Shown here: piece by piece, positions 1 to 64,000 of the stretch
Position numbering within the stretch: position 1 is the stretch's first letter
How the letters are laid out: every line of letters starts with the position of its first letter
Assembly: GCF_017526105.1 (NCBI RefSeq)
Contig: NZ_CP071839.1
Span: 992,001-1,056,000 of the forward strand
Reading direction: 5' to 3'
Source: Streptomyces cyanogenus
GTDB taxonomy: Bacteria; Actinomycetota; Actinomycetes; Streptomycetales; Streptomycetaceae
Length of the DNA stretch: 64,000 bases
The notes under the pieces: generated by a model
What the model saw: only the letters and a program-made list of their open reading frames with translations
The model's database searches: none
Told to the model about the DNA's origin: nothing
Made by a program: the position numbers and the translations under genes

Positions 1-158
1 AGCGGCGACGCGCCGGCCGGGTCCGGGTGAGCGTGCTGACCACCGTCATCGGAGGGGCGGCGCGCGAGCTGGCCGACTGCGGGGACGAGACGGAGGCCCG
101 GGAGATCGTGGACGAGGTCTGCGGCATCCTCCTCCACCTGTCCACACCACCCCGCTGA
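1..158 (+). CDS. C-terminal end of an unidentified gene cut by the window edge
   Basis: The frame is open from base 3 and stops with TGA at 156-158, giving about 51 residues of a larger protein whose start lies outside the window. The tail is largely helical and acidic (for example EAREIVDEVCGILLHL). That could fit the C-terminal ligand domain of a TetR-type regulator, but nothing diagnostic is visible and I assign no function. The next gene, on the opposite strand, converges with only about 50 bases between the stops. Confidence 0.5.
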   Translation, partial: RRRAGRVRVSVLTTVIGGAARELADCGDETEAREIVDEVCGILLHLSTPPR

Positions 159-208
159 GGTCACCGGCCCGGGACTCGGCAGCTCCCGGCCGGGCCTCCG
201 CTCGGGGG

Positions 209-922
209 TCAGCGGCCGGGGGAAGCCGACGCGCTGGGTGAGCCGCTCCTGGTGGGAGAGGCGCTGGTGCTGGCCGAAGGACTGGCGGAGGGCCGGGTGG
301 AGGGGGGTGCCGTTCGCGCGGGCGGGCTGGGCCGGCGGCTGCTGGAGGGCCGGGGGGTGGGCTTCTCCTTCACCGGTGGCGGCGCACTGGTCGTGGCGGT
401 GGAAGGCCGGGAGACCGGTGGCGTGCTGCGAGGTGGCGGGGGCGCAGGACGCCGGTTGCCGTCGCCGTTCCGGTCCCGGCCGCCTTTGCGCGCGGGATGC
501 GTGGGCTCTCGCTCCGGTGAAGCCGGTGAGTCGGTGACGCTGATCTCGGGCTCCACGAAGGACGGCTCCGGGGGCGAAGCTGCTCGTGGGGCTGTCGACT
601 GGTGAAGCACCGACGCGGTGGCCAGGCCTCCGAGGACGGTGAAGGCGGCTGCGGCGAGAGACCGGACGGCGTACTTCCGCAGCCGCGACGGACGGTCGTA
701 CCGGTCTTCCGGCAGGTCCGGCGAGGGAGTCGGTGGCCCGGGGACGGACGACTCGAAGGAGTCCGGCACCCCGTCGAAGCGGACTTCCGGCATCACCGCG
801 TCGACGGCCGGAGCACCGTCTCTCCGCCCGCTCGGCTGTGCCACGCCGGAGTCGTACGCCCCGCACTCGGGGCAGGTGACGGCGCCGTTGAGGGTGCGGT
901 TGCACGGAATGCAGTAGTCCAT
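209..922 (-). CDS. SCO2400-type membrane protein with N-terminal zinc ribbon
   Basis: This 237-aa protein starts with a CxxC...CxxC zinc ribbon (MDYCIPCNRTLNGAVTCPEC), the hallmark of the Streptomyces SCO2400 family of unknown function. A basic stretch leads into one membrane segment at about residues 83-107 (VRSLAAAAFTVLGGLATASV). After it comes a long low-complexity tail rich in Pro, Ser, Thr and Ala, ending in SAS repeats, which should lie outside the cell. The likely topology is a cytoplasmic zinc ribbon, one membrane helix and an extended wall-spanning tail. ATG at 922 is used; no strong ribosome-binding site is visible. The gene stands alone. The tail's composition explains the long shadow frames on the other strand. 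Confidence 0.8.
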   Translation of the reverse strand: MDYCIPCNRTLNGAVTCPECGAYDSGVAQPSGRRDGAPAVDAVMPEVRFDGVPDSFESSVPGPPTPSPDLPEDRYDRPSRLRKYAVRSLAAAAFTVLGGLATASVLHQSTAPRAASPPEPSFVEPEISVTDSPASPEREPTHPARKGGRDRNGDGNRRPAPPPPRSTPPVSRPSTATTSAPPPVKEKPTPRPSSSRRPSPPARTAPPSTRPSASPSASTSASPTRSGSPSASASPGR

Positions 923-1048
923 GGAGCGACCGTTCTCAGTTCTCGAGCTGACCGAGGGGAGGCCCAGGCCGGGCGGCAGTCAGCGGCTACCGAGGTCAAC
1001 GGGGCGCATCGAACGAGTGCTCAATCATCGGCCGACATGTGGGGTAGC

Positions 1049-1074
1049 TAACCCTGCCTTCGAGGCGTGGGTTA
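1049..1074. other. Stem-loop in the acyl-CoA dehydrogenase / SCO2400-type gene interval
   Basis: TAACCC at 1049-1054 pairs with GGGTTA at 1069-1074, and inside it GCCT (1056-1059) pairs with AGGC (1063-1066) around a TCG loop. It lies about 125 bases upstream of the start at 922 and next to the larger palindrome at 1098-1133. It could be a second terminator arm or a protein-binding site; the sequence does not decide. Confidence 0.4.
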
Positions 1075-1097
1075 CACACCGGCTGAGACCCTGGCCG

Positions 1098-1133
1098 ACC
1101 GGGGGGCCGGCCCGCGCGGGCCGGCCCCCCGGT
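1098..1133 (-). terminator. Perfect 36-nt palindrome, terminator of the padR/acyl-CoA dehydrogenase operon
   Basis: Bases 1098-1115 are the exact reverse complement of 1116-1133, giving an 18-bp GC-only stem apart from the outer A-T pair. It begins 17 bases after the acyl-CoA dehydrogenase stop at 1150. There is no T-run, as is usual for GC-rich actinomycete terminators. It is symmetric and could act in both directions. Confidence 0.75.
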
Positions 1134-1149
1134 GATGCGTACGGCCTGG

Positions 1150-2874
1150 TTACGGCGCCATCTCGTACGCGCCGGACAGCGCCTCGACCCGCTGCCAGAC
1201 CCGCTCCGTGCGGGCCGCGTCGACGACCGGCCGCCGGACCGAACCCAGCGCCCACTCCTGCTGCTGCGCGGTCGCCGAGTCCTTGCCGTGCAGTTCGACG
1301 GCGTGCGCGGAGAAGTCCCGTACGAGGACGGCGAAGAGTTCGTCGAGCACGTCCTCGTCGAGTCCGGTCAGGGCGACCTGCTCCAGGACGAGCTGCCCGT
1401 GCACGACGAGGGCGAAGAGCTGACCGACCGCGAGGAGGAGGTCGAGATCGCGGCTCTGCTCCTCGTCGGGTGCGGCCGTGGCGACGAACGCGCAGAGGGC
1501 GTCGGCCTGTTCGCGGAAGCGGCGCACGTTGGGCAGGTGCGCGTACGCGTCGAAGGCGGGCCGCCAGTCGTGGAAGCGCACCGAGCCGAGGCCGCGGGCC
1601 GGCCCCTGCCGGAACAGGAAGCCGTCGTCGGCCGCGTCGAGGCGGGTGGGCACGTCCGGGTACTCGACCGGGTCGAGGAGGTGGCTGCGCATGAACTTCA
1701 GGATCAGCGCCAGGTTGACGTGGACCGTGCCTTCGAGCTTCGGCAGGCCGCGGATCTCCACGGCCGCCTGGCCGAAGTAGTTGTCCTTCTCGAAGCCCTT
1801 GGCCGCGATGACGTCCCACATCAGGTCGATGACCTTCTCGCCCTCCGTGGTCACCTTCATCTTCGTCATCGGGTTGAAGAGCAGGTAGCGGCGGTCGTCG
1901 GGGCCGGCGGAACGGAAGTAGTCGACGGCGCGGTCGCTGAACAGCTTCATCCCGACGAGCCTGACGTAGGCGTCGGTGAGCTCCCGCCGCACGTGCGGGA
2001 AGCTGGTGACGGGGCGGCCGTAGAGGATGCGGTTGTGGGCGTGGGTGACGGCCTCGTACATCGCGTGCTCGCAGATGCCGATCGAGGCGGTGCACAGGTT
2101 GAACTTGCCCACGTTGACCGTGTTGAGAGCGGCGTCGAAGGCGGCGCGTCCGGTGTGCAGGACGTCCTCGGCCGCCACGGGGTAGTCCTCCAGACGGAAC
2201 TCGCTGACGAACTTCGAGGAGTCGACGACGTTCTTGACGAGGTGATAGGCCGGGTGACGGCTGTCGGCGGCGAAGAACACGTAGCCGTCGGGGCCCTCGA
2301 CGTCGGTGCGGCGGCCGAAGACGGAGACCAGTCCGGCCGCGTTTCCGTTGCCGATGTAGTACTTGGAGCCGGTGGCGCGGAAGCCGCCGTCGCCGTCGGG
2401 CTCCAGCAGCATGTCGGTGGAGTATATGTCGGCGCCGTGGGCCTTCTCGGACAGGCCGAAGGCGAACACCTCACCCTGGGCGAGGAGTTCGGCGGCGCGG
2501 GCTCGGGCGGCCGCGTTGCCGCTCTGCCAGACCGGGCCGAGACCGAGGATGGTGACCTGCCAGGCGTACCAGTAGTCGAGGCCGTAGAAGCCCAGGATCT
2601 CGTTGAGCGCGGCGATCCGGGCGGTGTCCCACCGCTTGTCCGGTTCCCCCTCCCCCGCGGCGGACGACGGCGTCAGGAAGGTGGCGAACAGGTTCTCCTT
2701 CGCCGCGAAGGCGAGGAAGTCGCCGAGCCACGCGCGGTTCCGGTAGTCCTCGATCAGCCGGCCCTTCCCACGCTCCTCGAACCAGTCGACGGTGGCACGC
2801 AGCAAGCGGCGCGTCTCGGGGTCGAAGTGCGCGGGGTCGTAGGTGCGCGGGTTGAACAGCAGCTGGTCAGCCAT
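1150..2874 (-). CDS. Acyl-CoA dehydrogenase family flavoprotein
   Basis: This 574-aa protein is an FAD-dependent acyl-CoA dehydrogenase-like oxidoreductase, expected to desaturate an acyl thioester in the cytoplasm. The FAD/substrate region is recognisable (FAFGLSEKAHGADIYSTDM, then GFRATGSKYYIGNGNAAG), followed by the helical C-terminal domain. At about 575 residues it is longer than classic 380-aa enzymes and resembles the larger AidB-like or ACAD10/11-like classes. I chose ATG at 2874 because AAAGGTG lies 9 bases upstream; a GTG at 2886 is in frame but has a weaker site. It lies 90 bases downstream of a padR gene on the same strand, so PadR probably controls it. The substrate is unknown. 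Confidence 0.85.
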   Translation of the reverse strand: MADQLLFNPRTYDPAHFDPETRRLLRATVDWFEERGKGRLIEDYRNRAWLGDFLAFAAKENLFATFLTPSSAAGEGEPDKRWDTARIAALNEILGFYGLDYWYAWQVTILGLGPVWQSGNAAARARAAELLAQGEVFAFGLSEKAHGADIYSTDMLLEPDGDGGFRATGSKYYIGNGNAAGLVSVFGRRTDVEGPDGYVFFAADSRHPAYHLVKNVVDSSKFVSEFRLEDYPVAAEDVLHTGRAAFDAALNTVNVGKFNLCTASIGICEHAMYEAVTHAHNRILYGRPVTSFPHVRRELTDAYVRLVGMKLFSDRAVDYFRSAGPDDRRYLLFNPMTKMKVTTEGEKVIDLMWDVIAAKGFEKDNYFGQAAVEIRGLPKLEGTVHVNLALILKFMRSHLLDPVEYPDVPTRLDAADDGFLFRQGPARGLGSVRFHDWRPAFDAYAHLPNVRRFREQADALCAFVATAAPDEEQSRDLDLLLAVGQLFALVVHGQLVLEQVALTGLDEDVLDELFAVLVRDFSAHAVELHGKDSATAQQQEWALGSVRRPVVDAARTERVWQRVEALSGAYEMAP

Positions 2875-2964
2875 GGGAGATGACACCTTTCGGCTGGTGG
2901 ACGGGGGGTCGGGAGGTCCGGCGGCCGGGCGAGGCGGGCCGGCGGCGCAGATCGGCGGCGGTGA

Positions 2965-3540
2965 TCAGCGGCCCGGACCGAACCGGGCCAGGGTGGCCAG
3001 CACGTCGTCCAGCCAGTCGATCATCATCCGCTCGTACGCGATGCCGCCGCGCAGGACGACGTGCTGGAGCTCGCGCTCCGCGTCGAGCGGTGCCCGGGGG
3101 GCGGCCTCGCCCGGCTCGGACTCCGGGAAGTCGCGCGCCTGACCCGCGAGGTAGTGCGCCAGCCGGTCCCGGTGCGCCTGCCGGTGCCGCTCCACCTCGC
3201 GGGTCAGGGCGGCCGGGTCGTCGTCGAAGGCGGCGCCCCGGATCTTCACGGCCAGATCGTGGCGGACGCTCTCCGGTTCGATCGGATCGTGCAGCCACGA
3301 GGTCAGCGCGGCCCGGCCGAGGTCGGCGACGGAGTACTCCTTCTTGTCCGGCCGGCCCTGCTGCGGGACGTCCCGGACATCGACCCAGCCGTCTTGCTCC
3401 ATGCGCTTGAGCACGCGGTAGATCTGCTGGTGGGTGGCGGTCCAGAAGTAGCCGATGGACCGGTCGAAGCGCCGGGCCAGCTCGTAGCCGGACCCTGGCT
3501 TCTCCAGGAGCGACACCAGGATCGCGTGTTCGAGCGCCAT
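2965..3540 (-). CDS. PadR-family transcriptional regulator
   Basis: This 191-aa protein starts MALEHAILVSLLEKPGSGYE, a typical PadR winged-helix opening. The recognition region follows (QQIYRVLKRMEQDGWV), then a C-terminal dimerisation helix pair (about residues 90-190, Vir_C-like). A longer frame starts at 3600, but the ATG at 3540 matches the family N-terminus and puts the palindrome at 3553-3574 just upstream of the coding sequence, where an autoregulatory operator would be expected. The gene is followed by the acyl-CoA dehydrogenase on the same strand and is divergent from the phosphatase at 3681. Members of this family usually repress their own operon and release DNA on binding a small molecule. 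Confidence 0.9.
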   Translation of the reverse strand: MALEHAILVSLLEKPGSGYELARRFDRSIGYFWTATHQQIYRVLKRMEQDGWVDVRDVPQQGRPDKKEYSVADLGRAALTSWLHDPIEPESVRHDLAVKIRGAAFDDDPAALTREVERHRQAHRDRLAHYLAGQARDFPESEPGEAAPRAPLDAERELQHVVLRGGIAYERMMIDWLDDVLATLARFGPGR

Positions 3541-3552
3541 GACGCCGATCAT

Positions 3553-3574
3553 GCTATGCAACTCGTTGCATAGC
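3553..3574. promoter_or_regulatory. Candidate PadR operator: perfect 10-bp inverted repeat
   Basis: GCTATGCAAC at 3553-3562 is followed by a 2-base spacer and its exact reverse complement at 3565-3574. The palindrome sits 13 bases upstream of the padR start and about 107 bases upstream of the divergent phosphatase start. PadR proteins bind palindromes containing ATGC/GCAT-like half-sites near their own promoter. Assigning it to this PadR is inference from position and symmetry. Confidence 0.75.
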
Positions 3575-3680
3575 AAGACTGTTCCGAGCCGATGCGACAC
3601 GGCTCACCCCGCGGTCCGGGTGCGGTTGTCGTCCGTCACTCGGCACGGGATCCTGAGGGGGCACGGAGGGAAGCGGTGCC

Positions 3681-6062
3681 ATGGATCGTTTTCCGAATTC
3701 CGCCCATGTCGACTTCCACAGTCCACTGGACCTCTCCAAGGCCGCCGCCGCGGTACTGGACGCCGAAGGCCGGATAGCCGGGTGGGGATCCTCGGCCCAG
3801 CGTCTGCTCGGACACTCACCCGAGGACGTGCTCGGGCAGCCGGCTGCCGGGCTGCTGGCAGCGGCCCCCGGGCAGCGGCTGTCCACCCTCTGCAAGCTGA
3901 GCAGGGCGCACCAGCCCCGCAGCACGGTGCTGGACCTGTGCTGCAGGGACGGACGCACCCTGCGCGCGGCCGTGACGTTCAGCCCGCTCGCGCACCGGGA
4001 CGGCGCCGCGACCATCGTGGTCGCCGCCGACCTGGAGACGCTGCGCGGCTGGGAGGCGCAGCTGGCGCTGCTCCAGGGAATGGCGACCGAGTCCGACGTG
4101 GGCCTGACGATCTTCGACACCGACATGCGCGTCGTCTGGGCGAACGTCTCCACCGATCTGGAGCTGGCCGGGATCGCCCAGTACATCGGCCGGCCGGCCT
4201 CGGACCTCTTCCCCGAGGGCGAGTTCCTCTCCCGCCACCACCCCCCGGACGAAGACCAGATCATGGAGCACGTGCTGACGACGGGGGAACCGATCATGGG
4301 CATGCACTACCGCGGGCGTGCCCCCGCCGACCCGGTGCGCGAGCACGTCTGGTCCTGCTCGTACCACCGGCTGGTGGACGCCCGAGGCGAACTGCTGGGG
4401 CTGTTCGAGGAGTCGCTGGACATCACCGACCGCTACCGCGCCCAGGAACGGCTGTCACTGCTCGTCCGGGCGGGAAAACGCATCGGTGCCTCGCTGGACG
4501 TGCGCCGCACGGCCGCGGAGCTCGCGGACGTGGCGGTGCCGCAGCTGGCCGACGAGGTGCTGGTGGACCTGCCGCCGGCGGTCATCGAGGGGCGGCAGCC
4601 GCCCACGGGCTCGGCGCCGGGGCACAGTCTGCTGCGGATGCACGGCCGGACACCGGAGGAGTTCCGGACCAGCCCCGTGTCCTACCCGCCATGGTCGCCG
4701 CAGGCGCAGAGCCTGGCCACCAGCCGCCCCGTCGTCGAGACCTCCCCGCCCGGGAGACCGGACGGTACCGGAGCGGACTCCGCGCACTCCTCCCTCTTCG
4801 TCCCGCTGCTCACCCGCAACGCGGTCCTGGGCCTTGTCACCTTCCGGCGCAGCAGCAACCCCGACCGCTTCGGCCCCGAGGAGCAGACGCTGGCCGTGGA
4901 ACTTGCCGAGCGGGCCGCCGTCGGCATCGACAACGCCCGCCGTTACACCAGCCAGCACGCGGCCGCCCTGGTGCTGCAGCGCAGCCTGCTGCCGCAGCAC
5001 CTGCCCGAGCAGAGCGCGGTCGACGTGGCCTACCGCTACCTGCCGGCCGACAGTCGCGTGGGCGTGGGCGGCGACTGGTTCGACCTGATCCCGCTGTCCG
5101 GTGCGCGCGTGGGCCTGACCGTCGGCGACGTGGTGGGCCACGGCATGCACGCGGCCGCGACCATGGGCCGGCTGCGCGCCACCGTACGGACCCTGGCCCT
5201 GCTGGACCTGGACCCGGCCGAGCTGCTCACCCGGCTGGACGGCCTGGTCGCGCAGGACTCGGAACCCGATGCCGAGGAGGGGCTGGGCGACGAGACGCTC
5301 GGGGTGTCCTGCCTGTACGCGATCTACGACCCGGTCAGCGGCCGGTGCGTCTGGGCGAGCGCGGGCCATCCTCCGCCGATCGTGGCCGATGCGAGCGGCT
5401 CGGTGGCCCTGTCCGCGTTGGCGCCGGGGCCGCCTCTGGGGCTGGGCGGACTGCCGTACGAGAACGTCGAGCTGAGTCTGTCCGGCGGCAGTGTGGTGGC
5501 GTTCTTCACCGACGGCGTGGTGGAGGACCGGAGCACCGACATCGACCGGGGAATCGACCGCCTGGCCCAGGTGCTCACCTGGCAGCGCTGCCCGCTGGAG
5601 GAACTGTGCGACCGCGCGTTGTCGGCCCGGCCGCCGGGCCCGCAGGCGGACGACGCCACGCTGCTGCTGATCCGCACCCGGCGGCTCGGCGCCGACCATG
5701 TGGCGGACCTGGAGCTGCCGCCCGACCCGGCCATGGTGGCGCACGCCCGCACGGACACCGAGCGCCAGTTGGACGCCTGGGGCCTGTCCGAGCTGTCGTT
5801 CCCGGCGGCGCTCGTGGTGAGCGAGCTCGTCACCAACAGTATCCGGTACGCCACGGGGCCGGTCATGCTGAGGCTGATCAGGGACCGCTGCCTGCTGTGC
5901 GAGGTCTCCGACAACGCGCACACCGCGCCCCACCTGCGGCGAGCGCGCCGGGACGACGAGGGAGGCCGCGGCCTGTTCCTCGTCGCCCAGATGTCCCAGC
6001 GCTGGGGCACGCGGTACACCGCCTCCGGAAAGACCATCTGGGCCGAGCTGGCGCTGCCCTAG
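3681..6062 (+). CDS. PAS/GAF/SpoIIE-type PP2C phosphatase with histidine-kinase-like ATPase domain
   Basis: This 793-aa cytoplasmic regulator has two PAS domains (about 20-120 and 145-255, the second around TIFDTDMRVVWANVSTD), a GAF domain (about 265-425), and a SpoIIE-type PP2C phosphatase (about 430-665, with GVGGDWFDLI and VGDVVGHGMHAAATMG). It ends in an HATPase anti-sigma-like domain (about 685-793, with SELVTNSIRYA and DEGGRGLFLVAQ). Such proteins can dephosphorylate anti-anti-sigma factors while the ATPase domain acts as the matching kinase or anti-sigma. The metal-binding Asp residues are present. GGAGGGAAG precedes ATG at 3681. Its stop overlaps the convergent stop of the next gene by 4 bases. 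It is paralogous to the proteins at 16394 and 25635. Confidence 0.9.
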   Translation: MDRFPNSAHVDFHSPLDLSKAAAAVLDAEGRIAGWGSSAQRLLGHSPEDVLGQPAAGLLAAAPGQRLSTLCKLSRAHQPRSTVLDLCCRDGRTLRAAVTFSPLAHRDGAATIVVAADLETLRGWEAQLALLQGMATESDVGLTIFDTDMRVVWANVSTDLELAGIAQYIGRPASDLFPEGEFLSRHHPPDEDQIMEHVLTTGEPIMGMHYRGRAPADPVREHVWSCSYHRLVDARGELLGLFEESLDITDRYRAQERLSLLVRAGKRIGASLDVRRTAAELADVAVPQLADEVLVDLPPAVIEGRQPPTGSAPGHSLLRMHGRTPEEFRTSPVSYPPWSPQAQSLATSRPVVETSPPGRPDGTGADSAHSSLFVPLLTRNAVLGLVTFRRSSNPDRFGPEEQTLAVELAERAAVGIDNARRYTSQHAAALVLQRSLLPQHLPEQSAVDVAYRYLPADSRVGVGGDWFDLIPLSGARVGLTVGDVVGHGMHAAATMGRLRATVRTLALLDLDPAELLTRLDGLVAQDSEPDAEEGLGDETLGVSCLYAIYDPVSGRCVWASAGHPPPIVADASGSVALSALAPGPPLGLGGLPYENVELSLSGGSVVAFFTDGVVEDRSTDIDRGIDRLAQVLTWQRCPLEELCDRALSARPPGPQADDATLLLIRTRRLGADHVADLELPPDPAMVAHARTDTERQLDAWGLSELSFPAALVVSELVTNSIRYATGPVMLRLIRDRCLLCEVSDNAHTAPHLRRARRDDEGGRGLFLVAQMSQRWGTRYTASGKTIWAELALP

Positions 6063-9000
6063 GAGCGCCTCGGACAGACCGGTTGGACCGGCACGCGCAC
6101 CGGCAGGCCGGCCTTCTCGTCGGTGGTGAACTGCCGGTCGCCGATGACACCGCACAGCACGTGCCGCCACTGGTCGGGGTCGAGCCGCACGGGACCGCCG
6201 GTGTTGTCCGAGTTCTGGTAGATCACGTTCTTGCCGTCTGGGGTCATGTCCCGGAAGACGTATGAGCCGTCGACCAGCAGGCCGCTGGAGGGCAGGCGGC
6301 CGAAGTCGTAGGAGTCACTGGAGACGCGACCGCCGAGCTGGTAGATCCGTACGGAGCTGTTGGCGGCCACGGCGAAGCGGCCCTCCCCGTCGAGGAATCC
6401 CGCCACGTACGGTTTCTCGGGGTTCTCGGCCAGGCTGCGCAAGGGCCCCAGCTCCTTCCGCAGGGGGTCGCGCCGCCACAGTTCGACGATTCCCCCGCTG
6501 CGGAGCACACCGAAGTACCGTCCGCTGCGGTCGAACTGCGTCGCGACAGCGTCCTTGGGAACCTTCACCGTCGCCGTCGTGCGTCCCGTCGTGAGATCGA
6601 TGACGCGCACGCTGGGGTCGCCCCAGACGAGCACGGCCACCTGATTGTCCGCCGGGTAGCTGGCGACGTGCGTCTGTCGCGGAGTGCTCCCGCTGCGGCT
6701 CCTGGCGAGGATGCCCTTGATGTCGTACTGAGCGAGTTGTCTCCCCGTGCGGGCGTCCCACTGCTGAATCCGCGTTTTCGAGACGGTCACGAGATGTCCG
6801 TCCCGGTCGAAGAAGTACTGCAGATCAGCGGCGGAGGGCGGCTTGGGAACGGTGATCCGGGCCGTTCGCCGCAGCGTGGACACCTCCCGGACGGAGATGG
6901 CGTCCTCGGCGTCCCAGTCGGCCAGGAGTTTTCGGTCCGGGCCGAGCACAAGACGGTATTCCTTGGGCAGCCAGTACGGCCGCGGGCGGCTCACCTCGGC
7001 GATCAGCGGGTCGTCGGCGTCACGGGGCAGGACCGAGTGGAGCTGGAGGCTCGCGCCGTCGTCCACGACGCTGACGGTCTTGCTGCCGTCCTCGGTGAGT
7101 TTTTGTTCGCTCACCTTCAGGACATTGGGAACGGTGGACAGTTCCACGTAGTTGATCAGCGAGTCGCTGTGTCCGGCGAGGAACAGTTTGCCGCGGGACG
7201 ACACGAGGTCCCACGCGGTCGCCGTGATCCCGGGGAGCTGGGTGGCCTCGCTGATCACCTTGCCCTGGGAGAGGTCCACCAGCGACAGGCCATTACCGTC
7301 CTTCGTGACGAAGCGACGCCCGGTCACGTCGACGCCCTGGCTCAGGAGGCTGCCGCAGAAGGTGTCGTCGCCTGCGTGATAGGGCCGTCCCTGCCGGGCG
7401 CCGTCGGAGATCCGCCGCAGGCTGAACGACGCACCGGAGTCGCCGCCGCGGCAGGCGACGACCGCCTTCCGGTCGCCGGAGACGAGGACCTCGTCGACAT
7501 CGCGCACCACGGTGCGGCTCCTCCCGGTGGCCATGTCGACGGCGACCAGGCTCGTGGAGTGCTCCTGCCCGAGGGGGGACTCCTCCACCAGCAGGCTCCG
7601 GTCGTCGGCGCCGATCCACAGCCTGCCACCGAAGTCCGCGGGTGCGCGCACCCGTCCGCCGACGGTGCCTTTGTCCAGGTCCCACCACATCAGGTCCTTC
7701 CGCGACCGGACGACGACGAGCCGTCCGTCCGCGGACATCGCGAACCCACTCCTCTTCTCGAAGGTGTACTCGATCAGGTCCGACAGCCTGGGAAGTCGGT
7801 GCACCCGGCCGATGATCCGGTCCGCGTCCGGGTGCACTTCGAACCAGCCGGCCGTCCCGTCGTCGCAGACGAACGCGACCCGGCTGCCGTCGGCCGACAC
7901 CATGGCGTAGACGACCGCTTTGACGGAGAACTGTTCGCTGCGCACCGTGCCATCGAGGGCATGCACGAACAGGATCGCTCTGCCCATCCGGGATCTGGCG
8001 AAGACCACGTTGCCGTCCCGGCTCGTCTGGAACTGCTCGATCGTCCCCAACAGACCGGAGAGCAGCCGGGCGGACCCGGAGTACGCCAGGTACTGCCGCA
8101 ACAGCTGGCTGCGCGCCTCCTGCGTGGGCGAGGTCCGGTACGCCGCGAGTGCCAGCTTCACCGACAGCACCGGATCGAAGGCCGCCTGGTCCTGCGAGAA
8201 CTGCGCGAGTGAACGGGAGTTGGCGAGGGCCTCACGCTCCTGGCTCTCCTGCCGCGCATACGCGAACAAGCTGCCGAACAGCAGAGCCAGGACGACCAGC
8301 AGGCCGAGGCCCGACCGAAGCGCCCGGCGCCTGCGTGCCCGCGAACGGTGGTGAGCGCGGCCGAGTTCCAGGTACTCACGCTCGGCCGCGGAGAGTTCGC
8401 TCCCGCGCCTCTCCAACCACTCCCGGGAACCTGCCAGGGCAGCGACGGTCGGCAGCAGGTCGACAGCGCGTCCGCCCGCCTCCCAGCGGCGCCGGTCGTG
8501 GTGCAGGGTCTCCCGCCAGACAAGAAAGGAGCGGTCCTCGGCCGCCCAGCCCTCCAGCTTGCTCCAGCTGGTGATGAGCGCTTCGTGGATCAGTTCGACG
8601 GTCTCGTCGCCTTCGGAATCCCGCCCGATGACCAGGAGGCGGGCCCGCGCGGAGGCGAGCCGCTGCGCCACCCGCCATTCGTCCTCACCCAGTTCCGCCC
8701 GCGTGGCCACCCGGCGGGTGACGGCGGCCGATTCCAGCGGCACGCGGACGAGCCGGGTGAACAGCCGCCGCGCCGCGGCCTCGTCGGACTGCGGGATGCA
8801 GTCGTTCCAGACCCCGACGAGGTGATCGTGCAGCGCGCCGGTGACACCGCCGATCTTCTCGTACGCCGCGTGGGTGAGCCGGCCGGGCGTATGCCGCTGC
8901 TGCTCCCGCCACAGCTGGTCGAGGGCGAAACCGAGCAGGGGCAGTGCACCGGGAGCTGTGCCGGTGTCGGCGAGGATCCGGTCGACCAGGTGCGGCTCGT

Positions 9001-10453
9001 AACGCACCCCGGGGACGGCGTCCACCGGCAGCGTGACGACCTCGCGGAGCTGGTCGATGTGCATGGGGCCGAGCCCGTACACCCGTCGTCCGTCGAAGCA
9101 GTGGCCGAGGCGCGGGTGCGCGAGGGCGGCGCCCAGGAAGTCGGCCCGCAGGGTGGTCAGCACCCGGACCGTGTCCGGCAGCTCCTCGTCGAACAGGATG
9201 CCGGCCAGCTCGTCGACGGCGTCCGCCTCGTGCGCGAGCAGCTCTTCGAACTGGTCGATCACCACGAGGAGCCGTCGGCTGTCCTGCCGCTTCAGCAGCG
9301 GGGGCAGGATGTCGGCCAGGCCGCGCCGCCTGGCCAGTGCTCGGGTGATCTTCGGCAGGCGGTCGATCCGGTCCGTCTCGGGCAGCCCCGGTTCCAGCAG
9401 CGCCAGCAGCTCCGCGGCGAGACCGGCCGACGGGCTGCTGCCCGAGGACGGCCGCAGCACGGCCACCGCGGTACCGTCCGGCCGCATCCTCGGTACGACG
9501 CCGGCCTGGGCCAGAGAGGACTTGCCGGAGCCGGAAGGACCCACGATCGCGGTCCAGCGCTCGCCGGCGACCATCCGGGCCACCGCCTCCGACTCCGCCC
9601 GGCGGCCGTGGAAGACCGCCGCGTCGGCCTCCGCGAACGGTGACAGCCGGCGGAACGGCGACGGCGTCAGGGCCAGCTCCCGCAGGCCGGGCCAGGCGTC
9701 CAGCAGGCCGGCCGTGGGGATCAGGTAGCTCGCCGGCGGTTCGCCCTCCTCGGCCAGGGCCATCATGCCGACGACACCCTCGAGTTCCTCGTCCCACACC
9801 GGGCTGCCGCTGAACCCGCGCGACACGCGGTAGCCGCCCGCCGCCAGATCGGCCTGCACCCATCCATTCGCCTGCCGCGCCCGCAGTACGGCCGAGTGCC
9901 AGACGCCCCCGGGGCGGCCTGCGGGGAAACCGAACACCCTGGCGGGATGCTCCCACACGTCCGGCTCCTCGATCAGCCGGAGGGGCCGGCTGTCGGGCAC
10001 CGCAGCGCTCAGGCGCAGCACCGCCACGTCCCCGGCGCCGGAGGGCCCTGGGGGAACCCGGTGCTCCACACGCGCGGTGGTGTGGTTCTCTCCGCTGTCC
10101 GCGCCGTCCACGGTGCTTGCTGCCGGCGCCCGCAGCAGGGGGAACGCCACCTCGATGCGGGCGCCGGCCGCGGGCTCGGCGGCCGGGGACGGGTCGAGCG
10201 CGGCATCCACCACATGGGCGCAGGTCAGCGCGAGGTCTTCGGCGACCAGGAAACCCAGGCCCACCGGATCGCCCCGCCGGTCCCGGATCTGGAGCACCGC
10301 CGCCTCCAGGGCGGTCGGGCCCGCGTCCGGGGAGGAAGCGGATACCGGAGGTGCAGGTGCCGGCGAACCGGGCGGCGGGGCACCGGGGTCGGAGGGGCCG
10401 GCCACCGGGTCCGGCCCGTCGGGTGACGGCCGCCCCGGCGCGTCTGCCGTCAC
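6059..10453 (-). CDS. Trypsin-like protease / STAND NTPase / transmembrane / beta-propeller protein
   Basis: This is a 1464-aa multidomain protein. After a Pro-rich lead, residues about 47-255 form a trypsin-like protease with a plausible triad: His80 in TCAHVV, Asp142 in GDVAVLRL and Ser215 in GFSGSPVW. Residues about 275-650 form a STAND-type P-loop NTPase with Walker A GPSGSGKSS (305-313) and Walker B LLVVIDQFEEL (Asp400). A basic segment and one membrane helix (SGLGLLVVLALLFGSLFAYA, near 715) follow, then about 700 residues of WD40-like beta-propeller repeats. STAND proteins oligomerise on sensing a ligand; here the propeller would be the sensor and the protease the effector. It overlaps its upstream partner by 4 bases (ATGA). 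This layout matches predicted NTP-dependent bacterial conflict systems; no target is known from the sequence. Confidence 0.9.
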   Translation of the reverse strand: MTADAPGRPSPDGPDPVAGPSDPGAPPPGSPAPAPPVSASSPDAGPTALEAAVLQIRDRRGDPVGLGFLVAEDLALTCAHVVDAALDPSPAAEPAAGARIEVAFPLLRAPAASTVDGADSGENHTTARVEHRVPPGPSGAGDVAVLRLSAAVPDSRPLRLIEEPDVWEHPARVFGFPAGRPGGVWHSAVLRARQANGWVQADLAAGGYRVSRGFSGSPVWDEELEGVVGMMALAEEGEPPASYLIPTAGLLDAWPGLRELALTPSPFRRLSPFAEADAAVFHGRRAESEAVARMVAGERWTAIVGPSGSGKSSLAQAGVVPRMRPDGTAVAVLRPSSGSSPSAGLAAELLALLEPGLPETDRIDRLPKITRALARRRGLADILPPLLKRQDSRRLLVVIDQFEELLAHEADAVDELAGILFDEELPDTVRVLTTLRADFLGAALAHPRLGHCFDGRRVYGLGPMHIDQLREVVTLPVDAVPGVRYEPHLVDRILADTGTAPGALPLLGFALDQLWREQQRHTPGRLTHAAYEKIGGVTGALHDHLVGVWNDCIPQSDEAAARRLFTRLVRVPLESAAVTRRVATRAELGEDEWRVAQRLASARARLLVIGRDSEGDETVELIHEALITSWSKLEGWAAEDRSFLVWRETLHHDRRRWEAGGRAVDLLPTVAALAGSREWLERRGSELSAAEREYLELGRAHHRSRARRRRALRSGLGLLVVLALLFGSLFAYARQESQEREALANSRSLAQFSQDQAAFDPVLSVKLALAAYRTSPTQEARSQLLRQYLAYSGSARLLSGLLGTIEQFQTSRDGNVVFARSRMGRAILFVHALDGTVRSEQFSVKAVVYAMVSADGSRVAFVCDDGTAGWFEVHPDADRIIGRVHRLPRLSDLIEYTFEKRSGFAMSADGRLVVVRSRKDLMWWDLDKGTVGGRVRAPADFGGRLWIGADDRSLLVEESPLGQEHSTSLVAVDMATGRSRTVVRDVDEVLVSGDRKAVVACRGGDSGASFSLRRISDGARQGRPYHAGDDTFCGSLLSQGVDVTGRRFVTKDGNGLSLVDLSQGKVISEATQLPGITATAWDLVSSRGKLFLAGHSDSLINYVELSTVPNVLKVSEQKLTEDGSKTVSVVDDGASLQLHSVLPRDADDPLIAEVSRPRPYWLPKEYRLVLGPDRKLLADWDAEDAISVREVSTLRRTARITVPKPPSAADLQYFFDRDGHLVTVSKTRIQQWDARTGRQLAQYDIKGILARSRSGSTPRQTHVASYPADNQVAVLVWGDPSVRVIDLTTGRTTATVKVPKDAVATQFDRSGRYFGVLRSGGIVELWRRDPLRKELGPLRSLAENPEKPYVAGFLDGEGRFAVAANSSVRIYQLGGRVSSDSYDFGRLPSSGLLVDGSYVFRDMTPDGKNVIYQNSDNTGGPVRLDPDQWRHVLCGVIGDRQFTTDEKAGLPVRVPVQPVCPRRS

Positions 10454-10824
10454 GGCGCGGTCCCGGCTTCGCCCGGGGCAGCGGCCGCATCGGCGGGGGG
10501 CGGGTGCCAGACGAGTGAGACCTTGAAGTTGGCCTGCGCGGTCGTACTGGAGATCACCACATCGGCCTCCGCCGACAGGGACAGGCCGAACTCGATGCCG
10601 ATCTCGTCCGGTCGGCTCACCATGTCCTGGAAGCCGTCGACGAAGTTCTGGGCGACCGGTCTCACCGCGGCCAGCATGTCGCCCAGCGAGCGAGTGGCCC
10701 GCGCGACGACCTGCCCCGGCCTGGCGACCTGGACCAGGCCGTCGCCCTTCTGCTCCACCTGGACCTTCACCACCTCCGGACGTCCACCCGCCGTGCCGAC
10801 CGGCAACTCCACGAGATAGATCAC
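10450..10824 (-). CDS. Trypsin-co-occurring domain protein (Trypco1-like)
   Basis: This 124-aa protein is a single compact domain, opening MIYLVELPVGTAGGRPEVVK, with central helix LGDMLAAVRPVAQNFVDGF and strands EIGIEFGLSLSAEADVVI and ANFKVSLVW. I recognise this pattern as the small domain found beside trypsin/STAND proteins and named for that association. It has no signal peptide, membrane segment or catalytic motif. It overlaps the protease-NTPase gene by 4 bases, so the two are probably translationally coupled. A role as substrate, adaptor or regulator of the protease is inferred from this linkage. It is probably the first gene of the pair, with its promoter in the 10825-11345 interval. 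Confidence 0.75.
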   Translation of the reverse strand: MIYLVELPVGTAGGRPEVVKVQVEQKGDGLVQVARPGQVVARATRSLGDMLAAVRPVAQNFVDGFQDMVSRPDEIGIEFGLSLSAEADVVISSTTAQANFKVSLVWHPPPADAAAAPGEAGTAP

Positions 10825-11345
10825 CGATTCCCCCTCACCCGTACCGGCTCCTCCAGCTCCGGGGAGCCCCTGACATCCTTCCCCAACACCGCGTCACGGC
10901 ACAGCAGTTACGGCGTAGCGGCACCGTCGAACGCGGGACCGGCGTCCCGAGCGACGAGATCCGCATCAACGCCCACTGCTCCACGTCGAGCCCCTCCTGA
11001 AGGCGGAATTGCCCGACGGGACGGTCTGGCTGGAAGGCCGCGTCGGGCGGTGTCCGGTCACGGGGACACCGCCCGGCCCGGTGGCCTGCGGCAGCGGGTC
11101 GGGGGCTGGTTCGCCGCGGCGGCGCGATGGATCGCCTCTATCCGGTCATTCCACTACCCGTCAGTAGACACCGAACTCCCCGAATGGAACGCTCCTTACA
11201 GAGCGGACGGGACACACACCCTCCCCGTACCGCCGGCTCCCCTGCTCCGGCCCACCCGGCCGCGTTCGTCACGCGATCCGCATCTGCCCCAGCAGCAAGG
11301 TCGTCGCATCAGCCGAGTACCTCTTCCTCGCCGAGGAGTTCCCTG
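10825..11345. other. 521-nt divergent intergenic region without a convincing gene
   Basis: The interval separates the trypsin-associated operon (minus) from the beta-helix/esterase operon (plus) and should hold both promoters. It contains a strong stem-loop at 11044-11075. A 98-codon plus-strand frame (11050-11346) lacks family features and has no ribosome-binding site. I see no clear -10/-35 pair. Confidence 0.6.
11044..11075. terminator. 12-bp perfect stem-loop
   Basis: CGGGCGGTGTCC at 11044-11055 pairs exactly with GGACACCGCCCG at 11064-11075 around an 8-base loop. No gene ends just upstream on the plus strand, so it may terminate a short transcript, insulate the downstream operon, or act in its leader. 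Confidence 0.5.
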
Positions 11346-12641
11346 ATGAACCTGCGAACCAGCCCGGCGGCACTCGCCGTCGCCCTCGCCACGCCCGTCG
11401 CCCTCGCCACGCCCATGGCCCTCACCGCCAGTGCCGCCGGTGCCGCCGTGCCCGCAGCTGCCGGACCCACGGAGTTCATCGTGGACACCACCTCCGACGC
11501 GGTCGACGCCGACCCGTCGGACGGCCTGTGCCGCACCGCGTCGGGCGCTTGCAGCCTGCGCGCCGCGGTGATGGCCGCCAACGCCCGCCAAGGCAGCACC
11601 ATCACCCTGCCTGCGGGCCACTACCGGCTGACCATCCCGCCCGATCCCCGCAAGATCATCGGAGATCACCCCGACCCGGCCACGGGTGACCTGAACGTCG
11701 ACGCACCCACCACGATCCGTGGCGCCGGCGCGCGGACCACCGTCATCGACGCCAACCACCTGGACCGCGCCTTCCGCATGCAGGCGGACTCCCGGCTGTC
11801 CGATCTGACGATCACCGGAGGAACGGCCGTGGAGCGCGAACTGCCCATCACCGACACCGGGGGCGGCGGTATCGCCAACGGACATCACATGACGCTGCGA
11901 CGGGTGGCCGTGACCGGGAACTCCGCGGGCTACGGCGGTGGCATCTTCAACATCCCCGGCTCGCACCTGGATCTGATCGACAGCACCGTCAGCGGGAACG
12001 TCGCGGGAGAAGCCGGGGGCATCAGGTTCGACGACAGCGGCACCGTGACCAACTCGACGGTCGCCGACAACCGCGTGACGAACCCGGGCGACCGCCCCGG
12101 CAGCCTCGCCGGCTACGGCGGCGGGATCGACATCCGCGGCCGTGGACCCGTGGAGATCCTCAACTCCACTATATCCGGCAACAGTTCAAGTGACGGCGGA
12201 GGCGGAATCAACATCGCCCCCGCCTACCTCGACAGCTTGCCCTTCCCGATCCCCGATGTCGTCGACCTGCCCCTGGGACGACTGACGCTGCGCAACTCCC
12301 TCGTCGCCGGCAACACCGTCGACGGCAAGGCCGCCGACTGCAAGAAGGCCTTCGCCACCATCGCGTCGGAGGGTCACAACATCGACGGCGACGGAAGCTG
12401 CCGGCTCACCGCCGCGGGCGACCTGCCCAGCCGTACGCCGCTGATCGGCCCGCTCGCCGACAACGGCGGCCCCACGGACACCGCCGCCCTGCTGCCGGGA
12501 AGCCCCGCCCTGGACGCGGCTGCCGGCTGCCCGGCCACCGATCAGCGCGGTGTCGCCCGCCCCCAGGGCGCCGCCTGCGACATCGGCGCCTACGAGCACA
12601 CGACACGACCGCTCCACTCGCACCGGGATCAGGAGTGGTGA
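11346..12641 (+). CDS. Secreted right-handed beta-helix (choice-of-anchor Q type) protein
   Basis: This 431-aa protein has a signal peptide (about 1-35, SPAALAVALATPVALAT...ASAAGA). Next comes the motif FIVDTTSDAVDADPSDGLC and then ACSLRAAVMAANA, typical of secreted polymorphic or choice-of-anchor beta-helix proteins. Gly/Asn-rich coils follow (NSAGYGGGIFN, STVSGNVAGEAGG, NSTISGNSS), and it ends with the usual cap (DQRGVARPQGAACDIGAYE). It is probably an extracellular adhesive or carbohydrate-interacting protein; no catalytic site is evident. ATG at 11346 is preceded by GAGGAG at 11333-11338. The longer frame from 11127 is rejected because the signal peptide fixes this start. Its stop overlaps the esterase start (TGATG). 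Confidence 0.85.
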   Translation: MNLRTSPAALAVALATPVALATPMALTASAAGAAVPAAAGPTEFIVDTTSDAVDADPSDGLCRTASGACSLRAAVMAANARQGSTITLPAGHYRLTIPPDPRKIIGDHPDPATGDLNVDAPTTIRGAGARTTVIDANHLDRAFRMQADSRLSDLTITGGTAVERELPITDTGGGGIANGHHMTLRRVAVTGNSAGYGGGIFNIPGSHLDLIDSTVSGNVAGEAGGIRFDDSGTVTNSTVADNRVTNPGDRPGSLAGYGGGIDIRGRGPVEILNSTISGNSSSDGGGGINIAPAYLDSLPFPIPDVVDLPLGRLTLRNSLVAGNTVDGKAADCKKAFATIASEGHNIDGDGSCRLTAAGDLPSRTPLIGPLADNGGPTDTAALLPGSPALDAAAGCPATDQRGVARPQGAACDIGAYEHTTRPLHSHRDQEW

Positions 12642-14299
12642 TGAGTTCACCGAACCTGCGCACCACCCTGCTCCGCGCCCTGATCGCGGTTCTGGCCCTG
12701 CTGCTGCCGTCCCTCGCCGCCCCGCGCATGGCCCGGGCCGATGCCGCTCACGACCCCCTGGTCGTGCGCACCGACCGCGGCTGGGTACGCGGTGCGGCGC
12801 ACGGCGACGGCGTCAGGGTCTTCCAGGGAATCCCCTTCGCCGCCCCGCCGACCGGCAAGCTGCGCTGGCGTCCCCCACGGCCCGCCGACCGATGGCCCGG
12901 CGTGCGGGACGCCACCGCACCGGCCCGCCCCTGCCCCCAACTGCCGCTGAGGCTGCTGCCCGACGGCGGTCCCGTCCTGCCCGGCGAGTCGAACCGCACC
13001 GGCAGCACGACGGAGGACTGCCTGTACCTCAACGTGTGGACACCCGCCCGCACCGGCGGCCGGTCCCTGCCCGTACTGGTGTGGCTGCACGGCGGTGGCA
13101 ACGCCTACGGCGCCGGCAGCGACTACGACGGCTCGGCGCTGACCGCGCGTGGCGTGGTCGTGGTGACCGTCAACTACCGCCTGGGGTCACTGGGGTTCCT
13201 CGCCCACCCCGCCCTGTCGTCGGAGAGCGAGGACCACGCCTCCGGCGACTACGGCCTGATGGATCAGCAGGCCGCGCTGCGCTGGGTCCGGGCGAACATC
13301 GGTGCCTTCGGCGGCGACCACGGCCGAGTCACCCTCGGCGGCCAGTCCGCCGGATCGGTGGACACCTGTGCCCACATCGCCTCCCCGACCGCCGAGGGAC
13401 TGTTCCAGCGGGCGATCCAGCAGAGCGGGAGCTGCGCCTCCGGCGGCGGTCTGACACCGCTCACGCTCGGCGCGGCCGAGCAGAGGGGCAGCGACTTCGC
13501 GGCCTCGGTCGGCTGCGCGGACCCGAGGACCGCGGCGACCTGCCTGCGCGCCCTGCCCACCGCCGAACTCCTTCGCGCCACCGGCAGCGGGGCAGCCTCC
13601 TTGTGGGGCCCCAACACCGGGCCCCACATCCTCCCACGTGCTCCCCGCCGGGCATGGGCCGAGGGGCGGGTGAACGCCGTGCCCACGCTGAACGGCAACA
13701 CCCACGACGAATACCGGTACTTCACCGCGCTGTACGTGGATCTGCTCGGCGGCGGCCCCCTGACCCCCGCCTCGTACGCCGCCCTGATCGGGCTCCAACA
13801 CGGCGACCGCGCGGCGGCGGTCCTGCACACCTATCCGGCCTCGGCGTATCCGTCCCCGAACCTGGCCTATTCGGCCGTCAACACCGACCAGCGGTTCGCG
13901 TGCCCGGCACGGGCCGACAGCCGGCTGTACGCCACCCGGGCACCTGTCTACGCCTACGAGTTCCACGACCCCCAGGCGCCACCGTTCATCCCGGCGCCGC
14001 ACACACCGCAGGGTGCGTTCCACGCCTCCGAACTGGCCTACCTCTTTCCCATGGACTCCCTGCGCCTGACGCCCGCCCAGCGGCGGCTGTCCGCCACGAT
14101 GACCGCCTACTGGGCACGGTTCGCGGCCACCGGCGACCCCAACGGCTCGCGTACACCCGCCTGGCCTCGCCACACGGCCCCGGGGGACCGCGTCCAGGTG
14201 CTGGCGCCCGACCGGGTCGCACCCACCACCGGCTTCGCGGCCGACCACCACTGCGCGTTCTGGTCCCCTTCCCCCGCCTCCCGCACCACCGTGCCGTGA
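12641..14299 (+). CDS. Secreted type-B carboxylesterase
   Basis: This 552-aa protein has a signal peptide (about 1-33, ALIAVLALLLPSLAAPRMARA) and a complete carboxylesterase/lipase type B fold. It has the N-terminal FQGIPFAAPPTGKLRWRPP, EDCLYLNVWTP, oxyanion-hole LHGGGNAYGAG, and nucleophile elbow GGQSAGS; the acid and His residues lie in the C-terminal half. It should hydrolyse carboxylic esters outside the cell. ATG at 12641 follows AGGAG by 5 bases and overlaps the previous stop, so translation is probably coupled to the beta-helix gene. Two in-frame GTG codons just upstream are less well placed. Confidence 0.9.
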   Translation: MSSPNLRTTLLRALIAVLALLLPSLAAPRMARADAAHDPLVVRTDRGWVRGAAHGDGVRVFQGIPFAAPPTGKLRWRPPRPADRWPGVRDATAPARPCPQLPLRLLPDGGPVLPGESNRTGSTTEDCLYLNVWTPARTGGRSLPVLVWLHGGGNAYGAGSDYDGSALTARGVVVVTVNYRLGSLGFLAHPALSSESEDHASGDYGLMDQQAALRWVRANIGAFGGDHGRVTLGGQSAGSVDTCAHIASPTAEGLFQRAIQQSGSCASGGGLTPLTLGAAEQRGSDFAASVGCADPRTAATCLRALPTAELLRATGSGAASLWGPNTGPHILPRAPRRAWAEGRVNAVPTLNGNTHDEYRYFTALYVDLLGGGPLTPASYAALIGLQHGDRAAAVLHTYPASAYPSPNLAYSAVNTDQRFACPARADSRLYATRAPVYAYEFHDPQAPPFIPAPHTPQGAFHASELAYLFPMDSLRLTPAQRRLSATMTAYWARFAATGDPNGSRTPAWPRHTAPGDRVQVLAPDRVAPTTGFAADHHCAFWSPSPASRTTVP

Positions 14300-14353
14300 C
14301 ACCGGCGCATCCGCGGCCGCAGCGAGCGCTCGCCCTGGGACACGGGTCTGCCC

Positions 14354-14406
14354 GAACGGACCTGGGGGCCGGGGGGGTCCCGTACCACCCCCGGTCCGGA
14401 CCGTTC
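14354..14406. terminator. Bidirectional terminator-like stem-loop between convergent genes
   Basis: GAACGG (14354-14359) can pair with CCGTTC (14401-14406), enclosing CCGGGGG (14369-14375) against CCCCCGG (14388-14394). It lies between the esterase stop (14299) and the convergent tetR stop (14430), the expected place for a shared terminator. Confidence 0.5.
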
Positions 14407-14429
14407 CCGGGGCGGCGCACACCAAGTCG

Positions 14430-15089
14430 TCATTCCCTGTCCGTGACGTCACGCGACCGGGAGCCCTCACCCGAGGTTCCGTGCACCAGAACGTCGTGGT
14501 GAGCCGCGAGCGCCAGCAAGGCCACGTGCAACGCCCCGGTGTCCATGACGGCGCTCGGGTCGAACCAGCGCGCGACGACGGTGCCGCTCGCCATCCTGAG
14601 GGTGAAGCGGGCCAGTTCGTCGGCGACCTGTGGCCGGTCGTGCAGCCGGAAGACGGCGCTCAGCGCATCCCGGGTCCAGGCCACCAGCGCGTCGCGGTAG
14701 TGGTGCACCTCGGCCACGGCCGCCGCGCTGGCGTCCTGCTGCACCATGCCGAGCCCCAGCAGCAGTTTCAGACCGTGCGGCTGGCGGTGGAAGGCACGCT
14801 GTACCTCCGCGAGGAAGGCGTCCAGGCGCTCCGCGACGTCGGCGCCGGGCACCTCGGCCGGGGGCAGGGCCGTCAGCAGCGCGGTCCTGGCGCGCTCCAG
14901 CACCGCGACGTAGATCCCGTCCTTGCTGCCGAAGTGCCAGTAGATGGAGCTGGCCGGCAGACCGCACTCGGCAGAGATCATGGAAATGGACGTGGCGGCG
15001 TAGCCGTACCGCGACATCAGTTCGCCGGCGCTGTCGAGAATCGCGTCACGGGACCGCGCGCCGCGGTCCTGGGCCGGTGCCTCCGCCAT
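14430..15089 (-). CDS. TetR-family transcriptional regulator
   Basis: This 219-aa protein has an N-terminal TetR DNA-binding domain (about 13-60: RDAILDSAGELMSRYGYAAT, then ISAECGLPASSIYWHFGSKD) and an all-helical ligand-binding and dimerisation domain (about 70-205). ATG at 15089 is used. It is convergent with the esterase and about 75 bases downstream of the phosphatase at 15167 on the same strand. The ligand and target genes cannot be read from the sequence, and I see no clear palindrome next to its start. Confidence 0.9.
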   Translation of the reverse strand: MAEAPAQDRGARSRDAILDSAGELMSRYGYAATSISMISAECGLPASSIYWHFGSKDGIYVAVLERARTALLTALPPAEVPGADVAERLDAFLAEVQRAFHRQPHGLKLLLGLGMVQQDASAAAVAEVHHYRDALVAWTRDALSAVFRLHDRPQVADELARFTLRMASGTVVARWFDPSAVMDTGALHVALLALAAHHDVLVHGTSGEGSRSRDVTDRE

Positions 15090-15166
15090 ACAGCCGACTC
15101 TAGGCGAGAAGCCGGTCTGCGCTCAGCCTCACCTCGCTTCTCGGCCGCGACACGGCTACCGGCCGC

Positions 15167-16285
15167 CTACGCGGAGCCCCGGGGAGCCCCCGGGTGCCCG
15201 CAGCGTACGGCGACGGCCGCGATGTCGTCGTCGAGCCGTCCGCCGCTGTAGTGGAGCAGGTCCCGGTGGAGCCGGTCCAGCAGCTCACGGGGTGCCGGCC
15301 GGCCGAGTTGCCGCATCCACTCCGGAAGCGGGAAGAACGTTCCGGAGCGGTCCCGGGTCTCCGTCACACCGTCGGTGTACAGCAGCATCTGGTCGCCCGA
15401 GGCGAGGGCGACGGTGTCGACGTTGTACTCGTCGCCGAGCAGCGAGGAGAGGTTGAGAGGCGGCGAGGGGGCGGTGGGCTCCAGGACGCGGATCTCCCCG
15501 CTCCGCATCAGCAGGGGCGGGGGGTGCCCGCAGTTGAGGATCCTCACCTGGCCACCACCGTTCGGGATCTCGGCGATCAGAGCGGTGGCGAAGTGCTCGG
15601 GCTGGTCCGGGTCGAGTATCGCGACGCTGTAGCGGCCCATGCTTGTCTCCAGGCGATGGATGATGCCCTTCAGGTCGGGCTGGTCGTACGCGTTCTCCCT
15701 GAAGCAGTTGATCACCGCCGCGGCCGCCCCCACCGCCGACAGCCCCTTGCCGCGCACGTCACCGATGAGCAGCCGGACCCCGTACGGCGTGTCGGCCACC
15801 TCGTAGAAGTCGCCTCCGATCCGGGCCTGCTCCTGGGCCGCCAGATACAGCGACTCGATCTCGACGTCCTGGACCCGGCGCGGCAGCGGGCGCAGCAGCA
15901 CCTGCTGGGCGGCGTCGGCGACGAGCCGGATCTGGAAGAGCGTCTCCTCCCGCTGGAGCCGGAGACGGCTGGTGTAGGCGGCCGCCAGGGTGACCGCGAC
16001 GATCGCAGCCGCCGTGTAGGGCGTTCCCAGATCGGTGTAGACGAGGCTGAGCCCGATCATGACCAGCAGACAGAACGCCCCCAGCAGGATCGTCGGGACC
16101 ACGGGCCACATCGCGGCGGCGAGGGCGGGTGCCGCGGGCAGGAGTCTGCTGAAGGCGATCTCCCTGGGGGTGGCGAAGGCCAGGGCGGAGATGACGACGG
16201 TGAGGATCACGGGGGACAGCACCACTGTCTCGCGTCGGCCACCTGGGGGCGGGCGGTGACGCCGAGGCCGTCCTGTCCTGATCAC
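15167..16285 (-). CDS. Membrane SpoIIE-type PP2C phosphatase
   Basis: This 372-aa protein has an N-terminal membrane region (about 20-110, with SPVILTVVISALAFA, PTILLGAFCLLVMIGLSLVY and AAIVAVTLAAAY). A SpoIIE-type PP2C domain follows (about 135-360) with metal-binding ARIGGDFYEV, LIGDVRGKGLSAVG, LNCGHPPPLL, LLYTDGVTE and DDDIAAVAV. It lacks PAS, GAF or ATPase domains. It is likely to dephosphorylate an anti-anti-sigma (STAS) protein in response to an envelope signal. The GTG start at 16285 lies beside an AT-rich stretch holding the palindrome at 16295-16306. It is divergent from the larger phosphatase at 16394, so the two may share a control region. Confidence 0.88.
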   Translation of the reverse strand: MIRTGRPRRHRPPPGGRRETVVLSPVILTVVISALAFATPREIAFSRLLPAAPALAAAMWPVVPTILLGAFCLLVMIGLSLVYTDLGTPYTAAAIVAVTLAAAYTSRLRLQREETLFQIRLVADAAQQVLLRPLPRRVQDVEIESLYLAAQEQARIGGDFYEVADTPYGVRLLIGDVRGKGLSAVGAAAAVINCFRENAYDQPDLKGIIHRLETSMGRYSVAILDPDQPEHFATALIAEIPNGGGQVRILNCGHPPPLLMRSGEIRVLEPTAPSPPLNLSSLLGDEYNVDTVALASGDQMLLYTDGVTETRDRSGTFFPLPEWMRQLGRPAPRELLDRLHRDLLHYSGGRLDDDIAAVAVRCGHPGAPRGSA

Positions 16286-16393
16286 AAAAGTATCTTATCG
16301 AGATAAAACGGTCTTCGTTCATGTACGAGCCGCCCGCTCGGGTTCCCCGCAGTGCTGTTATCAGGTGTGTGACAGTGGTGTTATCAAGGGTGT
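16286..16393. promoter_or_regulatory. AT-rich divergent promoter region with TTATC palindrome and TGTTATCA repeats
   Basis: Between two divergent phosphatase genes lies a 108-base, locally AT-rich segment. It contains the palindrome TTATC-GA-GATAA at 16295-16306 and two direct copies of a TGTTATCA-G motif, near 16356 and 16379. These are plausible promoter or regulator-binding elements for both genes, but no specific regulator is implied. Confidence 0.4.
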
Positions 16394-19210
16394 ATGGAGG
16401 TATTTTCCGGGCGCCCTCGCAGCCCGGAACGTCATCCGCCGGTGGGTCGCCCGCGTGCACGTCGCGCTTCCCTGCTGGACGTACGCAGTGCGGCCGGTCA
16501 GGTGTTCCTTCTCCAGGTCGTCATCGTGGTCCTGCTGGTCGTGGCCGCGGTGGTGGGCATGATGCTCCAGGGGGCCCGTGACGCGCTGCAGCAAGGGCGA
16601 CGGGCGTCGGTCATCGCGGCCCAGTCCTTCGCGAGCGCCCCTGGCACGGCCGAGGCTCTGCAGGGCCGGGACCCCTCGGCGGTGCTCCAGCCACGGGCCG
16701 AGGCGGCGCGCAAGCGCGCGGGCCTGGATTTCGTCGTCGTCCTGAGCACGAAGGGGATCCGTTACACGTACCCCTACCCGGGGGAGATCGGGAAGAAGTT
16801 CGTCGGCACCTTCGAACCGGCACTGAAAGGCCGTACCGTCATCGAGCAGGCCGGCGGACCTCCCCTGCCCGCGGGCAGGGGGACGGACGTGCAGGCCGTC
16901 GTCCCGGTGACCGACTCGCGCGGCAAGGTGGTCGGCCTGGTCTCCGCCGGGCTCACGGTCAAGAACGTGGCGGCACTGTGGCTGCCTCAGCTGCCGATCA
17001 TCCTGGGCAGCGGCGGGGCCGCCCTGGTGCTGGCCATGACGGGAACGACACTGGTGTCCCGGCGGCTGCGGCAGCACACGCACGGCATGTCCCCGGTGGA
17101 GCTGGCGCAGCTGTACGAGCACCACGACGCGGTCCTGCACGCGGTGCGGGAAGGGGTGCTGATCACCGGTGCCGACGGACGACTGCTGCTCGCGAACGAC
17201 GAGGCGGCGCGGCTGCTCGGGCTGCCGGAGGACGCGCAGGGGCGCCCGGTTCGGGAGCTGGGCCTGCCGGAGCCGGTCATGGGCCTGCTTGCGTCGCCGG
17301 AGGCGATCACCGATGAGGTGTACCGCGCGGGGAACCGGTTGCTGGCGGTGAACAAGCGGCCGACGTACCCGCAGGCCGGCCGGGGAGGCAGCGTGGTGAC
17401 CCTGCGGGACACCACGGAACTGGCGGCGGTCTCGGGACGGGCCGAGGTCGCACGGGAGCGGCTGGAGCTGCTGTACGAGGCCGGGGTGGGAATCGGTACG
17501 ACGCTGGACGTGGGGCAGACGGCCCAGGAGCTGGCCGAGGTGGCGGCACCGCAGTTCGCCGACCTCGTGACGGTGGACCTGCTCGACGCGGTGCTGCGCG
17601 GGTGGGAGCCGACGGCGGAGGGCTGGCGGCATCTGCGCCGGGCGGCGATCGCCGGCGCCCAGCGGATGATGCCGGTGTATCCGCTGGGCGAGTTGATCAC
17701 GTTCTCTGTCCGGAGCCCGCAGATGCGGACGCTGCAGGAGGGGCGGGGCGTGCTGGAGACGGACCTGCGGCATGCCCGGGGCTGGCGGGAGCAGGATCCG
17801 GAGCGCGCCCGGAAGGCCCTGGAGGGCGGGCTGCGGTCGCTGGTGACCGTGCCGCTGCGGGCACGGAACGTGGCGCTGGGCGTGGTGAACTTCTACCGGA
17901 CGGCGGACTCCCCGCCGTTCGTACCGGAGGATCTCGCCTTCGCGGAGGAACTCGCCGCACGGGCGGCGGTGACCATCGACAACGCTCGCAGGTTCGCCCG
18001 GGAGCACGCGATGGCGGTGACGCTGCAGCGCAGTCTGCTGCCGCGGGGGCAGCCGGAGCAGGACGCGCTGGAAGTGGCCTGGCGGTACCTGCCCGCGGAG
18101 GCGGGGGTGGGCGGGGACTGGTTCGACGTCATCCCGCTGCCGGGGGCTCGCGTGGCCCTGGTGATGGGCGACGTGGTCGGGCGGGGCCTGCACGCGGCGG
18201 CGACGATGGGCCGGCTGCGTACCGCTGTGCACAACTTCGCCGTCCTGGACCTGCCCGTGGACGAGGTGCTCGGGAACCTGGACGACCTGGTCGTCCGTAT
18301 GGACAACGAGGAGCGCACGGGTGATGCCCCCGAGGACCACGAGGGCGAGGGCGTGACCGGAGCGACCTGCCTCTACGCGGTCTACGACCCGGTGGCGGCG
18401 GCCTGCACCATGGCCCGGGCGGGGCACCCGGAACCGGTGGTGGTGCACCCGGACGGGACGGTCGCCTGTGCCGGGGTGCCCGCCTCGGCGCCCCTCGGTC
18501 TGGGCGGCTACCCGTTCGAGACGACCGAGCTGCCCCTCCCGGAGGGTTCGCAACTGGTGCTGTACACCGACGGCCTGGTGGAGGACCGCACCCAGGACAT
18601 CGACGTCGGGTTGGGGAGGCTCCGCCGTGCCTTGGCCGGGTCCGGCAGCCGCACCCCGGACGAGACGTGTCAGGCGGTGATCGACGCGCTGAAGCCGTCA
18701 CACTCCTCCGACGACATCGCGCTGCTGACGGCACGCACCCGAGCGTTCCCGCGCTCGCGCGTGGCCGAGTGGGACGTACCGCCGGACCCCGCGCTGGTTC
18801 CCTCGGTGCGGGCGCGGTGCAGGCAGACGTTGCGGGAGTGGGGGCTGGAGGAGTCCGGGTTCGCCACGGAACTGATCGTCAGCGAACTGGTCACGAACGC
18901 GATCCGGTACGGCTCGCCGCCGGTGACTGTGCGGCTGTTGCACGGACGCTGTCTGATCTGCGAGGTGTCGGACGGCAGCGGCACCTCGCCGCGGCTGCGG
19001 CGGGCGGCGACCACGGACGAGGGCGGGCGGGGGCTGTTCCTGGTGGCACAGTTCGCCCAGCGGTGGGGAACGCGGTACACCGCCCGCGGCAAGGTCATCT
19101 GGGCGGAACAGGTCCTCCACGACGGCACTGCGGCCGCCTCGCCCCTCGCACCGGTCGACTTCCTGCTCGACCAGTTCGACCTCGACCAGTTGGAGGGTCC
19201 GGCCGTGTGA
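16394..19210 (+). CDS. Membrane sensor phosphatase: Cache / PAS / GAF / SpoIIE PP2C / HATPase
   Basis: This 938-aa protein has a membrane helix (about 37-60, LLQVVIVVLLVVAAVVGMML), an extracytoplasmic single-Cache sensor (about 62-195, similar in plan to citrate/fumarate sensor kinases), and a second helix (about 198-220). PAS (about 232-340), GAF (about 355-530), SpoIIE PP2C (about 540-775, GVGGDWFDVI, MGDVVGRGLHAAATMG) and HATPase (about 790-915, SELVTNAIRYG, DEGGRGLFLVAQ) follow. It would couple an external small-molecule signal to a partner-switching sigma-factor pathway. ATG at 16394 is the only good start for a complete first helix; GGAGG overlaps codons 2-3, so the exact start is uncertain. 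Its close paralogues are at 3681 and 25635. Confidence 0.88.
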   Translation: MEVFSGRPRSPERHPPVGRPRARRASLLDVRSAAGQVFLLQVVIVVLLVVAAVVGMMLQGARDALQQGRRASVIAAQSFASAPGTAEALQGRDPSAVLQPRAEAARKRAGLDFVVVLSTKGIRYTYPYPGEIGKKFVGTFEPALKGRTVIEQAGGPPLPAGRGTDVQAVVPVTDSRGKVVGLVSAGLTVKNVAALWLPQLPIILGSGGAALVLAMTGTTLVSRRLRQHTHGMSPVELAQLYEHHDAVLHAVREGVLITGADGRLLLANDEAARLLGLPEDAQGRPVRELGLPEPVMGLLASPEAITDEVYRAGNRLLAVNKRPTYPQAGRGGSVVTLRDTTELAAVSGRAEVARERLELLYEAGVGIGTTLDVGQTAQELAEVAAPQFADLVTVDLLDAVLRGWEPTAEGWRHLRRAAIAGAQRMMPVYPLGELITFSVRSPQMRTLQEGRGVLETDLRHARGWREQDPERARKALEGGLRSLVTVPLRARNVALGVVNFYRTADSPPFVPEDLAFAEELAARAAVTIDNARRFAREHAMAVTLQRSLLPRGQPEQDALEVAWRYLPAEAGVGGDWFDVIPLPGARVALVMGDVVGRGLHAAATMGRLRTAVHNFAVLDLPVDEVLGNLDDLVVRMDNEERTGDAPEDHEGEGVTGATCLYAVYDPVAAACTMARAGHPEPVVVHPDGTVACAGVPASAPLGLGGYPFETTELPLPEGSQLVLYTDGLVEDRTQDIDVGLGRLRRALAGSGSRTPDETCQAVIDALKPSHSSDDIALLTARTRAFPRSRVAEWDVPPDPALVPSVRARCRQTLREWGLEESGFATELIVSELVTNAIRYGSPPVTVRLLHGRCLICEVSDGSGTSPRLRRAATTDEGGRGLFLVAQFAQRWGTRYTARGKVIWAEQVLHDGTAAASPLAPVDFLLDQFDLDQLEGPAV

Positions 19211-19314
19211 GCCGAAACACCCGCCCGATCCGGTCTTCGAGTTTCGTAACGCGCGCCGGATTCACCGGTCATCCGATCGATGCCACGGACCGTCCGCAGC
19301 GCCATTCTGACGGT

Positions 19315-20124
19315 ATGACTGACACCCCCCATTCCCAAGAGCGCCGGCACGACCCGGAGCCGGCCGACGGCCCGGTCGGCGCGAGCCGCAGGACCGTCAT
19401 GGCCGCCCTGGGCGGTGCGGCGCTCGGAGCGGCCGCCCTCGGGCTCACGTCCGCGCAGGCGACCGCGGCGCCGGAACGGAACCACGCCGCCAAGGCCCCG
19501 GCCCGGGAGGCCGCCGACTGCGTTCTCACCCCCGAGCAGACCGAGGGACCTTACTACCTGGACCTGGAGACGGTCCGCAAGAACATCACCGAGGGCAAGG
19601 CCGGCGTACCCCTCACCCTGCGCGTCAAGGTGATCGACACCGCCACCTGCGCCGCGCTGCCCGGCACGGCGGTCGACATCTGGCACTGCGACGCCCTCGG
19701 CGTGTACTCCGGATACGTGGCCGGCGGTTCCACGCCGGACACGACGTTCCTGCGCGGCGTGCAGCTGACCGACTCCACCGGGGTCGCCGAATTCACCACC
19801 ATCTACCCCGGCTGGTACGTCGGCCGGGCCCTCCACATCCACGTCAAGACGCACGTCGGCGGCACGGTCGCCAACGGCCGGTACCAGGGCGGCCACGTCT
19901 CCCACACCGGCCAGCTCTACTTCCCGGAAACGTACAACAGCAGGGTCGCCGCGCTGACGCCCTACCGGAACAACACGGCCACGCGCACGCTCAACGCCAG
20001 GGACGGCATCTACCGCAACGGCGGATCCTCCACCCTGCTGACCCTCACGCAGACCGGCAGCGACCTCGGCAAGGGAGTGACCGGCACCGTCGTACTCGGC
20101 ATCGACCCCGACGCCGTGCCCTGA
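19315..20124 (+). CDS. Tat-exported intradiol ring-cleavage dioxygenase family protein
   Basis: This 269-aa protein opens with a twin-arginine signal (SRRTVMAALGGAALGAAALG, about residues 23-42). The mature part has the intradiol dioxygenase beta-sandwich and the four iron ligands expected of catechol 1,2-type enzymes: Tyr in DIWHCDALGVYSGY, Tyr in YPGWYVGR, and two His in LHIHVK. It should bind non-haem Fe(III) and cleave catechol-like rings outside the cell; Tat export fits a folded metalloenzyme. No in-frame ATG or GTG lies between the previous stop and ATG at 19315, and no strong ribosome-binding site precedes it, so a leaderless transcript is possible. It is not clustered with an aromatic catabolic pathway. 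Confidence 0.85.
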   Translation: MTDTPHSQERRHDPEPADGPVGASRRTVMAALGGAALGAAALGLTSAQATAAPERNHAAKAPAREAADCVLTPEQTEGPYYLDLETVRKNITEGKAGVPLTLRVKVIDTATCAALPGTAVDIWHCDALGVYSGYVAGGSTPDTTFLRGVQLTDSTGVAEFTTIYPGWYVGRALHIHVKTHVGGTVANGRYQGGHVSHTGQLYFPETYNSRVAALTPYRNNTATRTLNARDGIYRNGGSSTLLTLTQTGSDLGKGVTGTVVLGIDPDAVP

Positions 20125-20139
20125 CGCCGCCGCCCGATC

Positions 20140-20172
20140 GGTAGCCGGCGCGCCGCAACGATGCCGGCTACC
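20140..20172 (+). terminator. Terminator stem-loop after the dioxygenase gene
   Basis: GGTAGCCGGC at 20140-20149 pairs exactly with GCCGGCTACC at 20163-20172 around a 13-base loop, 15 bases after the dioxygenase stop. Confidence 0.65.
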
Positions 20173-20225
20173 ACCGCCGCGCGGCCCGGACGGTCGTCAT
20201 ACCCGCCGCGCGGCGTCGCGTGCCG

Positions 20226-20302
20226 GCGTGCGGAGTGCGGCGTTGCTGCGTGCGGAGTGGGGCGTTGCTGCGTGCGGCGTTGCTGCGTTGCGGCGTGCGG
20301 AG
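20226..20302. repeat. Short GC-rich tandem repeat upstream of the LuxR-type regulator
   Basis: A unit of about 22 bases (GCGTGCGGAGTG followed by SGGCGTTGCT, where S is C or G) occurs twice in a row. A shortened 15-base copy (GCGTGCGGCGTTGCT) and a degenerate fourth copy follow. The array ends about 16 bases before the proposed ATG at 20318. It is read through by a longer open frame from 20228, but the repeat-encoded residues resemble no protein family. Confidence 0.7.
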
Positions 20303-20317
20303 AACCGGAATGGGCGC

Positions 20318-22822
20318 ATGGAAATCGGGGATGACCGGAGCATGACATGCGAGTCGTGCGGTGCGCCTCTGACCGGTCGGCCCGGCCGCGGTCGGCCGGC
20401 TCGCTACTGCTCCGGCGCATGCCGGCAAAGGGCGTTCAGGCAACGCTCGGCCCGCCGGGACTCCGCCCGTGGGCAGACGGCCACCTCACCGCCCGCGCAG
20501 AGCGCCGCCTCCCCGTCCGGCGGGCTGCCCCGGGCCCTCGACTCGTTCGTGGGCCGACGCGCGGAGCTGTCGCGGCTGCGCACCCTGCTGAGGACGTCAC
20601 GGCTGCTCACCCTGACCGGCGCCGGCGGCGTCGGCAAGACGCGGTTGGCGCTGGAGTTCGCCAGGGGTCTGCCCGGCCGCCACCGCCGGGTCGACCTGGT
20701 GGAACTCGACGCGCTGCACGACGGCGCCGCGCTCGCGCGGTCCGTCGCCGCCGCGCTGGCCGTCGCGGAACAGGCGGGTCGCTCCGCCGTCGACGTCCTG
20801 GTCGACGCGATCGGCGACGCCCGTCGGCTGCTGATCCTGGACAACTGCGAACACCTGGCCGAACCGTGCGCCCGGCTGATCGCCACCCTGCTCAGGCACT
20901 GCCCTCGGCTGCGGATCCTGGCCACCAGCCGCGAGGCCCTGCGGGTGCCCGGAGAGACCGTGCTCCGCGTCGGCGAGCTGTCGTTGCCGCCGGCCGGCGC
21001 CGGGGACGACCCGGTGGCCCTTCTGCGGGCGGACGCCGTCCGGCTGTTCGTCGAACGTGCTTCGAGCTGCTCACCCGGATTCACCCTCCATCGCGGAAAC
21101 AGCCGGACGGTCGCCGAGATCTGCCGCAGGCTGGACGGCCTCACGCTGGCCGTAGAGCTGGCGGCCCGCCGCGCCGGGACCCTTCCACTGACCGACATCC
21201 TGGCGGGGCTGGACGACCAGATGTCCCAGCTGTCCCTCCTCACCGGCGGGCACAGGACCGGGCCCGGACGCCACAGCGAGCTGGCCTCCGCCATCGACTG
21301 GAGCCACCGGCTGCTCGAACCGGCCGAGCAGGCCGTCTTCCGGCGTCTCGCGGTCCTCGTCGGCGGGTTCGACACGGCCGCGGCGCGCGCGGTGTGCGCC
21401 GGTGACGGGATCGCGCCGGAACGGATCCTCGGCATCCTGTGCGCCCTTGAGGCCAAGTCCCTGATCGTCCGTCTCCCGGGGGACGCGGAGACGACACGGT
21501 TCAGACAGCTGAGCACCCTTCGCGCCTACGCCCTGGAGCGCCTGCTCGCATCCGGCGAACTGCACCTCACCCGGCGCCGGGTCCTCGGGTGGCTGACCGG
21601 GCTGGCGGACCGGGCCGGTGACGAGGTGTTCCCCGACCAGGTCGGCAGCCCGCTGGCCGTGGAACGCGACAACCTCGCCGCGGCGCTGGCCGGCACCAGC
21701 GCCCGCGACGACGCCTCGCACCCACGGCTGGTGCTGGAACTGGCGCGCGTGCACTACGAGCAGGAGCAGCCGTCAGCCGCGCACGCGCTGCTGACGGGCC
21801 TGCTGCGGGAAACGGACGGGCACGCGCTCGGCGGGGCGTTACCGGCACTCGCCGCGCGGGTGGCCTGCCAGCGGGCCGACCCGGTACAGGCGGTGCGCCT
21901 CGGCGAGCGGGCGGTGGCCATGGAACGCACGCGCCGTCACCCCGCCGGACTCGCCAACGCCTTGGACGCGCGGGCCGCGGCGCGGCTGTGCCAGGGGGAA
22001 TGCGCCGCGGCCGTCGAGGACCTGCGCGAGTGCCTGGATGTCGTCGCCGCGCTGGGCAAACCCGAGGACACCGCCTGGTGCACCCACCACCTGGCGTGGG
22101 CGCTGCTCCAGGCGGGCGGGGAACGGGAAGCCGACATCCTCATGTCCCGTTGCCTGCCCGTGCTCAGGGAGCGCGCCCCCTGGAGCCGTCTCGCGGCCGC
22201 TCTGCACACGGCGGGCGCCGTACGGTTGGCTCTCGGCCGTCTGGACAGTGCCGAAGCGCTGTTCGCCGAGGTGCTCCGGATCGTCCCCGAAGCGGGTTTT
22301 CACGCGCTCTACCCGGTGGAGGGCCTGGCTCTCGTGGCCGCCGAAAGCGGTGACATGCGGCGGGCCGTGCTGCTGTACGAGGCGAGCGCGCAGGCCCGCC
22401 GCCGGCTCGACACCGTGTCCGAGGCTCCCTGGCGCAGCCGGGTGGAGCAAGCGGTGGCCCGGGCCAGGACGGGGCTGCCGGCAGCCGCTCGGGAGGCGGC
22501 CGTCAGCGGTGGTCGCCGGCTGCGCGGGGACGGGCTCGTCGCGTACGCGCTACGGACACGGAGCGACGACCCCCGAACGACGAGGGACGATGTGGGGATC
22601 GGCGACGACCGGCGCACGCTGACCGGAAGGGAGTTCATGGTGGCCGAGCTGGTCGCCGACGGACTGACGAACCGGCAGATCGGGGAGCGGCTCGGTCTTT
22701 CGGCCCGTACGGTCGCCACGCACCTGGATAAGGTGCGCGACAAGCTGGGCATGCGGTCACGCATACAGATCGCCTTATGGGTGGCCGCACGGACCGAGGC
22801 CGGGCAGCGCACCTCCGGGTGA
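20318..22822 (+). CDS. Zinc-finger / NB-ARC-type ATPase / LuxR regulator with two TTA codons
   Basis: This 834-aa regulator begins with a small Cys finger (CESCGAPLTGR...RYCSGACRQRAFRQR). An NB-ARC/AfsR-like ATPase follows (about 50-400; Walker A TGAGGVGKTRLA near 98, Walker B RLLILDNCEHL), then a helical-repeat region, and it ends in a LuxR helix-turn-helix (about 765-825, LTGREFMVAELVADGLTNRQ). This is the plan of large ATP-dependent activators of secondary metabolism. Two in-frame TTA codons (21839-21841 and 22775-22777) make translation depend on the bldA tRNA in streptomycetes. The start is ATG at 20318 (GGAA 7 bases upstream) or ATG at 20342. The nearest candidate target is the type III PKS at 24423, but no link is shown. 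Confidence 0.85.
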   Translation: MEIGDDRSMTCESCGAPLTGRPGRGRPARYCSGACRQRAFRQRSARRDSARGQTATSPPAQSAASPSGGLPRALDSFVGRRAELSRLRTLLRTSRLLTLTGAGGVGKTRLALEFARGLPGRHRRVDLVELDALHDGAALARSVAAALAVAEQAGRSAVDVLVDAIGDARRLLILDNCEHLAEPCARLIATLLRHCPRLRILATSREALRVPGETVLRVGELSLPPAGAGDDPVALLRADAVRLFVERASSCSPGFTLHRGNSRTVAEICRRLDGLTLAVELAARRAGTLPLTDILAGLDDQMSQLSLLTGGHRTGPGRHSELASAIDWSHRLLEPAEQAVFRRLAVLVGGFDTAAARAVCAGDGIAPERILGILCALEAKSLIVRLPGDAETTRFRQLSTLRAYALERLLASGELHLTRRRVLGWLTGLADRAGDEVFPDQVGSPLAVERDNLAAALAGTSARDDASHPRLVLELARVHYEQEQPSAAHALLTGLLRETDGHALGGALPALAARVACQRADPVQAVRLGERAVAMERTRRHPAGLANALDARAAARLCQGECAAAVEDLRECLDVVAALGKPEDTAWCTHHLAWALLQAGGEREADILMSRCLPVLRERAPWSRLAAALHTAGAVRLALGRLDSAEALFAEVLRIVPEAGFHALYPVEGLALVAAESGDMRRAVLLYEASAQARRRLDTVSEAPWRSRVEQAVARARTGLPAAAREAAVSGGRRLRGDGLVAYALRTRSDDPRTTRDDVGIGDDRRTLTGREFMVAELVADGLTNRQIGERLGLSARTVATHLDKVRDKLGMRSRIQIALWVAARTEAGQRTSG

Positions 22823-22861
22823 CGCGGCCCCGTGCCCCGGAACTTGACGCCTTTCGGGTCT

Positions 22862-22909
22862 GCAGGGGTGCGCATCCGCGGTAGCCGACCGTGCGGATGC
22901 GCCCCCTGC
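22862..22909. terminator. Bidirectional terminator between convergent genes
   Basis: A long near-perfect stem: GCAGGGGTGCGCATCCGC (22862-22879) against GCGGATGCGCCCCCTGC (22893-22909), with one unpaired base. It lies between the regulator stop (22822) and the convergent lipoprotein stop (22930). Confidence 0.75.
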
Positions 22910-22929
22910 CCCCGACGCGCTCGGTGCGG

Positions 22930-24018
22930 TCAGAACTCGTCCTGTGGGGAGTCCTGCCCGGCGAGGTCGATGTCGTCGAACTCGGCGTCACTCATCGCCG
23001 GGCCGGCGAAGAAGCCCCCCATGAGGTCCTTCATGTTCAGCTCGGTGGCACCGGCCGGAGCGGTGGGCCTGGTGCCCTCGCGCATCCGCAGTGTCAGCCC
23101 CAGTTTCCTGACCTTGGCCTTCCCGGCGAGGGCGGCGAGGTCCACATCCACCTCGGACAGCTCACCGTTCTTGAGCGTGAAGTCCGCCGTCACCTTTGCG
23201 TCGGGGGCGTCCTTCAGGTCCTTGTCCGTCGGCAGCCCCATGCCCGGCGGCAGGTCCTTCGCCAGCGGACGGATCTCCCGGAACAGCTCGGTGACCAGCG
23301 TACGGAAGGGTGCCGTGGCGGTGACGTGCTCGGTGCCGTCCCCGCCGCCAGCCGTCTTGAACCGCACCTCACGCGCGACGACCTCACGGAGGGACTGCAC
23401 GAGCTTCTTCTGCGTCCTGGCGTCGAGGGACCGGTCGCGCGCGGAACCGCCCCGGGCACCCTCGCCCTCGGCAGCCGACTTCTCCATCTCCTTGAGGCTG
23501 AACCGGACCCACTTGCCCTCGAGTACGTCCTTGATCGCCCCGGCCTCGGGAGGCAGGTCTTCGGCGGCGGGTACGGGGCTGCCCGTCATCTTGCCCAGGG
23601 CGTCGCCGTCGGCACGGAGGTAGACGTAGTCGCCGATCACCCGGTACTCGGCAAGGTCACCGTCCGGGCTGCCGATCTTCATCGCCATGCCCACGAAGTC
23701 CTTCTCCCCGGACTCGTCGATCGGCTTCTTCGACTGCACGGTGAAAGTGATCGTCGCACCGCTCATCAGCTCGGCCGCCTCATCCGGTATCTCCTCGCCG
23801 GGCGCGGGGTCGGACTCGGCGTCCAGCGCCTTCAGGGACGCGACGTCGGTGTCCAGGTCGAGCTGGAAGGAGAGCGTCTTCTTCTCGCCCAGCTTCTCGA
23901 AGGCGCGGTCGAGCTTCTTGCCGGCGGAGAGCTGCTCCACCGTTCCGCAGGCGGCGGAGCCCGCGAGGACGGCGGTGACGACGGCGGTGGCGGTCACGGT
24001 CTTGCGTATGGCGTTGAT
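22930..24018 (-). CDS. Exported lipoprotein-like protein, start codon uncertain
   Basis: About 362 aa, with a basic n-region (NAIRKTV), a hydrophobic segment (TATAVVTAVLAG) and a lipobox-like SAAC-GT. A soluble domain rich in Lys, Asp and Glu follows, of the LppX/LprG-like plan seen in actinobacterial lipoproteins (TITFTVQSKKP, KVTADFTLKNGELSEVDVDL); it may bind a hydrophobic ligand, but this is uncertain. No ATG, GTG or TTG gives a normal signal peptide. GAGGAG (24029-24024 on the minus strand) is correctly spaced for an ATC codon at 24018. The first GTG (23997) would delete the basic n-region, and its G-TGA overlaps the stop of a short upstream frame. ATG at 24102 adds an unlikely 28-residue lead. 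Confidence 0.75.
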   Translation of the reverse strand: MNAIRKTVTATAVVTAVLAGSAACGTVEQLSAGKKLDRAFEKLGEKKTLSFQLDLDTDVASLKALDAESDPAPGEEIPDEAAELMSGATITFTVQSKKPIDESGEKDFVGMAMKIGSPDGDLAEYRVIGDYVYLRADGDALGKMTGSPVPAAEDLPPEAGAIKDVLEGKWVRFSLKEMEKSAAEGEGARGGSARDRSLDARTQKKLVQSLREVVAREVRFKTAGGGDGTEHVTATAPFRTLVTELFREIRPLAKDLPPGMGLPTDKDLKDAPDAKVTADFTLKNGELSEVDVDLAALAGKAKVRKLGLTLRMREGTRPTAPAGATELNMKDLMGGFFAGPAMSDAEFDDIDLAGQDSPQDEF

Positions 24019-24422
24019 GATGTCTCCTCGGGGATCCCGATCACGGTGTGATCGATCATGAGACTCACGACCCGCCCACGAGGTTGCCCTCTGGTCCCAC
24101 AATGCCGGGACACGAATCGGCCGGCCGAAGCGAAGGCCCCCAAGTGACCGGGGGGCCTCCCGGCTGGCGGTGAGTCAGGCGGAGCCCGCGGAGCGGCTTC
24201 ACGGGTTCTCGATGCAGCGGTGTGTGCCGTGTCACGCATTCCCAGCCTGCCTAAGTTGTCTGCATCACAGCGGAAATGTCCATTTAGCGTCCATGCTCGA
24301 AACGGATGCCGACGCCCGAAGTGGTACGTGCCGGAATCCTCTTGGGCACTACACCCCAAAGTGACCCATCACACAGCACCCAAGACATTTCCCCTGTTTC
24401 TCCCCTGAGAAGGTGCCGCCTT
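24019..24422. other. 404-nt divergent intergenic region
   Basis: It separates the lipoprotein (minus) from the type III PKS (plus). It holds a stem-loop (AGGCCCCC 24132-24139 with GGGGGCCT 24149-24156) and a relatively AT-rich stretch at about 24230-24405 that probably carries the PKS promoter, including two GTCCAT direct repeats near 24280. A 121-codon minus-strand frame (23994-24359) crosses it but has no recognisable features. Confidence 0.5.
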
Positions 24423-25610
24423 ATGGCCGCTTACCTGTGTCCTCCTGCCGTGATACACGGCAAGCACGCCGTGAAGACCAGCCAGATCGTGGCGGAGGTG
24501 CGCGACAGCCACCCGCACGCCGCGTGGGCGCCGCGGATCGACAGCATCGCGGCCAGCACGGGCATCGAGACCCGCGGGTGGATGCTGCCGCTGGAGACCG
24601 CCGTCGCGCCCGGCAACGGCGGCGGCCTGCGGGTCGTCGGCCGCGAGCCGGCCCAAAAGGCGCTGGCCGGCGAGGGGTTCACCCCGCAGGACGTGGACCG
24701 CGTGATCGCCGCGCTGGAGACCATACCCACGCCGCAGACCGTCCAGGAGCGCACCGCGCCGGCCTGGGAGGCCGTACAGTCCTACGGTGAACACGCGGCG
24801 CGCGGGGCCCTGCAGATCGCCGGGCTGGACACCGCGGACGTCGACTGCCTGATCACCAGTCACTCCACCACCCCGGCGCTGCCGGGTCTGGACATAGCCC
24901 TCGCCAACAAGCTGCCGCTCCGCAGCGACGTGATGCTGCTGCCGGCCACGCAGTGGGCCTGTGTCGCGGGCACCCGCTCCCTCGCGCTGGCGGCGGACCT
25001 CGTGGCCGCGGACCCGGACCGAGTGGTCCTGGTCGTCATCGCGGAGGCGCTGAGCACCACCTACCAGCCCGCGGACGACACCCTCGAGTCCCTGATCGTC
25101 CGGTTGCTGTTCGCGGACACCGCCGTGGCCGCGGTGGTCACGGGCCGCCCGAGGCGCGAGTCGGTACTCCGGCTGGACGCCGCCTGGCACCACACCCTGC
25201 CCGGCACCCAGGACCTGCACCGCCTGGAGACGCGGGCGGACGGCACCCACTTCGTGATGGACCGGCGCGGACCGCGCGCCGTACAGCAGACGGTCACCGC
25301 GATGTGGGAGTGGCTGCGCACCCGTCACCAGGACTCCCCCGACGCCTGGCACCCCGACGTGCTGCTCGCGCACCCCGGGGGGACCCGGGTGCTGGAGTAC
25401 ATGGAGCAGACCATGCCCGACACGTGGCCGTCGGGCCTGCTGGACCACAGCCGGGACAGTTACACCAGCGGCAACCGCGGAGGCGCCGCCGTGTTCGACA
25501 TCCTGCGGCGGGCGCACGACTCCGGGCGGCGGAAGCCGGGCGATCGCGCCGTTCTGTACGCCGCGGCGCCGGGCCTCAGCGCCACCGCCCTGGAAGGGGA
25601 GTGGCTGTAG
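24423..25610 (+). CDS. Type III polyketide synthase (chalcone-synthase-like)
   Basis: This 395-aa enzyme has the Cys-His-Asn triad of type III PKSs: Cys180 in ATQWACVAG, His317 in LLAHPGGTRVLEY, and Asn351 in YTSGNRGG. It should condense malonyl-CoA extender units onto a starter CoA in the cytoplasm. Two usually strong motifs are altered: the FGDGAAA loop reads FADTAVAA, and the C-terminal GFGPG loop reads AAAPGLS. It is therefore divergent, and its product (pyrone, resorcinol or naphthalene type) cannot be named. ATG at 24423 follows GAGAAGGTG by 7 bases. No methyltransferase, oxidase or P450 partner adjoins it. The AfsR-like regulator 1.6 kb upstream is the only nearby pathway-type gene. 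Confidence 0.9.
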   Translation: MAAYLCPPAVIHGKHAVKTSQIVAEVRDSHPHAAWAPRIDSIAASTGIETRGWMLPLETAVAPGNGGGLRVVGREPAQKALAGEGFTPQDVDRVIAALETIPTPQTVQERTAPAWEAVQSYGEHAARGALQIAGLDTADVDCLITSHSTTPALPGLDIALANKLPLRSDVMLLPATQWACVAGTRSLALAADLVAADPDRVVLVVIAEALSTTYQPADDTLESLIVRLLFADTAVAAVVTGRPRRESVLRLDAAWHHTLPGTQDLHRLETRADGTHFVMDRRGPRAVQQTVTAMWEWLRTRHQDSPDAWHPDVLLAHPGGTRVLEYMEQTMPDTWPSGLLDHSRDSYTSGNRGGAAVFDILRRAHDSGRRKPGDRAVLYAAAPGLSATALEGEWL

Positions 25611-25634
25611 CCGCGTTCCCGGCGCGTGGCCGGG

Positions 25635-27797
25635 TCACCTCGCGACCTCGGCCCAGACCACCTTGCCGTCGTCCGTCCACCGCACCCCCCACCGGTGGGT
25701 GAGCCGGTGCACGACGTGCAGGCCGCGACCGCTGTCGTCGAACACGCCGACCCGCCGCAGCCGCGGCCTGCCGTTGCCGGTGTCGCCCACCTCGCACAGC
25801 AGGCCGTGACCGGACCTGATCAGCCGCACGGTGATGGGGCCGGTGGCGAAGCTCACCGCGTTCGTGACCAGCTCGCTGACGAGCAGCAGCACGGCGTCCC
25901 GGGTGTCGTCCCCGGTGCGCCATCGCCGCAGCAGCGCGCGGACCCGCGTGCGGGCACGGGCGGGGGCGTCGTCGCGGGCGGGCAGCCGCCAGGTCGCGGT
26001 GTCCCCCTTGCGGTAGCCGATCATCCGGGCGAGCAGCAGGGTCACGTCGTCGCGCTGGCGCGCGGGTGACAGCGCGGCGGTGACGTGCCGTGCGGCCTGC
26101 TGCAGGGTGTCCCAGGGATGCACCGTGGACACGGCGTCCGCCAGCCTGCCGATGCCCTCGTCGATCGACACGGCCGGATCCTCCACCAGGCCGTCGGTGT
26201 AGAGGGCCAGCAGGGAACCCGGGGGCGCGTCGAAGGTGTGCACGTCGAACGGTTCGCGCAGTGCGAACTCGGCGCCCAGTCCCGGGTGGGGGCGGACCTC
26301 CAGCGGGCCCGCGTGCCCGTCAGGGGAGACCAGGACCGGGGGCAGGTGGCCGGCGCTGGACAGTGTCACGTGGTGGCCGACCGGGTCGTAGAGGGCGATG
26401 CAGCAGGTCGAGCCGAGGGCGCTGTAGCCGGCCGTCAGCCCGGACTCCGCGTCGTCCAGCAGCGACACGGTCTCGTCCAGGTGCTCCAGTACCTCGTCGG
26501 GCGCGAGTCCCGCGGACAGCAGCGCGCGGGCCTCCATGCTCAGCTGGCCCATGGTTGCCGCGGCTCCCAGGCCGTGCCCGACGACGTCACCGACCACCAG
26601 CGCGGTACGGCCGTCCGGCAGCGGGAAGCTGTTCACCCAGTCGCCGCCGACGCCCGCGCTGTCGGGGGTGGCCGGCTGGTAGACGCTGGCGATCTCGATG
26701 GTGTCGCCGCCGGTCCGGGGCAGGAGCCGGCGCTGCAGGGCCAGTACCTGGGTGTGCTCGCGCTGGTGCTGACGAGCCAGGTCGACGTGGTGGGCGGTCC
26801 TGGCCACCAGTTCCTGCAGGTCGAACAGCTCGCTGTCGCGGAAGGGGCAGTCCGCCCGCCGCCAGACCTCCGCCACGCCCAGGACGACGGGCGGGGTGCC
26901 GTTCAGGACCAGCGGTATGCACGCCACACCCGCCGACCGGTCGCCGGGCACCAGGGCGCGCGCCACCCGGGGACTGCCCAGAACCCGCTCGACCGCCTCC
27001 CGGTCGGGTATGACGATGGTCTGCGGGGCGTCGTCCCGCAGGACCGCCTGCGCCAGCAGGCGACTCGCGTCGCCGGGAAGGTCGTGGCCCGGGGTCACGT
27101 AGCCCTCGGGCCACGCCCGGTCCGGCACCAGGGCCGCCCGCCGCAGCCTGATGCGCCCCTTCTTCTGCCCGGTGACCCCCTCGCCCGTCCACACGGCGAA
27201 GTCGAGGTCGACGGCGGCCACGTCTCCCCAGGCCAGCAGGGACTCGGCCAGCGACTGCGCGGTCTCGCCGATGTCCAGCGAGGTGCCGATGGCGGTCTCG
27301 GCCGCGTAGAGGTGCAGCCTCCTGGCCATCGCGATCACGGAGACGGTCAGGCCCTCCTCGGGTTCCGCGGCGGGCAGGATGCTCATCGACACCACCAGCT
27401 CCGACCCGTCGCCGCGCCGCAGGCGCTGGATCCGGGCGACGTGCGCCTCACCGGTCTCCAGGACCTGCCGCAGTCGCCGGGTGACCGTCGGTACGTCCCC
27501 GGGCGGCAGGAGATCGACGAACGGCCGCCCGGTCCTGGCGCCCAGACCCGCGAATACGGGGGCGTCCACGTTGCAGCGGGTGATGATCAGGTCCCGGTCC
27601 AGGTTGAGTGCGCCGAGAATCTGCTCCTGCTGGCCGGCCGCGGGATCCCCGGATCCGCGCGGGCGCGTGCCGCGGTCGCCCTCCGCGTCGGCGGATCCGG
27701 CGTCCGCGGCCGCTCCGCCGCGCGGGATGTACCGTCCCAGGGCGCTGCTGACCAGGTCGAACGCCGAGGAGGACGAGGAGGAGGGGGTGGTGTCCAT
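25635..27797 (-). CDS. PAS/GAF/SpoIIE-type phosphatase with HATPase domain
   Basis: This 720-aa protein has a Ser-rich N-terminus, a PAS domain (about 55-160), a GAF domain (about 165-345), a SpoIIE PP2C domain (about 350-575) and a C-terminal HATPase domain (about 590-720, SELVTNAVSFA, DSGRGLHVVHRL). It lacks membrane segments. The PP2C metal loop reads GVGGDWVNSF where its paralogues read GVGGDWFD, so the usual second Asp is Asn; the other metal loop (VVGDVVGHG) and DDVTLLLA are intact. This could lower or retune phosphatase activity. It is convergent with the type III PKS, with 24 bases between the stops. ATG at 27797 begins MDTTPSSSSSS. Confidence 0.87.
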   Translation of the reverse strand: MDTTPSSSSSSAFDLVSSALGRYIPRGGAAADAGSADAEGDRGTRPRGSGDPAAGQQEQILGALNLDRDLIITRCNVDAPVFAGLGARTGRPFVDLLPPGDVPTVTRRLRQVLETGEAHVARIQRLRRGDGSELVVSMSILPAAEPEEGLTVSVIAMARRLHLYAAETAIGTSLDIGETAQSLAESLLAWGDVAAVDLDFAVWTGEGVTGQKKGRIRLRRAALVPDRAWPEGYVTPGHDLPGDASRLLAQAVLRDDAPQTIVIPDREAVERVLGSPRVARALVPGDRSAGVACIPLVLNGTPPVVLGVAEVWRRADCPFRDSELFDLQELVARTAHHVDLARQHQREHTQVLALQRRLLPRTGGDTIEIASVYQPATPDSAGVGGDWVNSFPLPDGRTALVVGDVVGHGLGAAATMGQLSMEARALLSAGLAPDEVLEHLDETVSLLDDAESGLTAGYSALGSTCCIALYDPVGHHVTLSSAGHLPPVLVSPDGHAGPLEVRPHPGLGAEFALREPFDVHTFDAPPGSLLALYTDGLVEDPAVSIDEGIGRLADAVSTVHPWDTLQQAARHVTAALSPARQRDDVTLLLARMIGYRKGDTATWRLPARDDAPARARTRVRALLRRWRTGDDTRDAVLLLVSELVTNAVSFATGPITVRLIRSGHGLLCEVGDTGNGRPRLRRVGVFDDSGRGLHVVHRLTHRWGVRWTDDGKVVWAEVAR

Positions 27798-28058
27798 GCG
27801 GCTCTCTCAGCAATCCCCGGCGCAGCGCCGGGGCCGTACTCGGACCACACCTCATTGAATAACAGCGGGGGACGCTTCGCCCACATCAGCCGAATCCGGC
27901 GCACACGGAGGGTGAGAGGACGTGACGACCTGTAGGGCGGGCTCCGAGTCGCGGGCTTCCGGCGTGGTCCACCTCGCCGGGCCGGAGGCCGTCGGTGCGG
28001 CCGGTGCTCCCGACGCCCGCCGCGACAGCCGCCGCCACGCGGCCGGAGCCGACGGGGG

Positions 28059-30431
28059 TCACCGGGCGGCGCCGAGTGCGTCCGCCCGAGCCAGGGCCTG
28101 GGCGGCTTCGGTGGGGGCGTCGGCGCGGGTGAAGGCGTCGGCGGCACGGAGCCAGTGCGTGCAAGCCTCGGCAGGTCGTCGAGCGTCCTCGTGGGCGAGG
28201 GCCAGGCACTTCAAGGTCTCACCCCCGCCGTACCAGTCCTCCGATTCCCAGCAGACGTGCAGCGCCTGGCCGTAGGCGTCGACGGCCTCCGCCCAACGGC
28301 CGTCGTACTCCAGGGCGATGCCCAGGTTGTGCCAGGTCATGCCCACTGCCTGGCGGTCGGGTGTGCCCAGCAACAGGTCGAGGGCGTGGCGGTGCGCCGC
28401 GATCGCTTCGTCGAGGCGGCCCACCCCCTGCAGCGCACTGCCCAGGTTGTTCCACGCCAGGCCCTCGCCGTAGGAGTCGTCGGTGGCTCGGTAGAGTTCG
28501 CGGGCGCGGGTGTGGGCGTCCACCGCCTCCTCGTACCGCTCGGCGCTCCGAAGAGCGAGCCCGAGGGAGTCCCACGCGTTGGCCTCGTGTTCCGGGTCCT
28601 CGATGGTCTGGAACAAGTCACGGGTGAGGCTGAGCACCTCGATCGCCTCCTCGGTGCGGCCCGCGGACCGCAGTGAGCTTCCGAACAGGCCCAGCGTCAG
28701 CAGCTGGTCCAGCACGTTTCCCGAACGGTCGGCGTCCTCTCGGGCGAGCCGGGCGACAGTGATCAGGTCGTCGAACTGCCAGCGGAAGGAGAGGTACTCG
28801 TCCAGGCACGTGGCGAGCCGCAGCGCCGTGCCCGCGAAGGGCTCCTCGCGTGCCCAGTGGGCCGCCGACACGAGCCCGGTCCGCTCCCTGTCGAACCATG
28901 CCAACGCCTGCGACCGGTCCGCGAAGCACTGCGCCTCCGGCCCGCCGGAACCGGACGTCAACCAGTTGTCGGCCTCGTCCGCCCACCGGAAGTAGTACTC
29001 CAGCACCCGTACGCGCGCGGACACCGCCTCCTCCCCGAGGTCCGCGCCCTCGGCCACCACGCTCACGCCGAACGCGCGCACCAGGTCGTGCAGCCGCCAC
29101 CGGCCACGCCCACTCCCCCGCTCGACCAGGTGCGCCCGCGCCAGCGCCTTCAGGTCCCGCACCGGTGGCGCCTCCGCGCCCACCAGCGCGGCGACGACCT
29201 CGTCACTCGCCTCCGGCCCCGGCGCAAGGGCGAGCAGCCGCAGCAACCGCGCCTGCTCGGCCGGCAGCCGGCGGTACGACATCGCGAACGCGGCGCGCAC
29301 GCTGCGCTCGCCGTCGTCGAGGTGGTCGAGACGGTCGTGGGACTCCGCGAGTTCGGCGACGAGTTCGGTCACCGGCATGCCGGGGTCTTCCGCCAGCAGC
29401 GCCGCCGCGATCTGGAGGGCCAGCGGCAGATGGCCACAGAGGACTGCCAACCGCTCGGCGGCGGCGGGGTCGTCGGCGATCCGGGGGTCGTCCGGGTCGG
29501 CGATCCGCACCGCCAGGTCGAGGAGCCCGTACGCCTCCTGCGCCGACAGCTCGTCCAACGACACGAGCCGGGCCCCGAGTTGGGGCAGCCGGTCGCGCGA
29601 GGTGACCAGGACGTGATGCCGGGCATCACCCGGCATCAGGGGCCGTACCTGATCCGGTGACGAGGCGTTGTCCGCGAGGATCAGCACCGGCCCGCGCTCC
29701 CGCGCCCGCTCGGCCAGCACCGACCGGTACAGCACCGCCCGCTCGTCCGCCGTGGCCGGAACGTCCTCCGGCCGCACGCCGAGGGCCCGCAGCAGGGCCT
29801 GAAGGGCGCGGTCGGCGGTGACCGGCTCGGGGTCGTACCCGTGCAGGTCGATGAAGAGGACCCCGCCCGGGAACCAGCCCCGCCCGCACGCCAGATGCGC
29901 GGTCTGCACGGCCAGCGCGGTCTTGCCGATGCCGCCGAGGCCGGAGACGGCGGCCACCAGTACCGCGGACGGGCCGGCGGCCGCCGGATCCAGCGCCGCC
30001 AGCAGGGCCTTGGTCTCCTCCGTGCGCCCGGTGAATCCGCCCGGCCGCGGCGGCAGCCCGGCCAGCGCCTCGGGCGCGGCGGCGCCCTGCCGGATCACGA
30101 CCTGTACGCCGACGACCTCCCGCAGGAAGACCCCGCCCCGGAAGTCGGTGTGATCGCCGCGGTACCAGGCCGCCGTGCTGCCCGGCGCGTACCGTTCCAT
30201 GGCCCGCGCGACGGCACCGGCGGCCTCAGGATCGGCGGCCAGCAGCTCGGCCAGCCGGTCCCCCCACCGCCGTACGGCATCCGGCCGCGCCGGATCCCCC
30301 GCCGCCTCCGCCAGCTCCGCGGCGGACGCCCCGGTGTCCCGCCCCAGAGCCCGGGCCAGCTCCTCGACGGCCCGGCGCCCGGCCTCCCCGCCCGCGCCGT
30401 CGGCCAGGGCCGCAAGCAACGCCGCTCTCAT
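28059..30431 (-). CDS. NB-ARC ATPase with TPR repeats, no DNA-binding domain
   Basis: This 790-aa STAND-type protein has a helical N-terminal region (about 1-90), then an NB-ARC ATPase with Walker A GLGGIGKTALA (near 167), Walker B VLILADNAS and the downstream CGHLPLALQI motif. A winged-helix-like spacer follows (LHDLVRAFGVSV), then TPR repeats (about 560-785, including NAWDSLGLALRSAERYEEAV and LAWNNLGSALQGVGRLDEAI). It resembles AfsR-type regulators without the OmpR DNA-binding domain, so it probably signals by protein contacts. GGGGGGAC precedes ATG at 30431. The N-terminal part may be an effector-associated adaptor domain; this is inference. Confidence 0.85.
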   Translation of the reverse strand: MRAALLAALADGAGGEAGRRAVEELARALGRDTGASAAELAEAAGDPARPDAVRRWGDRLAELLAADPEAAGAVARAMERYAPGSTAAWYRGDHTDFRGGVFLREVVGVQVVIRQGAAAPEALAGLPPRPGGFTGRTEETKALLAALDPAAAGPSAVLVAAVSGLGGIGKTALAVQTAHLACGRGWFPGGVLFIDLHGYDPEPVTADRALQALLRALGVRPEDVPATADERAVLYRSVLAERARERGPVLILADNASSPDQVRPLMPGDARHHVLVTSRDRLPQLGARLVSLDELSAQEAYGLLDLAVRIADPDDPRIADDPAAAERLAVLCGHLPLALQIAAALLAEDPGMPVTELVAELAESHDRLDHLDDGERSVRAAFAMSYRRLPAEQARLLRLLALAPGPEASDEVVAALVGAEAPPVRDLKALARAHLVERGSGRGRWRLHDLVRAFGVSVVAEGADLGEEAVSARVRVLEYYFRWADEADNWLTSGSGGPEAQCFADRSQALAWFDRERTGLVSAAHWAREEPFAGTALRLATCLDEYLSFRWQFDDLITVARLAREDADRSGNVLDQLLTLGLFGSSLRSAGRTEEAIEVLSLTRDLFQTIEDPEHEANAWDSLGLALRSAERYEEAVDAHTRARELYRATDDSYGEGLAWNNLGSALQGVGRLDEAIAAHRHALDLLLGTPDRQAVGMTWHNLGIALEYDGRWAEAVDAYGQALHVCWESEDWYGGGETLKCLALAHEDARRPAEACTHWLRAADAFTRADAPTEAAQALARADALGAAR

Positions 30432-30736
30432 GTCCCCCCACCGTGCACCTCGCGTGCGTCAACGGTACGGCCTCGGGGGGCTGTCGGCGCCGGTCCCGTG
30501 CGCGGCACCACCCGCACCGCGCGAGCGCGGGCATGCTCCCGTTCATCCGGTGGACACAGGCCTCGGAGGCGGCGGTGTCCCCGTCCGGATCCCGGTATCC
30601 GTCCCCGCGGCCGCATCCGGCCGGTCGTCCTCGCGTCCAGGGGGTGGCGGTGGAGCGCGGGAGGGCGGCTGCCGGCGTGCGGTCACCGGGGGTGTGGCCG
30701 CCGCACACGACCGCGCCGGCCCCGTACGACGGCGCC

Positions 30737-31162
30737 TCAGAGGGTGAGCAGCCGGACGAGCAGGACCGTCACCGTGCCTGCCGCCAGCACCGCCCCCAGC
30801 ACCGTGAACAGCAGGTCGACCACCCTCATGTCCCAGCCCTCGATCGCAAACCGGTGCGGGGCGCGCGGGTCGTATCGGACCGTGACGCGCGCCCCGACCG
30901 CCAAGGTGTTTCCCACGGCCCCGCGGCCGAACCTGGACGAGTGCTCCTGCGCGGTTCCGTCGTGGGCCGTCCAGGCCGCGACCGGATGGTAGAACGTGCC
31001 CCCCTCGTCGTCCCGCCTGACCTCGTGCCGGACGATCCGGGCCTCGGCATCGACGCCTGTGCTGCGGAGGATCGCCGCACGGCGGAGGCCGTACACACCG
31101 AACGCGAGGGAGACCACGCCGATGGTCAGGGGGATGAGGGAGAAGAGCCAGGCACGTTCCAT
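30737..31162 (-). CDS. DUF3592 membrane protein
   Basis: This 141-aa protein has two membrane helices (about 7-26, LIPLTIGVVSLAFGVYGL, and about 115-137, LLFTVLGAVLAAGTVTVLLV) flanking a small beta-rich soluble domain (EARIVRHEVRRDDEGG...HPVAAW...VRYDPRAPHRFAI). This is the DUF3592 plan; the function is unknown. It is monocistronic, lying between the NB-ARC gene and a small basic protein. Confidence 0.8.
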   Translation of the reverse strand: MERAWLFSLIPLTIGVVSLAFGVYGLRRAAILRSTGVDAEARIVRHEVRRDDEGGTFYHPVAAWTAHDGTAQEHSSRFGRGAVGNTLAVGARVTVRYDPRAPHRFAIEGWDMRVVDLLFTVLGAVLAAGTVTVLLVRLLTL

Positions 31163-31235
31163 GTGTCATGCGACGCGCACGCCGGGATGTCGGTTGCACT
31201 CCGGCGGCGGTGGCGGTCCCGTCGAGCCGGCGTGG

Positions 31236-31397
31236 TCACATTCCCGAGCCCGACCGGCGGGCGCGCAGCTTGCCGAGGAGTCGCTGGGCCTGGGCCCGGC
31301 GGCGGGGATCGGCCGCGGTGCGGCGTACTTGTTCGATCGTGCGCCGACCCTGCGGACTGCGCGCGAACTGCTTGAGTCGTTCGACAACTCCTGACAT
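31236..31397 (-). CDS. Small basic conserved protein (53 aa)
   Basis: This 53-aa protein starts MSGVVERLKQFARSPQGRRT and is strongly basic and helical throughout (QVRRTAADPRRRAQAQRLLG). Similar small proteins are common hypotheticals in Streptomyces. ATG at 31397 is preceded by AAAGGAG 4-5 bases upstream, which favours it over the longer frame starting at 31664. No function is known; nucleic-acid or membrane-surface binding would fit the charge but is speculation. Confidence 0.7.
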   Translation of the reverse strand: MSGVVERLKQFARSPQGRRTIEQVRRTAADPRRRAQAQRLLGKLRARRSGSGM

Positions 31398-31817
31398 GAC
31401 ACTCCTTTCACCAGGGGTGCCCTGCTCGTGCCGGGCCCCGGGAGGTTCGTCTACCCGGTGACGGACGGTCCAGCCGCTTTCGGCCGAGGACGGGCCGTCG
31501 CGCCGCCACACCGCTTGCAGGCCTCCGGCAGCCCCGGCCGGCGCCGGGGCGCGCTGCCTGGGGAAACGGGGCGGGCGGGCCGGGCGGCGCTGAAATGGTT
31601 GAAGCCTCACCCGGGCCGCGGACACGGCCCGTGCCGCCTCGCCGCAGGGCGCAACCGCCCGCACCGTGCAACCACCACCGTGTCCGAAGCGGACACAGGC
31701 GTGTTGCGTCCGATCACGCCCTCTGATTCCTTCGATACCTGAACGAATGAGGGGCCGTCAAGACCGGCTCTTCCGTTTTCGTGTACGTCTTCTGTCGGCA
31801 AGTCAGGGAGTTGAATC
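31398..31817. other. 420-nt divergent intergenic region
   Basis: It lies between the small basic protein (minus) and the amylase-inhibitor gene (plus). It contains stem-loops at 31531-31550 (GCCCCGGC/GCCGGGGC, 4-base loop) and 31680-31696 (GTGTCC/GGACAC, 5-base loop). Frames across it have no ribosome-binding site or recognisable features. The segment 31720-31817 is less GC-rich and is the likely promoter and leader of the inhibitor gene. Confidence 0.5.
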
Positions 31818-32138
31818 GTGCAGAGTTGGACGAAGTGGTTCGTACGGACAACGGGGTTCGCCATGTCTTCGATCCTTTCCGTCGCCCTTGCGGAGCCGGC
31901 CTTCGCGGGGTCCGAGGATCCTGAGCCGGCACCCGCCTGCGTCACCATGCACGAGAGCTGGCGGTACACCGACGCCGCCAACGACTGCGCCTCCACGGTG
32001 GGGGTGAGGGTCGTCTACCGGGACGGTGCCACCGGCCTGTGCTACAGCCTGCCGCCGGGTGTCACCCGCACGGTCGGCGAGGGGTACCTCGGTCAGCACG
32101 GTCACCCCGACCACCTCGCCGCCTGCGAGGTCTCCTGA
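31818..32138 (+). CDS. Secreted tendamistat-like alpha-amylase inhibitor
   Basis: This 106-aa precursor has a signal peptide of about 30 residues ending AEPAFA, leaving a 76-aa mature protein close to tendamistat (74 aa). Four Cys (41, 57, 75, 103) have the same spacing as tendamistat's two disulfides (16, 18 and 28 residues between successive Cys). The inhibitory triplet Trp-Arg-Tyr is intact at 48-50 within ESWRYTDAANDC. Other matches are VRVVYRDGATGLCYSLPPG and VGEGYLGQHGH. It is expected to block alpha-amylases outside the cell by inserting the WRY loop into the active site. GTG at 31818 follows GGGAG by 7 bases. It is an isolated gene; no amylase is nearby. Confidence 0.9.
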   Translation: MQSWTKWFVRTTGFAMSSILSVALAEPAFAGSEDPEPAPACVTMHESWRYTDAANDCASTVGVRVVYRDGATGLCYSLPPGVTRTVGEGYLGQHGHPDHLAACEVS

Positions 32139-32211
32139 AAGTCCCGGGCAACGGGCGGCAGGGGCCGATTACGCTGGCGCGTGACTCACTGGCAGCACAC
32201 GGGGAGGTCCG

Positions 32212-32781
32212 ATGACCGCTGTCTCGCAGAGCCTCCAGGCACCAGTCGCCACCGAGCGGTTGGTCCTGCGGCTCTTCACTCCTGACGACGTCGAGGACCG
32301 GTATGCGTACCAGTCCCTTCCGGAGGTGGCGCGTTTCCTGTACCGGCCGCCGCTCACGCGCGAGGACTGCGCCGAGTCCATCGCCGCGCGGGCGGGCGGG
32401 ACGCCGTGGCAGGCGGACGGCGACGTGCTGCTGCTGGCGGTGTGCCGGGCGGAGGAACCACGCGTCGTCATCGGCGAGGTGGTCCTCACCCTCACGAGTG
32501 CCCGCGCCCGGCAGGCGGAGATCGGCTGGGTCTTCGACCCGCGTCACGCCGGACGCGGTTACGCCACCGAAGCGGCGCGCGCCCTCGTCGGGGTGGCCTT
32601 CGGTCAGTTGGGCGTCCACCGGGTCTTCGCCCGGCTCGATGTCCTCAACACCGCCTCGGTCCGCGTGTGCGAGCGCCTCGGCATGCGGCGTGAAGCGCAT
32701 CTGGTCGACAACGACCTCGACGGTGATCGCTGGGGCAGCGAGTACGGCTACGCGATCCTCGCACGCGAGTGGAAGAGCTGA
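32212..32781 (+). CDS. GNAT acetyltransferase, RimJ/RimL-like
   Basis: This 189-aa protein is a complete GNAT domain of the RimJ/RimL type: ATERLVLRLFTPDD at the start, acetyl-CoA loop RHAGRGYATEA, then LGVHRVFARLDVLNTASVRV and CERLGMRREA. It should transfer an acetyl group from acetyl-CoA to an amine, either a protein N-terminus or a small molecule. ATG at 32212 follows GGGGAGG by a few bases. It converges with the metallopeptidase/vWA operon across a strong palindrome. The substrate is unknown. Confidence 0.9.
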   Translation: MTAVSQSLQAPVATERLVLRLFTPDDVEDRYAYQSLPEVARFLYRPPLTREDCAESIAARAGGTPWQADGDVLLLAVCRAEEPRVVIGEVVLTLTSARARQAEIGWVFDPRHAGRGYATEAARALVGVAFGQLGVHRVFARLDVLNTASVRVCERLGMRREAHLVDNDLDGDRWGSEYGYAILAREWKS

Positions 32782-32816
32782 ACCCGGGCGGCCGGCCGCC
32801 CGGCCGCCACAGGTTC
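32780..32816. terminator. Palindromic bidirectional terminator
   Basis: A 16-base perfect palindrome GGGCGGCCGGCCGCCC (32786-32801) lies inside a weaker GAACC (32780-32784) / GGTTC (32812-32816) pair, exactly between two convergent stops. Confidence 0.65.
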
Positions 32817-34200
32817 AGCCGATGGTGACGACGCGTGCCCAGGGGGGTGGGGCGTCGGGGACGTAGTCGGGATCGTCCTCGTCCACGGCGTGCGCGGGGC
32901 GGGGGAAGAGTCCGACGACGGTGCGGCAGGGCGGCTGCGCCGAGGGCCACGGCGTCTGGCCGTCGGTGAGGGCGACGATCACGTCCGGGCGGGGCCGGGA
33001 GCGGAGCGCGCGGGCGAAGCCGGAGCGCAGATCTGTTCCCCCACCGCCGAGCAGTTCGATGTTCTCGGCCCGGCAGAGGGGGACGGCGACCCCGGCCGCC
33101 GCGTCGCAGGAGATCACCGAGACCAGGTCGCGCCGCCCGCCCACCGCCCGCGAGATCGCCGCCACCTCCAGCAGCGCGCTGCCCAGTTCGGCGTCGCTCA
33201 CCGACCCGGAGGTGTCGATCACGACGCAGACGCGGGGCGGCGTACGGCGCAGGCTCGGCAGCAGGACTCCGGGGATGCCGGCCGAGCGCCGGGAGGGGCG
33301 CCGGTAGCTGTGGTTCTCGCCCACTCCCGGCGCGGCCGCCGCCGCACGGACGGCCGCCCCCAGCAACTGCCGCCACGGCTGCGGTGGATGGAAGGCCTCG
33401 TCCGCCCATCGGCGCCAACCCTCCGGTGCGTCGCCCGGCCGTCCTTTGATGCCCTCGGCGACCCGGAAGCGGACCGCGTCCCGCTGCTGCCTGCTCAGCC
33501 CGTGGGCGCCCTCGGGACCCAGCTCCCAGGGCCGGGCCTGCCCGTCGGCGCCGCTGCCGCAGTCCAGCCAGGCCAGGTCGGCGGCCAGCCCGGTCATCGA
33601 AGCCCTCCGCAGGTACTCCTCCATCAACAGGCCGTCGGGCAACCGCAGCAGCGACGGCAGCACCGCTCCGGCGGGCCGGGGCAGGCCGTCACCGTAGATG
33701 TCGTCGTTGATCTCGAAGTCGGCGGCGATGTTGCGTCGCAGCCTCTCCCGGCCCTCGGCCGCCGGGCTCCCCGCCCCGGTCCGTTGGCCCGGCCCGTGCT
33801 CCTCGTGCTCCCGTGCGTACCGCTCGCCGCGTGCGTGGTGGTCCCGGAGCAGGTGGGAGACCTCGTGCACCCAGACGCCCGCCAGCTCTTCCACGGGGGT
33901 GCGCGCCACGAAACCGGGCGAGACGTAGCAGCGCCAGTGTGCGTCCACCGCCATCGTCGGCACCGAGCGGTCCTCCACGACGTGCAGCGCGAAGAGGGCG
34001 GCGGCCAGGTAGGGCCGTACCTTCACCGCGTGCAGCCGGGCGGCCAGCAACTTCTCCATGTCCAGGGGCAGTCCGGGCCGGTCGTACGGGTCACCGGTGC
34101 CGGCCGGCGGCCCGGGTACGGCAGCGCGCACCGGGCGTGGCGGCGCGGGCCGGGCCATCGGGCGCGGCAGCGGGACCGGGCGCCTCTCGGCCCCCGTCAT
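32815..34200 (-). CDS. DUF2201-type putative metallopeptidase / vWA-like protein
   Basis: This 461-aa protein has a zinc-peptidase-like N-terminal domain with HEVSH at 112-116 (GVWVHEVSHLLRDHH) and a C-terminal vWA-like domain with MIDAS motif DTSGSVSD (near 326) and GGGGTDLRSGF. This is the DUF2201 putative metallopeptidase plus VWA-like arrangement. ATG at 34200 overlaps the upstream ATPase stop by 4 bases, so the much longer open frame extending to 35121 is rejected. MoxR-type ATPases and vWA proteins pair as chaperone or metal-insertion modules; the HExxH suggests a proteolytic or metal-dependent step. The natural substrate is unknown. Confidence 0.88.
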   Translation of the reverse strand: MTGAERRPVPLPRPMARPAPPRPVRAAVPGPPAGTGDPYDRPGLPLDMEKLLAARLHAVKVRPYLAAALFALHVVEDRSVPTMAVDAHWRCYVSPGFVARTPVEELAGVWVHEVSHLLRDHHARGERYAREHEEHGPGQRTGAGSPAAEGRERLRRNIAADFEINDDIYGDGLPRPAGAVLPSLLRLPDGLLMEEYLRRASMTGLAADLAWLDCGSGADGQARPWELGPEGAHGLSRQQRDAVRFRVAEGIKGRPGDAPEGWRRWADEAFHPPQPWRQLLGAAVRAAAAAPGVGENHSYRRPSRRSAGIPGVLLPSLRRTPPRVCVVIDTSGSVSDAELGSALLEVAAISRAVGGRRDLVSVISCDAAAGVAVPLCRAENIELLGGGGTDLRSGFARALRSRPRPDVIVALTDGQTPWPSAQPPCRTVVGLFPRPAHAVDEDDPDYVPDAPPPWARVVTIG

Positions 34201-35453
34201 CGGCGCGTCCCCGCCGCGCGCCCGGCACCTGCCGTGGCCCGGCCCACCGACCGGTCCGCGCGGCGGGCGAGTTCCACCACCCCGGCCAGCCGCTCCACCG
34301 TCTCCGGCACCTCCCAGTCGTCGCGCCGCAGCGCGGCGAGCGTGCTCGCCGGGGCGACCAGCAGGTCCGGGGCGCCGCTCTCCAGTGCCCGGGCCAGCAC
34401 CTTCCAAGCCGCCTCCCACCGCTGCCGCTCCGGTCGTGCGCCCACGGCGGCCACCACCGCCTCCAGCGCGGCCTGCCGCAGATCGCCGCGCTCCGGCAGC
34501 TCGGCGGAGGGGGGATCGGCCAGCAGTGACTCGGGGTCCGGCAGGTCCATCCGGTCCAGGTGCGCGAGGAGTTCGAGCCCCGGCCCGTCCCCCACCGCAC
34601 CCCGAACCAGCAGCGCGAGCACTTCCCGGGAGACGGCGGCCGCCGTGCCGAAGGCCAGCAGGGTCAGCGCGGCCTCCCAGCTGCGGGGCGACGGCCAGGC
34701 GCCGCCGCGCCGCGTCTCGGTGCTCGGCAGCCGGTGGATCAGGGTCGGCCGGGCCTGGAGGAAGCCGCAGACGGCGCGCCGGGCGTACGCCACCGCCTCC
34801 GGCAGCCGTTCCGGCTCCAGGCGGGGCAGTTCCGCCCGGGGCCAGACCCCGCCCAGTCCGCGCACCACCACGTCCCGGTCGTGCACCCAGTACAGATGCA
34901 CGAACCGGTTCGCCAGCGGCGGGCTCAGCTCCCAGCCGTCCGCCGCCGAGGCACGCGGGTTGGCGGCGGCCACGATCCGCACGCCGGGCGGCAGTTGCAG
35001 CGCACCGACCTTCCGCTCCAGGACGACCCGGAGCAGCGCGGCCTGGACGGCCGGGGTGGCGGTGGAGAGTTCGTCCAGGAAGAGCAGGCCCCTTCCGGCC
35101 CGTACCAGTTCCACGGCCCACTGCGGCGGTGCCATCGGCACTCCTTGCACCGCCGGGTCGTCGCCGACGATGGGCAGCCCGGAGAAGTCGGACGGCTCGT
35201 GGACGCTGGCGATCACGGTCGTCAGCGGCAGGTCGAGGGAGGAGGCGAGCTGGGTCAGGGCCGCGGTCTTGCCGATGCCCGGTTCCCCCCAGAGCAGCAC
35301 GGGCAGGTCCGCCGCGACGGCCAGGGTGAGCGCTTCGAGCTGCTCGTCGGGGCGGGGCTCGGTGGTGGTCGTCCGCAGCAGCTTCAACAGGTCGTCCGAC
35401 AGGGCGAGTTGGCTGTCCGTCGCGGGGGCGTGCAGGAGGGTGCTGGAGGTCAT
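34197..35453 (-). CDS. MoxR-type AAA+ ATPase
   Basis: This 418-aa AAA+ protein has Walker A GEPGIGKT (56-63), Walker B LLFLDEL (Asp127-Glu128), sensor-1-like IVAAANPRA, and the pore-facing MoxR features. The C-terminal part is a helical lid followed by an Ala/Arg-rich tail. ATG at 35453 follows CAGGTGA by 5 bases; the GTG at 35462 is less likely. It couples ATP hydrolysis to remodelling of a partner, probably with the overlapping vWA protein as substrate adaptor. The three genes from 37041 down to 32815 read as one operon. Confidence 0.9.
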   Translation of the reverse strand: MTSSTLLHAPATDSQLALSDDLLKLLRTTTTEPRPDEQLEALTLAVAADLPVLLWGEPGIGKTAALTQLASSLDLPLTTVIASVHEPSDFSGLPIVGDDPAVQGVPMAPPQWAVELVRAGRGLLFLDELSTATPAVQAALLRVVLERKVGALQLPPGVRIVAAANPRASAADGWELSPPLANRFVHLYWVHDRDVVVRGLGGVWPRAELPRLEPERLPEAVAYARRAVCGFLQARPTLIHRLPSTETRRGGAWPSPRSWEAALTLLAFGTAAAVSREVLALLVRGAVGDGPGLELLAHLDRMDLPDPESLLADPPSAELPERGDLRQAALEAVVAAVGARPERQRWEAAWKVLARALESGAPDLLVAPASTLAALRRDDWEVPETVERLAGVVELARRADRSVGRATAGAGRAAGTRR

Positions 35454-35562
35454 GGGTATCACCTGGAGGGTTGAGGGAACGGGACGGCCCGCCCGGACGG
35501 CATGCGGGTGTGCGGCGCCGAACGGACCGGTGGCTCAGGGGACTTGGGAAGAGGCCGGCTGG

Positions 35563-37041
35563 TCAGCGCATCAGGCCGGTGCGCGGCCGGGCCCGGCTGA
35601 TCAGCTTGCGGCGCAGGTCGTGAGGGACACGGCGATCGAGCCGGGGACGACGGCTCGCGTCCGCGTGTGCCACGCCCTGAGCGGCCTCGGCGGCGGGGTG
35701 AACGGTGACCAGCCCCGAGCGGTAGAGGCCGTGGTCGACACGGCGGGCCGCGGCCGACTCCAGTTCCTCGCGGAGCGGCCCGTCGGGCAGGGCGGCGCCG
35801 GGGCCGAGCAGCCCTTCCACCACGGCCAGCGCCCCGGCGGTGTCACCGTGGCGCAGCCGCTCCCGGACGGCGGGCAGTGCCTCCGGGTCGCGGTGGACCG
35901 CGTCGATCGCCCGCAGGCAGGGCAGCGCCGGCCCGCCGAGCGCCACCAGCAGCTCCTCGCGCCGCAGTTCGGACGGCGCGTGATCGACCGCTGTGAGCAC
36001 CCCGTCCCGCAGCGCGATCCGGTGGACCTCGCCCCGGCACTCGACCCGGTGCGGATCGCCGGGCCCGGGGACGGGTACGGCCGCTGGTGCCGGGCCCGAA
36101 TCCGCCAGTGCCGCGGCGACGAGCGGATGCAGCCGGTCGGCCGCGACGAGCCCGGCCCGCAGCAGCTCCAGATCCGGAAGGACCCGAGCCGCGGCCTCGG
36201 GGAGCACCGGAAGCGCCGCGACCTGCTGCGGTGGCAGCGCTTCCCGCAGTGGCCGGAACGTCGGGGCATGGCTGTCGTCGGGGGCGACGAGTTCGAGGAC
36301 GGCGCGGCTGCGCGCGCCGAGCCGCACGGTGAAGGCCCCGCGAGGGCGCGCCTCGGCCCGGAACAGCAACTCCGCCTCGGCGGCCCACCGCGCCACCGCC
36401 CACGAAGCGCCGGAGCCGGCGGACCGGTCCGGAACCTCCGGCGGGCGGGTACCACCGGTCGGGTGGGGCCGGCCGGGCGGTGTCGTCGGCGGTGTCGCGT
36501 CCGCTCCGCATCGCCGCGCGAGGTCGCCGCTGCGCCCGGCGTCCCAGAGGTGCCGGTGCAGGTCGAGCCGGAAACGCCGGTCGGGATGCGGATGCGGATG
36601 GTGCCGCGGGGCGCCGGTTGCGAACCCCTCCCACAGCGCCATGGACATCCGCTGACCGGCGTCGGCCCACGTCGGCGGTGTGCGCACCACCAGTTGCACC
36701 GGGGTGGCGCCCGAGCTGCCGTAACGGGCCAGGGAGAGGGTGAGGCCGGGCCGGAGCCGCCCGTCGGGAGCGCCGCGGGGCATGTGCCAGCGGAGCAGAT
36801 CGGGCGCCAGCCGGCGCAGGTCTGCGCGCAGGCGGGCGGCGACCTCGGTGCCGTGGCGGTTGCGGACGGCGCGCAGATCGAGATCGATGTCGACGCGGGC
36901 GGCGGCGCAGGCCCCCGACCAGTCACCGGACGCGCGCCGTGCCGCCGCGGTTTCGATCATGGACGGTGGCACGGCGTACTCGCGCACGCGCTGCCACATC
37001 AGCAGACGGGACGGGACGTCGTTCGCGAAGTGATGTGCCAT
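35563..37041 (-). CDS. Unknown protein of the MoxR/vWA operon
   Basis: This 492-aa protein has no domain I can name. It starts MAHHFANDVPSRLLMWQRVR, is rich in Arg, Ala and Pro, and has no signal peptide or membrane segment. Its middle has a His/Pro-rich stretch (APRHHPHPHPDRRF) and a Pro/Thr-rich linker (about 185-215); the C-terminal half contains HGDTAGALAVVEGLLG. ATG at 37041 follows AAGGTGA by 6 bases. It precedes the ATPase by about 110 bases on the same strand and is probably the third component or target of that module. Confidence 0.75.
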   Translation of the reverse strand: MAHHFANDVPSRLLMWQRVREYAVPPSMIETAAARRASGDWSGACAAARVDIDLDLRAVRNRHGTEVAARLRADLRRLAPDLLRWHMPRGAPDGRLRPGLTLSLARYGSSGATPVQLVVRTPPTWADAGQRMSMALWEGFATGAPRHHPHPHPDRRFRLDLHRHLWDAGRSGDLARRCGADATPPTTPPGRPHPTGGTRPPEVPDRSAGSGASWAVARWAAEAELLFRAEARPRGAFTVRLGARSRAVLELVAPDDSHAPTFRPLREALPPQQVAALPVLPEAAARVLPDLELLRAGLVAADRLHPLVAAALADSGPAPAAVPVPGPGDPHRVECRGEVHRIALRDGVLTAVDHAPSELRREELLVALGGPALPCLRAIDAVHRDPEALPAVRERLRHGDTAGALAVVEGLLGPGAALPDGPLREELESAAARRVDHGLYRSGLVTVHPAAEAAQGVAHADASRRPRLDRRVPHDLRRKLISRARPRTGLMR

Positions 37042-37176
37042 CAGCACTCACCTTGCACGAACGATTCCCCCAATCCGTACGAGGAGAAGTTCTTCATCCC
37101 GCGCATCATAACCACACCTCCGCGGGAGTGTCCTCGCTCTTTTCCCTCACCCTCGCGGCAGGGGTCGTCCGCCGGC

Positions 37177-38463
37177 TCAGACCGGGCTGAGCGGATGTGC
37201 CGCCGTGGCGGACCGGGGCGGCCAGGCCTGCGCGGAGAGGATGCCGAGCACGTAGGCGCGGGCGACCAGGGCGGGGCGGTTGGCGGCGCCGAGGAGGTCG
37301 CGCAGGCGGCTCAGGTGGTAGTCGACCGTCTGCCGTGACAGGTGCAGCGTTCCCGCGATGTCGGCGTTGCTGTGCCCGGCGGCCAGCAGGGCGAGGATGC
37401 GCACCTGGGTGGCCGTCAGCGGCGGCTGCGCCTCGTGGCGCAACCCGACGTGTGTCATGACGGCCCACACCCCGGACACGCGTTCCGAGACACCCGGCAC
37501 CGCGCTCAGCTGGACACACACGCGGCGCAGTCCGCTGTCCCCGTCGACGAGTACCGCGGCGGCACGGGCGCTTCTGCGCCGGCCGCCTATGAGGTCGTCC
37601 CAGATCCGGTGCAGGGCGCCGCGTTCCGGTGTCCTCGCGAGGAGGCTGTCGGCGGGCAGCCCGACGAGCTCGGAGAGGCGGATGCGCAGGAGCTCCGCCA
37701 CGGCGGTGCCGGCCTCCCCGACCAGTCCGTCCACCGACAGGCGGACGCAGAGAAGGCCGCTGTGGTCGCGCAGGGTCCGCAAGTCCTCCTCGGCCCGGCG
37801 CCGTTGGTCCAGGGCCCGGGTGGAGTCGGTGACGTCGACGTAGATGCCGGCCGCACAGCGCTGTCCTGCCCAGCGGACGGGGAAGCGGTACCCCGCGGCC
37901 TGTCCGCAGGAGCCGTCGGGGCGCCGGTAGGCGAGGGTGTGCCGTACGGGCCTGCCGCCGGCGAGGACCTCCTGGTCCAGGGCGAGGAAACGGGTGACGT
38001 CGCCGGGTGCGTCGACGTCGGCGAGGTGGCGGCCGACGACGGCGTCGCGCGTGGTGCCGTACAGGTGGGCGTACGCGTGGTTGGCCCACAGGTAGTGGCC
38101 GGTGGCGTCGCGCACGAAGGCCGCGGCCGGGGCGAGCTCGGCGAACGCGGCGTACGGGTTCTCCTGCGGCCGGCCGCTCACCTCGACGGCCACTCCCCTG
38201 CTGCCGTGCCGGCCGCCACCGGCGTGGCGGACCGGCCAGTTGACGTCGAAGGTGCGGCCTTCGAAGCACGCCTGGTAGGGGCCCGCGTCCGGAGCCCCGG
38301 ACGGGCCGTCGCGGTCGGCGCGGAGAGTGTCCAGGAAGCGGCGGGCGGTCCGCTCGTCGGCGAACGCGCCGCCTCCGCTGTCGACCACTCTCTGCCCGCC
38401 GTCGGCTTCCCACCAGGACACCGGAAGGGGCCCGAGCAGCGTCTTGAAATCGGCCTCGTCCAC
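37177..38463 (-). CDS. PAS-domain LuxR-family regulator
   Basis: This 428-aa protein has PAS-type sensor regions (about 95-210, VRDATGHYLWANHAYAHLYG; a second weaker one about 225-345) and a C-terminal LuxR helix-turn-helix (about 355-415, LTATQVRILALLAAGHSNAD and LHLSRQTVDYHLSRL). This is the general plan of PAS-LuxR activators that control antifungal and other natural-product clusters in Streptomyces. It is divergent from the ATP-grasp/dikinase/MFS operon across 272 bases, which makes it the likely pathway regulator. GTG at 38463 follows AAAGGAG. No perfect palindrome is visible in the shared control region. Confidence 0.87.
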   Translation of the reverse strand: MDEADFKTLLGPLPVSWWEADGGQRVVDSGGGAFADERTARRFLDTLRADRDGPSGAPDAGPYQACFEGRTFDVNWPVRHAGGGRHGSRGVAVEVSGRPQENPYAAFAELAPAAAFVRDATGHYLWANHAYAHLYGTTRDAVVGRHLADVDAPGDVTRFLALDQEVLAGGRPVRHTLAYRRPDGSCGQAAGYRFPVRWAGQRCAAGIYVDVTDSTRALDQRRRAEEDLRTLRDHSGLLCVRLSVDGLVGEAGTAVAELLRIRLSELVGLPADSLLARTPERGALHRIWDDLIGGRRRSARAAAVLVDGDSGLRRVCVQLSAVPGVSERVSGVWAVMTHVGLRHEAQPPLTATQVRILALLAAGHSNADIAGTLHLSRQTVDYHLSRLRDLLGAANRPALVARAYVLGILSAQAWPPRSATAAHPLSPV

Positions 38464-38735
38464 GGCCCAACTCCTTTAATCGTCCACCATGTTCACGGTG
38501 AGTGACATCTCATGCGTATCCCGTAGCGCACCGGCCATGCGTCGTCGCGGCATTGCGGCATTTGCCTGAACGGGCCGCCGATTTCGGTGCCGTTCACGTG
38601 AGGTGCGGCTGGTTCGCTGGAAGGAGAGGGCGGCGCGGCGGACTTCCGCACGGCAGCGCGTGCGCTTGCCGCCGCAACCGTTCCGGGCACGGCCCGTGCC
38701 CGGGACTTCGGGACGACCAAGGGAGTTGGGTTTCC

Positions 38736-40109
38736 GTGAGCAAGGTGCTGTACGTGCATGCCAAGGGCGGGCCGCCGGCGGGGCACGCCCTGCGGCGGGT
38801 GGCCGCGCGGTCCGCGGTGCACCTGCTGGCACTCAGCGAGCTGCCCGCCGGTGTGGCGGCGGAAGCCGCGCGGCTGTGCGACTCGGTCGTCGCCCACGCC
38901 ACCGCGGAAGAAGGCGATCTCGTCGGGCTCATCACCGCCCGCGCCCGCGAGGTGGGCGCGGACGCGGTCGTCACCTTCTCGGAGTACGCGGTGGTGGCGG
39001 TCGCCGAGGCGTCCCGGCGGCTCGGGCTGCGCGGTGCCGGGTCCACCGCCGCGCTGGCCCGGGACAAGCGGCTGATGCGTGCGGCCTGGGAGCGCCAGGG
39101 CTTACCGCAGCCCAGGTTCCGCTCGGTCACCACCGCCGCGGAACTGGAGCGCGCGGCGGCCGAGTTGTCGTTCCCGCTGCTGTTGAAGGCCGCGTGGAGC
39201 GCCGGTTCCACCGCCCACCAGATCATCGGGACGCCCGGGGACCTGCGCGCCGCCTGGCAGCGGTCGCGCGCGGTGATGGCGGAGTCGGCGCTGCTCGGGT
39301 TCGCGGAGCTGCACGTGCCCGGGGCCGGTGAGGACTTCATCGTGGAGGAGATCGTCAGCGGGTGCGCCGCGGACTGGTTCGGCGGTTCCGGCTGGGGTGA
39401 CTACGTCAGTGTCGAGGGCGTGGTGGCCGACGGCGTCTTCCACCCGGTCTGTGTGAGCGGGCGGATGCCCACCGTGGCGCCGTTCACCGAGCGCGCCGGC
39501 ATCACCCCGGCGGCCCTCGGGAGCGCCGCGCAGGCCGGGATCGTGGAGCTGGCCCGGCGGGCCGTGGACGCCCTGGGTCTGGAGAACTGCGGTACGCACA
39601 CGGAGATCAAGCTGGGCGCGCAGGGTCGCATGTGGCTGATCGAGACGGCCGCGCGGTTCGGCGGCGCGATGACGGTGCCGCAGATCGAGCAGGTCTTCGG
39701 GATCGACCTGGCCGGCATGTTCACCGATCAGCTGCTCGGCCGCTCTCCCGCCTGGCCCGCGCGAGCGCTGACACCGGACGACGCCGACGGCGCCGCCGGG
39801 TCCCTGGTGGTGCTCGCCGTGAACAAGGACGGCTCGCCGTGGGCCCGTCGCCATCTGTGGGACTCCGCGACGGTCGTCCGCTCGGCCCCGGTCAGCCCGG
39901 GCAGCACGCTGTCCGTCGTCGCCGAGAGCTCCCTGCCGGACGGCTCCCTCGTGCCGGTGTACGACCCGGCCGCCGGCGCCAACACCATGGCGGCGGTGTG
40001 TCTGCTGTCGGCCGGCCGGCCGCAGACCGTCGTGGACGACTTCACCGCCATGGTGGACGCCCTGCCACGGATCCTGCCCACGGACGTCACCGAGGCGGTG
40101 CGGGCATGA
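38736..40109 (+). CDS. ATP-grasp carboxylate ligase with a TTA codon
   Basis: This 457-aa protein has the ATP-grasp plan of carboxylate-amine/thiol ligases: N-terminal pre-ATP-grasp Rossmann-like region (SKVLYVHAKGG), ATP-binding FPLLLKAAWSAGS and GAGEDFIVEEIVSG, and the C-terminal metal site (THTEIKL, WLIETAARFGG). It should activate a carboxylate as acyl phosphate and join it to an amine. The usual Glu-x-Asn metal ligands read Glu-Thr-Ala here. Codon 123 is TTA (39102-39104), in frame, so expression probably depends on bldA. GTG at 38736 follows AAGGGAG by 10 bases. Its stop overlaps the dikinase start. Substrates are unknown. Confidence 0.85.
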   Translation: MSKVLYVHAKGGPPAGHALRRVAARSAVHLLALSELPAGVAAEAARLCDSVVAHATAEEGDLVGLITARAREVGADAVVTFSEYAVVAVAEASRRLGLRGAGSTAALARDKRLMRAAWERQGLPQPRFRSVTTAAELERAAAELSFPLLLKAAWSAGSTAHQIIGTPGDLRAAWQRSRAVMAESALLGFAELHVPGAGEDFIVEEIVSGCAADWFGGSGWGDYVSVEGVVADGVFHPVCVSGRMPTVAPFTERAGITPAALGSAAQAGIVELARRAVDALGLENCGTHTEIKLGAQGRMWLIETAARFGGAMTVPQIEQVFGIDLAGMFTDQLLGRSPAWPARALTPDDADGAAGSLVVLAVNKDGSPWARRHLWDSATVVRSAPVSPGSTLSVVAESSLPDGSLVPVYDPAAGANTMAAVCLLSAGRPQTVVDDFTAMVDALPRILPTDVTEAVRA

Positions 40110-42118
40110 CCGGCACACTGCACGAGGTTGGGGTGCCGGACGCCGCGGGCGACCGTACCGTCGTCGGCGCCAACCTGTCGCTGCCGCTGTTCCGCGCGCT
40201 GTCCGGGGTGCTGGCCGGACACCCGTACCTCAAGGTGGTCGTGGACCGTGTCCGGGACACCTGGCACCTGCTGGACACCCGGGTGCACCCCTTCCACGTC
40301 GACTACGTCGCGACCCGCGTCCTCGGTATGACGCTGGACGAACTCGACGCGAACCTGGACGCGTTCAACGCCTCGGTGTACATGGACCCCGAACGCCGTT
40401 TCCTGCTCGGGGTGTTGTCCCTGCACACCGAGGAGGAGGCCGGCGGCTCCGAGCGGCCGTTCCTCGTCCTGGAGACCACCGAGGCGGACACCATGCCCGG
40501 GCCGCTGCTGGAGGAGTTCTACCACTATGTGCGCGGACGGGTGGACGGTCGCCTGCCGCTGCTGCTGAAGCCGGCCAACCACGGCCAGGAACAGGAACTG
40601 GCCGCGATCGGCGAGGCACGGGTGCCGCGCATCCTCAGCCACGAGCTGTTCGGCAACCGGATGCGCACCTGCCTCAACCCGGGTGAGGCCGAGGGACGAC
40701 TGCGCTACTTCCGCACCGCCGTCGAGTACGAGAGCGCCGCCGCGGACCTCGGCTGGCAGGACATCATCGCCATGCCCCGTCTGCCCGACGACGTGCCCCG
40801 CACCGCCGGGTTCATCAACACGGCTCCCACGACGCCGCTTTCACACACCAACGTGCTGGCCGCGGGCTGGGGCATTCCGAACGCGATCGTCCGCGATCTC
40901 GACGCCGTCGTACGGCGCGACGGTCTCGACGGCGCGTGGGTGCGCTACCGCGTGCACGAGGACGCCGTCACCCTGGAACGGCTGCCCGGCGCACCGGCTC
41001 TGGAACGGCCCGCCTGGCACCGGCAGCGCATCCGTATCGAGACACCGCTGCTGCAGGAGGCCCCGATCCTGGCGCTGCACCGGCTGCGGCGCACCGACCG
41101 GGACGGTTACGGCACCAAGGCGGCCAACCTCGGGGAGCTGCACCACGTCCTGGACAGCCGCACCGCGGACCTGACGAGGTTCTACGCGCGCCCGCGTCCG
41201 CCACGGCCCGATCTCCTCGGCCACCTGGCCGCCCGGCTGGGCGAGTCGGGGGCGTCGCCGGAGCGGCTGCGGGCCGCCGCGGCGGAGCGCGTGGCGGAGA
41301 CGGTCCGCGCGCCCCGGGGAGTGGCCCTGCCGTTCCGGTTGCACCACCTGTTCCTCACCTCCTCCCCCGCGCTGCAACAGGGCATCGGCAGGCTGAAGAT
41401 GGCGCTGGAACTCGACGCGCTGGACGTGGTCGACTCGCTGTCCCTGCACCTGCAGCGGCTGACGTGCAGCACGCCGATGCCCGGGGAGGTGGCGCGGGCG
41501 ATCACCACCTCCGTGGCGGACCTCACGGCGGACGGGCGCCGTCTGGTGGTGCGCTCCTCGTCCAATGCCGAGGACCTGCCCGGCTTCTCCGCCGCCGGGA
41601 TCTACGACTCGGTCACCACGGTGCACGGCACGGACCAGCTCATGGACGCGGTACGGCAGGTGTGGGCGTCGCTCCTGTCGCCGCGCAGCGTGCGCCTGCG
41701 GCACGAGGCCGGCATCCCCCTGGACGACACCTACATGGGAGTGATCGTCCAGGAGTACACGCCCGCCGACCTGGGGGGTGTCCTGGTGACCTGTGATCCG
41801 ACCCGGCCCGAGGACTTCCGCAACGTGTACCTCAACTGCACCCCCGGCTCGCCCGAGCGGGTGGTCGACGGCACCGTCCTGCCGCAGCAGTACCTGTACA
41901 ACACCGTCGAGGGCGGGGGCCGCACGGTCGACCTCGGTTCCTCGCGCGAGGACCTGCCCGCGGCGACACGGGCCTCGCTGGCCCATCTGGCCCTGGCAGG
42001 GCGCCTGTTGCAGTCCCACTTCAGCGAGACCGACTGCGACGAGGCCCTGGACATCGAGTGGCTGATGACCGCCGAGGGGACCTTCCACCTGGTCCAGGTC
42101 CGCCCCTACGCCCGGTGA
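40106..42118 (+). CDS. Dikinase-like enzyme with glucan-water-dikinase domain order
   Basis: This 670-aa protein has an unassigned N-terminal region (1-220) and a phosphohistidine-type loop with His247 in PTTPLSHTNVLAAGWGIPNA. At about 335-670 is a PPDK/PEP-synthase ATP-binding domain (TKAANLGEL, VVRSSSNAEDLPGFSAAGIY, DIEW...HLVQVRPYAR). In PEP synthase and rifampin phosphotransferase the ATP domain comes first. Here the His domain comes first and there is no C-terminal PEP-binding barrel, as in plant glucan/phosphoglucan water dikinases. It would transfer the beta-phosphate of ATP through His247 to an acceptor bound by the N-terminal region. ATG overlaps the ATP-grasp stop (ATGA). The acceptor is probably the ligase product or precursor (inference). 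Confidence 0.8.
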   Translation: MTGTLHEVGVPDAAGDRTVVGANLSLPLFRALSGVLAGHPYLKVVVDRVRDTWHLLDTRVHPFHVDYVATRVLGMTLDELDANLDAFNASVYMDPERRFLLGVLSLHTEEEAGGSERPFLVLETTEADTMPGPLLEEFYHYVRGRVDGRLPLLLKPANHGQEQELAAIGEARVPRILSHELFGNRMRTCLNPGEAEGRLRYFRTAVEYESAAADLGWQDIIAMPRLPDDVPRTAGFINTAPTTPLSHTNVLAAGWGIPNAIVRDLDAVVRRDGLDGAWVRYRVHEDAVTLERLPGAPALERPAWHRQRIRIETPLLQEAPILALHRLRRTDRDGYGTKAANLGELHHVLDSRTADLTRFYARPRPPRPDLLGHLAARLGESGASPERLRAAAAERVAETVRAPRGVALPFRLHHLFLTSSPALQQGIGRLKMALELDALDVVDSLSLHLQRLTCSTPMPGEVARAITTSVADLTADGRRLVVRSSSNAEDLPGFSAAGIYDSVTTVHGTDQLMDAVRQVWASLLSPRSVRLRHEAGIPLDDTYMGVIVQEYTPADLGGVLVTCDPTRPEDFRNVYLNCTPGSPERVVDGTVLPQQYLYNTVEGGGRTVDLGSSREDLPAATRASLAHLALAGRLLQSHFSETDCDEALDIEWLMTAEGTFHLVQVRPYAR

Positions 42119-42126
42119 GGCGCCGT

Positions 42127-43512
42127 ATGTCGCTCCTGCGGTCCTCCGCCCCCGCGCCGGCGCCGTCCCCGGCCGCGCGCCGGATCATCCGCCTGAACAA
42201 CGGCTTCCAGCTGCTGTTCAACCTGCTGTGGTGGATGCCCGTGTTCTACGCCTACCAGCGGGACGCGGGCCTGTCCGACGGCCAGATCTTCGGCATCCAG
42301 AGCATCTACTACATCGCCTTCTGCCTGTTCGAGATACCGACCGGGATCGTCGCCGACCGTATCGGCGCCCGCAACTGCCTGCGTGCGGGAGCGGTGGTCA
42401 TGACGGCGGCGAATCTGGTGCCCGTGCTGGCACCGACGTACACCGGTTTCCTCGCGCACTTCCTCGCCATCGCGGCCGGACGGTCCCTGACGTCGGGCGC
42501 GGCCAGTGCCTATCTCTACGAGGGGCTGCGCGCGGAGCGGGCGGACGCCCACTACCTGAGGGCCGAGGGAACGGCACGTGCCCTCGGGCTCGCCGCCAAG
42601 GTCGTCTGCTGGCCGCTCGTGGGGCCGCTGATGACGCTGGCGCCGCAGACGCCGTACGTGCTGAGCGCGGCGAGCGCGGCCGGTTCCCTGGGCTGCGCGC
42701 TCGCCCTGCCGCGGCTCGCCGCGCGCGGGACGGACAACCGGCCGCGTTCCCCGGCGCGGACCGGCGGGGGCTTCCTGCGGGACACGGGTGCCGCGCTGCG
42801 TGCGCTGCGGTCCTCTCCGTGGCTGGCCCTGCTCATGGTCCAGGGCGTCGCCGTGTTCACGCTGTCGCGCATCTGCCAGGTCAACCTGTTCCAGCCGGTG
42901 CTCCTGGAGCACGGCATCGGGGAGAACGCACACGGCAGTGTGCTCGCGGCCATGACGGTCGCCGAGGCGGTGGCGTCGGCCCGCCCGCAGTGGCTGAGCC
43001 GCCGGCTGCCGCCTGTCGTCTGGGTGTCCCTGCTGAGCGTGGCGCTCGCCGCAGCCCTGGCGGGCACCGCCGTCGGCGGACCCTGGACCGTGGTCGCCCT
43101 GCTGTGCGCGTTCGCCGCGCTCACCGGGTTCGTCTATCCGGTGCAGCGCAAGCTCGTCAACGACGCAGTCCCGGCACACGCGCCCCGTGCCACGCTGCTG
43201 TCGGTGGAGAGCATCGTGGACCGTGGCGTGTGCGCGCTGGCCGCGGTGGCCGCCGGCGCGTATCTGGCGGCGGGCCGGCTGGACGCACTGCTGTGGCACA
43301 GTGCCGCGATCACCTGCGTCCTGATGCCGGCCCTCCACCTGGCGCTGCACCGGGCCGATCGGGCCGGCGCCCCGGACGGGGAGGGCGGCACGGCCTCCGG
43401 CGCCCGCGGACGGAACTCCGCCTCGGCGGGACAACCCGTCTCCCCGGCAGACATCGCCTCGGCGGACCGACCCGTCTCCCTGCCGGCCGACGAGGGCGCT
43501 GCGCCACGCTGA
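42127..43512 (+). CDS. MFS transporter
   Basis: This 461-aa protein has about 12 membrane helices, with the MFS inter-helix motif GIVADRIGARNCLRAG after helix 2. A basic N-terminus and a 60-residue hydrophilic tail with two PVS-type repeats (GQPVSPADIASADRPVSLPAD) flank the core. It starts 8 bases after the dikinase stop with GGTGAGG upstream. Its place at the end of the ligase/dikinase operon suggests it exports the pathway product or gives self-protection. Confidence 0.88.
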   Translation: MSLLRSSAPAPAPSPAARRIIRLNNGFQLLFNLLWWMPVFYAYQRDAGLSDGQIFGIQSIYYIAFCLFEIPTGIVADRIGARNCLRAGAVVMTAANLVPVLAPTYTGFLAHFLAIAAGRSLTSGAASAYLYEGLRAERADAHYLRAEGTARALGLAAKVVCWPLVGPLMTLAPQTPYVLSAASAAGSLGCALALPRLAARGTDNRPRSPARTGGGFLRDTGAALRALRSSPWLALLMVQGVAVFTLSRICQVNLFQPVLLEHGIGENAHGSVLAAMTVAEAVASARPQWLSRRLPPVVWVSLLSVALAAALAGTAVGGPWTVVALLCAFAALTGFVYPVQRKLVNDAVPAHAPRATLLSVESIVDRGVCALAAVAAGAYLAAGRLDALLWHSAAITCVLMPALHLALHRADRAGAPDGEGGTASGARGRNSASAGQPVSPADIASADRPVSLPADEGAAPR

Positions 43513-44411
43513 CGACGCGTGTCCGAGGGCGTGCGGCCGAGGATGTGCGGCCCCTCAGGTCTCGGCTTGCGCGACCTGACTCCGTCGGCCTTGATACATC
43601 CGGGCTTTTCCGTCCGCAGGGCCGTAGCCGTCGCGGCCCGGAAGGAATGGTCCATTTTCGGCCTCTCGAACAGTTGCTTGATGCGGATGCGTAGACGGGG
43701 ACGAGGTGAGGAGGCTTGCGGGCCGGCAATTCGCCTGCGCCGGCCGGACCACTGTCGCCGGTCCGCGACCTGCTCGAAATCCCCACCTGCGGCCAAACGT
43801 TCGAAGTGTGCGCCGGAATGGAACAAGCCATCGGTCGAGCGTCGCCCGGGCGAGGTATTCGGCCAACAGGCGCAATGCTTTGCGATCAACGATATGCCGG
43901 TGCGGTCTGCGCGGTGAACGCCAAGGTCAGAGCCTGCCCCGGGCGTCCGCACCGGCATCGGCGGCACCACATCAGCCGGCCGTCACCGGTCTGTCCGTCG
44001 GCACACCCGGCGCACGTCAACACACCCGTAGACGTAAATGATCAGTGGGCCAACCTCGAACCTTGAACACAAATTACACACATACTCTCTCCATACCGGT
44101 TCCGATGGTCTAGATTGACCGTGCTTCAGCTGTTCGGAGACGAGGCAGCCATTAAATGATCAACAGGTCCGGAGCTGCGGAAGGCCGTTAGTCGCCTGCC
44201 CGGCGCCGGACGGGGGGTTGATCAATTCGTGGCTCCCGAGAGGGGTCTTGGGTGTGGGGAGCACCCGAGGAAACAGCCCGGGATGTCATGCGCCAGGGGG
44301 GCGGGGGCCTCCCGAGGGGAGGAGCAGCGCGGTGCGGGAGGCGGGGGCCTCCCGAGGGGAGCAAACAGTGTTGGGCGACAACGTCGAATCACTGGGAACC
44401 TGGGGGGTTCT
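43513..44411. promoter_or_regulatory. 899-nt control region upstream of the exopolysaccharide operon
   Basis: No gene is convincing here. Several short frames on both strands lack family features or ribosome-binding sites. The 44030-44170 segment is unusually AT-rich for this genome and probably contains the promoter. TGATCA occurs three times (44039-44044, 44158-44163, 44219-44224); the first two lie in identical 10-mers TAAATGATCA. A 21-base GC-rich element is repeated at 44301 and 44341. Confidence 0.55.
44301..44361. repeat. Two identical 21-nt GC-rich repeats, 40-nt period
   Basis: The 21 bases at 44301-44321 and 44341-44361 are identical (begin GCGGGGGCCTCC, end CGAGGGGAG). Each contains a CCTCCC/GGGGAG hairpin. 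They lie in the leader of the first exopolysaccharide gene and resemble the short hairpin repeats found between Streptomyces genes. Confidence 0.75.
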
Positions 44412-45890
44412 GTGCGGCAAGGGGGACTTGTCAGCTCGTTTCCGTCGGCGCGCGGGCGTCTGGAGAACGGGGCGATCAGCCGGCCCGCGATCGAATGGGA
44501 GCAGCGGTACCGCCGTACCGTGATCATCAGCGACACCGTGGCCACCGCCGTCGTGGTGGCGGCGATCGGCAACTTCTTCGGGGCCCGCGACGCGGCCAAC
44601 TGGCACGAGAAGTGGGGGATTCTCGCATTCGGCTCCGAGCTGCTGGTACTGGGGGCCCTCGCGGTCAGCCGGTCGTGGGCTCCCGCCGTGCTCGGCCAGG
44701 GCGCCGAGGAATTCCGCCGGCTCGGACGCGCGCTGTTCACGGCGACCGTCGTCCTTGCGCTCGGCGGGATCGCTCTCACCTCGCGCAACATCAAGCTGTG
44801 GATCTTCGTCGCGATCCCCGCGATCGCGCTCGTCACCATGACCGCGCGGTACCTGCTGCGGCTGTGGCTGCACAAACAGCGCAAGGAAGGACGGTGCCTG
44901 AGGCCGGTGCTCGCAGCCGGCAGCCCGGCCACCGTAGGCGACCTCATCACCCGGACCCGCAAGTTCCCGCACCTCGGCTGGCGCGTGGACGCGGTGTGCA
45001 CGACGGACGGAGTCGGACTCGACGGTGACGAGATCGACGGGGTACCGGTCGTCGGCCAACTCACGGACGTCGCCAAGCACGTCCACCACGACGGCTACCG
45101 CGTCGTCGCGGTCACACCGGACCCGCACTGGTCACCGGACCGGCTGCAGCGGCTGGCCTGGAACCTCGAAGGCAGCGACGCCGAGATGATCGTGGCGCCC
45201 GTGCTGATGGAGGTGGCCGGCCCGCGGCTGCACGTCGACGCGGTGCTCGGAATACCGCTGCTGCGGGTCAGCATGCCGACCTTCACCGGGGGCCGCCGGG
45301 CGGTCAAGGGGGTCGTCGACCGGATGGGCGCGGCGATCCTGCTGGTGCTGTTCTCACCGCTGATGCTGCTGGTCGGCCTGCTCGTGCTGGCGGACAGTCG
45401 CGGTGGGGCGTTCTACCGCCAGCGCAGGGTCGGCAAGGACGGCCGTGAGTTCACGATTCTCAAGTTCCGCACCATGGTCGTCGGGGCCGACCGGGCACGG
45501 GCCCAGCTGGCCGACCGCAACGAGGGCGCCGGCCCGCTGTTCAAGCTCCGCCGGGATCCGCGGGTGACCCGGGTGGGAACGGTGCTGCGCCGGTACTCGC
45601 TCGACGAACTCCCGCAGCTTTTCAACGTGCTCACCGGATCGATGTCGCTCGTCGGTCCGCGGCCTCCGCTGCCGGAGGAGTGCGCCGCGTACGGCCCCGA
45701 CATCCGGCGGCGGCTGCTGGTCAAGCCCGGACTCACCGGGCTGTGGCAGATCAGCGGACGCAGCGACCTGTCGTGGGAGGAGGCGGTCCGGCTGGACCTG
45801 CGGTACGTGGAGGACTGGTCGCTCGCCCTGGACACAGTGATCTTGTGGAAGACGCTGCGAGCGGTGCTCCACGGGCAGGGCGCCTACTGA
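44412..45890 (+). CDS. Initiating sugar-1-phosphate transferase (polyprenyl glycosylphosphotransferase)
   Basis: This 492-aa protein has N-terminal membrane helices (about 32-55, 65-85, 95-115 and 120-140), a degenerate nucleotide-binding middle region, another helix near 310 (AAILLVLFSPLMLLVGLLVL), and the C-terminal catalytic domain. That domain carries YRQRRVGKDGREFTILKFRT, RRYSLDELPQLFNVLTGSMS, LVGPRPPLPEE and KPGLTGLWQISGRSDL. It loads the first sugar phosphate onto undecaprenyl phosphate at the inner face of the membrane. GTG at 44412 follows a G-run and fits family N-termini; the frame is open upstream to 44229, but that part is repeat sequence. It is the first gene of the long exopolysaccharide operon. 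Confidence 0.88.
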   Translation: MRQGGLVSSFPSARGRLENGAISRPAIEWEQRYRRTVIISDTVATAVVVAAIGNFFGARDAANWHEKWGILAFGSELLVLGALAVSRSWAPAVLGQGAEEFRRLGRALFTATVVLALGGIALTSRNIKLWIFVAIPAIALVTMTARYLLRLWLHKQRKEGRCLRPVLAAGSPATVGDLITRTRKFPHLGWRVDAVCTTDGVGLDGDEIDGVPVVGQLTDVAKHVHHDGYRVVAVTPDPHWSPDRLQRLAWNLEGSDAEMIVAPVLMEVAGPRLHVDAVLGIPLLRVSMPTFTGGRRAVKGVVDRMGAAILLVLFSPLMLLVGLLVLADSRGGAFYRQRRVGKDGREFTILKFRTMVVGADRARAQLADRNEGAGPLFKLRRDPRVTRVGTVLRRYSLDELPQLFNVLTGSMSLVGPRPPLPEECAAYGPDIRRRLLVKPGLTGLWQISGRSDLSWEEAVRLDLRYVEDWSLALDTVILWKTLRAVLHGQGAY

Positions 45891-45891
45891 T

Positions 45892-45945
45892 GCGCGGGGG
45901 CCGTCGTCCGGCCCCCGCGCGCGGACCGCAGGCCGGAAGGCCTGC
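45892..45945 (+). terminator. Tandem stem-loops between the first and second exopolysaccharide genes
   Basis: The first hairpin has an 11-bp perfect stem (GCGCGGGGGCC 45892-45902, GGCCCCCGCGC 45910-45920, 7-base loop). The second has a 7-bp stem (GCAGGCC 45928-45934, GGCCTGC 45939-45945) with a GGAA loop. They start right after the transferase stop and end 20 bases before the next start, so they may attenuate transcription or set mRNA stoichiometry. Confidence 0.6.
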
Positions 45946-45965
45946 CTGGGGGGGAGGAACGGATC

Positions 45966-47282
45966 ATGAAGGTCAGCGTTTTCGGGCTCGGCTACGTGGG
46001 CTGTGTGTCGGCCGCGTGCCTGGCCAGCATGGGTCACGAAGTCATCGGGGTGGACGTGAACCAGGTGAAGGTCGACCTGGTCAACGACGGCAAGGCCCCG
46101 GTCGTGGAGGAGCTGATCGGCGAGCTCATCGCCGATGTGGTGAACACCGGAGCCCTGCGCGCCACCGGTGACGTCCGCGAGGCGATCAGGGAGAGCGAGG
46201 TGTCGCTGGTCTGTGTGGGCACGCCGTCGGAGCCCAACGGCAGCCTGTGCACCACGTACCTGGAACGGGTCACCGAACAGATCGGCGCCGCACTGGCCGA
46301 GCGGGGCGGGCGGCACACCGTCGTCTTCCGCAGCACCATGCTGCCGGGCACCTGCCTGAACCTGCTGGTGCCGATCCTGGAGAAGTACGTCGGCGGCACG
46401 GCCGGGGCGGACATCGGGATCGCGGTCAACCCGGAGTTCCTGCGCGAGGGTACGAGCGTGCGGGACTTCTTCGACCCGCCCAAGACCGTCATCGGCGAAC
46501 TCGACCCGGCGAGCGGCGACGCGGTGATGGCGCTCTACGGCGGTTTGCCCGGCGAGGTGTTCCGGGTGCCGATCCCGACGGCCGAGGCGATCAAATACGC
46601 GGACAACGCCTTCCACGGCCTCAAGATCGGCTTCGCGAACGAGCTGGGCGCGGTGTGCCAGGCGCTCGGGGTGGACTCGCACCAGGTGATGGACGTCTTC
46701 CTGGCCGACCACAAGCTGAACATCAGCCCCGCCTACCTGCGGCCCGGCTTCGCCTTCGGCGGCTCCTGCCTGCCCAAGGACCTGCGCAGCCTGGTCCACG
46801 CGGCGCAGCGGGCCGACGTCTCGGTGCCCATCCTCGCCCACGTGCTGCCCTCCAACTCCGACCATCTGCAGCGCGCGGTGGAGCTGGTGGAGCGCACCGG
46901 CAGACGCCGGGTGGGCCTGTTCGGGCTGTCGTTCAAACCCGGCACCGACGACCTCCGCGAGAGCCCGCTCGTCGAGCTGGCGGAGAGACTCTTCGGCAAG
47001 GGGTACGACCTCAGGATCTACGACGCCAACGTGAGCCTGTCCCGGCTGCTCGGCGCGAACCGCGAGTACATCGAGACCCGGCTGCCGCACCTCGCGCAGC
47101 TGCTCGCGGACTCCGTCGAGGAGGTGCTCGACCACGCCGAGGTCTGCCTGGTCGGGACCAGGGACCCGGCCGTGCTGTCGGCGCTGCCCCACGAGGACGG
47201 TCCGGTGATCGTCGACCTCGTCCGCCTTCCCGACGCCGAGACGCGCCGGACCGACCCGGGATACGTGGGCCTTGCCTGGTGA
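45966..47282 (+). CDS. AlgD-like GDP-mannose 6-dehydrogenase (UDP-glucose/GDP-mannose dehydrogenase family)
   Basis: This 438-aa protein has an N-terminal Rossmann fold (MKVSVFGLGYVGCVSAACLA), INPEFLREG-type loop (VNPEFLREGTSVRDFF), the active-site Cys268 in FAFGGSCLPKDLRSL, and a C-terminal nucleotide-sugar domain (LSFKPGTDDLRESP). It oxidises a nucleotide hexose to the uronic acid in two NAD+-dependent steps. Its length and the Cys268 position agree with Pseudomonas GDP-mannose dehydrogenase AlgD, so GDP-mannuronate is more likely than UDP-glucuronate; UDP-sugar specificity is not excluded. A strong GGGGGGGAGGAA site precedes ATG at 45966. The polymer is therefore expected to contain uronic acid. 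Confidence 0.88.
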   Translation: MKVSVFGLGYVGCVSAACLASMGHEVIGVDVNQVKVDLVNDGKAPVVEELIGELIADVVNTGALRATGDVREAIRESEVSLVCVGTPSEPNGSLCTTYLERVTEQIGAALAERGGRHTVVFRSTMLPGTCLNLLVPILEKYVGGTAGADIGIAVNPEFLREGTSVRDFFDPPKTVIGELDPASGDAVMALYGGLPGEVFRVPIPTAEAIKYADNAFHGLKIGFANELGAVCQALGVDSHQVMDVFLADHKLNISPAYLRPGFAFGGSCLPKDLRSLVHAAQRADVSVPILAHVLPSNSDHLQRAVELVERTGRRRVGLFGLSFKPGTDDLRESPLVELAERLFGKGYDLRIYDANVSLSRLLGANREYIETRLPHLAQLLADSVEEVLDHAEVCLVGTRDPAVLSALPHEDGPVIVDLVRLPDAETRRTDPGYVGLAW

Positions 47283-48543
47283 AAGAAGCGGCGGCGACCG
47301 GCCGGACCGGCGCGCGCTGATCCTGGTGGAGAACCTGTCGGTGCCGTTCGACCGGCGGGTGTGGCAGGAGTGCACGACGCTGCGCGACGCGGGCTGGGAG
47401 GTGCACGTCATCTGCCCGCGCGGGAACAAGCGGGACACGGAGCCGGAGGCGGAGATCGACGGGGTACGGATCCACCGCTACCCGTTGCGCGCGGCCACCG
47501 GAGGGCCGGCCGGCTACCTCAGGGAGTACGGCTCGGCGTTGTGGCACACGGCCCGGCTGGCCCGCAAGGTCGGCCCGGTCGACGTGGTCCACGCCTGCAA
47601 CCCGCCGGACCTGCTGTTCCTGCCGGCACTGTGGCTGAAGCGGCGCGGCGCACGGTTCGTCTTCGACCAGCACGACCTGGTACCCGAGCTGTACCTCTCG
47701 CGGTTCGGCCGCGGCGAGGACCTGCTCTACCGCGGTGTCCGCGCGCTGGAACGGCTGACCTACCGGGCCGCGGACGTCGTACTCGCCACGAACGAGAGCT
47801 ACCGGGACGTCGCGGTGCGCCGTGGCGGCCGGCGGCCGGAGGACGTCTTCGTGGTGCGCAGCGCCCCCGACATCGACCGGTTCCGTCCCGTACCGCCCGA
47901 GCCGGAGCTGAAGCGCGGCAAGCCTCATCTGCTGTGCTACCTGGGCGTGATGGGACCGCAGGACGGTGTCGACTACGCCTTGCGGGCCCTCGCGAGACTG
48001 CGCGACGAGTTCGGGCGGACCGACTGGCACGCGGTGTTCGTCGGCGCCGGCGACACCTTCGACGCGATGGTGGAGCTGGCCCGGCGGCTCGGGCTCTCGG
48101 AGCAGGTGCAGTTCACCGGGCGCATCCCGGACGCCGACCTGGTGCGCTACCTGTCCACCGCGGACGTGTGCCTCTCCCCCGACCCGCACAATCCGCTCAA
48201 CGACGTGTCGACCATGAACAAGGTCCTGGAGTACATGGTGATGGGCCGGCCGATCGTCTCGTTCGACCTCCGGGAGGCACGCGTCTCCGCCGGTGACGCC
48301 GCCGTCTACGCGCCCGCCAACGACGAGACCGAGTTCGCGGGGCTCATCGCGCTGCTGCTGGACGATCCGGAACAGCGGGCCCGGATGGGCAAGATCGGCC
48401 AGGAGCGGATCGGAGGGCCGCTCTCCTGGCGGAACTCGCAAGCGTCGCTGCTCGCCGCCTACGCCGCCGCCTGCCGTGACCACGCTCCGGTGTCGACGGG
48501 CGCCGGGACGAGGCAGCAAGGAGGCCGCGCCGTTGAGCGATGA
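47272..48543 (+). CDS. Family 4 glycosyltransferase (GT-B)
   Basis: This 423-aa protein has a GT-B fold: N-terminal LVENLSVPFDRRVWQECTTL and VDVVHACNPPDLLFLPALWL, C-terminal LGVMGPQDGVDYALRAL, FTGRIPDADLVRYLSTADV and KVLEYMVMGRPIVSFDL. It should add a sugar from a nucleotide donor to the lipid-linked repeat unit on the cytoplasmic face. The start is unusual: TTG at 47272, overlapping the dehydrogenase stop by 11 bases; the next good start would delete the first beta strand. Its own end overlaps the next gene by 11 bases. Confidence 0.87.
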   Translation: MPGERSGGDRPDRRALILVENLSVPFDRRVWQECTTLRDAGWEVHVICPRGNKRDTEPEAEIDGVRIHRYPLRAATGGPAGYLREYGSALWHTARLARKVGPVDVVHACNPPDLLFLPALWLKRRGARFVFDQHDLVPELYLSRFGRGEDLLYRGVRALERLTYRAADVVLATNESYRDVAVRRGGRRPEDVFVVRSAPDIDRFRPVPPEPELKRGKPHLLCYLGVMGPQDGVDYALRALARLRDEFGRTDWHAVFVGAGDTFDAMVELARRLGLSEQVQFTGRIPDADLVRYLSTADVCLSPDPHNPLNDVSTMNKVLEYMVMGRPIVSFDLREARVSAGDAAVYAPANDETEFAGLIALLLDDPEQRARMGKIGQERIGGPLSWRNSQASLLAAYAAACRDHAPVSTGAGTRQQGGRAVER

Positions 48544-49885
48544 CACGATACGCCTGGTCACGATCGGGCGGATGCTCCGCCGGCGCTGGCGGCTGCTCAC
48601 CATCCTCGCCGTGGTGGGTGCGCTCGTCGGCTACGGAACCTCCTTGCTGATCCCGCCGCGCTACACGACGTCGGCATCGGTGCTGCTGCCGGGTGCGTGG
48701 GAGGAGCGCGAGCTGCTGACCCAGACGGAGATCGCGACCAGTTCGGTGGTGGTCGACCGCGCGGCCGCCAAGCTCGGCTGGGCGGGGGTCGGCGGCAGGG
48801 AGCTGCGGGACCGGGTGAGCGCCCAGGCCGCCGACGGGAACATCATCAAGATCTCGGGCACGGCCGACACCCCGGAGCGCGCACAGCAACTCTGTGACCA
48901 GGTGGCCCAGCAGTTCGTCACCTTCGCCGCGCAGATCGTGGGCGACAACACCGACCCCGAAGCGGCGACACGGCTCGAAGCACTGCGGCAGATGGTGGTG
49001 AAGACCAGCAGCCGCATCACCGAGCTGGCCGACGCGGCCGATCCGGGGCAGACCGTGGAGAGCGTGCAGGCCCGCACCGACCTCGAGAAGCTGCGCACCA
49101 CGCTGCAGGAGGCGATGAAGAAGCTGGACCAGGCCGACCCGGCCGCCACCAGGGCCAGCATGGTCGTCATGGGGCCGGCGCCCCGGCCGGCCGGCGAGGC
49201 ACCGCCGACGAGGATGCAACTCGCCGGCGGCGGGGCGCTGCTGTTCTTCCTGCTCGCGGTCATCGGCCATCTCACCGCCGCGCGGATGAACCGCCGGCTG
49301 CGCACCGAACCGGAGATCGCCGCGGCACTGCGCTCGACGCTGCTGGGTACCGTCGACGTACCCGCCGGGCGGCCGGGGGGCCGTGGCCCGCAGGCCTGGA
49401 TCCGCCGGCTGCTGGGCGTCGGCACCCGGTGGGACGTACCCGCCCCGCAGGTGTCCGACGAGGCCGGCAGGCGGATCCGCTACCGGCGGGTGTGCGCCCG
49501 CCTCCGGGAGCAACTGCCCGCCCCCGGGCGGCTGCTGGTCGTCGTCCCCGGCGGTGACGACATCGCCCGCCGGGCCGCGGAGCAGCTCGTCGCCGAGGCC
49601 GGGAGCGATCCGCTGCTGCGGGTGGCGGAGGTCTCGGTGTCCGAACCGCTGGTGCCGGACCGCGACCACGAGTCCGGCGCCCTGGTCGTGCTGAGCGCGG
49701 GCAGCTGGACCGCGGCAGAACTCGCCGGCATCGCCGAGGCGTGTGCGGACGCCCGGCACAAGGTCGTCGGCATCGTGCTCGCCGGGACGGTCCGGATCCG
49801 CTCGGCGCGGTCCGCCGGCCGCCCTCGGGACGTCGCCGCGCCGCCGCTCGCGGTGGGCGCCGACGCGACGGGGGGTTCGAGATGA
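48533..49885 (+). CDS. Wzz-type polysaccharide co-polymerase, first of two
   Basis: This 450-aa protein has two membrane helices (about 20-40, LLTILAVVGALVGYGTSLLI, and about 225-245, LAGGGALLFFLLAVIGHL) flanking an extracytoplasmic Wzz domain. A cytoplasmic C-terminal domain of about 200 residues follows. That domain has the shape of a bacterial tyrosine-kinase (BY-kinase) domain but no proper P-loop (LLVVVPGGDDIARRAAEQL) and no terminal Tyr cluster. It is expected to control chain length and export together with Wzy. TTG at 48533 follows AAGGAGG by 8 bases and overlaps the previous gene. Confidence 0.8.
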   Translation: MSDDTIRLVTIGRMLRRRWRLLTILAVVGALVGYGTSLLIPPRYTTSASVLLPGAWEERELLTQTEIATSSVVVDRAAAKLGWAGVGGRELRDRVSAQAADGNIIKISGTADTPERAQQLCDQVAQQFVTFAAQIVGDNTDPEAATRLEALRQMVVKTSSRITELADAADPGQTVESVQARTDLEKLRTTLQEAMKKLDQADPAATRASMVVMGPAPRPAGEAPPTRMQLAGGGALLFFLLAVIGHLTAARMNRRLRTEPEIAAALRSTLLGTVDVPAGRPGGRGPQAWIRRLLGVGTRWDVPAPQVSDEAGRRIRYRRVCARLREQLPAPGRLLVVVPGGDDIARRAAEQLVAEAGSDPLLRVAEVSVSEPLVPDRDHESGALVVLSAGSWTAAELAGIAEACADARHKVVGIVLAGTVRIRSARSAGRPRDVAAPPLAVGADATGGSR

Positions 49886-51435
49886 CGACGGGTACGACGC
49901 CGCAGTCGTCGTCCTCCGCTCCGCTGCTGGACCTGCAGGCGCTGGTGGTGGCGGTGCGCAGGCGGCGCCGTCTGTGGTGCTCCGCGGCGCTGCTCGGGCT
50001 GCTCCTCGGCGTGGCGGTGGCCGTGCTGCTGCCACCGCAGCCGAGCGCGGTGACCAAGGTGCTCGTCGCGCACCAGGAGGACCAGCCGAACGATCCCGGA
50101 ACGCTGATCCGTACCGACGTCGCGCTGCTGCACACCACGCGCATCGCGGGCGCGGCCCTGAAGTCCCTCGGGTCCCCGGAGAAACCGGAGGACTTCATGC
50201 AGGACTACGGGGGCATCGGCTTGACCAACAACCTGCTGCAGATCACGGCGACAGGTGACAGCGACGCGGAGGCGGTGGCCCGCGCCAAGGCGCTGGCCGA
50301 CGCGTTCGTCACGGACCACGTGCGGCGGATGCAGCAGGCCGCGGACGCCGAGTCCAAGAGCCTGCTCGACCAGCGTGACCGGCTGCAGGCCGAACTCGTC
50401 CAGGTCAACAAGGCGATAGGAGACGGAGCGCCGCAGAGCGGGCCGAAGGCGGCGGCGAACCTCGAGTCGCTCTTCGCCCGCCGGGCCGAACTGACGTCGC
50501 GAATCGCCGACTTCAACCAGCGCGCCGCCGAAGCCCGCGTCGGCGCGCCCCGGCTCACCGCCGGCACCCAGGTCGTGGACGCCCCGCACCCGGTGCGCCA
50601 CTCCCTGCCCAAGACCGCTGCCACCAACGCCGCGATCGGGCTCGTGCTCGGGCTCGTCCTCGGTCTCGCGGTGGCCGCGGTCGGCACGGTGGTGGCGGAC
50701 CGCCCCGTGCTGCGCCGGGAGATCGCGGCGAACCTCGGCGCCTCGGTCGTCGCGGAGCTGCCCCGCCGGTCGCCCAGGCTGTGGCGGCGCCGGCGGATCC
50801 GGGCGGCACGGGAACGGCTCATCGCGTCCCTGGCGCGCACCGTGCGCGGCTCCGCGGAACCGGTGTCGCTGCTGGAGCTGGGCTGTGCGCGCAGTGCGAG
50901 CGTGATCGCCCTGGACCTCGCCAGAGCGCTGGCGGCGGAGGGGCCGGTGGTCGTCGTCGACGGCCTGCCCGGCTCGCAGCTCGCGGGCCGGCGCCGGAAG
51001 CCGCAGGACCCCACCGTGGTCGGCTGCGAGCAGGCCACGGCCCTGTCGCCCGGGGAACGCCGGCTCGGCGTCGGCTCGGTGGCGCCCGGCACGGCCTGGA
51101 CGGACCTGCAGTACCTCGGCACCCGGACCGTACTCGTGGTGCGGGCCGGGCACGGCAGTGCCGCATGGCTGCACACCGTGGCACGGCAGCTCGCGGACCA
51201 GCGCATCGGCGTGATCGGTGTGGTGCTGATCGATCCCGATCCGCGTGACCGGACCGACGGCACGCTGTGGAACGGGCTGCACACCGCGCTGCGCGGCCAC
51301 GGCGGGCTGCCGGCCCGGCAGAACGGTGGGGGTACCTCCCACGCCGTTCAGGCAGTGGGGGAGGGCCGGCATCGGACGGAGCGGCCGCCGCTGTGGGCGG
51401 CACGGGTCCCGGACAGCGACCAGGAGGCGCGGTAG
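49882..51435 (+). CDS. Wzz-type polysaccharide co-polymerase, second of two
   Basis: This 517-aa protein is built like its upstream neighbour: membrane helix about 31-52 (CSAALLGLLLGVAVAVLL), extracytoplasmic region with coiled coil (LLDQRDRLQAELVQVNKAIG), Pro-flanked second helix about 252-275 (AIGLVLGLVLGLAVAAVGTV), and a cytoplasmic BY-kinase-like domain. The Walker A position reads LLELGCARSASVIALDLARA, without the Gly-Lys-Ser/Thr core, and Walker A-prime reads VVVVDGLPG, so it is probably not an active kinase. A dispersed-type repeat is translated in frame at about residues 480-494. ATG overlaps the previous stop (ATGA). Confidence 0.82.
   Translation: MTTGTTPQSSSSAPLLDLQALVVAVRRRRRLWCSAALLGLLLGVAVAVLLPPQPSAVTKVLVAHQEDQPNDPGTLIRTDVALLHTTRIAGAALKSLGSPEKPEDFMQDYGGIGLTNNLLQITATGDSDAEAVARAKALADAFVTDHVRRMQQAADAESKSLLDQRDRLQAELVQVNKAIGDGAPQSGPKAAANLESLFARRAELTSRIADFNQRAAEARVGAPRLTAGTQVVDAPHPVRHSLPKTAATNAAIGLVLGLVLGLAVAAVGTVVADRPVLRREIAANLGASVVAELPRRSPRLWRRRRIRAARERLIASLARTVRGSAEPVSLLELGCARSASVIALDLARALAAEGPVVVVDGLPGSQLAGRRRKPQDPTVVGCEQATALSPGERRLGVGSVAPGTAWTDLQYLGTRTVLVVRAGHGSAAWLHTVARQLADQRIGVIGVVLIDPDPRDRTDGTLWNGLHTALRGHGGLPARQNGGGTSHAVQAVGEGRHRTERPPLWAARVPDSDQEAR
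51321..51364. repeat. Streptomyces-type dispersed hairpin repeat inside a coding region
   Basis: GAACGG at 51321-51326 and CCGTTC at 51344-51349 flank GTGGGGGTACCTCCCAC-like inverted sequence. It is followed by AGGCAGTGGGGGAGGG. From memory this matches a hairpin element common between Streptomyces genes. Here it lies in frame near the 3-prime end of the second co-polymerase gene. Confidence 0.65.
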
Positions 51436-51438
51436 GAC

Positions 51439-53373
51439 ATGTGTGGCATCGCAGGCACGTACCGGTGGCCGGACGGGAAGGCCGTGACCGACCGGCTCAC
51501 CGATACCCTCGCCCACCGCGGTCCGGACGGGGCGGGCCGGTACAGCCACCCCGCCGGTGACGGCGAAGTGCACCTAGGGCACCGCCGGCTGTCCATCATC
51601 GACCTGTCCGAGACCGGCGCCCAGCCGATGGTCTCGGCCGGCCTGGTCCTGACGTACAACGGTGAGCTGTACAACGCCCCAGAGCTGCGTGCCGAGCTGG
51701 CGGCCGCCGGGGTGCGCTTCCGCGGTACCTCCGACACCGAGGTGCTGCTGGAGGCCTGGCGGCGCTGGGGCACGGACTGTCTGCCCCGGCTGCGCGGCAT
51801 GTTCGCGTTCGGGATCTTCGACGAGCGCACCGGTGACCTGGTGCTCGCCCGCGACCAGCTCGGCATCAAGCCGCTGTTCCTGCTCCGGCGCGGCGAGGGC
51901 CTGGTGTTCGCCTCCGAGCTGAAGGCGCTCGCCGGCGTGACCGGCGGGTCGCTCCAGGTGGACCATGCGGCGCTGGTGGCCTCACTGCTGTACTACTGGG
52001 TGCCGGACTCACGGTGCGCGTTCCGCGAGGCGGAGAAGCTGCCGCCGGGGAGCTGGCTCAGGTGCCGGCCCGACGGGCGGGTGGAACGCGGCCGGTTCTG
52101 GAACCTGAGGGAGGTCGCCGCCGAGGCCCGGGATCGGGCCCGGAGCGGCGAGCAGCCGGATGTCGCCGCCGCCGTCGAGGAGTCGACCCGGCGCCACCTG
52201 CTCTCCGACGTACCCGTGGCGACTTTCCTGTCCGGCGGGCTGGACTCCAGTTACCTGACCGCACTGGCGGCCCGCGACCGCCCCGGGATCTCCGCGTACA
52301 CCATCGGGTTCCGGGCCGAGGACGCCCGGTTCGAGGCGATGCCGGACGACCTGCGCTATGCACGGCGGGTGGCCGAGCGGTTCGGCGTCGACCTCCACGA
52401 GATCGAGATCGCCCCGAACGTGCTCGACCTGCTGCCGCAGATGACCTACCACCTGGACGAGCCGATCGGCGACCCCGCCGCGATCAACACGTTCCTGATC
52501 TGCTCGGCCGCCCGGGAGGCCGGGGTCAAGGTGATGCTCTCGGGGATGGGGGCCGACGAGCTGTTCGCCGGTTACCGCAAGCACCTGGCCAACCTGCTCG
52601 CGCTGCGCTACCAGCGCGTCCCGCGTCCCCTGCGGCGCGGCCTGTCCAGGGCCGTGGACCGGCTGCCGGTCGCGACGAGCCGCCGGGGCTACCGGTCGGT
52701 GCGCTTCGCGAAGCGGTTCCTCTCCTTCGCCGACCTGCCCGAGGAGACCGCGTTCCGGCGCAGCTACACCATGTACGACCGGGACGAGCTGCTCGGCCTG
52801 GTCGATCCGGACCTGGCCGGGACGGTCGAGGACGTGCTGACCGAGCACGCGGACACCTACCGGGACAACGACCTCGACGACTTCGTCAACCGCATGTGCC
52901 TGGCCGACGCCCGGATGTTCCTTCCGGGCCTGAACCTCGCGTACACGGACCGGTCGAGCATGGCCGCGTCGACCGAGGTGCGGGTGCCGTACGTGGACGT
53001 CGAGGTGGTCAAGGCGGCGTTCGCCGTGCCCGGTGACCGGAAGATCGCCGGACGGCAGGGCAAGGCGGTTCTGAAGGAGGCGGCCGCCTCGGTCCTGCCC
53101 CGGGAGATCGTGTACCGGCCCAAGGGCCTGTTCAGCGCCCCGCTGCGCGCCTGGATGAGCCGGGACCTGGCCCCGCTGGTGCGCGACGTGGTCGACGACG
53201 GCGTGCTCGTCCGTTCCGGGTTCCTGCGCCGCGACGCGCTGGCGCGGATGGTCGCCCAGGACGCCGCCGGGCACCGGGACTTCTCCAAACATCTGTGGCA
53301 TGTGCTGACTCTCGAGTACTGGTACCGCAGCGCGACCTCCGGGACCGGCCAGAACTCCCCCTCGACGGCGTAG
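51439..53373 (+). CDS. asnB: Asparagine synthase (glutamine-hydrolysing) family amidotransferase
   Basis: This 644-aa protein has an N-terminal class-II glutaminase domain with Cys2 as nucleophile (MCGIAGTYRWPDG), RRLSIIDLSETGAQPM, YNGELYN and SDTEVLLEAW. A C-terminal synthase domain carries the pyrophosphatase loop SGGLDSS (265-271), LSGMGADELFAGYRKH and STEVRVPYVD. Household AsnB makes asparagine. In exopolysaccharide clusters such proteins are thought to amidate carboxyl groups of uronic acids, and the setting here beside a uronate-forming dehydrogenase favours that. ATG is 3 bases after the previous stop, so it is part of the operon. Confidence 0.88.
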   Translation: MCGIAGTYRWPDGKAVTDRLTDTLAHRGPDGAGRYSHPAGDGEVHLGHRRLSIIDLSETGAQPMVSAGLVLTYNGELYNAPELRAELAAAGVRFRGTSDTEVLLEAWRRWGTDCLPRLRGMFAFGIFDERTGDLVLARDQLGIKPLFLLRRGEGLVFASELKALAGVTGGSLQVDHAALVASLLYYWVPDSRCAFREAEKLPPGSWLRCRPDGRVERGRFWNLREVAAEARDRARSGEQPDVAAAVEESTRRHLLSDVPVATFLSGGLDSSYLTALAARDRPGISAYTIGFRAEDARFEAMPDDLRYARRVAERFGVDLHEIEIAPNVLDLLPQMTYHLDEPIGDPAAINTFLICSAAREAGVKVMLSGMGADELFAGYRKHLANLLALRYQRVPRPLRRGLSRAVDRLPVATSRRGYRSVRFAKRFLSFADLPEETAFRRSYTMYDRDELLGLVDPDLAGTVEDVLTEHADTYRDNDLDDFVNRMCLADARMFLPGLNLAYTDRSSMAASTEVRVPYVDVEVVKAAFAVPGDRKIAGRQGKAVLKEAAASVLPREIVYRPKGLFSAPLRAWMSRDLAPLVRDVVDDGVLVRSGFLRRDALARMVAQDAAGHRDFSKHLWHVLTLEYWYRSATSGTGQNSPSTA

Positions 53374-53390
53374 AGACAAGAGGACTTCAG

Positions 53391-55583
53391 GTGAAACAGG
53401 TTGTGCAGAACTACAAGAGCGGTGAGCTGGCGCTGCTCGACGTGCCGGTGCCGGGGTGCAAGCCGGGCGGTGTGCTGGTGCGCAGTGCCTATTCGCTGAT
53501 CTCCACCGGGACCGAGCTGATGAAGGTCTCGGAGGCCGGCATGTCGATGCTGGGCAAGGCCCGCTCCCGGCCGGACCAGGTGGCCAAGGTCGTGCAGAGC
53601 GTGGCCGCCAACGGGGTGCCCGCCACCTACCGCAAGGTGATGGGCAAGCTGGACTCCTACACACCGCTGGGCTACTCGCTGTGCGGGGTGGTCGAGCAGG
53701 TCGGCGCCGGGATCGACGATGTGAAGGTCGGTGACCTGGTGGCCTGCGCCGGCAACGAGCACGCGTTGCACGCCGAGCTGAACTGGGTGCCGAAGAACCT
53801 CTACGCCCGGGTGCCGGAGGGCCTCGCGCCGCGGCACGCCGCCTTCGGCACCGTCGGGTCGATCGCGTTGCAGGGCGTCCGCCGCGGCGAACCGCAGCTC
53901 GGCGACGTGGCGCTGGTCATCGGGCTCGGGCTGATCGGGCAGCTGGTGGTGCAGTTGCTGGCCGCCTCGGGAGCCCGCGTCATCGGGGCCGACCCCGACC
54001 CGGCGCGCTGCGAGCTGGCCGAGCGCCTGGGCGCTGCGGCCTGCGGCGACCCCGCCTCCGCGGCCGTGGAAACCGCCGTCGCCGAACTCACCGACGGCCA
54101 CGGCGTGGACCAGGTGTACCTGGCCGCCGGCGGCGGCAGCAACCAGCCCGTCGAGCTGGCCGCCCGGCTGAGCCGGGACCGTGGGCGGGTCGTCGACATC
54201 GGCAAGTGCCGCCTGGACCTGCCGTGGAACGCGTACTACGAGAAGGAGCTCGACGTCCGGTTCTCCCGCAGTTACGGCCCCGGGCGCTACGACCCGGAGT
54301 ACGAGCTGGAGGGCCGGGACTACCCGATCGGCTACGTGCGCTGGACCGAGCGCCGCAACCTGGCGTGTTTCCTCGATCTCGTCGCCCGCGGCAGCGTCGA
54401 CGTGGAGCCGCTGGTCTCCCACGTCGCCGACTTCGATGACGCCGTCGAGACCTACCAGCGCCTGAAGGACGGCGAGCTGAAGGCCGTCGCCGTGCTGTTC
54501 CGCTACCCCGAACACGCGGGGACGGCGGAGGAGACGGCGGCCCCGGCGGTGGCCGTGCCCGCGGTGAAGCCACCCAGCGGCGGGCTGTCCGCCCCGGCCC
54601 GGGCCGCCGGTGCGCCGGTGCGCCTGGCGTTCGTCGGCGCGGGCAACTACGCGACGTCGATGCTGCTGCCGCACCTGGCCCGGCGCGACGGCGTGACGTT
54701 GTCGACCGTCGTCACCACGACGGCGCTGTCCGCGGCCAACGCGCAGCGAAAGTTCGGCTTCGACGAGGCGACCACCGATCTCGACGCCGTGCTCGGTGAC
54801 AAGTCCATCGACGCGGTGTTCGTCGTCACCCGGCACAGCTCGCACGCCGAACTGACCCGCAGAGCGCTGCTGGCCGGCAAGTCGGTGTTCGTGGAGAAGC
54901 CGTTGGCGCTCACCGAGGACGAGCTGGCCGGTGTGCTCGCGGCGGTGGAGGAGTCCGGCAACGACCGGCTGCAGGTGGGCTTCAACCGCCGGTTCGCGCC
55001 GCTGCTGCGGGAGGCCAGGAACCGGTTCGGCGCCCGGACGGGTCCGGCGAACCTGCGCTACCTGGTCAACGCGGGCCGCCTCGACCACGGCAGCTGGTAC
55101 CTGCAGCAGGGCACCGAGGGCTCCCGGTTCGCCGGCGAGGGCGGGCACTTCATCGACACGGCGAGCTGGCTGCTCGACGCCGACCCGGTCTCGGTGTACG
55201 CGGTCGCCTCGTCGGGCAACGAAGACCTGCAGGTCGTCCTGCGCTACCCGGACGGGTCCACCGCCACCATCAGCTACGTCACCACCGGCGCGCCCGGCTT
55301 TCCCAAGGAGACGCTGGACCTGGTCGCGGACGGCAAGGTGCTGCGGCTCGACGACTTCGTCCGTGCCTCGGTCCACGGCCACAAGCGGTGGGTCAGTTCG
55401 CGGCTGCCCAAGGCCCGGGACAAGGGCCAGAACGCCGAACTGGCCGCGTTCGTCAAGGCCGTGCGGACCGGCGGGCCGATGCCGGTGCCGCTTCGGTCGC
55501 TGGTCGCCACCACGGCGGCCACCCTCGCCGTGCAGACCGCCGTGGCCGGCGGCGCCCCGGTGACGTTGGCGAGGACGCGATGA
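53391..55583 (+). CDS. Fused zinc-type alcohol dehydrogenase / Gfo-Idh-MocA oxidoreductase
   Basis: This 730-aa bi-domain protein has an MDR-type dehydrogenase in residues about 1-375 (GYSLCGVVEQVGAGIDDVKV, VGDLVACAG, Rossmann GDVALVIGLGLIGQLVVQLL). After an Ala/Pro linker, a Gfo/Idh/MocA domain spans about 408-725 (RLAFVGAGNYATSML, SVFVEKPLAL, LQVGFNRRFAPL). The two NAD(P) sites suggest coupled oxidation and reduction at different positions of a sugar, for instance epimerisation without net redox. GTG at 53391 follows AGAGGA. With the asparagine synthase before and the heparinase-fold protein after it, it forms a trio recurrent in surface-polysaccharide loci. Confidence 0.88.
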   Translation: MKQVVQNYKSGELALLDVPVPGCKPGGVLVRSAYSLISTGTELMKVSEAGMSMLGKARSRPDQVAKVVQSVAANGVPATYRKVMGKLDSYTPLGYSLCGVVEQVGAGIDDVKVGDLVACAGNEHALHAELNWVPKNLYARVPEGLAPRHAAFGTVGSIALQGVRRGEPQLGDVALVIGLGLIGQLVVQLLAASGARVIGADPDPARCELAERLGAAACGDPASAAVETAVAELTDGHGVDQVYLAAGGGSNQPVELAARLSRDRGRVVDIGKCRLDLPWNAYYEKELDVRFSRSYGPGRYDPEYELEGRDYPIGYVRWTERRNLACFLDLVARGSVDVEPLVSHVADFDDAVETYQRLKDGELKAVAVLFRYPEHAGTAEETAAPAVAVPAVKPPSGGLSAPARAAGAPVRLAFVGAGNYATSMLLPHLARRDGVTLSTVVTTTALSAANAQRKFGFDEATTDLDAVLGDKSIDAVFVVTRHSSHAELTRRALLAGKSVFVEKPLALTEDELAGVLAAVEESGNDRLQVGFNRRFAPLLREARNRFGARTGPANLRYLVNAGRLDHGSWYLQQGTEGSRFAGEGGHFIDTASWLLDADPVSVYAVASSGNEDLQVVLRYPDGSTATISYVTTGAPGFPKETLDLVADGKVLRLDDFVRASVHGHKRWVSSRLPKARDKGQNAELAAFVKAVRTGGPMPVPLRSLVATTAATLAVQTAVAGGAPVTLARTR

Positions 55584-57538
55584 CGATGAGCGCGGGCTGG
55601 TACCTGCGGCGGCTGTCCCGGATGGGGCCGCGGGAGGTCGGCGGCCGGGTGGGTGACGCGGTGCGCAGGCGGCGGTGGCGGTCGGTGCCGCCGGACTGCC
55701 CGGGCGTGACCGGCGCCCGCTTCACCGCGCTCCTGCCCGCGGGGACGATCGCCGCCGTGCCGCCGGACGCCGCGAAACGTCTGCTCGCCGAGGCGGACCG
55801 GCTGATGGACGGGCACGCCGAGTTCTTCGGGGTGGTCCGCGACGACCTGGCCGACCCGGACTGGTGGTACGACCCGAAGACCGGGCGCCGCGCTCCCCTG
55901 GGCTACGCCTTCGACGTGCCGTACCGGAACGAGGACGCGGTCGGGGACATCAAGCAGATCTGGGAGCCGTCCCGGCACCAGTACCTCACCGTGCTCGCCG
56001 CCGCCTACGCGATCACCGGGGACGAGCGGTACGCCGAGCGGGTGGCCCGACACCTGCGGTCGTGGTGGGCGGGCAACGCGCCCCTGCGCGGAGTGCACTG
56101 GACCAGTGGCATCGAGCTGGGGATCCGGCTGCTGTCCTGGGTGTGGATCCGCCGGCTGCTCGACGGCTGGCCGGGTGCGGCCGGGCTGTTCGAGGACAAC
56201 CCCGTCGCGCGGAACCAGATCTGGCACCACCAGCGCTGGCTGGCCGCCTTCCCCAGCCGGGGGTCGTCGGCGAACAACCACGTCATCGCCGAGGCCGCCG
56301 GGCAGTTCGCCGCGGCCTGCGCGTTCGGCTGGTTCCCCGCCTCGGCGCGCTGGCGGGCCGACGCGCTGCGGTCGCTGGATCGGCACCTGCGCGGCAACAC
56401 CTTCCCCTCCGGCCTCAACCGCGAACTGGCCACCGAGTACCACGGACTCGTGCTGGAGCTGGGCCTGGCCGCGGTGGCGGAGGCGGACGCCGCCGGCGTG
56501 CCGGTGCCCGCGACCGTCCGGCTGGTGCTGCTGCGGATGACCGACGCGCTCGCGGCCATCGTGGACGGCCGGCTGCGGCCGCCGCGCCAGGGGGACGCGG
56601 ACGACGGGCACGGTCTGGTGGTGGACGGCACGGGCACCGACCGCTGGGCCTCGCTGCTGGCCACCGGGGACGCTGTGTTCGGCCGGCTCGCCTGGTGGCC
56701 GGCGGTGACCGGCACCGATGTGCGCACCCCGCTGCTGGCCGCGCTCATCCGGCCGTACGCGAGAAACGGCACCGCACCGGCCGTGCCCCGCCCGGCAGGC
56801 CGGCCGGCCCACTTCGCCGACGCGGGGATGACCATCCTGCGCGGTCCGGGGGAGATCTGGTGCCGCTGCGACGGCGGTCCGCACGGCTTTTTGTCCATCG
56901 CCGCGCACGCCCACGCGGACGCGCTGTCCGTCGAGGTCCGGTACGACGGGGTCGACGTGCTCGCCGACCCGGGGACGTACTGTTACCACGGGCAGCCCGA
57001 GTGGCGGCGGTACTTCCGGTCGACCCTCGGCCACAACACCCTGCAACTGGACGGCGCGGACCAGTCCGTCTCCGGTGGCCCGTTCCTGTGGACCCGGCAT
57101 GCCAGGAGCCGCGTCCTGGTCACCGGCACGTCCGACGGGGGCGTGAGCCGCTGGTGTGCGGAGCACGACGGTTACGGGCGCTGCGTGCACCGCCGCCGGG
57201 TGGAGCTGACCGCCGCGAGCCGGGAGCTGAGAATCCTGGACGAGGTGCCCGGCCCGCGCCGGGCCGCGCGCCTGGCGTTCCACCTCGGACCGGCCGTCAG
57301 CGCGGACCTGGCGGGCCATCGGGCCGTGCTCACCTGGACCAGGGACGGCGAGGACCGGTCCGCGGTGCTCGAACTGCCCGGGCAGCTGTCCTGGCGGGCG
57401 CACCGCGGCGAGACCGATCCGCCGCTGGGCTGGTACTCCGCCGGCTTCGGGCGCAAGGAACCCACCACCACGCTGATCGGCACCGGTTTCACGGACGGCG
57501 CGGAGGGCTTCACCACCGTGCTCGGGTTCCGCGGCTAG
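55580..57538 (+). CDS. Heparinase II/III-family polysaccharide lyase-like protein
   Basis: This 652-aa protein has an N-terminal helical toroid (about 60-370, QIWEPSRHQYLTVLAAAYAI, SSANNHVIAEAAGQFAA) and a C-terminal beta-sandwich (about 385-650, GFLSIAAHAHADALSVEVRY and DPGTYCYHGQPEWRRYFRST, with LGHNTLQLDG). The His and Tyr residues of the heparinase active site appear kept. It should cleave or epimerise uronate-containing polymer. There is no signal peptide, so it probably acts inside the cell or on lipid-linked material. It overlaps the previous gene by 4 bases (ATGA). Confidence 0.85.
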   Translation: MTMSAGWYLRRLSRMGPREVGGRVGDAVRRRRWRSVPPDCPGVTGARFTALLPAGTIAAVPPDAAKRLLAEADRLMDGHAEFFGVVRDDLADPDWWYDPKTGRRAPLGYAFDVPYRNEDAVGDIKQIWEPSRHQYLTVLAAAYAITGDERYAERVARHLRSWWAGNAPLRGVHWTSGIELGIRLLSWVWIRRLLDGWPGAAGLFEDNPVARNQIWHHQRWLAAFPSRGSSANNHVIAEAAGQFAAACAFGWFPASARWRADALRSLDRHLRGNTFPSGLNRELATEYHGLVLELGLAAVAEADAAGVPVPATVRLVLLRMTDALAAIVDGRLRPPRQGDADDGHGLVVDGTGTDRWASLLATGDAVFGRLAWWPAVTGTDVRTPLLAALIRPYARNGTAPAVPRPAGRPAHFADAGMTILRGPGEIWCRCDGGPHGFLSIAAHAHADALSVEVRYDGVDVLADPGTYCYHGQPEWRRYFRSTLGHNTLQLDGADQSVSGGPFLWTRHARSRVLVTGTSDGGVSRWCAEHDGYGRCVHRRRVELTAASRELRILDEVPGPRRAARLAFHLGPAVSADLAGHRAVLTWTRDGEDRSAVLELPGQLSWRAHRGETDPPLGWYSAGFGRKEPTTTLIGTGFTDGAEGFTTVLGFRG

Positions 57539-57546
57539 GGGGGCGC

Positions 57547-59082
57547 GTGGGGATCAAGAGGCGGCACTGGGCGTCGGCGGCGGCACCGCTGACGCTGGCC
57601 CTGCTGGCGGCGACCGGCTGTGAGAGCAGCACGGCGGCCACGCGGCCGGAGCCGACCGCCGCGCCGTCCACGTCCGCGGCCCGGTCCGTGGCCCAGGTGT
57701 GCGCCAAACCCGCCACCGGCCCGGCGAAGGCGCCGGCGGGCGCGGTGACGGTCGACCCCGCGGTGGTCGGTGACCTCGCCGCGAAGACCAGGAGCAGCCC
57801 CCCGAACACCACGTTCTGGCTCCGGCCGGGCCGGCACAGACTCGACCCGGACCGCTACGCCCAGGTCGTCCCCAAGAAGGGGGACAGCTACCTGGGCGCA
57901 CCGGGCGCGGTGCTCGACGGCCGGGAGAAGAACCAGTACGCGTTCGGCGGCACCGCCCGCGACGTCACCATCCGCTACCTGACCGTGCAGGGTTTCGTCG
58001 CGCCCCAGAACGAGGGCGTGGTCAACCACGACTCGGCCGACGGGTGGGTGATCGAGCACGCGACCATCCAGAACAACTCCGGCGCCGGGCTGATGGCCGG
58101 TGCCCGCCAGCAGGTCCGCGCCAGCTGCCTGCGCGGCAACGGTCAGTACGGCATGAACGCGTACAAGGCCACCGGCCGCATCAGCGGCCTGGTGGTCGAG
58201 GGCAACGAGATCGCGGGCAACAACAGGGACGACTGGGAGCGGCGGCGGCCCGGCTGCGGCTGCACCGCGGGCGTCAAGTTCTGGGCCGTCGACGGCGCCG
58301 ACGTACGCGGCAACTGGGTGCACGACAACCGCGGGGCGGGGTTGTGGGCGGACACCAACAACAACGACTTCCGCATCGAGGACAACGTGCTGGAGGCCAA
58401 CGACGGTGCCGCGCTGATCTACGAGACCAGCTACAACGCGGTCGTCCGCGGCAACACGATCCGGCGGAACAACTGGGTCGAGGGCCGCAGGTACGCCGCC
58501 CGCGGCGACAATTTCCCGTTCGCGACCCTCTACCTGTCCGAGTCCGGCGGCGAACCACGGATCCGGGCCCGCACCGACAAGATCGAGATCTACCGGAACG
58601 TGCTGGAGAACAACTGGTCCGGGATCACCCTGTGGGAGAACGCCGACCGGTTCTGCAACAGCCCGGCCAACACCTCGTCCGGTGACTGCACGCTGCTGGT
58701 GAAGGACACCTCCCGCTGCGCCCAGCCGGCGATCGCCACGGCACCGCTGTACGCCGACTGCCGGTGGAAGACCCAGCGGGTGGACATCCACGCCAACCGC
58801 TTCGTGCTGGACAAGTCCGTCGTCGACTGCACGGTGAGGTGCGACCGTATGGCGGTGCTCGCCAACTACGGCACCTATCCGGACTGGTCGCCGTACAAGG
58901 GCGAGCGGGTGGCGGAGGCGATCACCCGCCGGCAGCACAACCGCTGGCACGACAACGTCTACCTCGGACCGTGGAAGTTCGTCGCCCTCGACCCGAGCCG
59001 GATCATCGACTTCGGGCAGTGGCAGGGCACGCCGTACCGGCAGGACGCGGGCAGTACCTTCCGCGCAGGGGACGGTGGTTGA
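57547..59082 (+). CDS. Right-handed beta-helix lipoprotein
   Basis: This 511-aa protein has a lipoprotein signal (HWASAAAPLTLALLAATGC, lipid-modified Cys about 25) and a Ser/Thr-rich linker. A parallel beta-helix domain follows (VTIRYLTVQGFV, GWVIEHATIQNNSGAGLM, DFRIEDNVLEANDGAALI, YNAVVRGNTIRRNNW). Such folds bind or process polysaccharide: lyase, epimerase or acetyl-transfer scaffold, as in AlgG-like proteins. I see no definite catalytic signature. GTG at 57547 is used. Anchored outside the membrane, it is placed to modify or guide the nascent polymer. Confidence 0.82.
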   Translation: MGIKRRHWASAAAPLTLALLAATGCESSTAATRPEPTAAPSTSAARSVAQVCAKPATGPAKAPAGAVTVDPAVVGDLAAKTRSSPPNTTFWLRPGRHRLDPDRYAQVVPKKGDSYLGAPGAVLDGREKNQYAFGGTARDVTIRYLTVQGFVAPQNEGVVNHDSADGWVIEHATIQNNSGAGLMAGARQQVRASCLRGNGQYGMNAYKATGRISGLVVEGNEIAGNNRDDWERRRPGCGCTAGVKFWAVDGADVRGNWVHDNRGAGLWADTNNNDFRIEDNVLEANDGAALIYETSYNAVVRGNTIRRNNWVEGRRYAARGDNFPFATLYLSESGGEPRIRARTDKIEIYRNVLENNWSGITLWENADRFCNSPANTSSGDCTLLVKDTSRCAQPAIATAPLYADCRWKTQRVDIHANRFVLDKSVVDCTVRCDRMAVLANYGTYPDWSPYKGERVAEAITRRQHNRWHDNVYLGPWKFVALDPSRIIDFGQWQGTPYRQDAGSTFRAGDGG

Positions 59083-59083
59083 G

Positions 59084-60319
59084 ATGCGCGCGGATCCCAC
59101 GTCGAGGATCGTCGGGACGGTCTGGGGGCTGCTGGTCCTCAACACGCTCGGCTCCGCTGGGGCGAAGACCATCGTCCCGCTGCCCCGCTCCCTCATCCAG
59201 ATGGTCACCATGGGCGCGCTGGTCGCCGCGTTCGCGCTGGCGCTCGCACTCAATCTCCGGCTGCGCATCCGGGCCAGCGCCTTCCTGCTCCTGCTCACCC
59301 TGCTGCTGGCGATGAGCGTGATCTCCAGCGTGCACCTGGAGTCCGGGTTCGGCGCGCTGTTCCGCTGCGTTCGGCTGACTCTCTTCGTCGGCACGCTGTG
59401 GCTGCTCAGCCGCTGGTGGGACGGCGGCCTGACGTTCGTGCGGCACCACATCCGGATGTACTTCGCGGTGCTCGGCTCGGTGGCCGCCGGCCTGGTCATC
59501 TCACCGGGCGCCGCCCTTCCCGACCTCTACGGCGGGCGGCTGGTCGGCGCGTTGTGGCCGCTCACCCCGCCGCAGATCGGGCAGTACGCCGCGGTGATCA
59601 TCGGGCTCACCGTGCTGCTCGTGCTGGATCGCCGGACCGACAAGGTCAGCGCGGCGGTGGTCATCGTGCCGTCGTTCGTCCTGCTCGCGCTGACCCACAC
59701 CCGGACGGCCACGCTCGGCCTGTTCATCGGGCTGGCGCTGGCGATCGGCTCGCTCCTCCTGACCAGCGCCGCCGCGCGCCGGTTCTTCACCTGGGCGGTG
59801 CTGATCGCCGTGGTGGCAGCGGTGGGGTTCGCCTCCGCGCTGCAGGCGTGGTTCCTGCGCGGGCAGAGCAAGGAGAACTTCTCCAACCTCACCGGTCGGG
59901 CCAAGGTCTGGGACGCCCTGCTGGCTGCGCCCCGGTCGGCCTCGGAGGAACTGTTCGGCGTGGGCCTGGGCGACAAGTCGTACGGCGGGCTGCCGATCGA
60001 CAACAGCTGGCTGGCCGTGTACAACGAGCAGGGCCTGATCGGCGTCGGCCTCGTCGCGGCCATCATCATCGTGCTGGGCGGCGTCGCGCTGCTGCGGCCA
60101 CCGTCGCCGGCGAGGGCCTGCGCCGTCTTCCTGATCAGCTACTGCGCGATCGCGTCGTACACCGAGGCCGGGCTGGGCGACGCCTCGCCGTATCTGCTGC
60201 ATCTCACCGTGGCCGCCTCGCTGCTGGCGGCACCCGCCACGGCCACCACCGCCCTCCCGGCGCCCGAGGTGCCTCGACGACGCGTCCCGCGATGGGCCCA
60301 ACGATCGGAGGCGACCTGA
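59084..60319 (+). CDS. O-antigen ligase/polymerase-like membrane protein (Wzy-type)
   Basis: This 411-aa protein has 10-12 membrane helices and a larger extracytoplasmic loop near residues 260-315 (WFLRGQSKENFSNLTGRAKV, GVGLGDKSYGG). The loop pattern LTGR-x-x-W and IDNSWLAVYNEQGLIG is characteristic of the O-antigen ligase/Wzy superfamily. It should polymerise undecaprenyl-linked repeat units outside the membrane. ATG at 59084 is taken; an in-frame GTG at 59075 adds three residues and overlaps the previous gene. Confidence 0.85.
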   Translation: MRADPTSRIVGTVWGLLVLNTLGSAGAKTIVPLPRSLIQMVTMGALVAAFALALALNLRLRIRASAFLLLLTLLLAMSVISSVHLESGFGALFRCVRLTLFVGTLWLLSRWWDGGLTFVRHHIRMYFAVLGSVAAGLVISPGAALPDLYGGRLVGALWPLTPPQIGQYAAVIIGLTVLLVLDRRTDKVSAAVVIVPSFVLLALTHTRTATLGLFIGLALAIGSLLLTSAAARRFFTWAVLIAVVAAVGFASALQAWFLRGQSKENFSNLTGRAKVWDALLAAPRSASEELFGVGLGDKSYGGLPIDNSWLAVYNEQGLIGVGLVAAIIIVLGGVALLRPPSPARACAVFLISYCAIASYTEAGLGDASPYLLHLTVAASLLAAPATATTALPAPEVPRRRVPRWAQRSEAT

Positions 60320-60321
60320 GC

Positions 60322-61563
60322 ATGCACGTCCTCGTGGTGCACAACCGCTACGCCTCGGCGCAGCCGAGCGGGGAGAACAAGGTCGTCGACCAGGAGGTGG
60401 CCCTGCTGCGCGGCGCCGGCCACCGGGTCGGGCTGTTCGAGCGGCGCAGCGACGACATCGCCGCCCGGTCCCTGCTGGGCAAGGCCGCGCTGCCGCTGCT
60501 GGTGCCGTGGAACCCGGCGGTCCGCTCGGAACTCGCCGCCCTGCTGCGCACCGAGCGGCCGGACGTGGTGCACGTCCACAACGTCTTCCCGCTGCTGTCG
60601 CCGGCGGTCCTGGCCGCCTGCGCCGACGCCGGTGTGCCCGCCGTCGCCACACTGCACAACTACACCCAGGTCTGCCCGCCCGGCACGCTGCAGCGCGACG
60701 GCCGGCCGTGCGCCGAGTGCGTCGGGTCCGTGCCGCTGCCCGCCGTCCGGCACGGCTGCTACCGCGGCTCCCGGCTGGCGACGGTGCCGCTCGCGGTCAG
60801 CCTGTCGGTCAACCGGCGCCGGTGGTGGTCCGGCGTGGAGCGGTTCCTGTGCATCTCCGCGGCGCAGCGCGACGTGCTGGTACGGGCCGGCATGCCGGCC
60901 GAACGGCTGGCGGTGAAGCACAACTTCGTGCCCGATCCGGGCGTCTGCCGGACGGGCCCCGGCGAGCATCTGCTCTATCTCGGCCGGCTCGCGGAAGCCA
61001 AGGGCGTGCGGCTGCTCATGGCCGCGTGGGACGAGATCGCCGCCGGCGGTGGGGTGGGCGTGCCGCTGGTGATCGCCGGCGCGGGGCCGCTGGAAGGGGA
61101 GGTTGCCGCCTGGGCGGCGGGCCGCGACGACGTGCAGTACGCCGGCCTGTACGACACGGCCCGGTGCCGGCAGGCCGTCGCGCGGTCGGTCGCCGTGGTG
61201 GCTCCCTCGACGTGGCTGGAGGCGTTCGGCTTGGTGGTTGTGGAGGCGATGGCGGCGGGCGTCCCGACCGTCGCCGCCGGTCACGGCGCCTTCGTCGAAC
61301 TCGTCGAGGACGGGGTGACCGGGCTGCTGCACCGGCCGGGCGACGCCGCCTCGCTCGCGTCCTGCCTGCGCCGGATCACGGCCGAGCCGGCCCGGGGCCG
61401 GGAGATGGGGCGGACGGCCCGGCGCCGTTACGAACAGGACTTCAGCCCGGCCGTCGGGCTGGAGCGCCTGGTTGAGGAGTACCGCACCGCGATCGCGGGT
61501 CGGTCAGCACTGGCTCGCGGCGGGGACACCCGCGCGAGCAGGGGGGATGGGGACAGCAGATGA
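60322..61563 (+). CDS. Family 4 glycosyltransferase with Cys-rich insert
   Basis: This 413-aa GT-B enzyme has N-terminal LVVHNRYASAQPSGENKVVD and PDVVHVHNVFPLLSPAVLAA. A Cys-containing insert (YTQVCPP, PCAECVGSVPLP, RHGCYRGS) is typical of one GT4 subclass, and C-terminal LLYLGRLAEAKGVRLLMAAW and PSTWLEAFGLVVVEAMAAGV follow. It should add one sugar of the repeat unit. GGAGG lies 10 bases before ATG at 60322. It ends with ATGA overlap into the methyltransferase. Confidence 0.88.
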   Translation: MHVLVVHNRYASAQPSGENKVVDQEVALLRGAGHRVGLFERRSDDIAARSLLGKAALPLLVPWNPAVRSELAALLRTERPDVVHVHNVFPLLSPAVLAACADAGVPAVATLHNYTQVCPPGTLQRDGRPCAECVGSVPLPAVRHGCYRGSRLATVPLAVSLSVNRRRWWSGVERFLCISAAQRDVLVRAGMPAERLAVKHNFVPDPGVCRTGPGEHLLYLGRLAEAKGVRLLMAAWDEIAAGGGVGVPLVIAGAGPLEGEVAAWAAGRDDVQYAGLYDTARCRQAVARSVAVVAPSTWLEAFGLVVVEAMAAGVPTVAAGHGAFVELVEDGVTGLLHRPGDAASLASCLRRITAEPARGREMGRTARRRYEQDFSPAVGLERLVEEYRTAIAGRSALARGGDTRASRGDGDSR

Positions 61564-62810
61564 CACGATGCCGACTCTGCGGCTCGGAAGCGATGACGAG
61601 CGTCGTCGATCTCGGGGCGACACCACCATGTGAGAGCTTTCTCGCCGCGGACCAACTGGACCAGCCGGAACCGGCGTACCCGCTGCACCTGCGGGTCTGC
61701 ACCGACTGCTGGCTGGCGCAGATCCCTCCGCTGATCACGCCGGAGGAGACCTTCACCCAGTACGCGTACTTCTCCTCCTACTCGACCTCCTGGGTGGAGC
61801 ACGCGCGCACGTTCGTCGCCGACGCCGTACGGCGGCTGGCTCTCGGCCCCGACTCCTTCGTGGTCGAGGTCGCGAGCAACGACGGGTACCTGCTCAGCCA
61901 TGTGGTGGACCGCGGGATCCGCTGCCTCGGCATCGAGCCCTCGGTGAACGTCGGTGCCGCGGCCCGGGACGCGGGCGTGCCCACGCTCACGAGGTTCCTG
62001 GACCCGGCCACCGGCGCGGACGTCCGCGCCGAGCACGGCCCGGCGGACCTGGTCGTGGCCAACAACGTGTACGCGCACATCCCCGACGTGGTCGGGTTCA
62101 CCCGGGGGCTGCGCGCCCTGGTCGCCGACGACGGCTGGGTCTCCATCGAGGTGCAGCACCTGCTGACCCTGATCGAGGAGAACCAGTACGACACGATCTA
62201 CCACGAGCACTTCCAGTACTACACGGTCGCGTCCGCGATCCGGGCCCTGGCGAGCGGCGGACTCGCGCTCGTGGACGTCGAGTTGCTGCCCACGCACGGC
62301 GGCTCGATCCGGCTGTGGGCCCGTCCGTCGGAGGTGGCCGGCGAGCCGAGCCGGCGGGTGACCGACGTGCTGGACCGGGAGAAGGCCGCCGGACTGCAGG
62401 AGCTGTCCGGGTACACCGAGTTCTCCGCGCGGGTGGCCAAGGTACGCCGGGACCTCCTCAAGTTCCTCGTCGAGGCGGCCGAGCGCGGCGAGACGGTCGT
62501 CGGCTACGGCGCCCCGGGCAAGGGCAACACCCTGCTCAACCACTGCGGCATCCGGCCCGACCTGCTCCCGTACACGGTCGACCGCAACCCCTACAAGCAC
62601 GGCAGGTTCACCCCGGGCACCCGCATCCCGGTCCTGCCGCCCGAGCGGATAGCCGCGGACAAACCGGACTACGTGCTCGTCCTCCCGTGGAACCTGCGGG
62701 CCGAGCTGGTCGAGCAGCTGTCCTACGTGGGCGACTGGGGCGGACGCCTCGTCTTTCCCATCCCGGAACTGAGCATCGTCGAGGTCGCCTCTGGAAGGGT
62801 CACAGCATGA
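61560..62810 (+). CDS. Zinc-ribbon class I SAM-dependent (NDP-sugar C-) methyltransferase
   Basis: This 416-aa protein has an N-terminal zinc-binding domain (Cys4, Cys7, Cys47, Cys50), SAM-binding motif I VVEVASNDGYLLSHV (near 100-112), the NNVYAHIPD loop, and a C-terminal domain with GYGAPGKGNTLLNHCGI. This matches TylCIII/NovU-type sugar C-methyltransferases, which methylate C-3 of 4-keto-deoxysugar nucleotides. A C-methyl branched sugar in the polymer would follow if the 4-keto substrate is made nearby, which is not seen in this window. Confidence 0.87.
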   Translation: MTRCRLCGSEAMTSVVDLGATPPCESFLAADQLDQPEPAYPLHLRVCTDCWLAQIPPLITPEETFTQYAYFSSYSTSWVEHARTFVADAVRRLALGPDSFVVEVASNDGYLLSHVVDRGIRCLGIEPSVNVGAAARDAGVPTLTRFLDPATGADVRAEHGPADLVVANNVYAHIPDVVGFTRGLRALVADDGWVSIEVQHLLTLIEENQYDTIYHEHFQYYTVASAIRALASGGLALVDVELLPTHGGSIRLWARPSEVAGEPSRRVTDVLDREKAAGLQELSGYTEFSARVAKVRRDLLKFLVEAAERGETVVGYGAPGKGNTLLNHCGIRPDLLPYTVDRNPYKHGRFTPGTRIPVLPPERIAADKPDYVLVLPWNLRAELVEQLSYVGDWGGRLVFPIPELSIVEVASGRVTA

Positions 62811-63601
62811 AGGTCGTCCTGTTCTGCGGCGGTTACGGGATGCGGATGCGGAGCGGTGCCGCGGACGACGTGCCCAAGCCGATGGCGATGGTCGGCCCCA
62901 GGCCGCTGATCTGGCACGTGATGCGCTACTACGCGCACTTCGGGCACACGGAGTTCATCCTGTGCCTCGGCTACGGCGCCCACCACATCAAGGACTTCTT
63001 CCTCAACTACGAGGAGACGACGTCGAACGACTTCGTGCTGCGGGGCGGGCGGACCGAGCTGCTGTCCACCGACATCGCGGACTGGACGATCACGTTCGCG
63101 CAGACCGGCATCGAGTCACCGATCGGGGAGCGGCTGCGCCGGGTGCGGCACCACCTGGACGGCGACGAGATGTTCCTCGCCAACTACGCCGACGTGCTCA
63201 CCGACGCCCCGCTGCCGGAGATGATCGACCGGTTCGCCCGCCGCGACGCCGGCGCGTCGATGATGGTGGTGCCGCCGCAGTCCTCGTTCCACTGCGTGGA
63301 GCTGGGCGAGGACGGCCTCGTGGGCGGCATCACTGCGGTGAGCGAACTGCCGCTGTGGGAGAACGGCGGCTACTTCGTGCTCCGTCAGGAGGTCTTCGAC
63401 CACATCCCGGAGAACGGGGACCTGGTCGCGGACGGATGCGCCGGACTGGCCAAGCAGGGTCGCCTGGTGGCGCACCAGCACCGCGGCTTCTGGAAGCCGA
63501 CCGACACCGTCAAGGAGCGGGCCGCGCTCGACGAGGCGTACGCCAGGGGCGACCGTCCGTGGGCCGTGTGGGAACGGGACGGCGCGGGGGTGAGCGCGTG
63601 A
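62807..63601 (+). CDS. Sugar-1-phosphate nucleotidylyltransferase, RfbF-like
   Basis: This 264-aa protein has the nucleotidyltransferase signature near the start (VVLFCGGYGMRMRSG), PKPMAMVGPRPLIWHVMRYY and EFILCLGYGAHHIKDFF. It continues with RLRRVRHHLDGDEMFLANYADV and ENGGYFVLRQEVFDHI. It is closest in pattern to glucose-1-phosphate cytidylyltransferase (RfbF), which makes CDP-glucose for deoxysugars, but the base specificity is not certain. ATGA overlap with the methyltransferase and GTGA overlap with the next gene show a coupled operon. Confidence 0.85.
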   Translation: MKVVLFCGGYGMRMRSGAADDVPKPMAMVGPRPLIWHVMRYYAHFGHTEFILCLGYGAHHIKDFFLNYEETTSNDFVLRGGRTELLSTDIADWTITFAQTGIESPIGERLRRVRHHLDGDEMFLANYADVLTDAPLPEMIDRFARRDAGASMMVVPPQSSFHCVELGEDGLVGGITAVSELPLWENGGYFVLRQEVFDHIPENGDLVADGCAGLAKQGRLVAHQHRGFWKPTDTVKERAALDEAYARGDRPWAVWERDGAGVSA

Positions 63602-64000
63602 TCCGGCTCGGGACCGGGCCCCTGGAGCGGATCGTCGCGGTGGGGGCGCACTGCGACGACATCGCCATCGGTGCCGGCGGCACCCTGCTCACGCTGTGCC
63701 TCGCGCGGCCGGGTCTGCGCGTCGACGTGCTGGTGCTCTCCGGTGGCGGCACCGACCGCGAGCAGGAGGAGCGGGCCGCGCTCGCCGCCTTCTGTCCGGG
63801 TGCCGACCTGCGGCTGACCGTGCTCAAGCTGCCGGACGGCCGGCTGCCCGTGCGCTGGGACGAGGCCAAGGCCGCGGTCGAGGAGCTGCGCGGGCAGACC
63901 GAGCCGGACCTGATCCTGGCCCCGCGGACCGACGACGCGCACCAGGACCACCGCGGCCTGGCGCAGTTGATACCCACCGCGTTCCGTGACCACCTCGTGC
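63598..64000 (+). CDS. PIG-L family deacetylase, cut by the window end
   Basis: The first 134 residues of a PIG-L/LmbE-type zinc deacetylase are visible. It has the metal motif AVGAHCDDIAIGAGG (His18, Asp20, Asp21) and the downstream DDAHQDHR with the further His ligand. Such enzymes remove N-acetyl groups from sugars or sugar nucleotides. GTG at 63598 overlaps the previous stop (GTGA). The operon continues beyond the window. Confidence 0.85.
   Translation, partial: MIRLGTGPLERIVAVGAHCDDIAIGAGGTLLTLCLARPGLRVDVLVLSGGGTDREQEERAALAAFCPGADLRLTVLKLPDGRLPVRWDEAKAAVEELRGQTEPDLILAPRTDDAHQDHRGLAQLIPTAFRDHLV

Follow-up and report, generated by a model that had tools for sequence, protein, structure and literature searches.

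Natural products with a P-N bond are few, and the enzymes behind them are fewer. Among them phosphoramidon is an N-phosphoryl dipeptide glycoside, and in the phosphoramidon/talopeptin (tal) pathway TalC is said to be the glycosyltransferase that adds the deoxysugar and TalE may be a PEP-synthase-like enzyme. That this biosynthesis uses an N-P-bond-forming kinase is reportedly what the title of Baulig et al. 2019 (Chem Sci) announces. Both phosphoramidon and talopeptin are produced by Streptomyces species, as is FMPI (phosphophenylalanylarginine, phospho-Phe-Arg), a metalloprotease inhibitor of S. rishiriensis whose producer strain is NK-122, according to PMC6429109, which gives a 1982 reference; no description of the genes for FMPI was found in the literature searched. 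A PPDK-like enzyme can form P-N bonds, as illustrated by Cj1418 of C. jejuni, which an extract of PMC10971088 presents as a glutamine amide-N kinase once annotated as a PEP synthase or PPDK.

The window analysed here, a stretch of 64,000 nucleotides, contains at 37177-43512 a cassette of four genes. REG (37177..38463, minus strand) encodes a protein of 428 aa with a PAS fold at about residues 104-213 and a LuxR-type HTH at 348-401. Running away from it on the plus strand are GRASP (38736..40109, 457 aa), a BacD-like ATP-grasp ligase; DIK (40106..42118, 670 aa), a dikinase-like kinase with a Pfam PPDK_N match (2.3e-39) in its C-terminal half; and MFS (42127..43512, 461 aa; Pfam MFS_1, 5e-16), a probable exporter. 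The frames of GRASP and DIK share 4 bp, the DIK stop and the MFS start are separated by a gap of 8 nt, and GC3 is 0.91-0.93 across all four frames. The frames, Pfam domains, overlap and gap thus confirm the divergent PAS-LuxR regulator and coupled ATP-grasp/dikinase/MFS operon of the original prediction, and the domains likewise bear out its statement that the cassette has no NRPS or PKS genes, for which reason it is probably easily missed.

The cassette contains one in-frame TTA, at codon 123 of GRASP, which places GRASP among bldA-dependent genes as these are recognised by an in-frame TTA, and it is on this codon that the previously claimed bldA link stands; translation would thereby be tied to bldA. 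Among 35 genes counted across the window, two contain a TTA, the second being a LuxR-type regulator at 20288-22822. Elsewhere, TTA codons were found in REG or GRASP in 48 of 80 named loci and in DIK or MFS in 6 of the 80, as raw counts that ignore relatedness.

The cassette was present in 33 of 295 sampled Streptomyces genomes. GRASP, DIK and MFS were co-located in all 32 loci fetched from other Streptomyces genomes, and in 80/80 retained named loci, a figure biased toward window-like loci since these are the best 80 of 211 relatives; some of the genomes concerned are also among those of the 32 fetched loci. The search for ligase and dikinase side by side in other genomes, on which the original prediction had staked its case, therefore came out in its favor. 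Frames were shortened in L071 (MFS) and L076 (GRASP and MFS), and too long in L131, L134, L135 and L137. Distances between GRASP sequences correlated with those between DIK sequences at 0.97 (93 loci) and at 0.86 within the 73 loci of the window clade, shared ancestry being uncorrected and L076, L134, L135, L187, L188 and L194 left out. While the cassette held together in 32/32 loci, the tested flanking genes of the window were mostly absent, indicating an association beyond chance: those at 35563-37041 and 32815-35121 were not found beside the cassette in the 32 fetched loci, and those at 44229-45890 and 45966-47282 adjoined it in L055 only, on the opposite side. The latter two are the first genes of an exopolysaccharide-type cluster (sugar transferase, UDP-sugar dehydrogenase, Wzz) that starts at 44229, and their distribution led us to exclude this cluster from the pathway. 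The cassette also occurs on megaplasmids; a plasmid search found 170 records, and two of the 20 listed span most of the query.

We consider the chances about even that the cassette is a self-contained minimal cluster whose product is a phosphoramidate, namely an N-phosphoryl dipeptide without a sugar, like FMPI; this is the product type to be expected of a ligase, a kinase and an exporter. S. rishiriensis NBRC 13407 (L088) has all four genes, but the species match is weak support given that FMPI comes from a different strain, NK-122, and that the cassette is present in 33/295 sampled genomes. The proposal shares with the tal pathway an N-phosphoryl dipeptide made by an N-P kinase, and sister loci carry kinase, ligase and a deoxysugar-type glycosyltransferase; in contrast, the window cassette lacks a deoxysugar glycosyltransferase, in place of which it carries genes for an MFS exporter and a PAS-LuxR regulator. 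The earlier claim that no characterised pathway has this gene set stood insofar as no described pathway with the exact set was found in the open-licence literature, where no description of the GRASP-DIK-MFS set was recognised from titles and abstract openings (which is not proof of absence), and it needs qualifying insofar as phosphoramidon/talopeptin biosynthesis is the closest precedent. Were the proposal true, a compact and common Streptomyces cassette would lead to metalloprotease inhibitors with a P-N bond, and there would be at hand a candidate gene set for FMPI, a kinase whose domains stand in an unusual order, and a promoter element for switching the cluster on.

The closest solved relative of GRASP is BacD, the alanine-anticapsin ligase, whose PDB chains match GRASP residues 55-380 with E values of 2e-73 to 2e-72, so that a BacD-like ATP-grasp fold spans most of the chain. 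The protein is a homologue of this dipeptide ligase rather than BacD itself, scoring 179 bits (1.1e-52) against the NCBIfam BacD model NF053745, with a cutoff of 850, and from its sequence it is probably an enzyme that couples two amino acids. Where the BacD chain 3wnz has Trp and the chain 3wo1 has Ala, a position that we take to be Trp332, 93 GRASPs have Ala (73, the window type), Val (9) or Leu (11); the Val proteins come from other exporter-type loci and the Leu proteins from loci of a glycosyltransferase type. According to the relevant passage of a review (PMC6920838), Trp332 is a substrate-recognition residue and BacD accepts only small residues at the N-terminal side. A survey of 150 Streptomyces genomes gave 22 GRASP matches in 21 genomes, 19 of them at DIK cassettes and three, in the 44-48% identity range, elsewhere and without DIK; members of this ligase family therefore need not go together with phosphorylation.

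DIK consists of an N-terminal part to about residue 183, a swivel phosphohistidine domain at 184-294 with H247, and an ATP-binding domain at 317-670. The last is of PPDK type (PF01326, 136 bits against a cutoff of 27), and H247 is invariant in 32 aligned sequences, including a relative at 26% identity. An earlier model of DIK from 12 sequences had a mean pLDDT of 68.9 and was replaced by a later one; as modelled, DIK has both an RPH-like ATP domain (Z 30.6) and an RPH-like swivel domain, residues 184-294 superposing on RPH 754-867 with Z 11.9 and rmsd 2.4 over 99 aligned residues, and H247 is the candidate counterpart of His825, the catalytic residue of RPH. The 50 structural matches listed for the model include no glucan water dikinase, an absence that carries no weight as evidence. 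DIK nonetheless differs from the named enzymes of this group. It is set apart from PEP synthase and PPDK, in which the ATP domain is N-terminal and a pyruvate-binding domain C-terminal, by the C-terminal place of its ATP domain, by the lack of any further Pfam domain and by scores for the PEP synthase models far under cutoff, and from rifampin phosphotransferase by its domain order and a score of 110 bits against an NCBIfam cutoff of 999. Its order is N-terminal part, swivel domain, ATP domain, whereas that of RPH is ATP domain, rifampin-binding domain, swivel domain. By elimination, the N-terminal part, in which no fold was identified, would be the acceptor-binding one. It was found in 6 of 345 genomes of a class sample, all Streptomyces, and in 6 of 296 of a phylum sample, three of them Streptomyces and three distant, and GRASP was not found in the fetched stretches of these three distant genomes.

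Given that RPH is the nearest solved relative of both identified DIK domains and is described in an extract of PMC4844700 as a resistance kinase, and that an exporter gene adjoins DIK, DIK might be a self-protection or prodrug kinase that masks a bioactive peptide made by GRASP at a hydroxyl or other group, as RPH does with rifampin, the masked form then being exported by MFS. We think this unlikely, as the domain order and N-terminal part of DIK are unlike those of RPH, and the variants of the locus speak against it as well. In L187, ligase and kinase are fused in a single frame of 1122 aa. Matches in other genera numbered 18, of which 17 were examined (G342 was left out), and 11 of these 17 loci outside Streptomyces but within the same family, all from one genus, contain DIK and GRASP with an EryCIII-like, deoxysugar-type glycosyltransferase; in the 11 loci exporter and regulator are replaced, with no homologue of the cassette MFS, which fits maturation better. 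The fusion, the strict co-occurrence with the kinase and the glycosyltransferase variant together led us to favor maturation over resistance, the two roles between which the original prediction had left phosphorylation undivided. A set of kinase, ligase and deoxysugar-type glycosyltransferase fits phosphoramidon, since this is an N-phosphoryl dipeptide glycoside. On the other hand, no glycosyltransferase-type locus was seen among the Streptomyces loci examined, though phosphoramidon and talopeptin come from Streptomyces, and the real tal cluster may therefore differ in build; a search with the glycosyltransferase of L177 found nothing in L031-L062 and, in L063-L142, a single weak match (33%, in L118).

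PigC and RedH, the prodigiosin ligases with PPDK_N, carry out an ATP-driven joining of two parts, and DIK matches the models of both in its ATP domain (RedH, E 3e-23; PigC, E 5e-18). DIK could accordingly be a second bond-forming enzyme, in which a phospho-intermediate condenses the dipeptide with another molecule or cyclises it to a product without phosphate. We judge this improbable: both scores fall far short of the curated cutoffs and are exceeded by those for RPH and PEP synthase, and in the 32 fetched and 80 named loci the conserved cassette includes no gene that would supply a second building block. A role in nutrient handling, signalling or development, with MFS importing or exporting a small molecule and an N-phospho compound as a signal or phosphagen-like store, draws on the ability of MFS proteins to work in either direction and on the occurrence of PAS sensing and bldA control in developmental genes also, but is likewise improbable in view of the patchy distribution (33/295), the megaplasmids and the glycosyltransferase variant, all typical of specialised metabolism.

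For the N-phosphoryl dipeptide proposal, the original logic of ligation, phosphorylation and export is partly supported in that it fits the domains found in GRASP, DIK and MFS. GRASP would join two amino acids at the expense of ATP, tolerating a bulky N-terminal residue, and DIK would autophosphorylate H247 on its swivel domain, taking the beta-phosphate from ATP so that AMP and Pi are left over, and would then transfer this phosphate to the dipeptide at its alpha-amino nitrogen to form the P-N bond. MFS would export the N-phosphoryl dipeptide, which might then inhibit thermolysin-type zinc proteases as phosphoramidon does. The dipeptide product, its amino acids, nitrogen as the phosphate acceptor, the direction of transport and protease inhibition are what we infer. 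More tentatively, and at somewhat less than an even chance, the cassette may be the core of a phosphoramidate-dipeptide pathway family widespread in Streptomycetaceae and present in about 1 in 9 Streptomyces species. Its module of ligase and domain-rearranged N-P kinase would yield free N-phosphoryl dipeptides (FMPI) when joined to an exporter and phosphoramidon-type glycosides when joined to a deoxysugar glycosyltransferase, and Ala, Val or Leu at the BacD Trp332 position would reflect dipeptide specificities.

REG, whose PAS and C-terminal LuxR HTH matches (PAS_4, 1.1e-13; GerE, 3e-12) exceed the Pfam cutoffs, is a PAS-LuxR regulator, and would be an activator of the operon acting via an operator-like 16-bp palindrome, TGCGGCATTTGCCTGA, at 38554..38569, whose distances to the starts of REG and GRASP are 90 nt and 166 nt, respectively. 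PimM-type regulators likewise combine PAS and LuxR HTH with a 16-bp promoter-region palindrome with an AWWT centre. Compared with the published operator, CTVGGGAWWTCCCBAG, the consensus found here, TCAGGCAWWTGCCTGA, has equal length and an equal centre but different arms and is thus not that operator, and REG, at 428 aa, compares with 148-243 aa for members listed in part of a review table. The window copy has two mismatches to the consensus. Taken by itself it is not significant, since 16 of 100 shuffles also have one match at ≤3 mismatches, and a genome-wide regulon was not seen, the 14-bp core at ≤2 mismatches occurring in 20 places in the genome of the window against 42 for a reversed-pattern control. 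The case for the palindrome, to which REG presumably binds, therefore lies in conservation across loci. REG is upstream of GRASP and divergent in 28 of the 32 fetched Streptomyces loci and 71 of the 80 named ones, and of 72 intergenic regions between REG and GRASP, 70 contain the palindrome with ≤3 mismatches, compared with 5 of 1440 shuffled sequences that preserved base composition alone.

The four genes of the cassette were confirmed, by located reading frames and Pfam domains, where the original prediction of a compact bldA-linked locus had put them: the PAS-LuxR regulator REG (37177-38463, minus strand; PAS_4 and GerE), the ATP-grasp ligase GRASP (38736-40109, plus strand; ATP-grasp_4), the dikinase-like kinase DIK (40106-42118, plus strand; PPDK_N, in its C-terminal half) and the transporter MFS (42127-43512, plus strand; MFS_1). 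GRASP and DIK overlap by 4 bases, and MFS lies 8 nt downstream of DIK. The bldA link stood as well, through one in-frame TTA, codon 123 of GRASP, the only such codon of the cassette in the window, where 2 of 35 genes counted contain TTA.

The prediction hinged on co-location of the ligase and dikinase in other genomes, and on this point it is real and better backed than could have been known at the time. Full-length DIK at an identity of at least 50% was present in 33 of 295 sampled Streptomyces genomes, its own counted (one match is split in two pieces), the remaining matches being PEP-synthase-like and confined to the ATP domain. When 18-kb stretches around DIK were taken from the 32 other genomes (shorter at contig ends), GRASP and MFS adjoined DIK in all 32, and REG was divergent and upstream of GRASP in 28. 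Among named genomes, where the best 80 of 211 relatives were kept, GRASP, DIK and MFS were together in 80 of 80 (frames shortened in two), with REG nearby in 78 and divergently upstream in 71. The cassette is a portable unit; the window's tested flanking genes were not beside it in the 32 other Streptomyces loci, save for one (L055), and two linear plasmids of ~0.55 Mb also carry it, publicly annotated as a PAS protein, an ATP-grasp protein, a PEP/pyruvate-binding protein and an MFS transporter.

Across Streptomycetaceae the N-terminal part of DIK was present in 41 of 249 sampled genomes and 4 of 17 genera, and we examined 17 of the 18 DIK matches outside Streptomyces. Eleven of these loci, all from genus g14, combine DIK and GRASP with an EryCIII-like (deoxysugar-type) glycosyltransferase, which scores above Pfam and below NCBIfam cutoffs, and have no homologue of the cassette's MFS; six, three of them from g14, carry GRASP, DIK and MFS. 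No examined locus held both the MFS homologue and the glycosyltransferase. GRASP and DIK are merged into a single open frame of 1122 aa at one locus (L187), and at another (L061) the order is DIK, MFS, GRASP. With the glycosyltransferase-type kinase as query, 7 of 392 Streptomyces genomes passed the strict threshold (best identity 59%), and the single new locus (L242) was again GRASP-DIK-MFS. Outside Streptomyces, the class and phylum samples yielded no matches beyond three distant DIK-like genes, and GRASP was not found in the stretches fetched around them. A distant DIK-like protein of 887 aa from another family of the phylum (L191, 7716-10379, minus strand) has a lipoprotein-like secreted start, odd for a kinase.

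By sequence, GRASP is a relative of the alanine-anticapsin ligase BacD and not BacD itself, since it scores far below the curated BacD cutoff; a PDB search with its profile found BacD chains (E 2e-73). One position distinguishes BacD chain 3wnz (Trp) from chain 3wo1 (Ala), and we take it to be Trp332. There, 93 GRASP sequences carry Ala (73), Val (9) or Leu (11), the Leu-bearing sequences being those of the glycosyltransferase-type loci. A review describes BacD as taking only small residues on its N-terminal side and lists Trp332 among the residues of substrate recognition (PMC6920838). Given these residues, GRASP is likely to accept a larger N-terminal residue than BacD does. The dipeptide of phosphoramidon, Leu-Trp, has such a residue. 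So does that of FMPI, Phe-Arg (PMC6429109). Of 22 GRASP matches in 150 genomes, 3 have a different gene context and no DIK, so other pathways too draw on this ligase family. GRASP relatives without DIK sit between asparagine-synthase-like and MFS-like genes (L203, 8371-9783, plus strand; L204, 8466-9830, minus strand) or among PLP-enzyme-like, dioxygenase-like and methyltransferase-like genes (L202, 8433-9833, minus strand), roles guessed from sequence starts; these loci are possible further ligase pathways.

An assignment of DIK as PEP synthase or PPDK was rejected, as those models match the ATP domain alone; no Pfam domain besides PPDK_N was found in DIK. In a structure model built from 32 sequences (mean pLDDT 81.6), residues 317-670 matched the ATP domain of rifampin phosphotransferase (RPH; Z 30.6, 292 aligned, rmsd 2.4) and residues 184-294 its swivel phosphohistidine domain (Z 11.9, 99 aligned, rmsd 2.4). 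The swivel domain contains H247, in a PLSH motif, invariant in 32 of 32 sequences, one of them at 26% identity. Glucan water dikinases likewise have the swivel ahead of the ATP domain. The DIK order of N-terminal part, swivel and ATP domain is a circular rearrangement of the ATP, substrate and swivel order described for RPH (PMC4844700). Both RPH and glucan water dikinases first form a phosphohistidine with the beta-phosphate of ATP, and DIK would be expected to do the same. The acceptor would be the dipeptide from the neighbouring ligase, which is once fused to the kinase. Nitrogen is the favoured phosphate acceptor, because the glycosyltransferase variant fits phosphoramidon and because there is a precedent in C. 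jejuni Cj1418, an amide-nitrogen kinase earlier annotated as PEP synthase or PPDK (PMC10971088).

Ligase, kinase and exporter would yield a free N-phosphoryl dipeptide, and ligase, kinase and glycosyltransferase a glycosylated one. According to a review, phosphoramidon and talopeptin inhibit thermolysin and other metalloproteinases, and FMPI from S. rishiriensis is a phosphoramidate metalloprotease inhibitor, phosphophenylalanylarginine (PMC6429109). The cassette is present in S. rishiriensis NBRC 13407 (L088), a lead and not proof of a connection to FMPI, because so many sampled genomes (33 of 295) have it. Our best reading, which we give about even odds, is that the cassette represents a novel version of phosphoramidate-dipeptide biosynthesis; how its phosphorylation step proceeds chemically is inferred.

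The REG-GRASP intergenic regions have a 16-bp palindrome in common, TCAGGCAWWTGCCTGA. Of 72 regions, the window's and those of 71 named loci, 70 match it with no more than three mismatches (all but L100 and L138), as against 5 of 1440 shuffled regions. Positions 4-6 (GGC) and 10-13 (TGCC) are invariant across the 70. The operator-like match in the window (38554-38569, 2 mismatches) is not significant there alone, one such match arising in 16 of 100 shuffles, and the core is no commoner than control in its own genome. The published PAS-LuxR site, CTVGGGAWWTCCCBAG, has the same length and AWWT centre and different arms; REG may therefore have a DNA specificity of its own. REG or GRASP contains TTA codons at 48 of 80 loci, against 6 of 80 for DIK or MFS (best 80 of 211, relatedness ignored). 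The codons fall in nine aligned columns of REG and ten of GRASP (window included, three odd-frame loci excluded, relatedness again ignored), as if the divergent first genes had repeatedly gained bldA control. Elsewhere in the window, a large LuxR-type regulator (20288-22822, plus strand; AAA, TPR, GerE) has two TTA codons, 518 and 830.

Next to the cassette, a 22-codon frame, MMRGMKNFSSYGLGESFVQGEC (37041-37109, minus strand), overlaps by TGATG the start of a 492-aa gene (35563-37041) with no Pfam match. Of 30 homologue loci fetched, 5 have a peptide ending in GESF..GEC in the corresponding position; the window's own is one of them, and all five are among the eight closest. The frame is probably a real conserved micropeptide. 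Close to this gene pair lies a putative metallopeptidase/VWA-like protein (32815-35121, minus strand; DUF2201_N, DUF2201). A 1464-aa protein (6059-10453, minus strand) joins trypsin-like peptidase and nSTAND1 NTPase domains with a weak beta-propeller match. Polysaccharide-type genes occupy 44229-57538 (plus strand), encoding a polyprenyl glycosylphosphotransferase, a UDP-sugar dehydrogenase, Wzz and an asparagine synthase, along with a zinc dehydrogenase/Gfo-Idh fusion and a heparinase-like protein.
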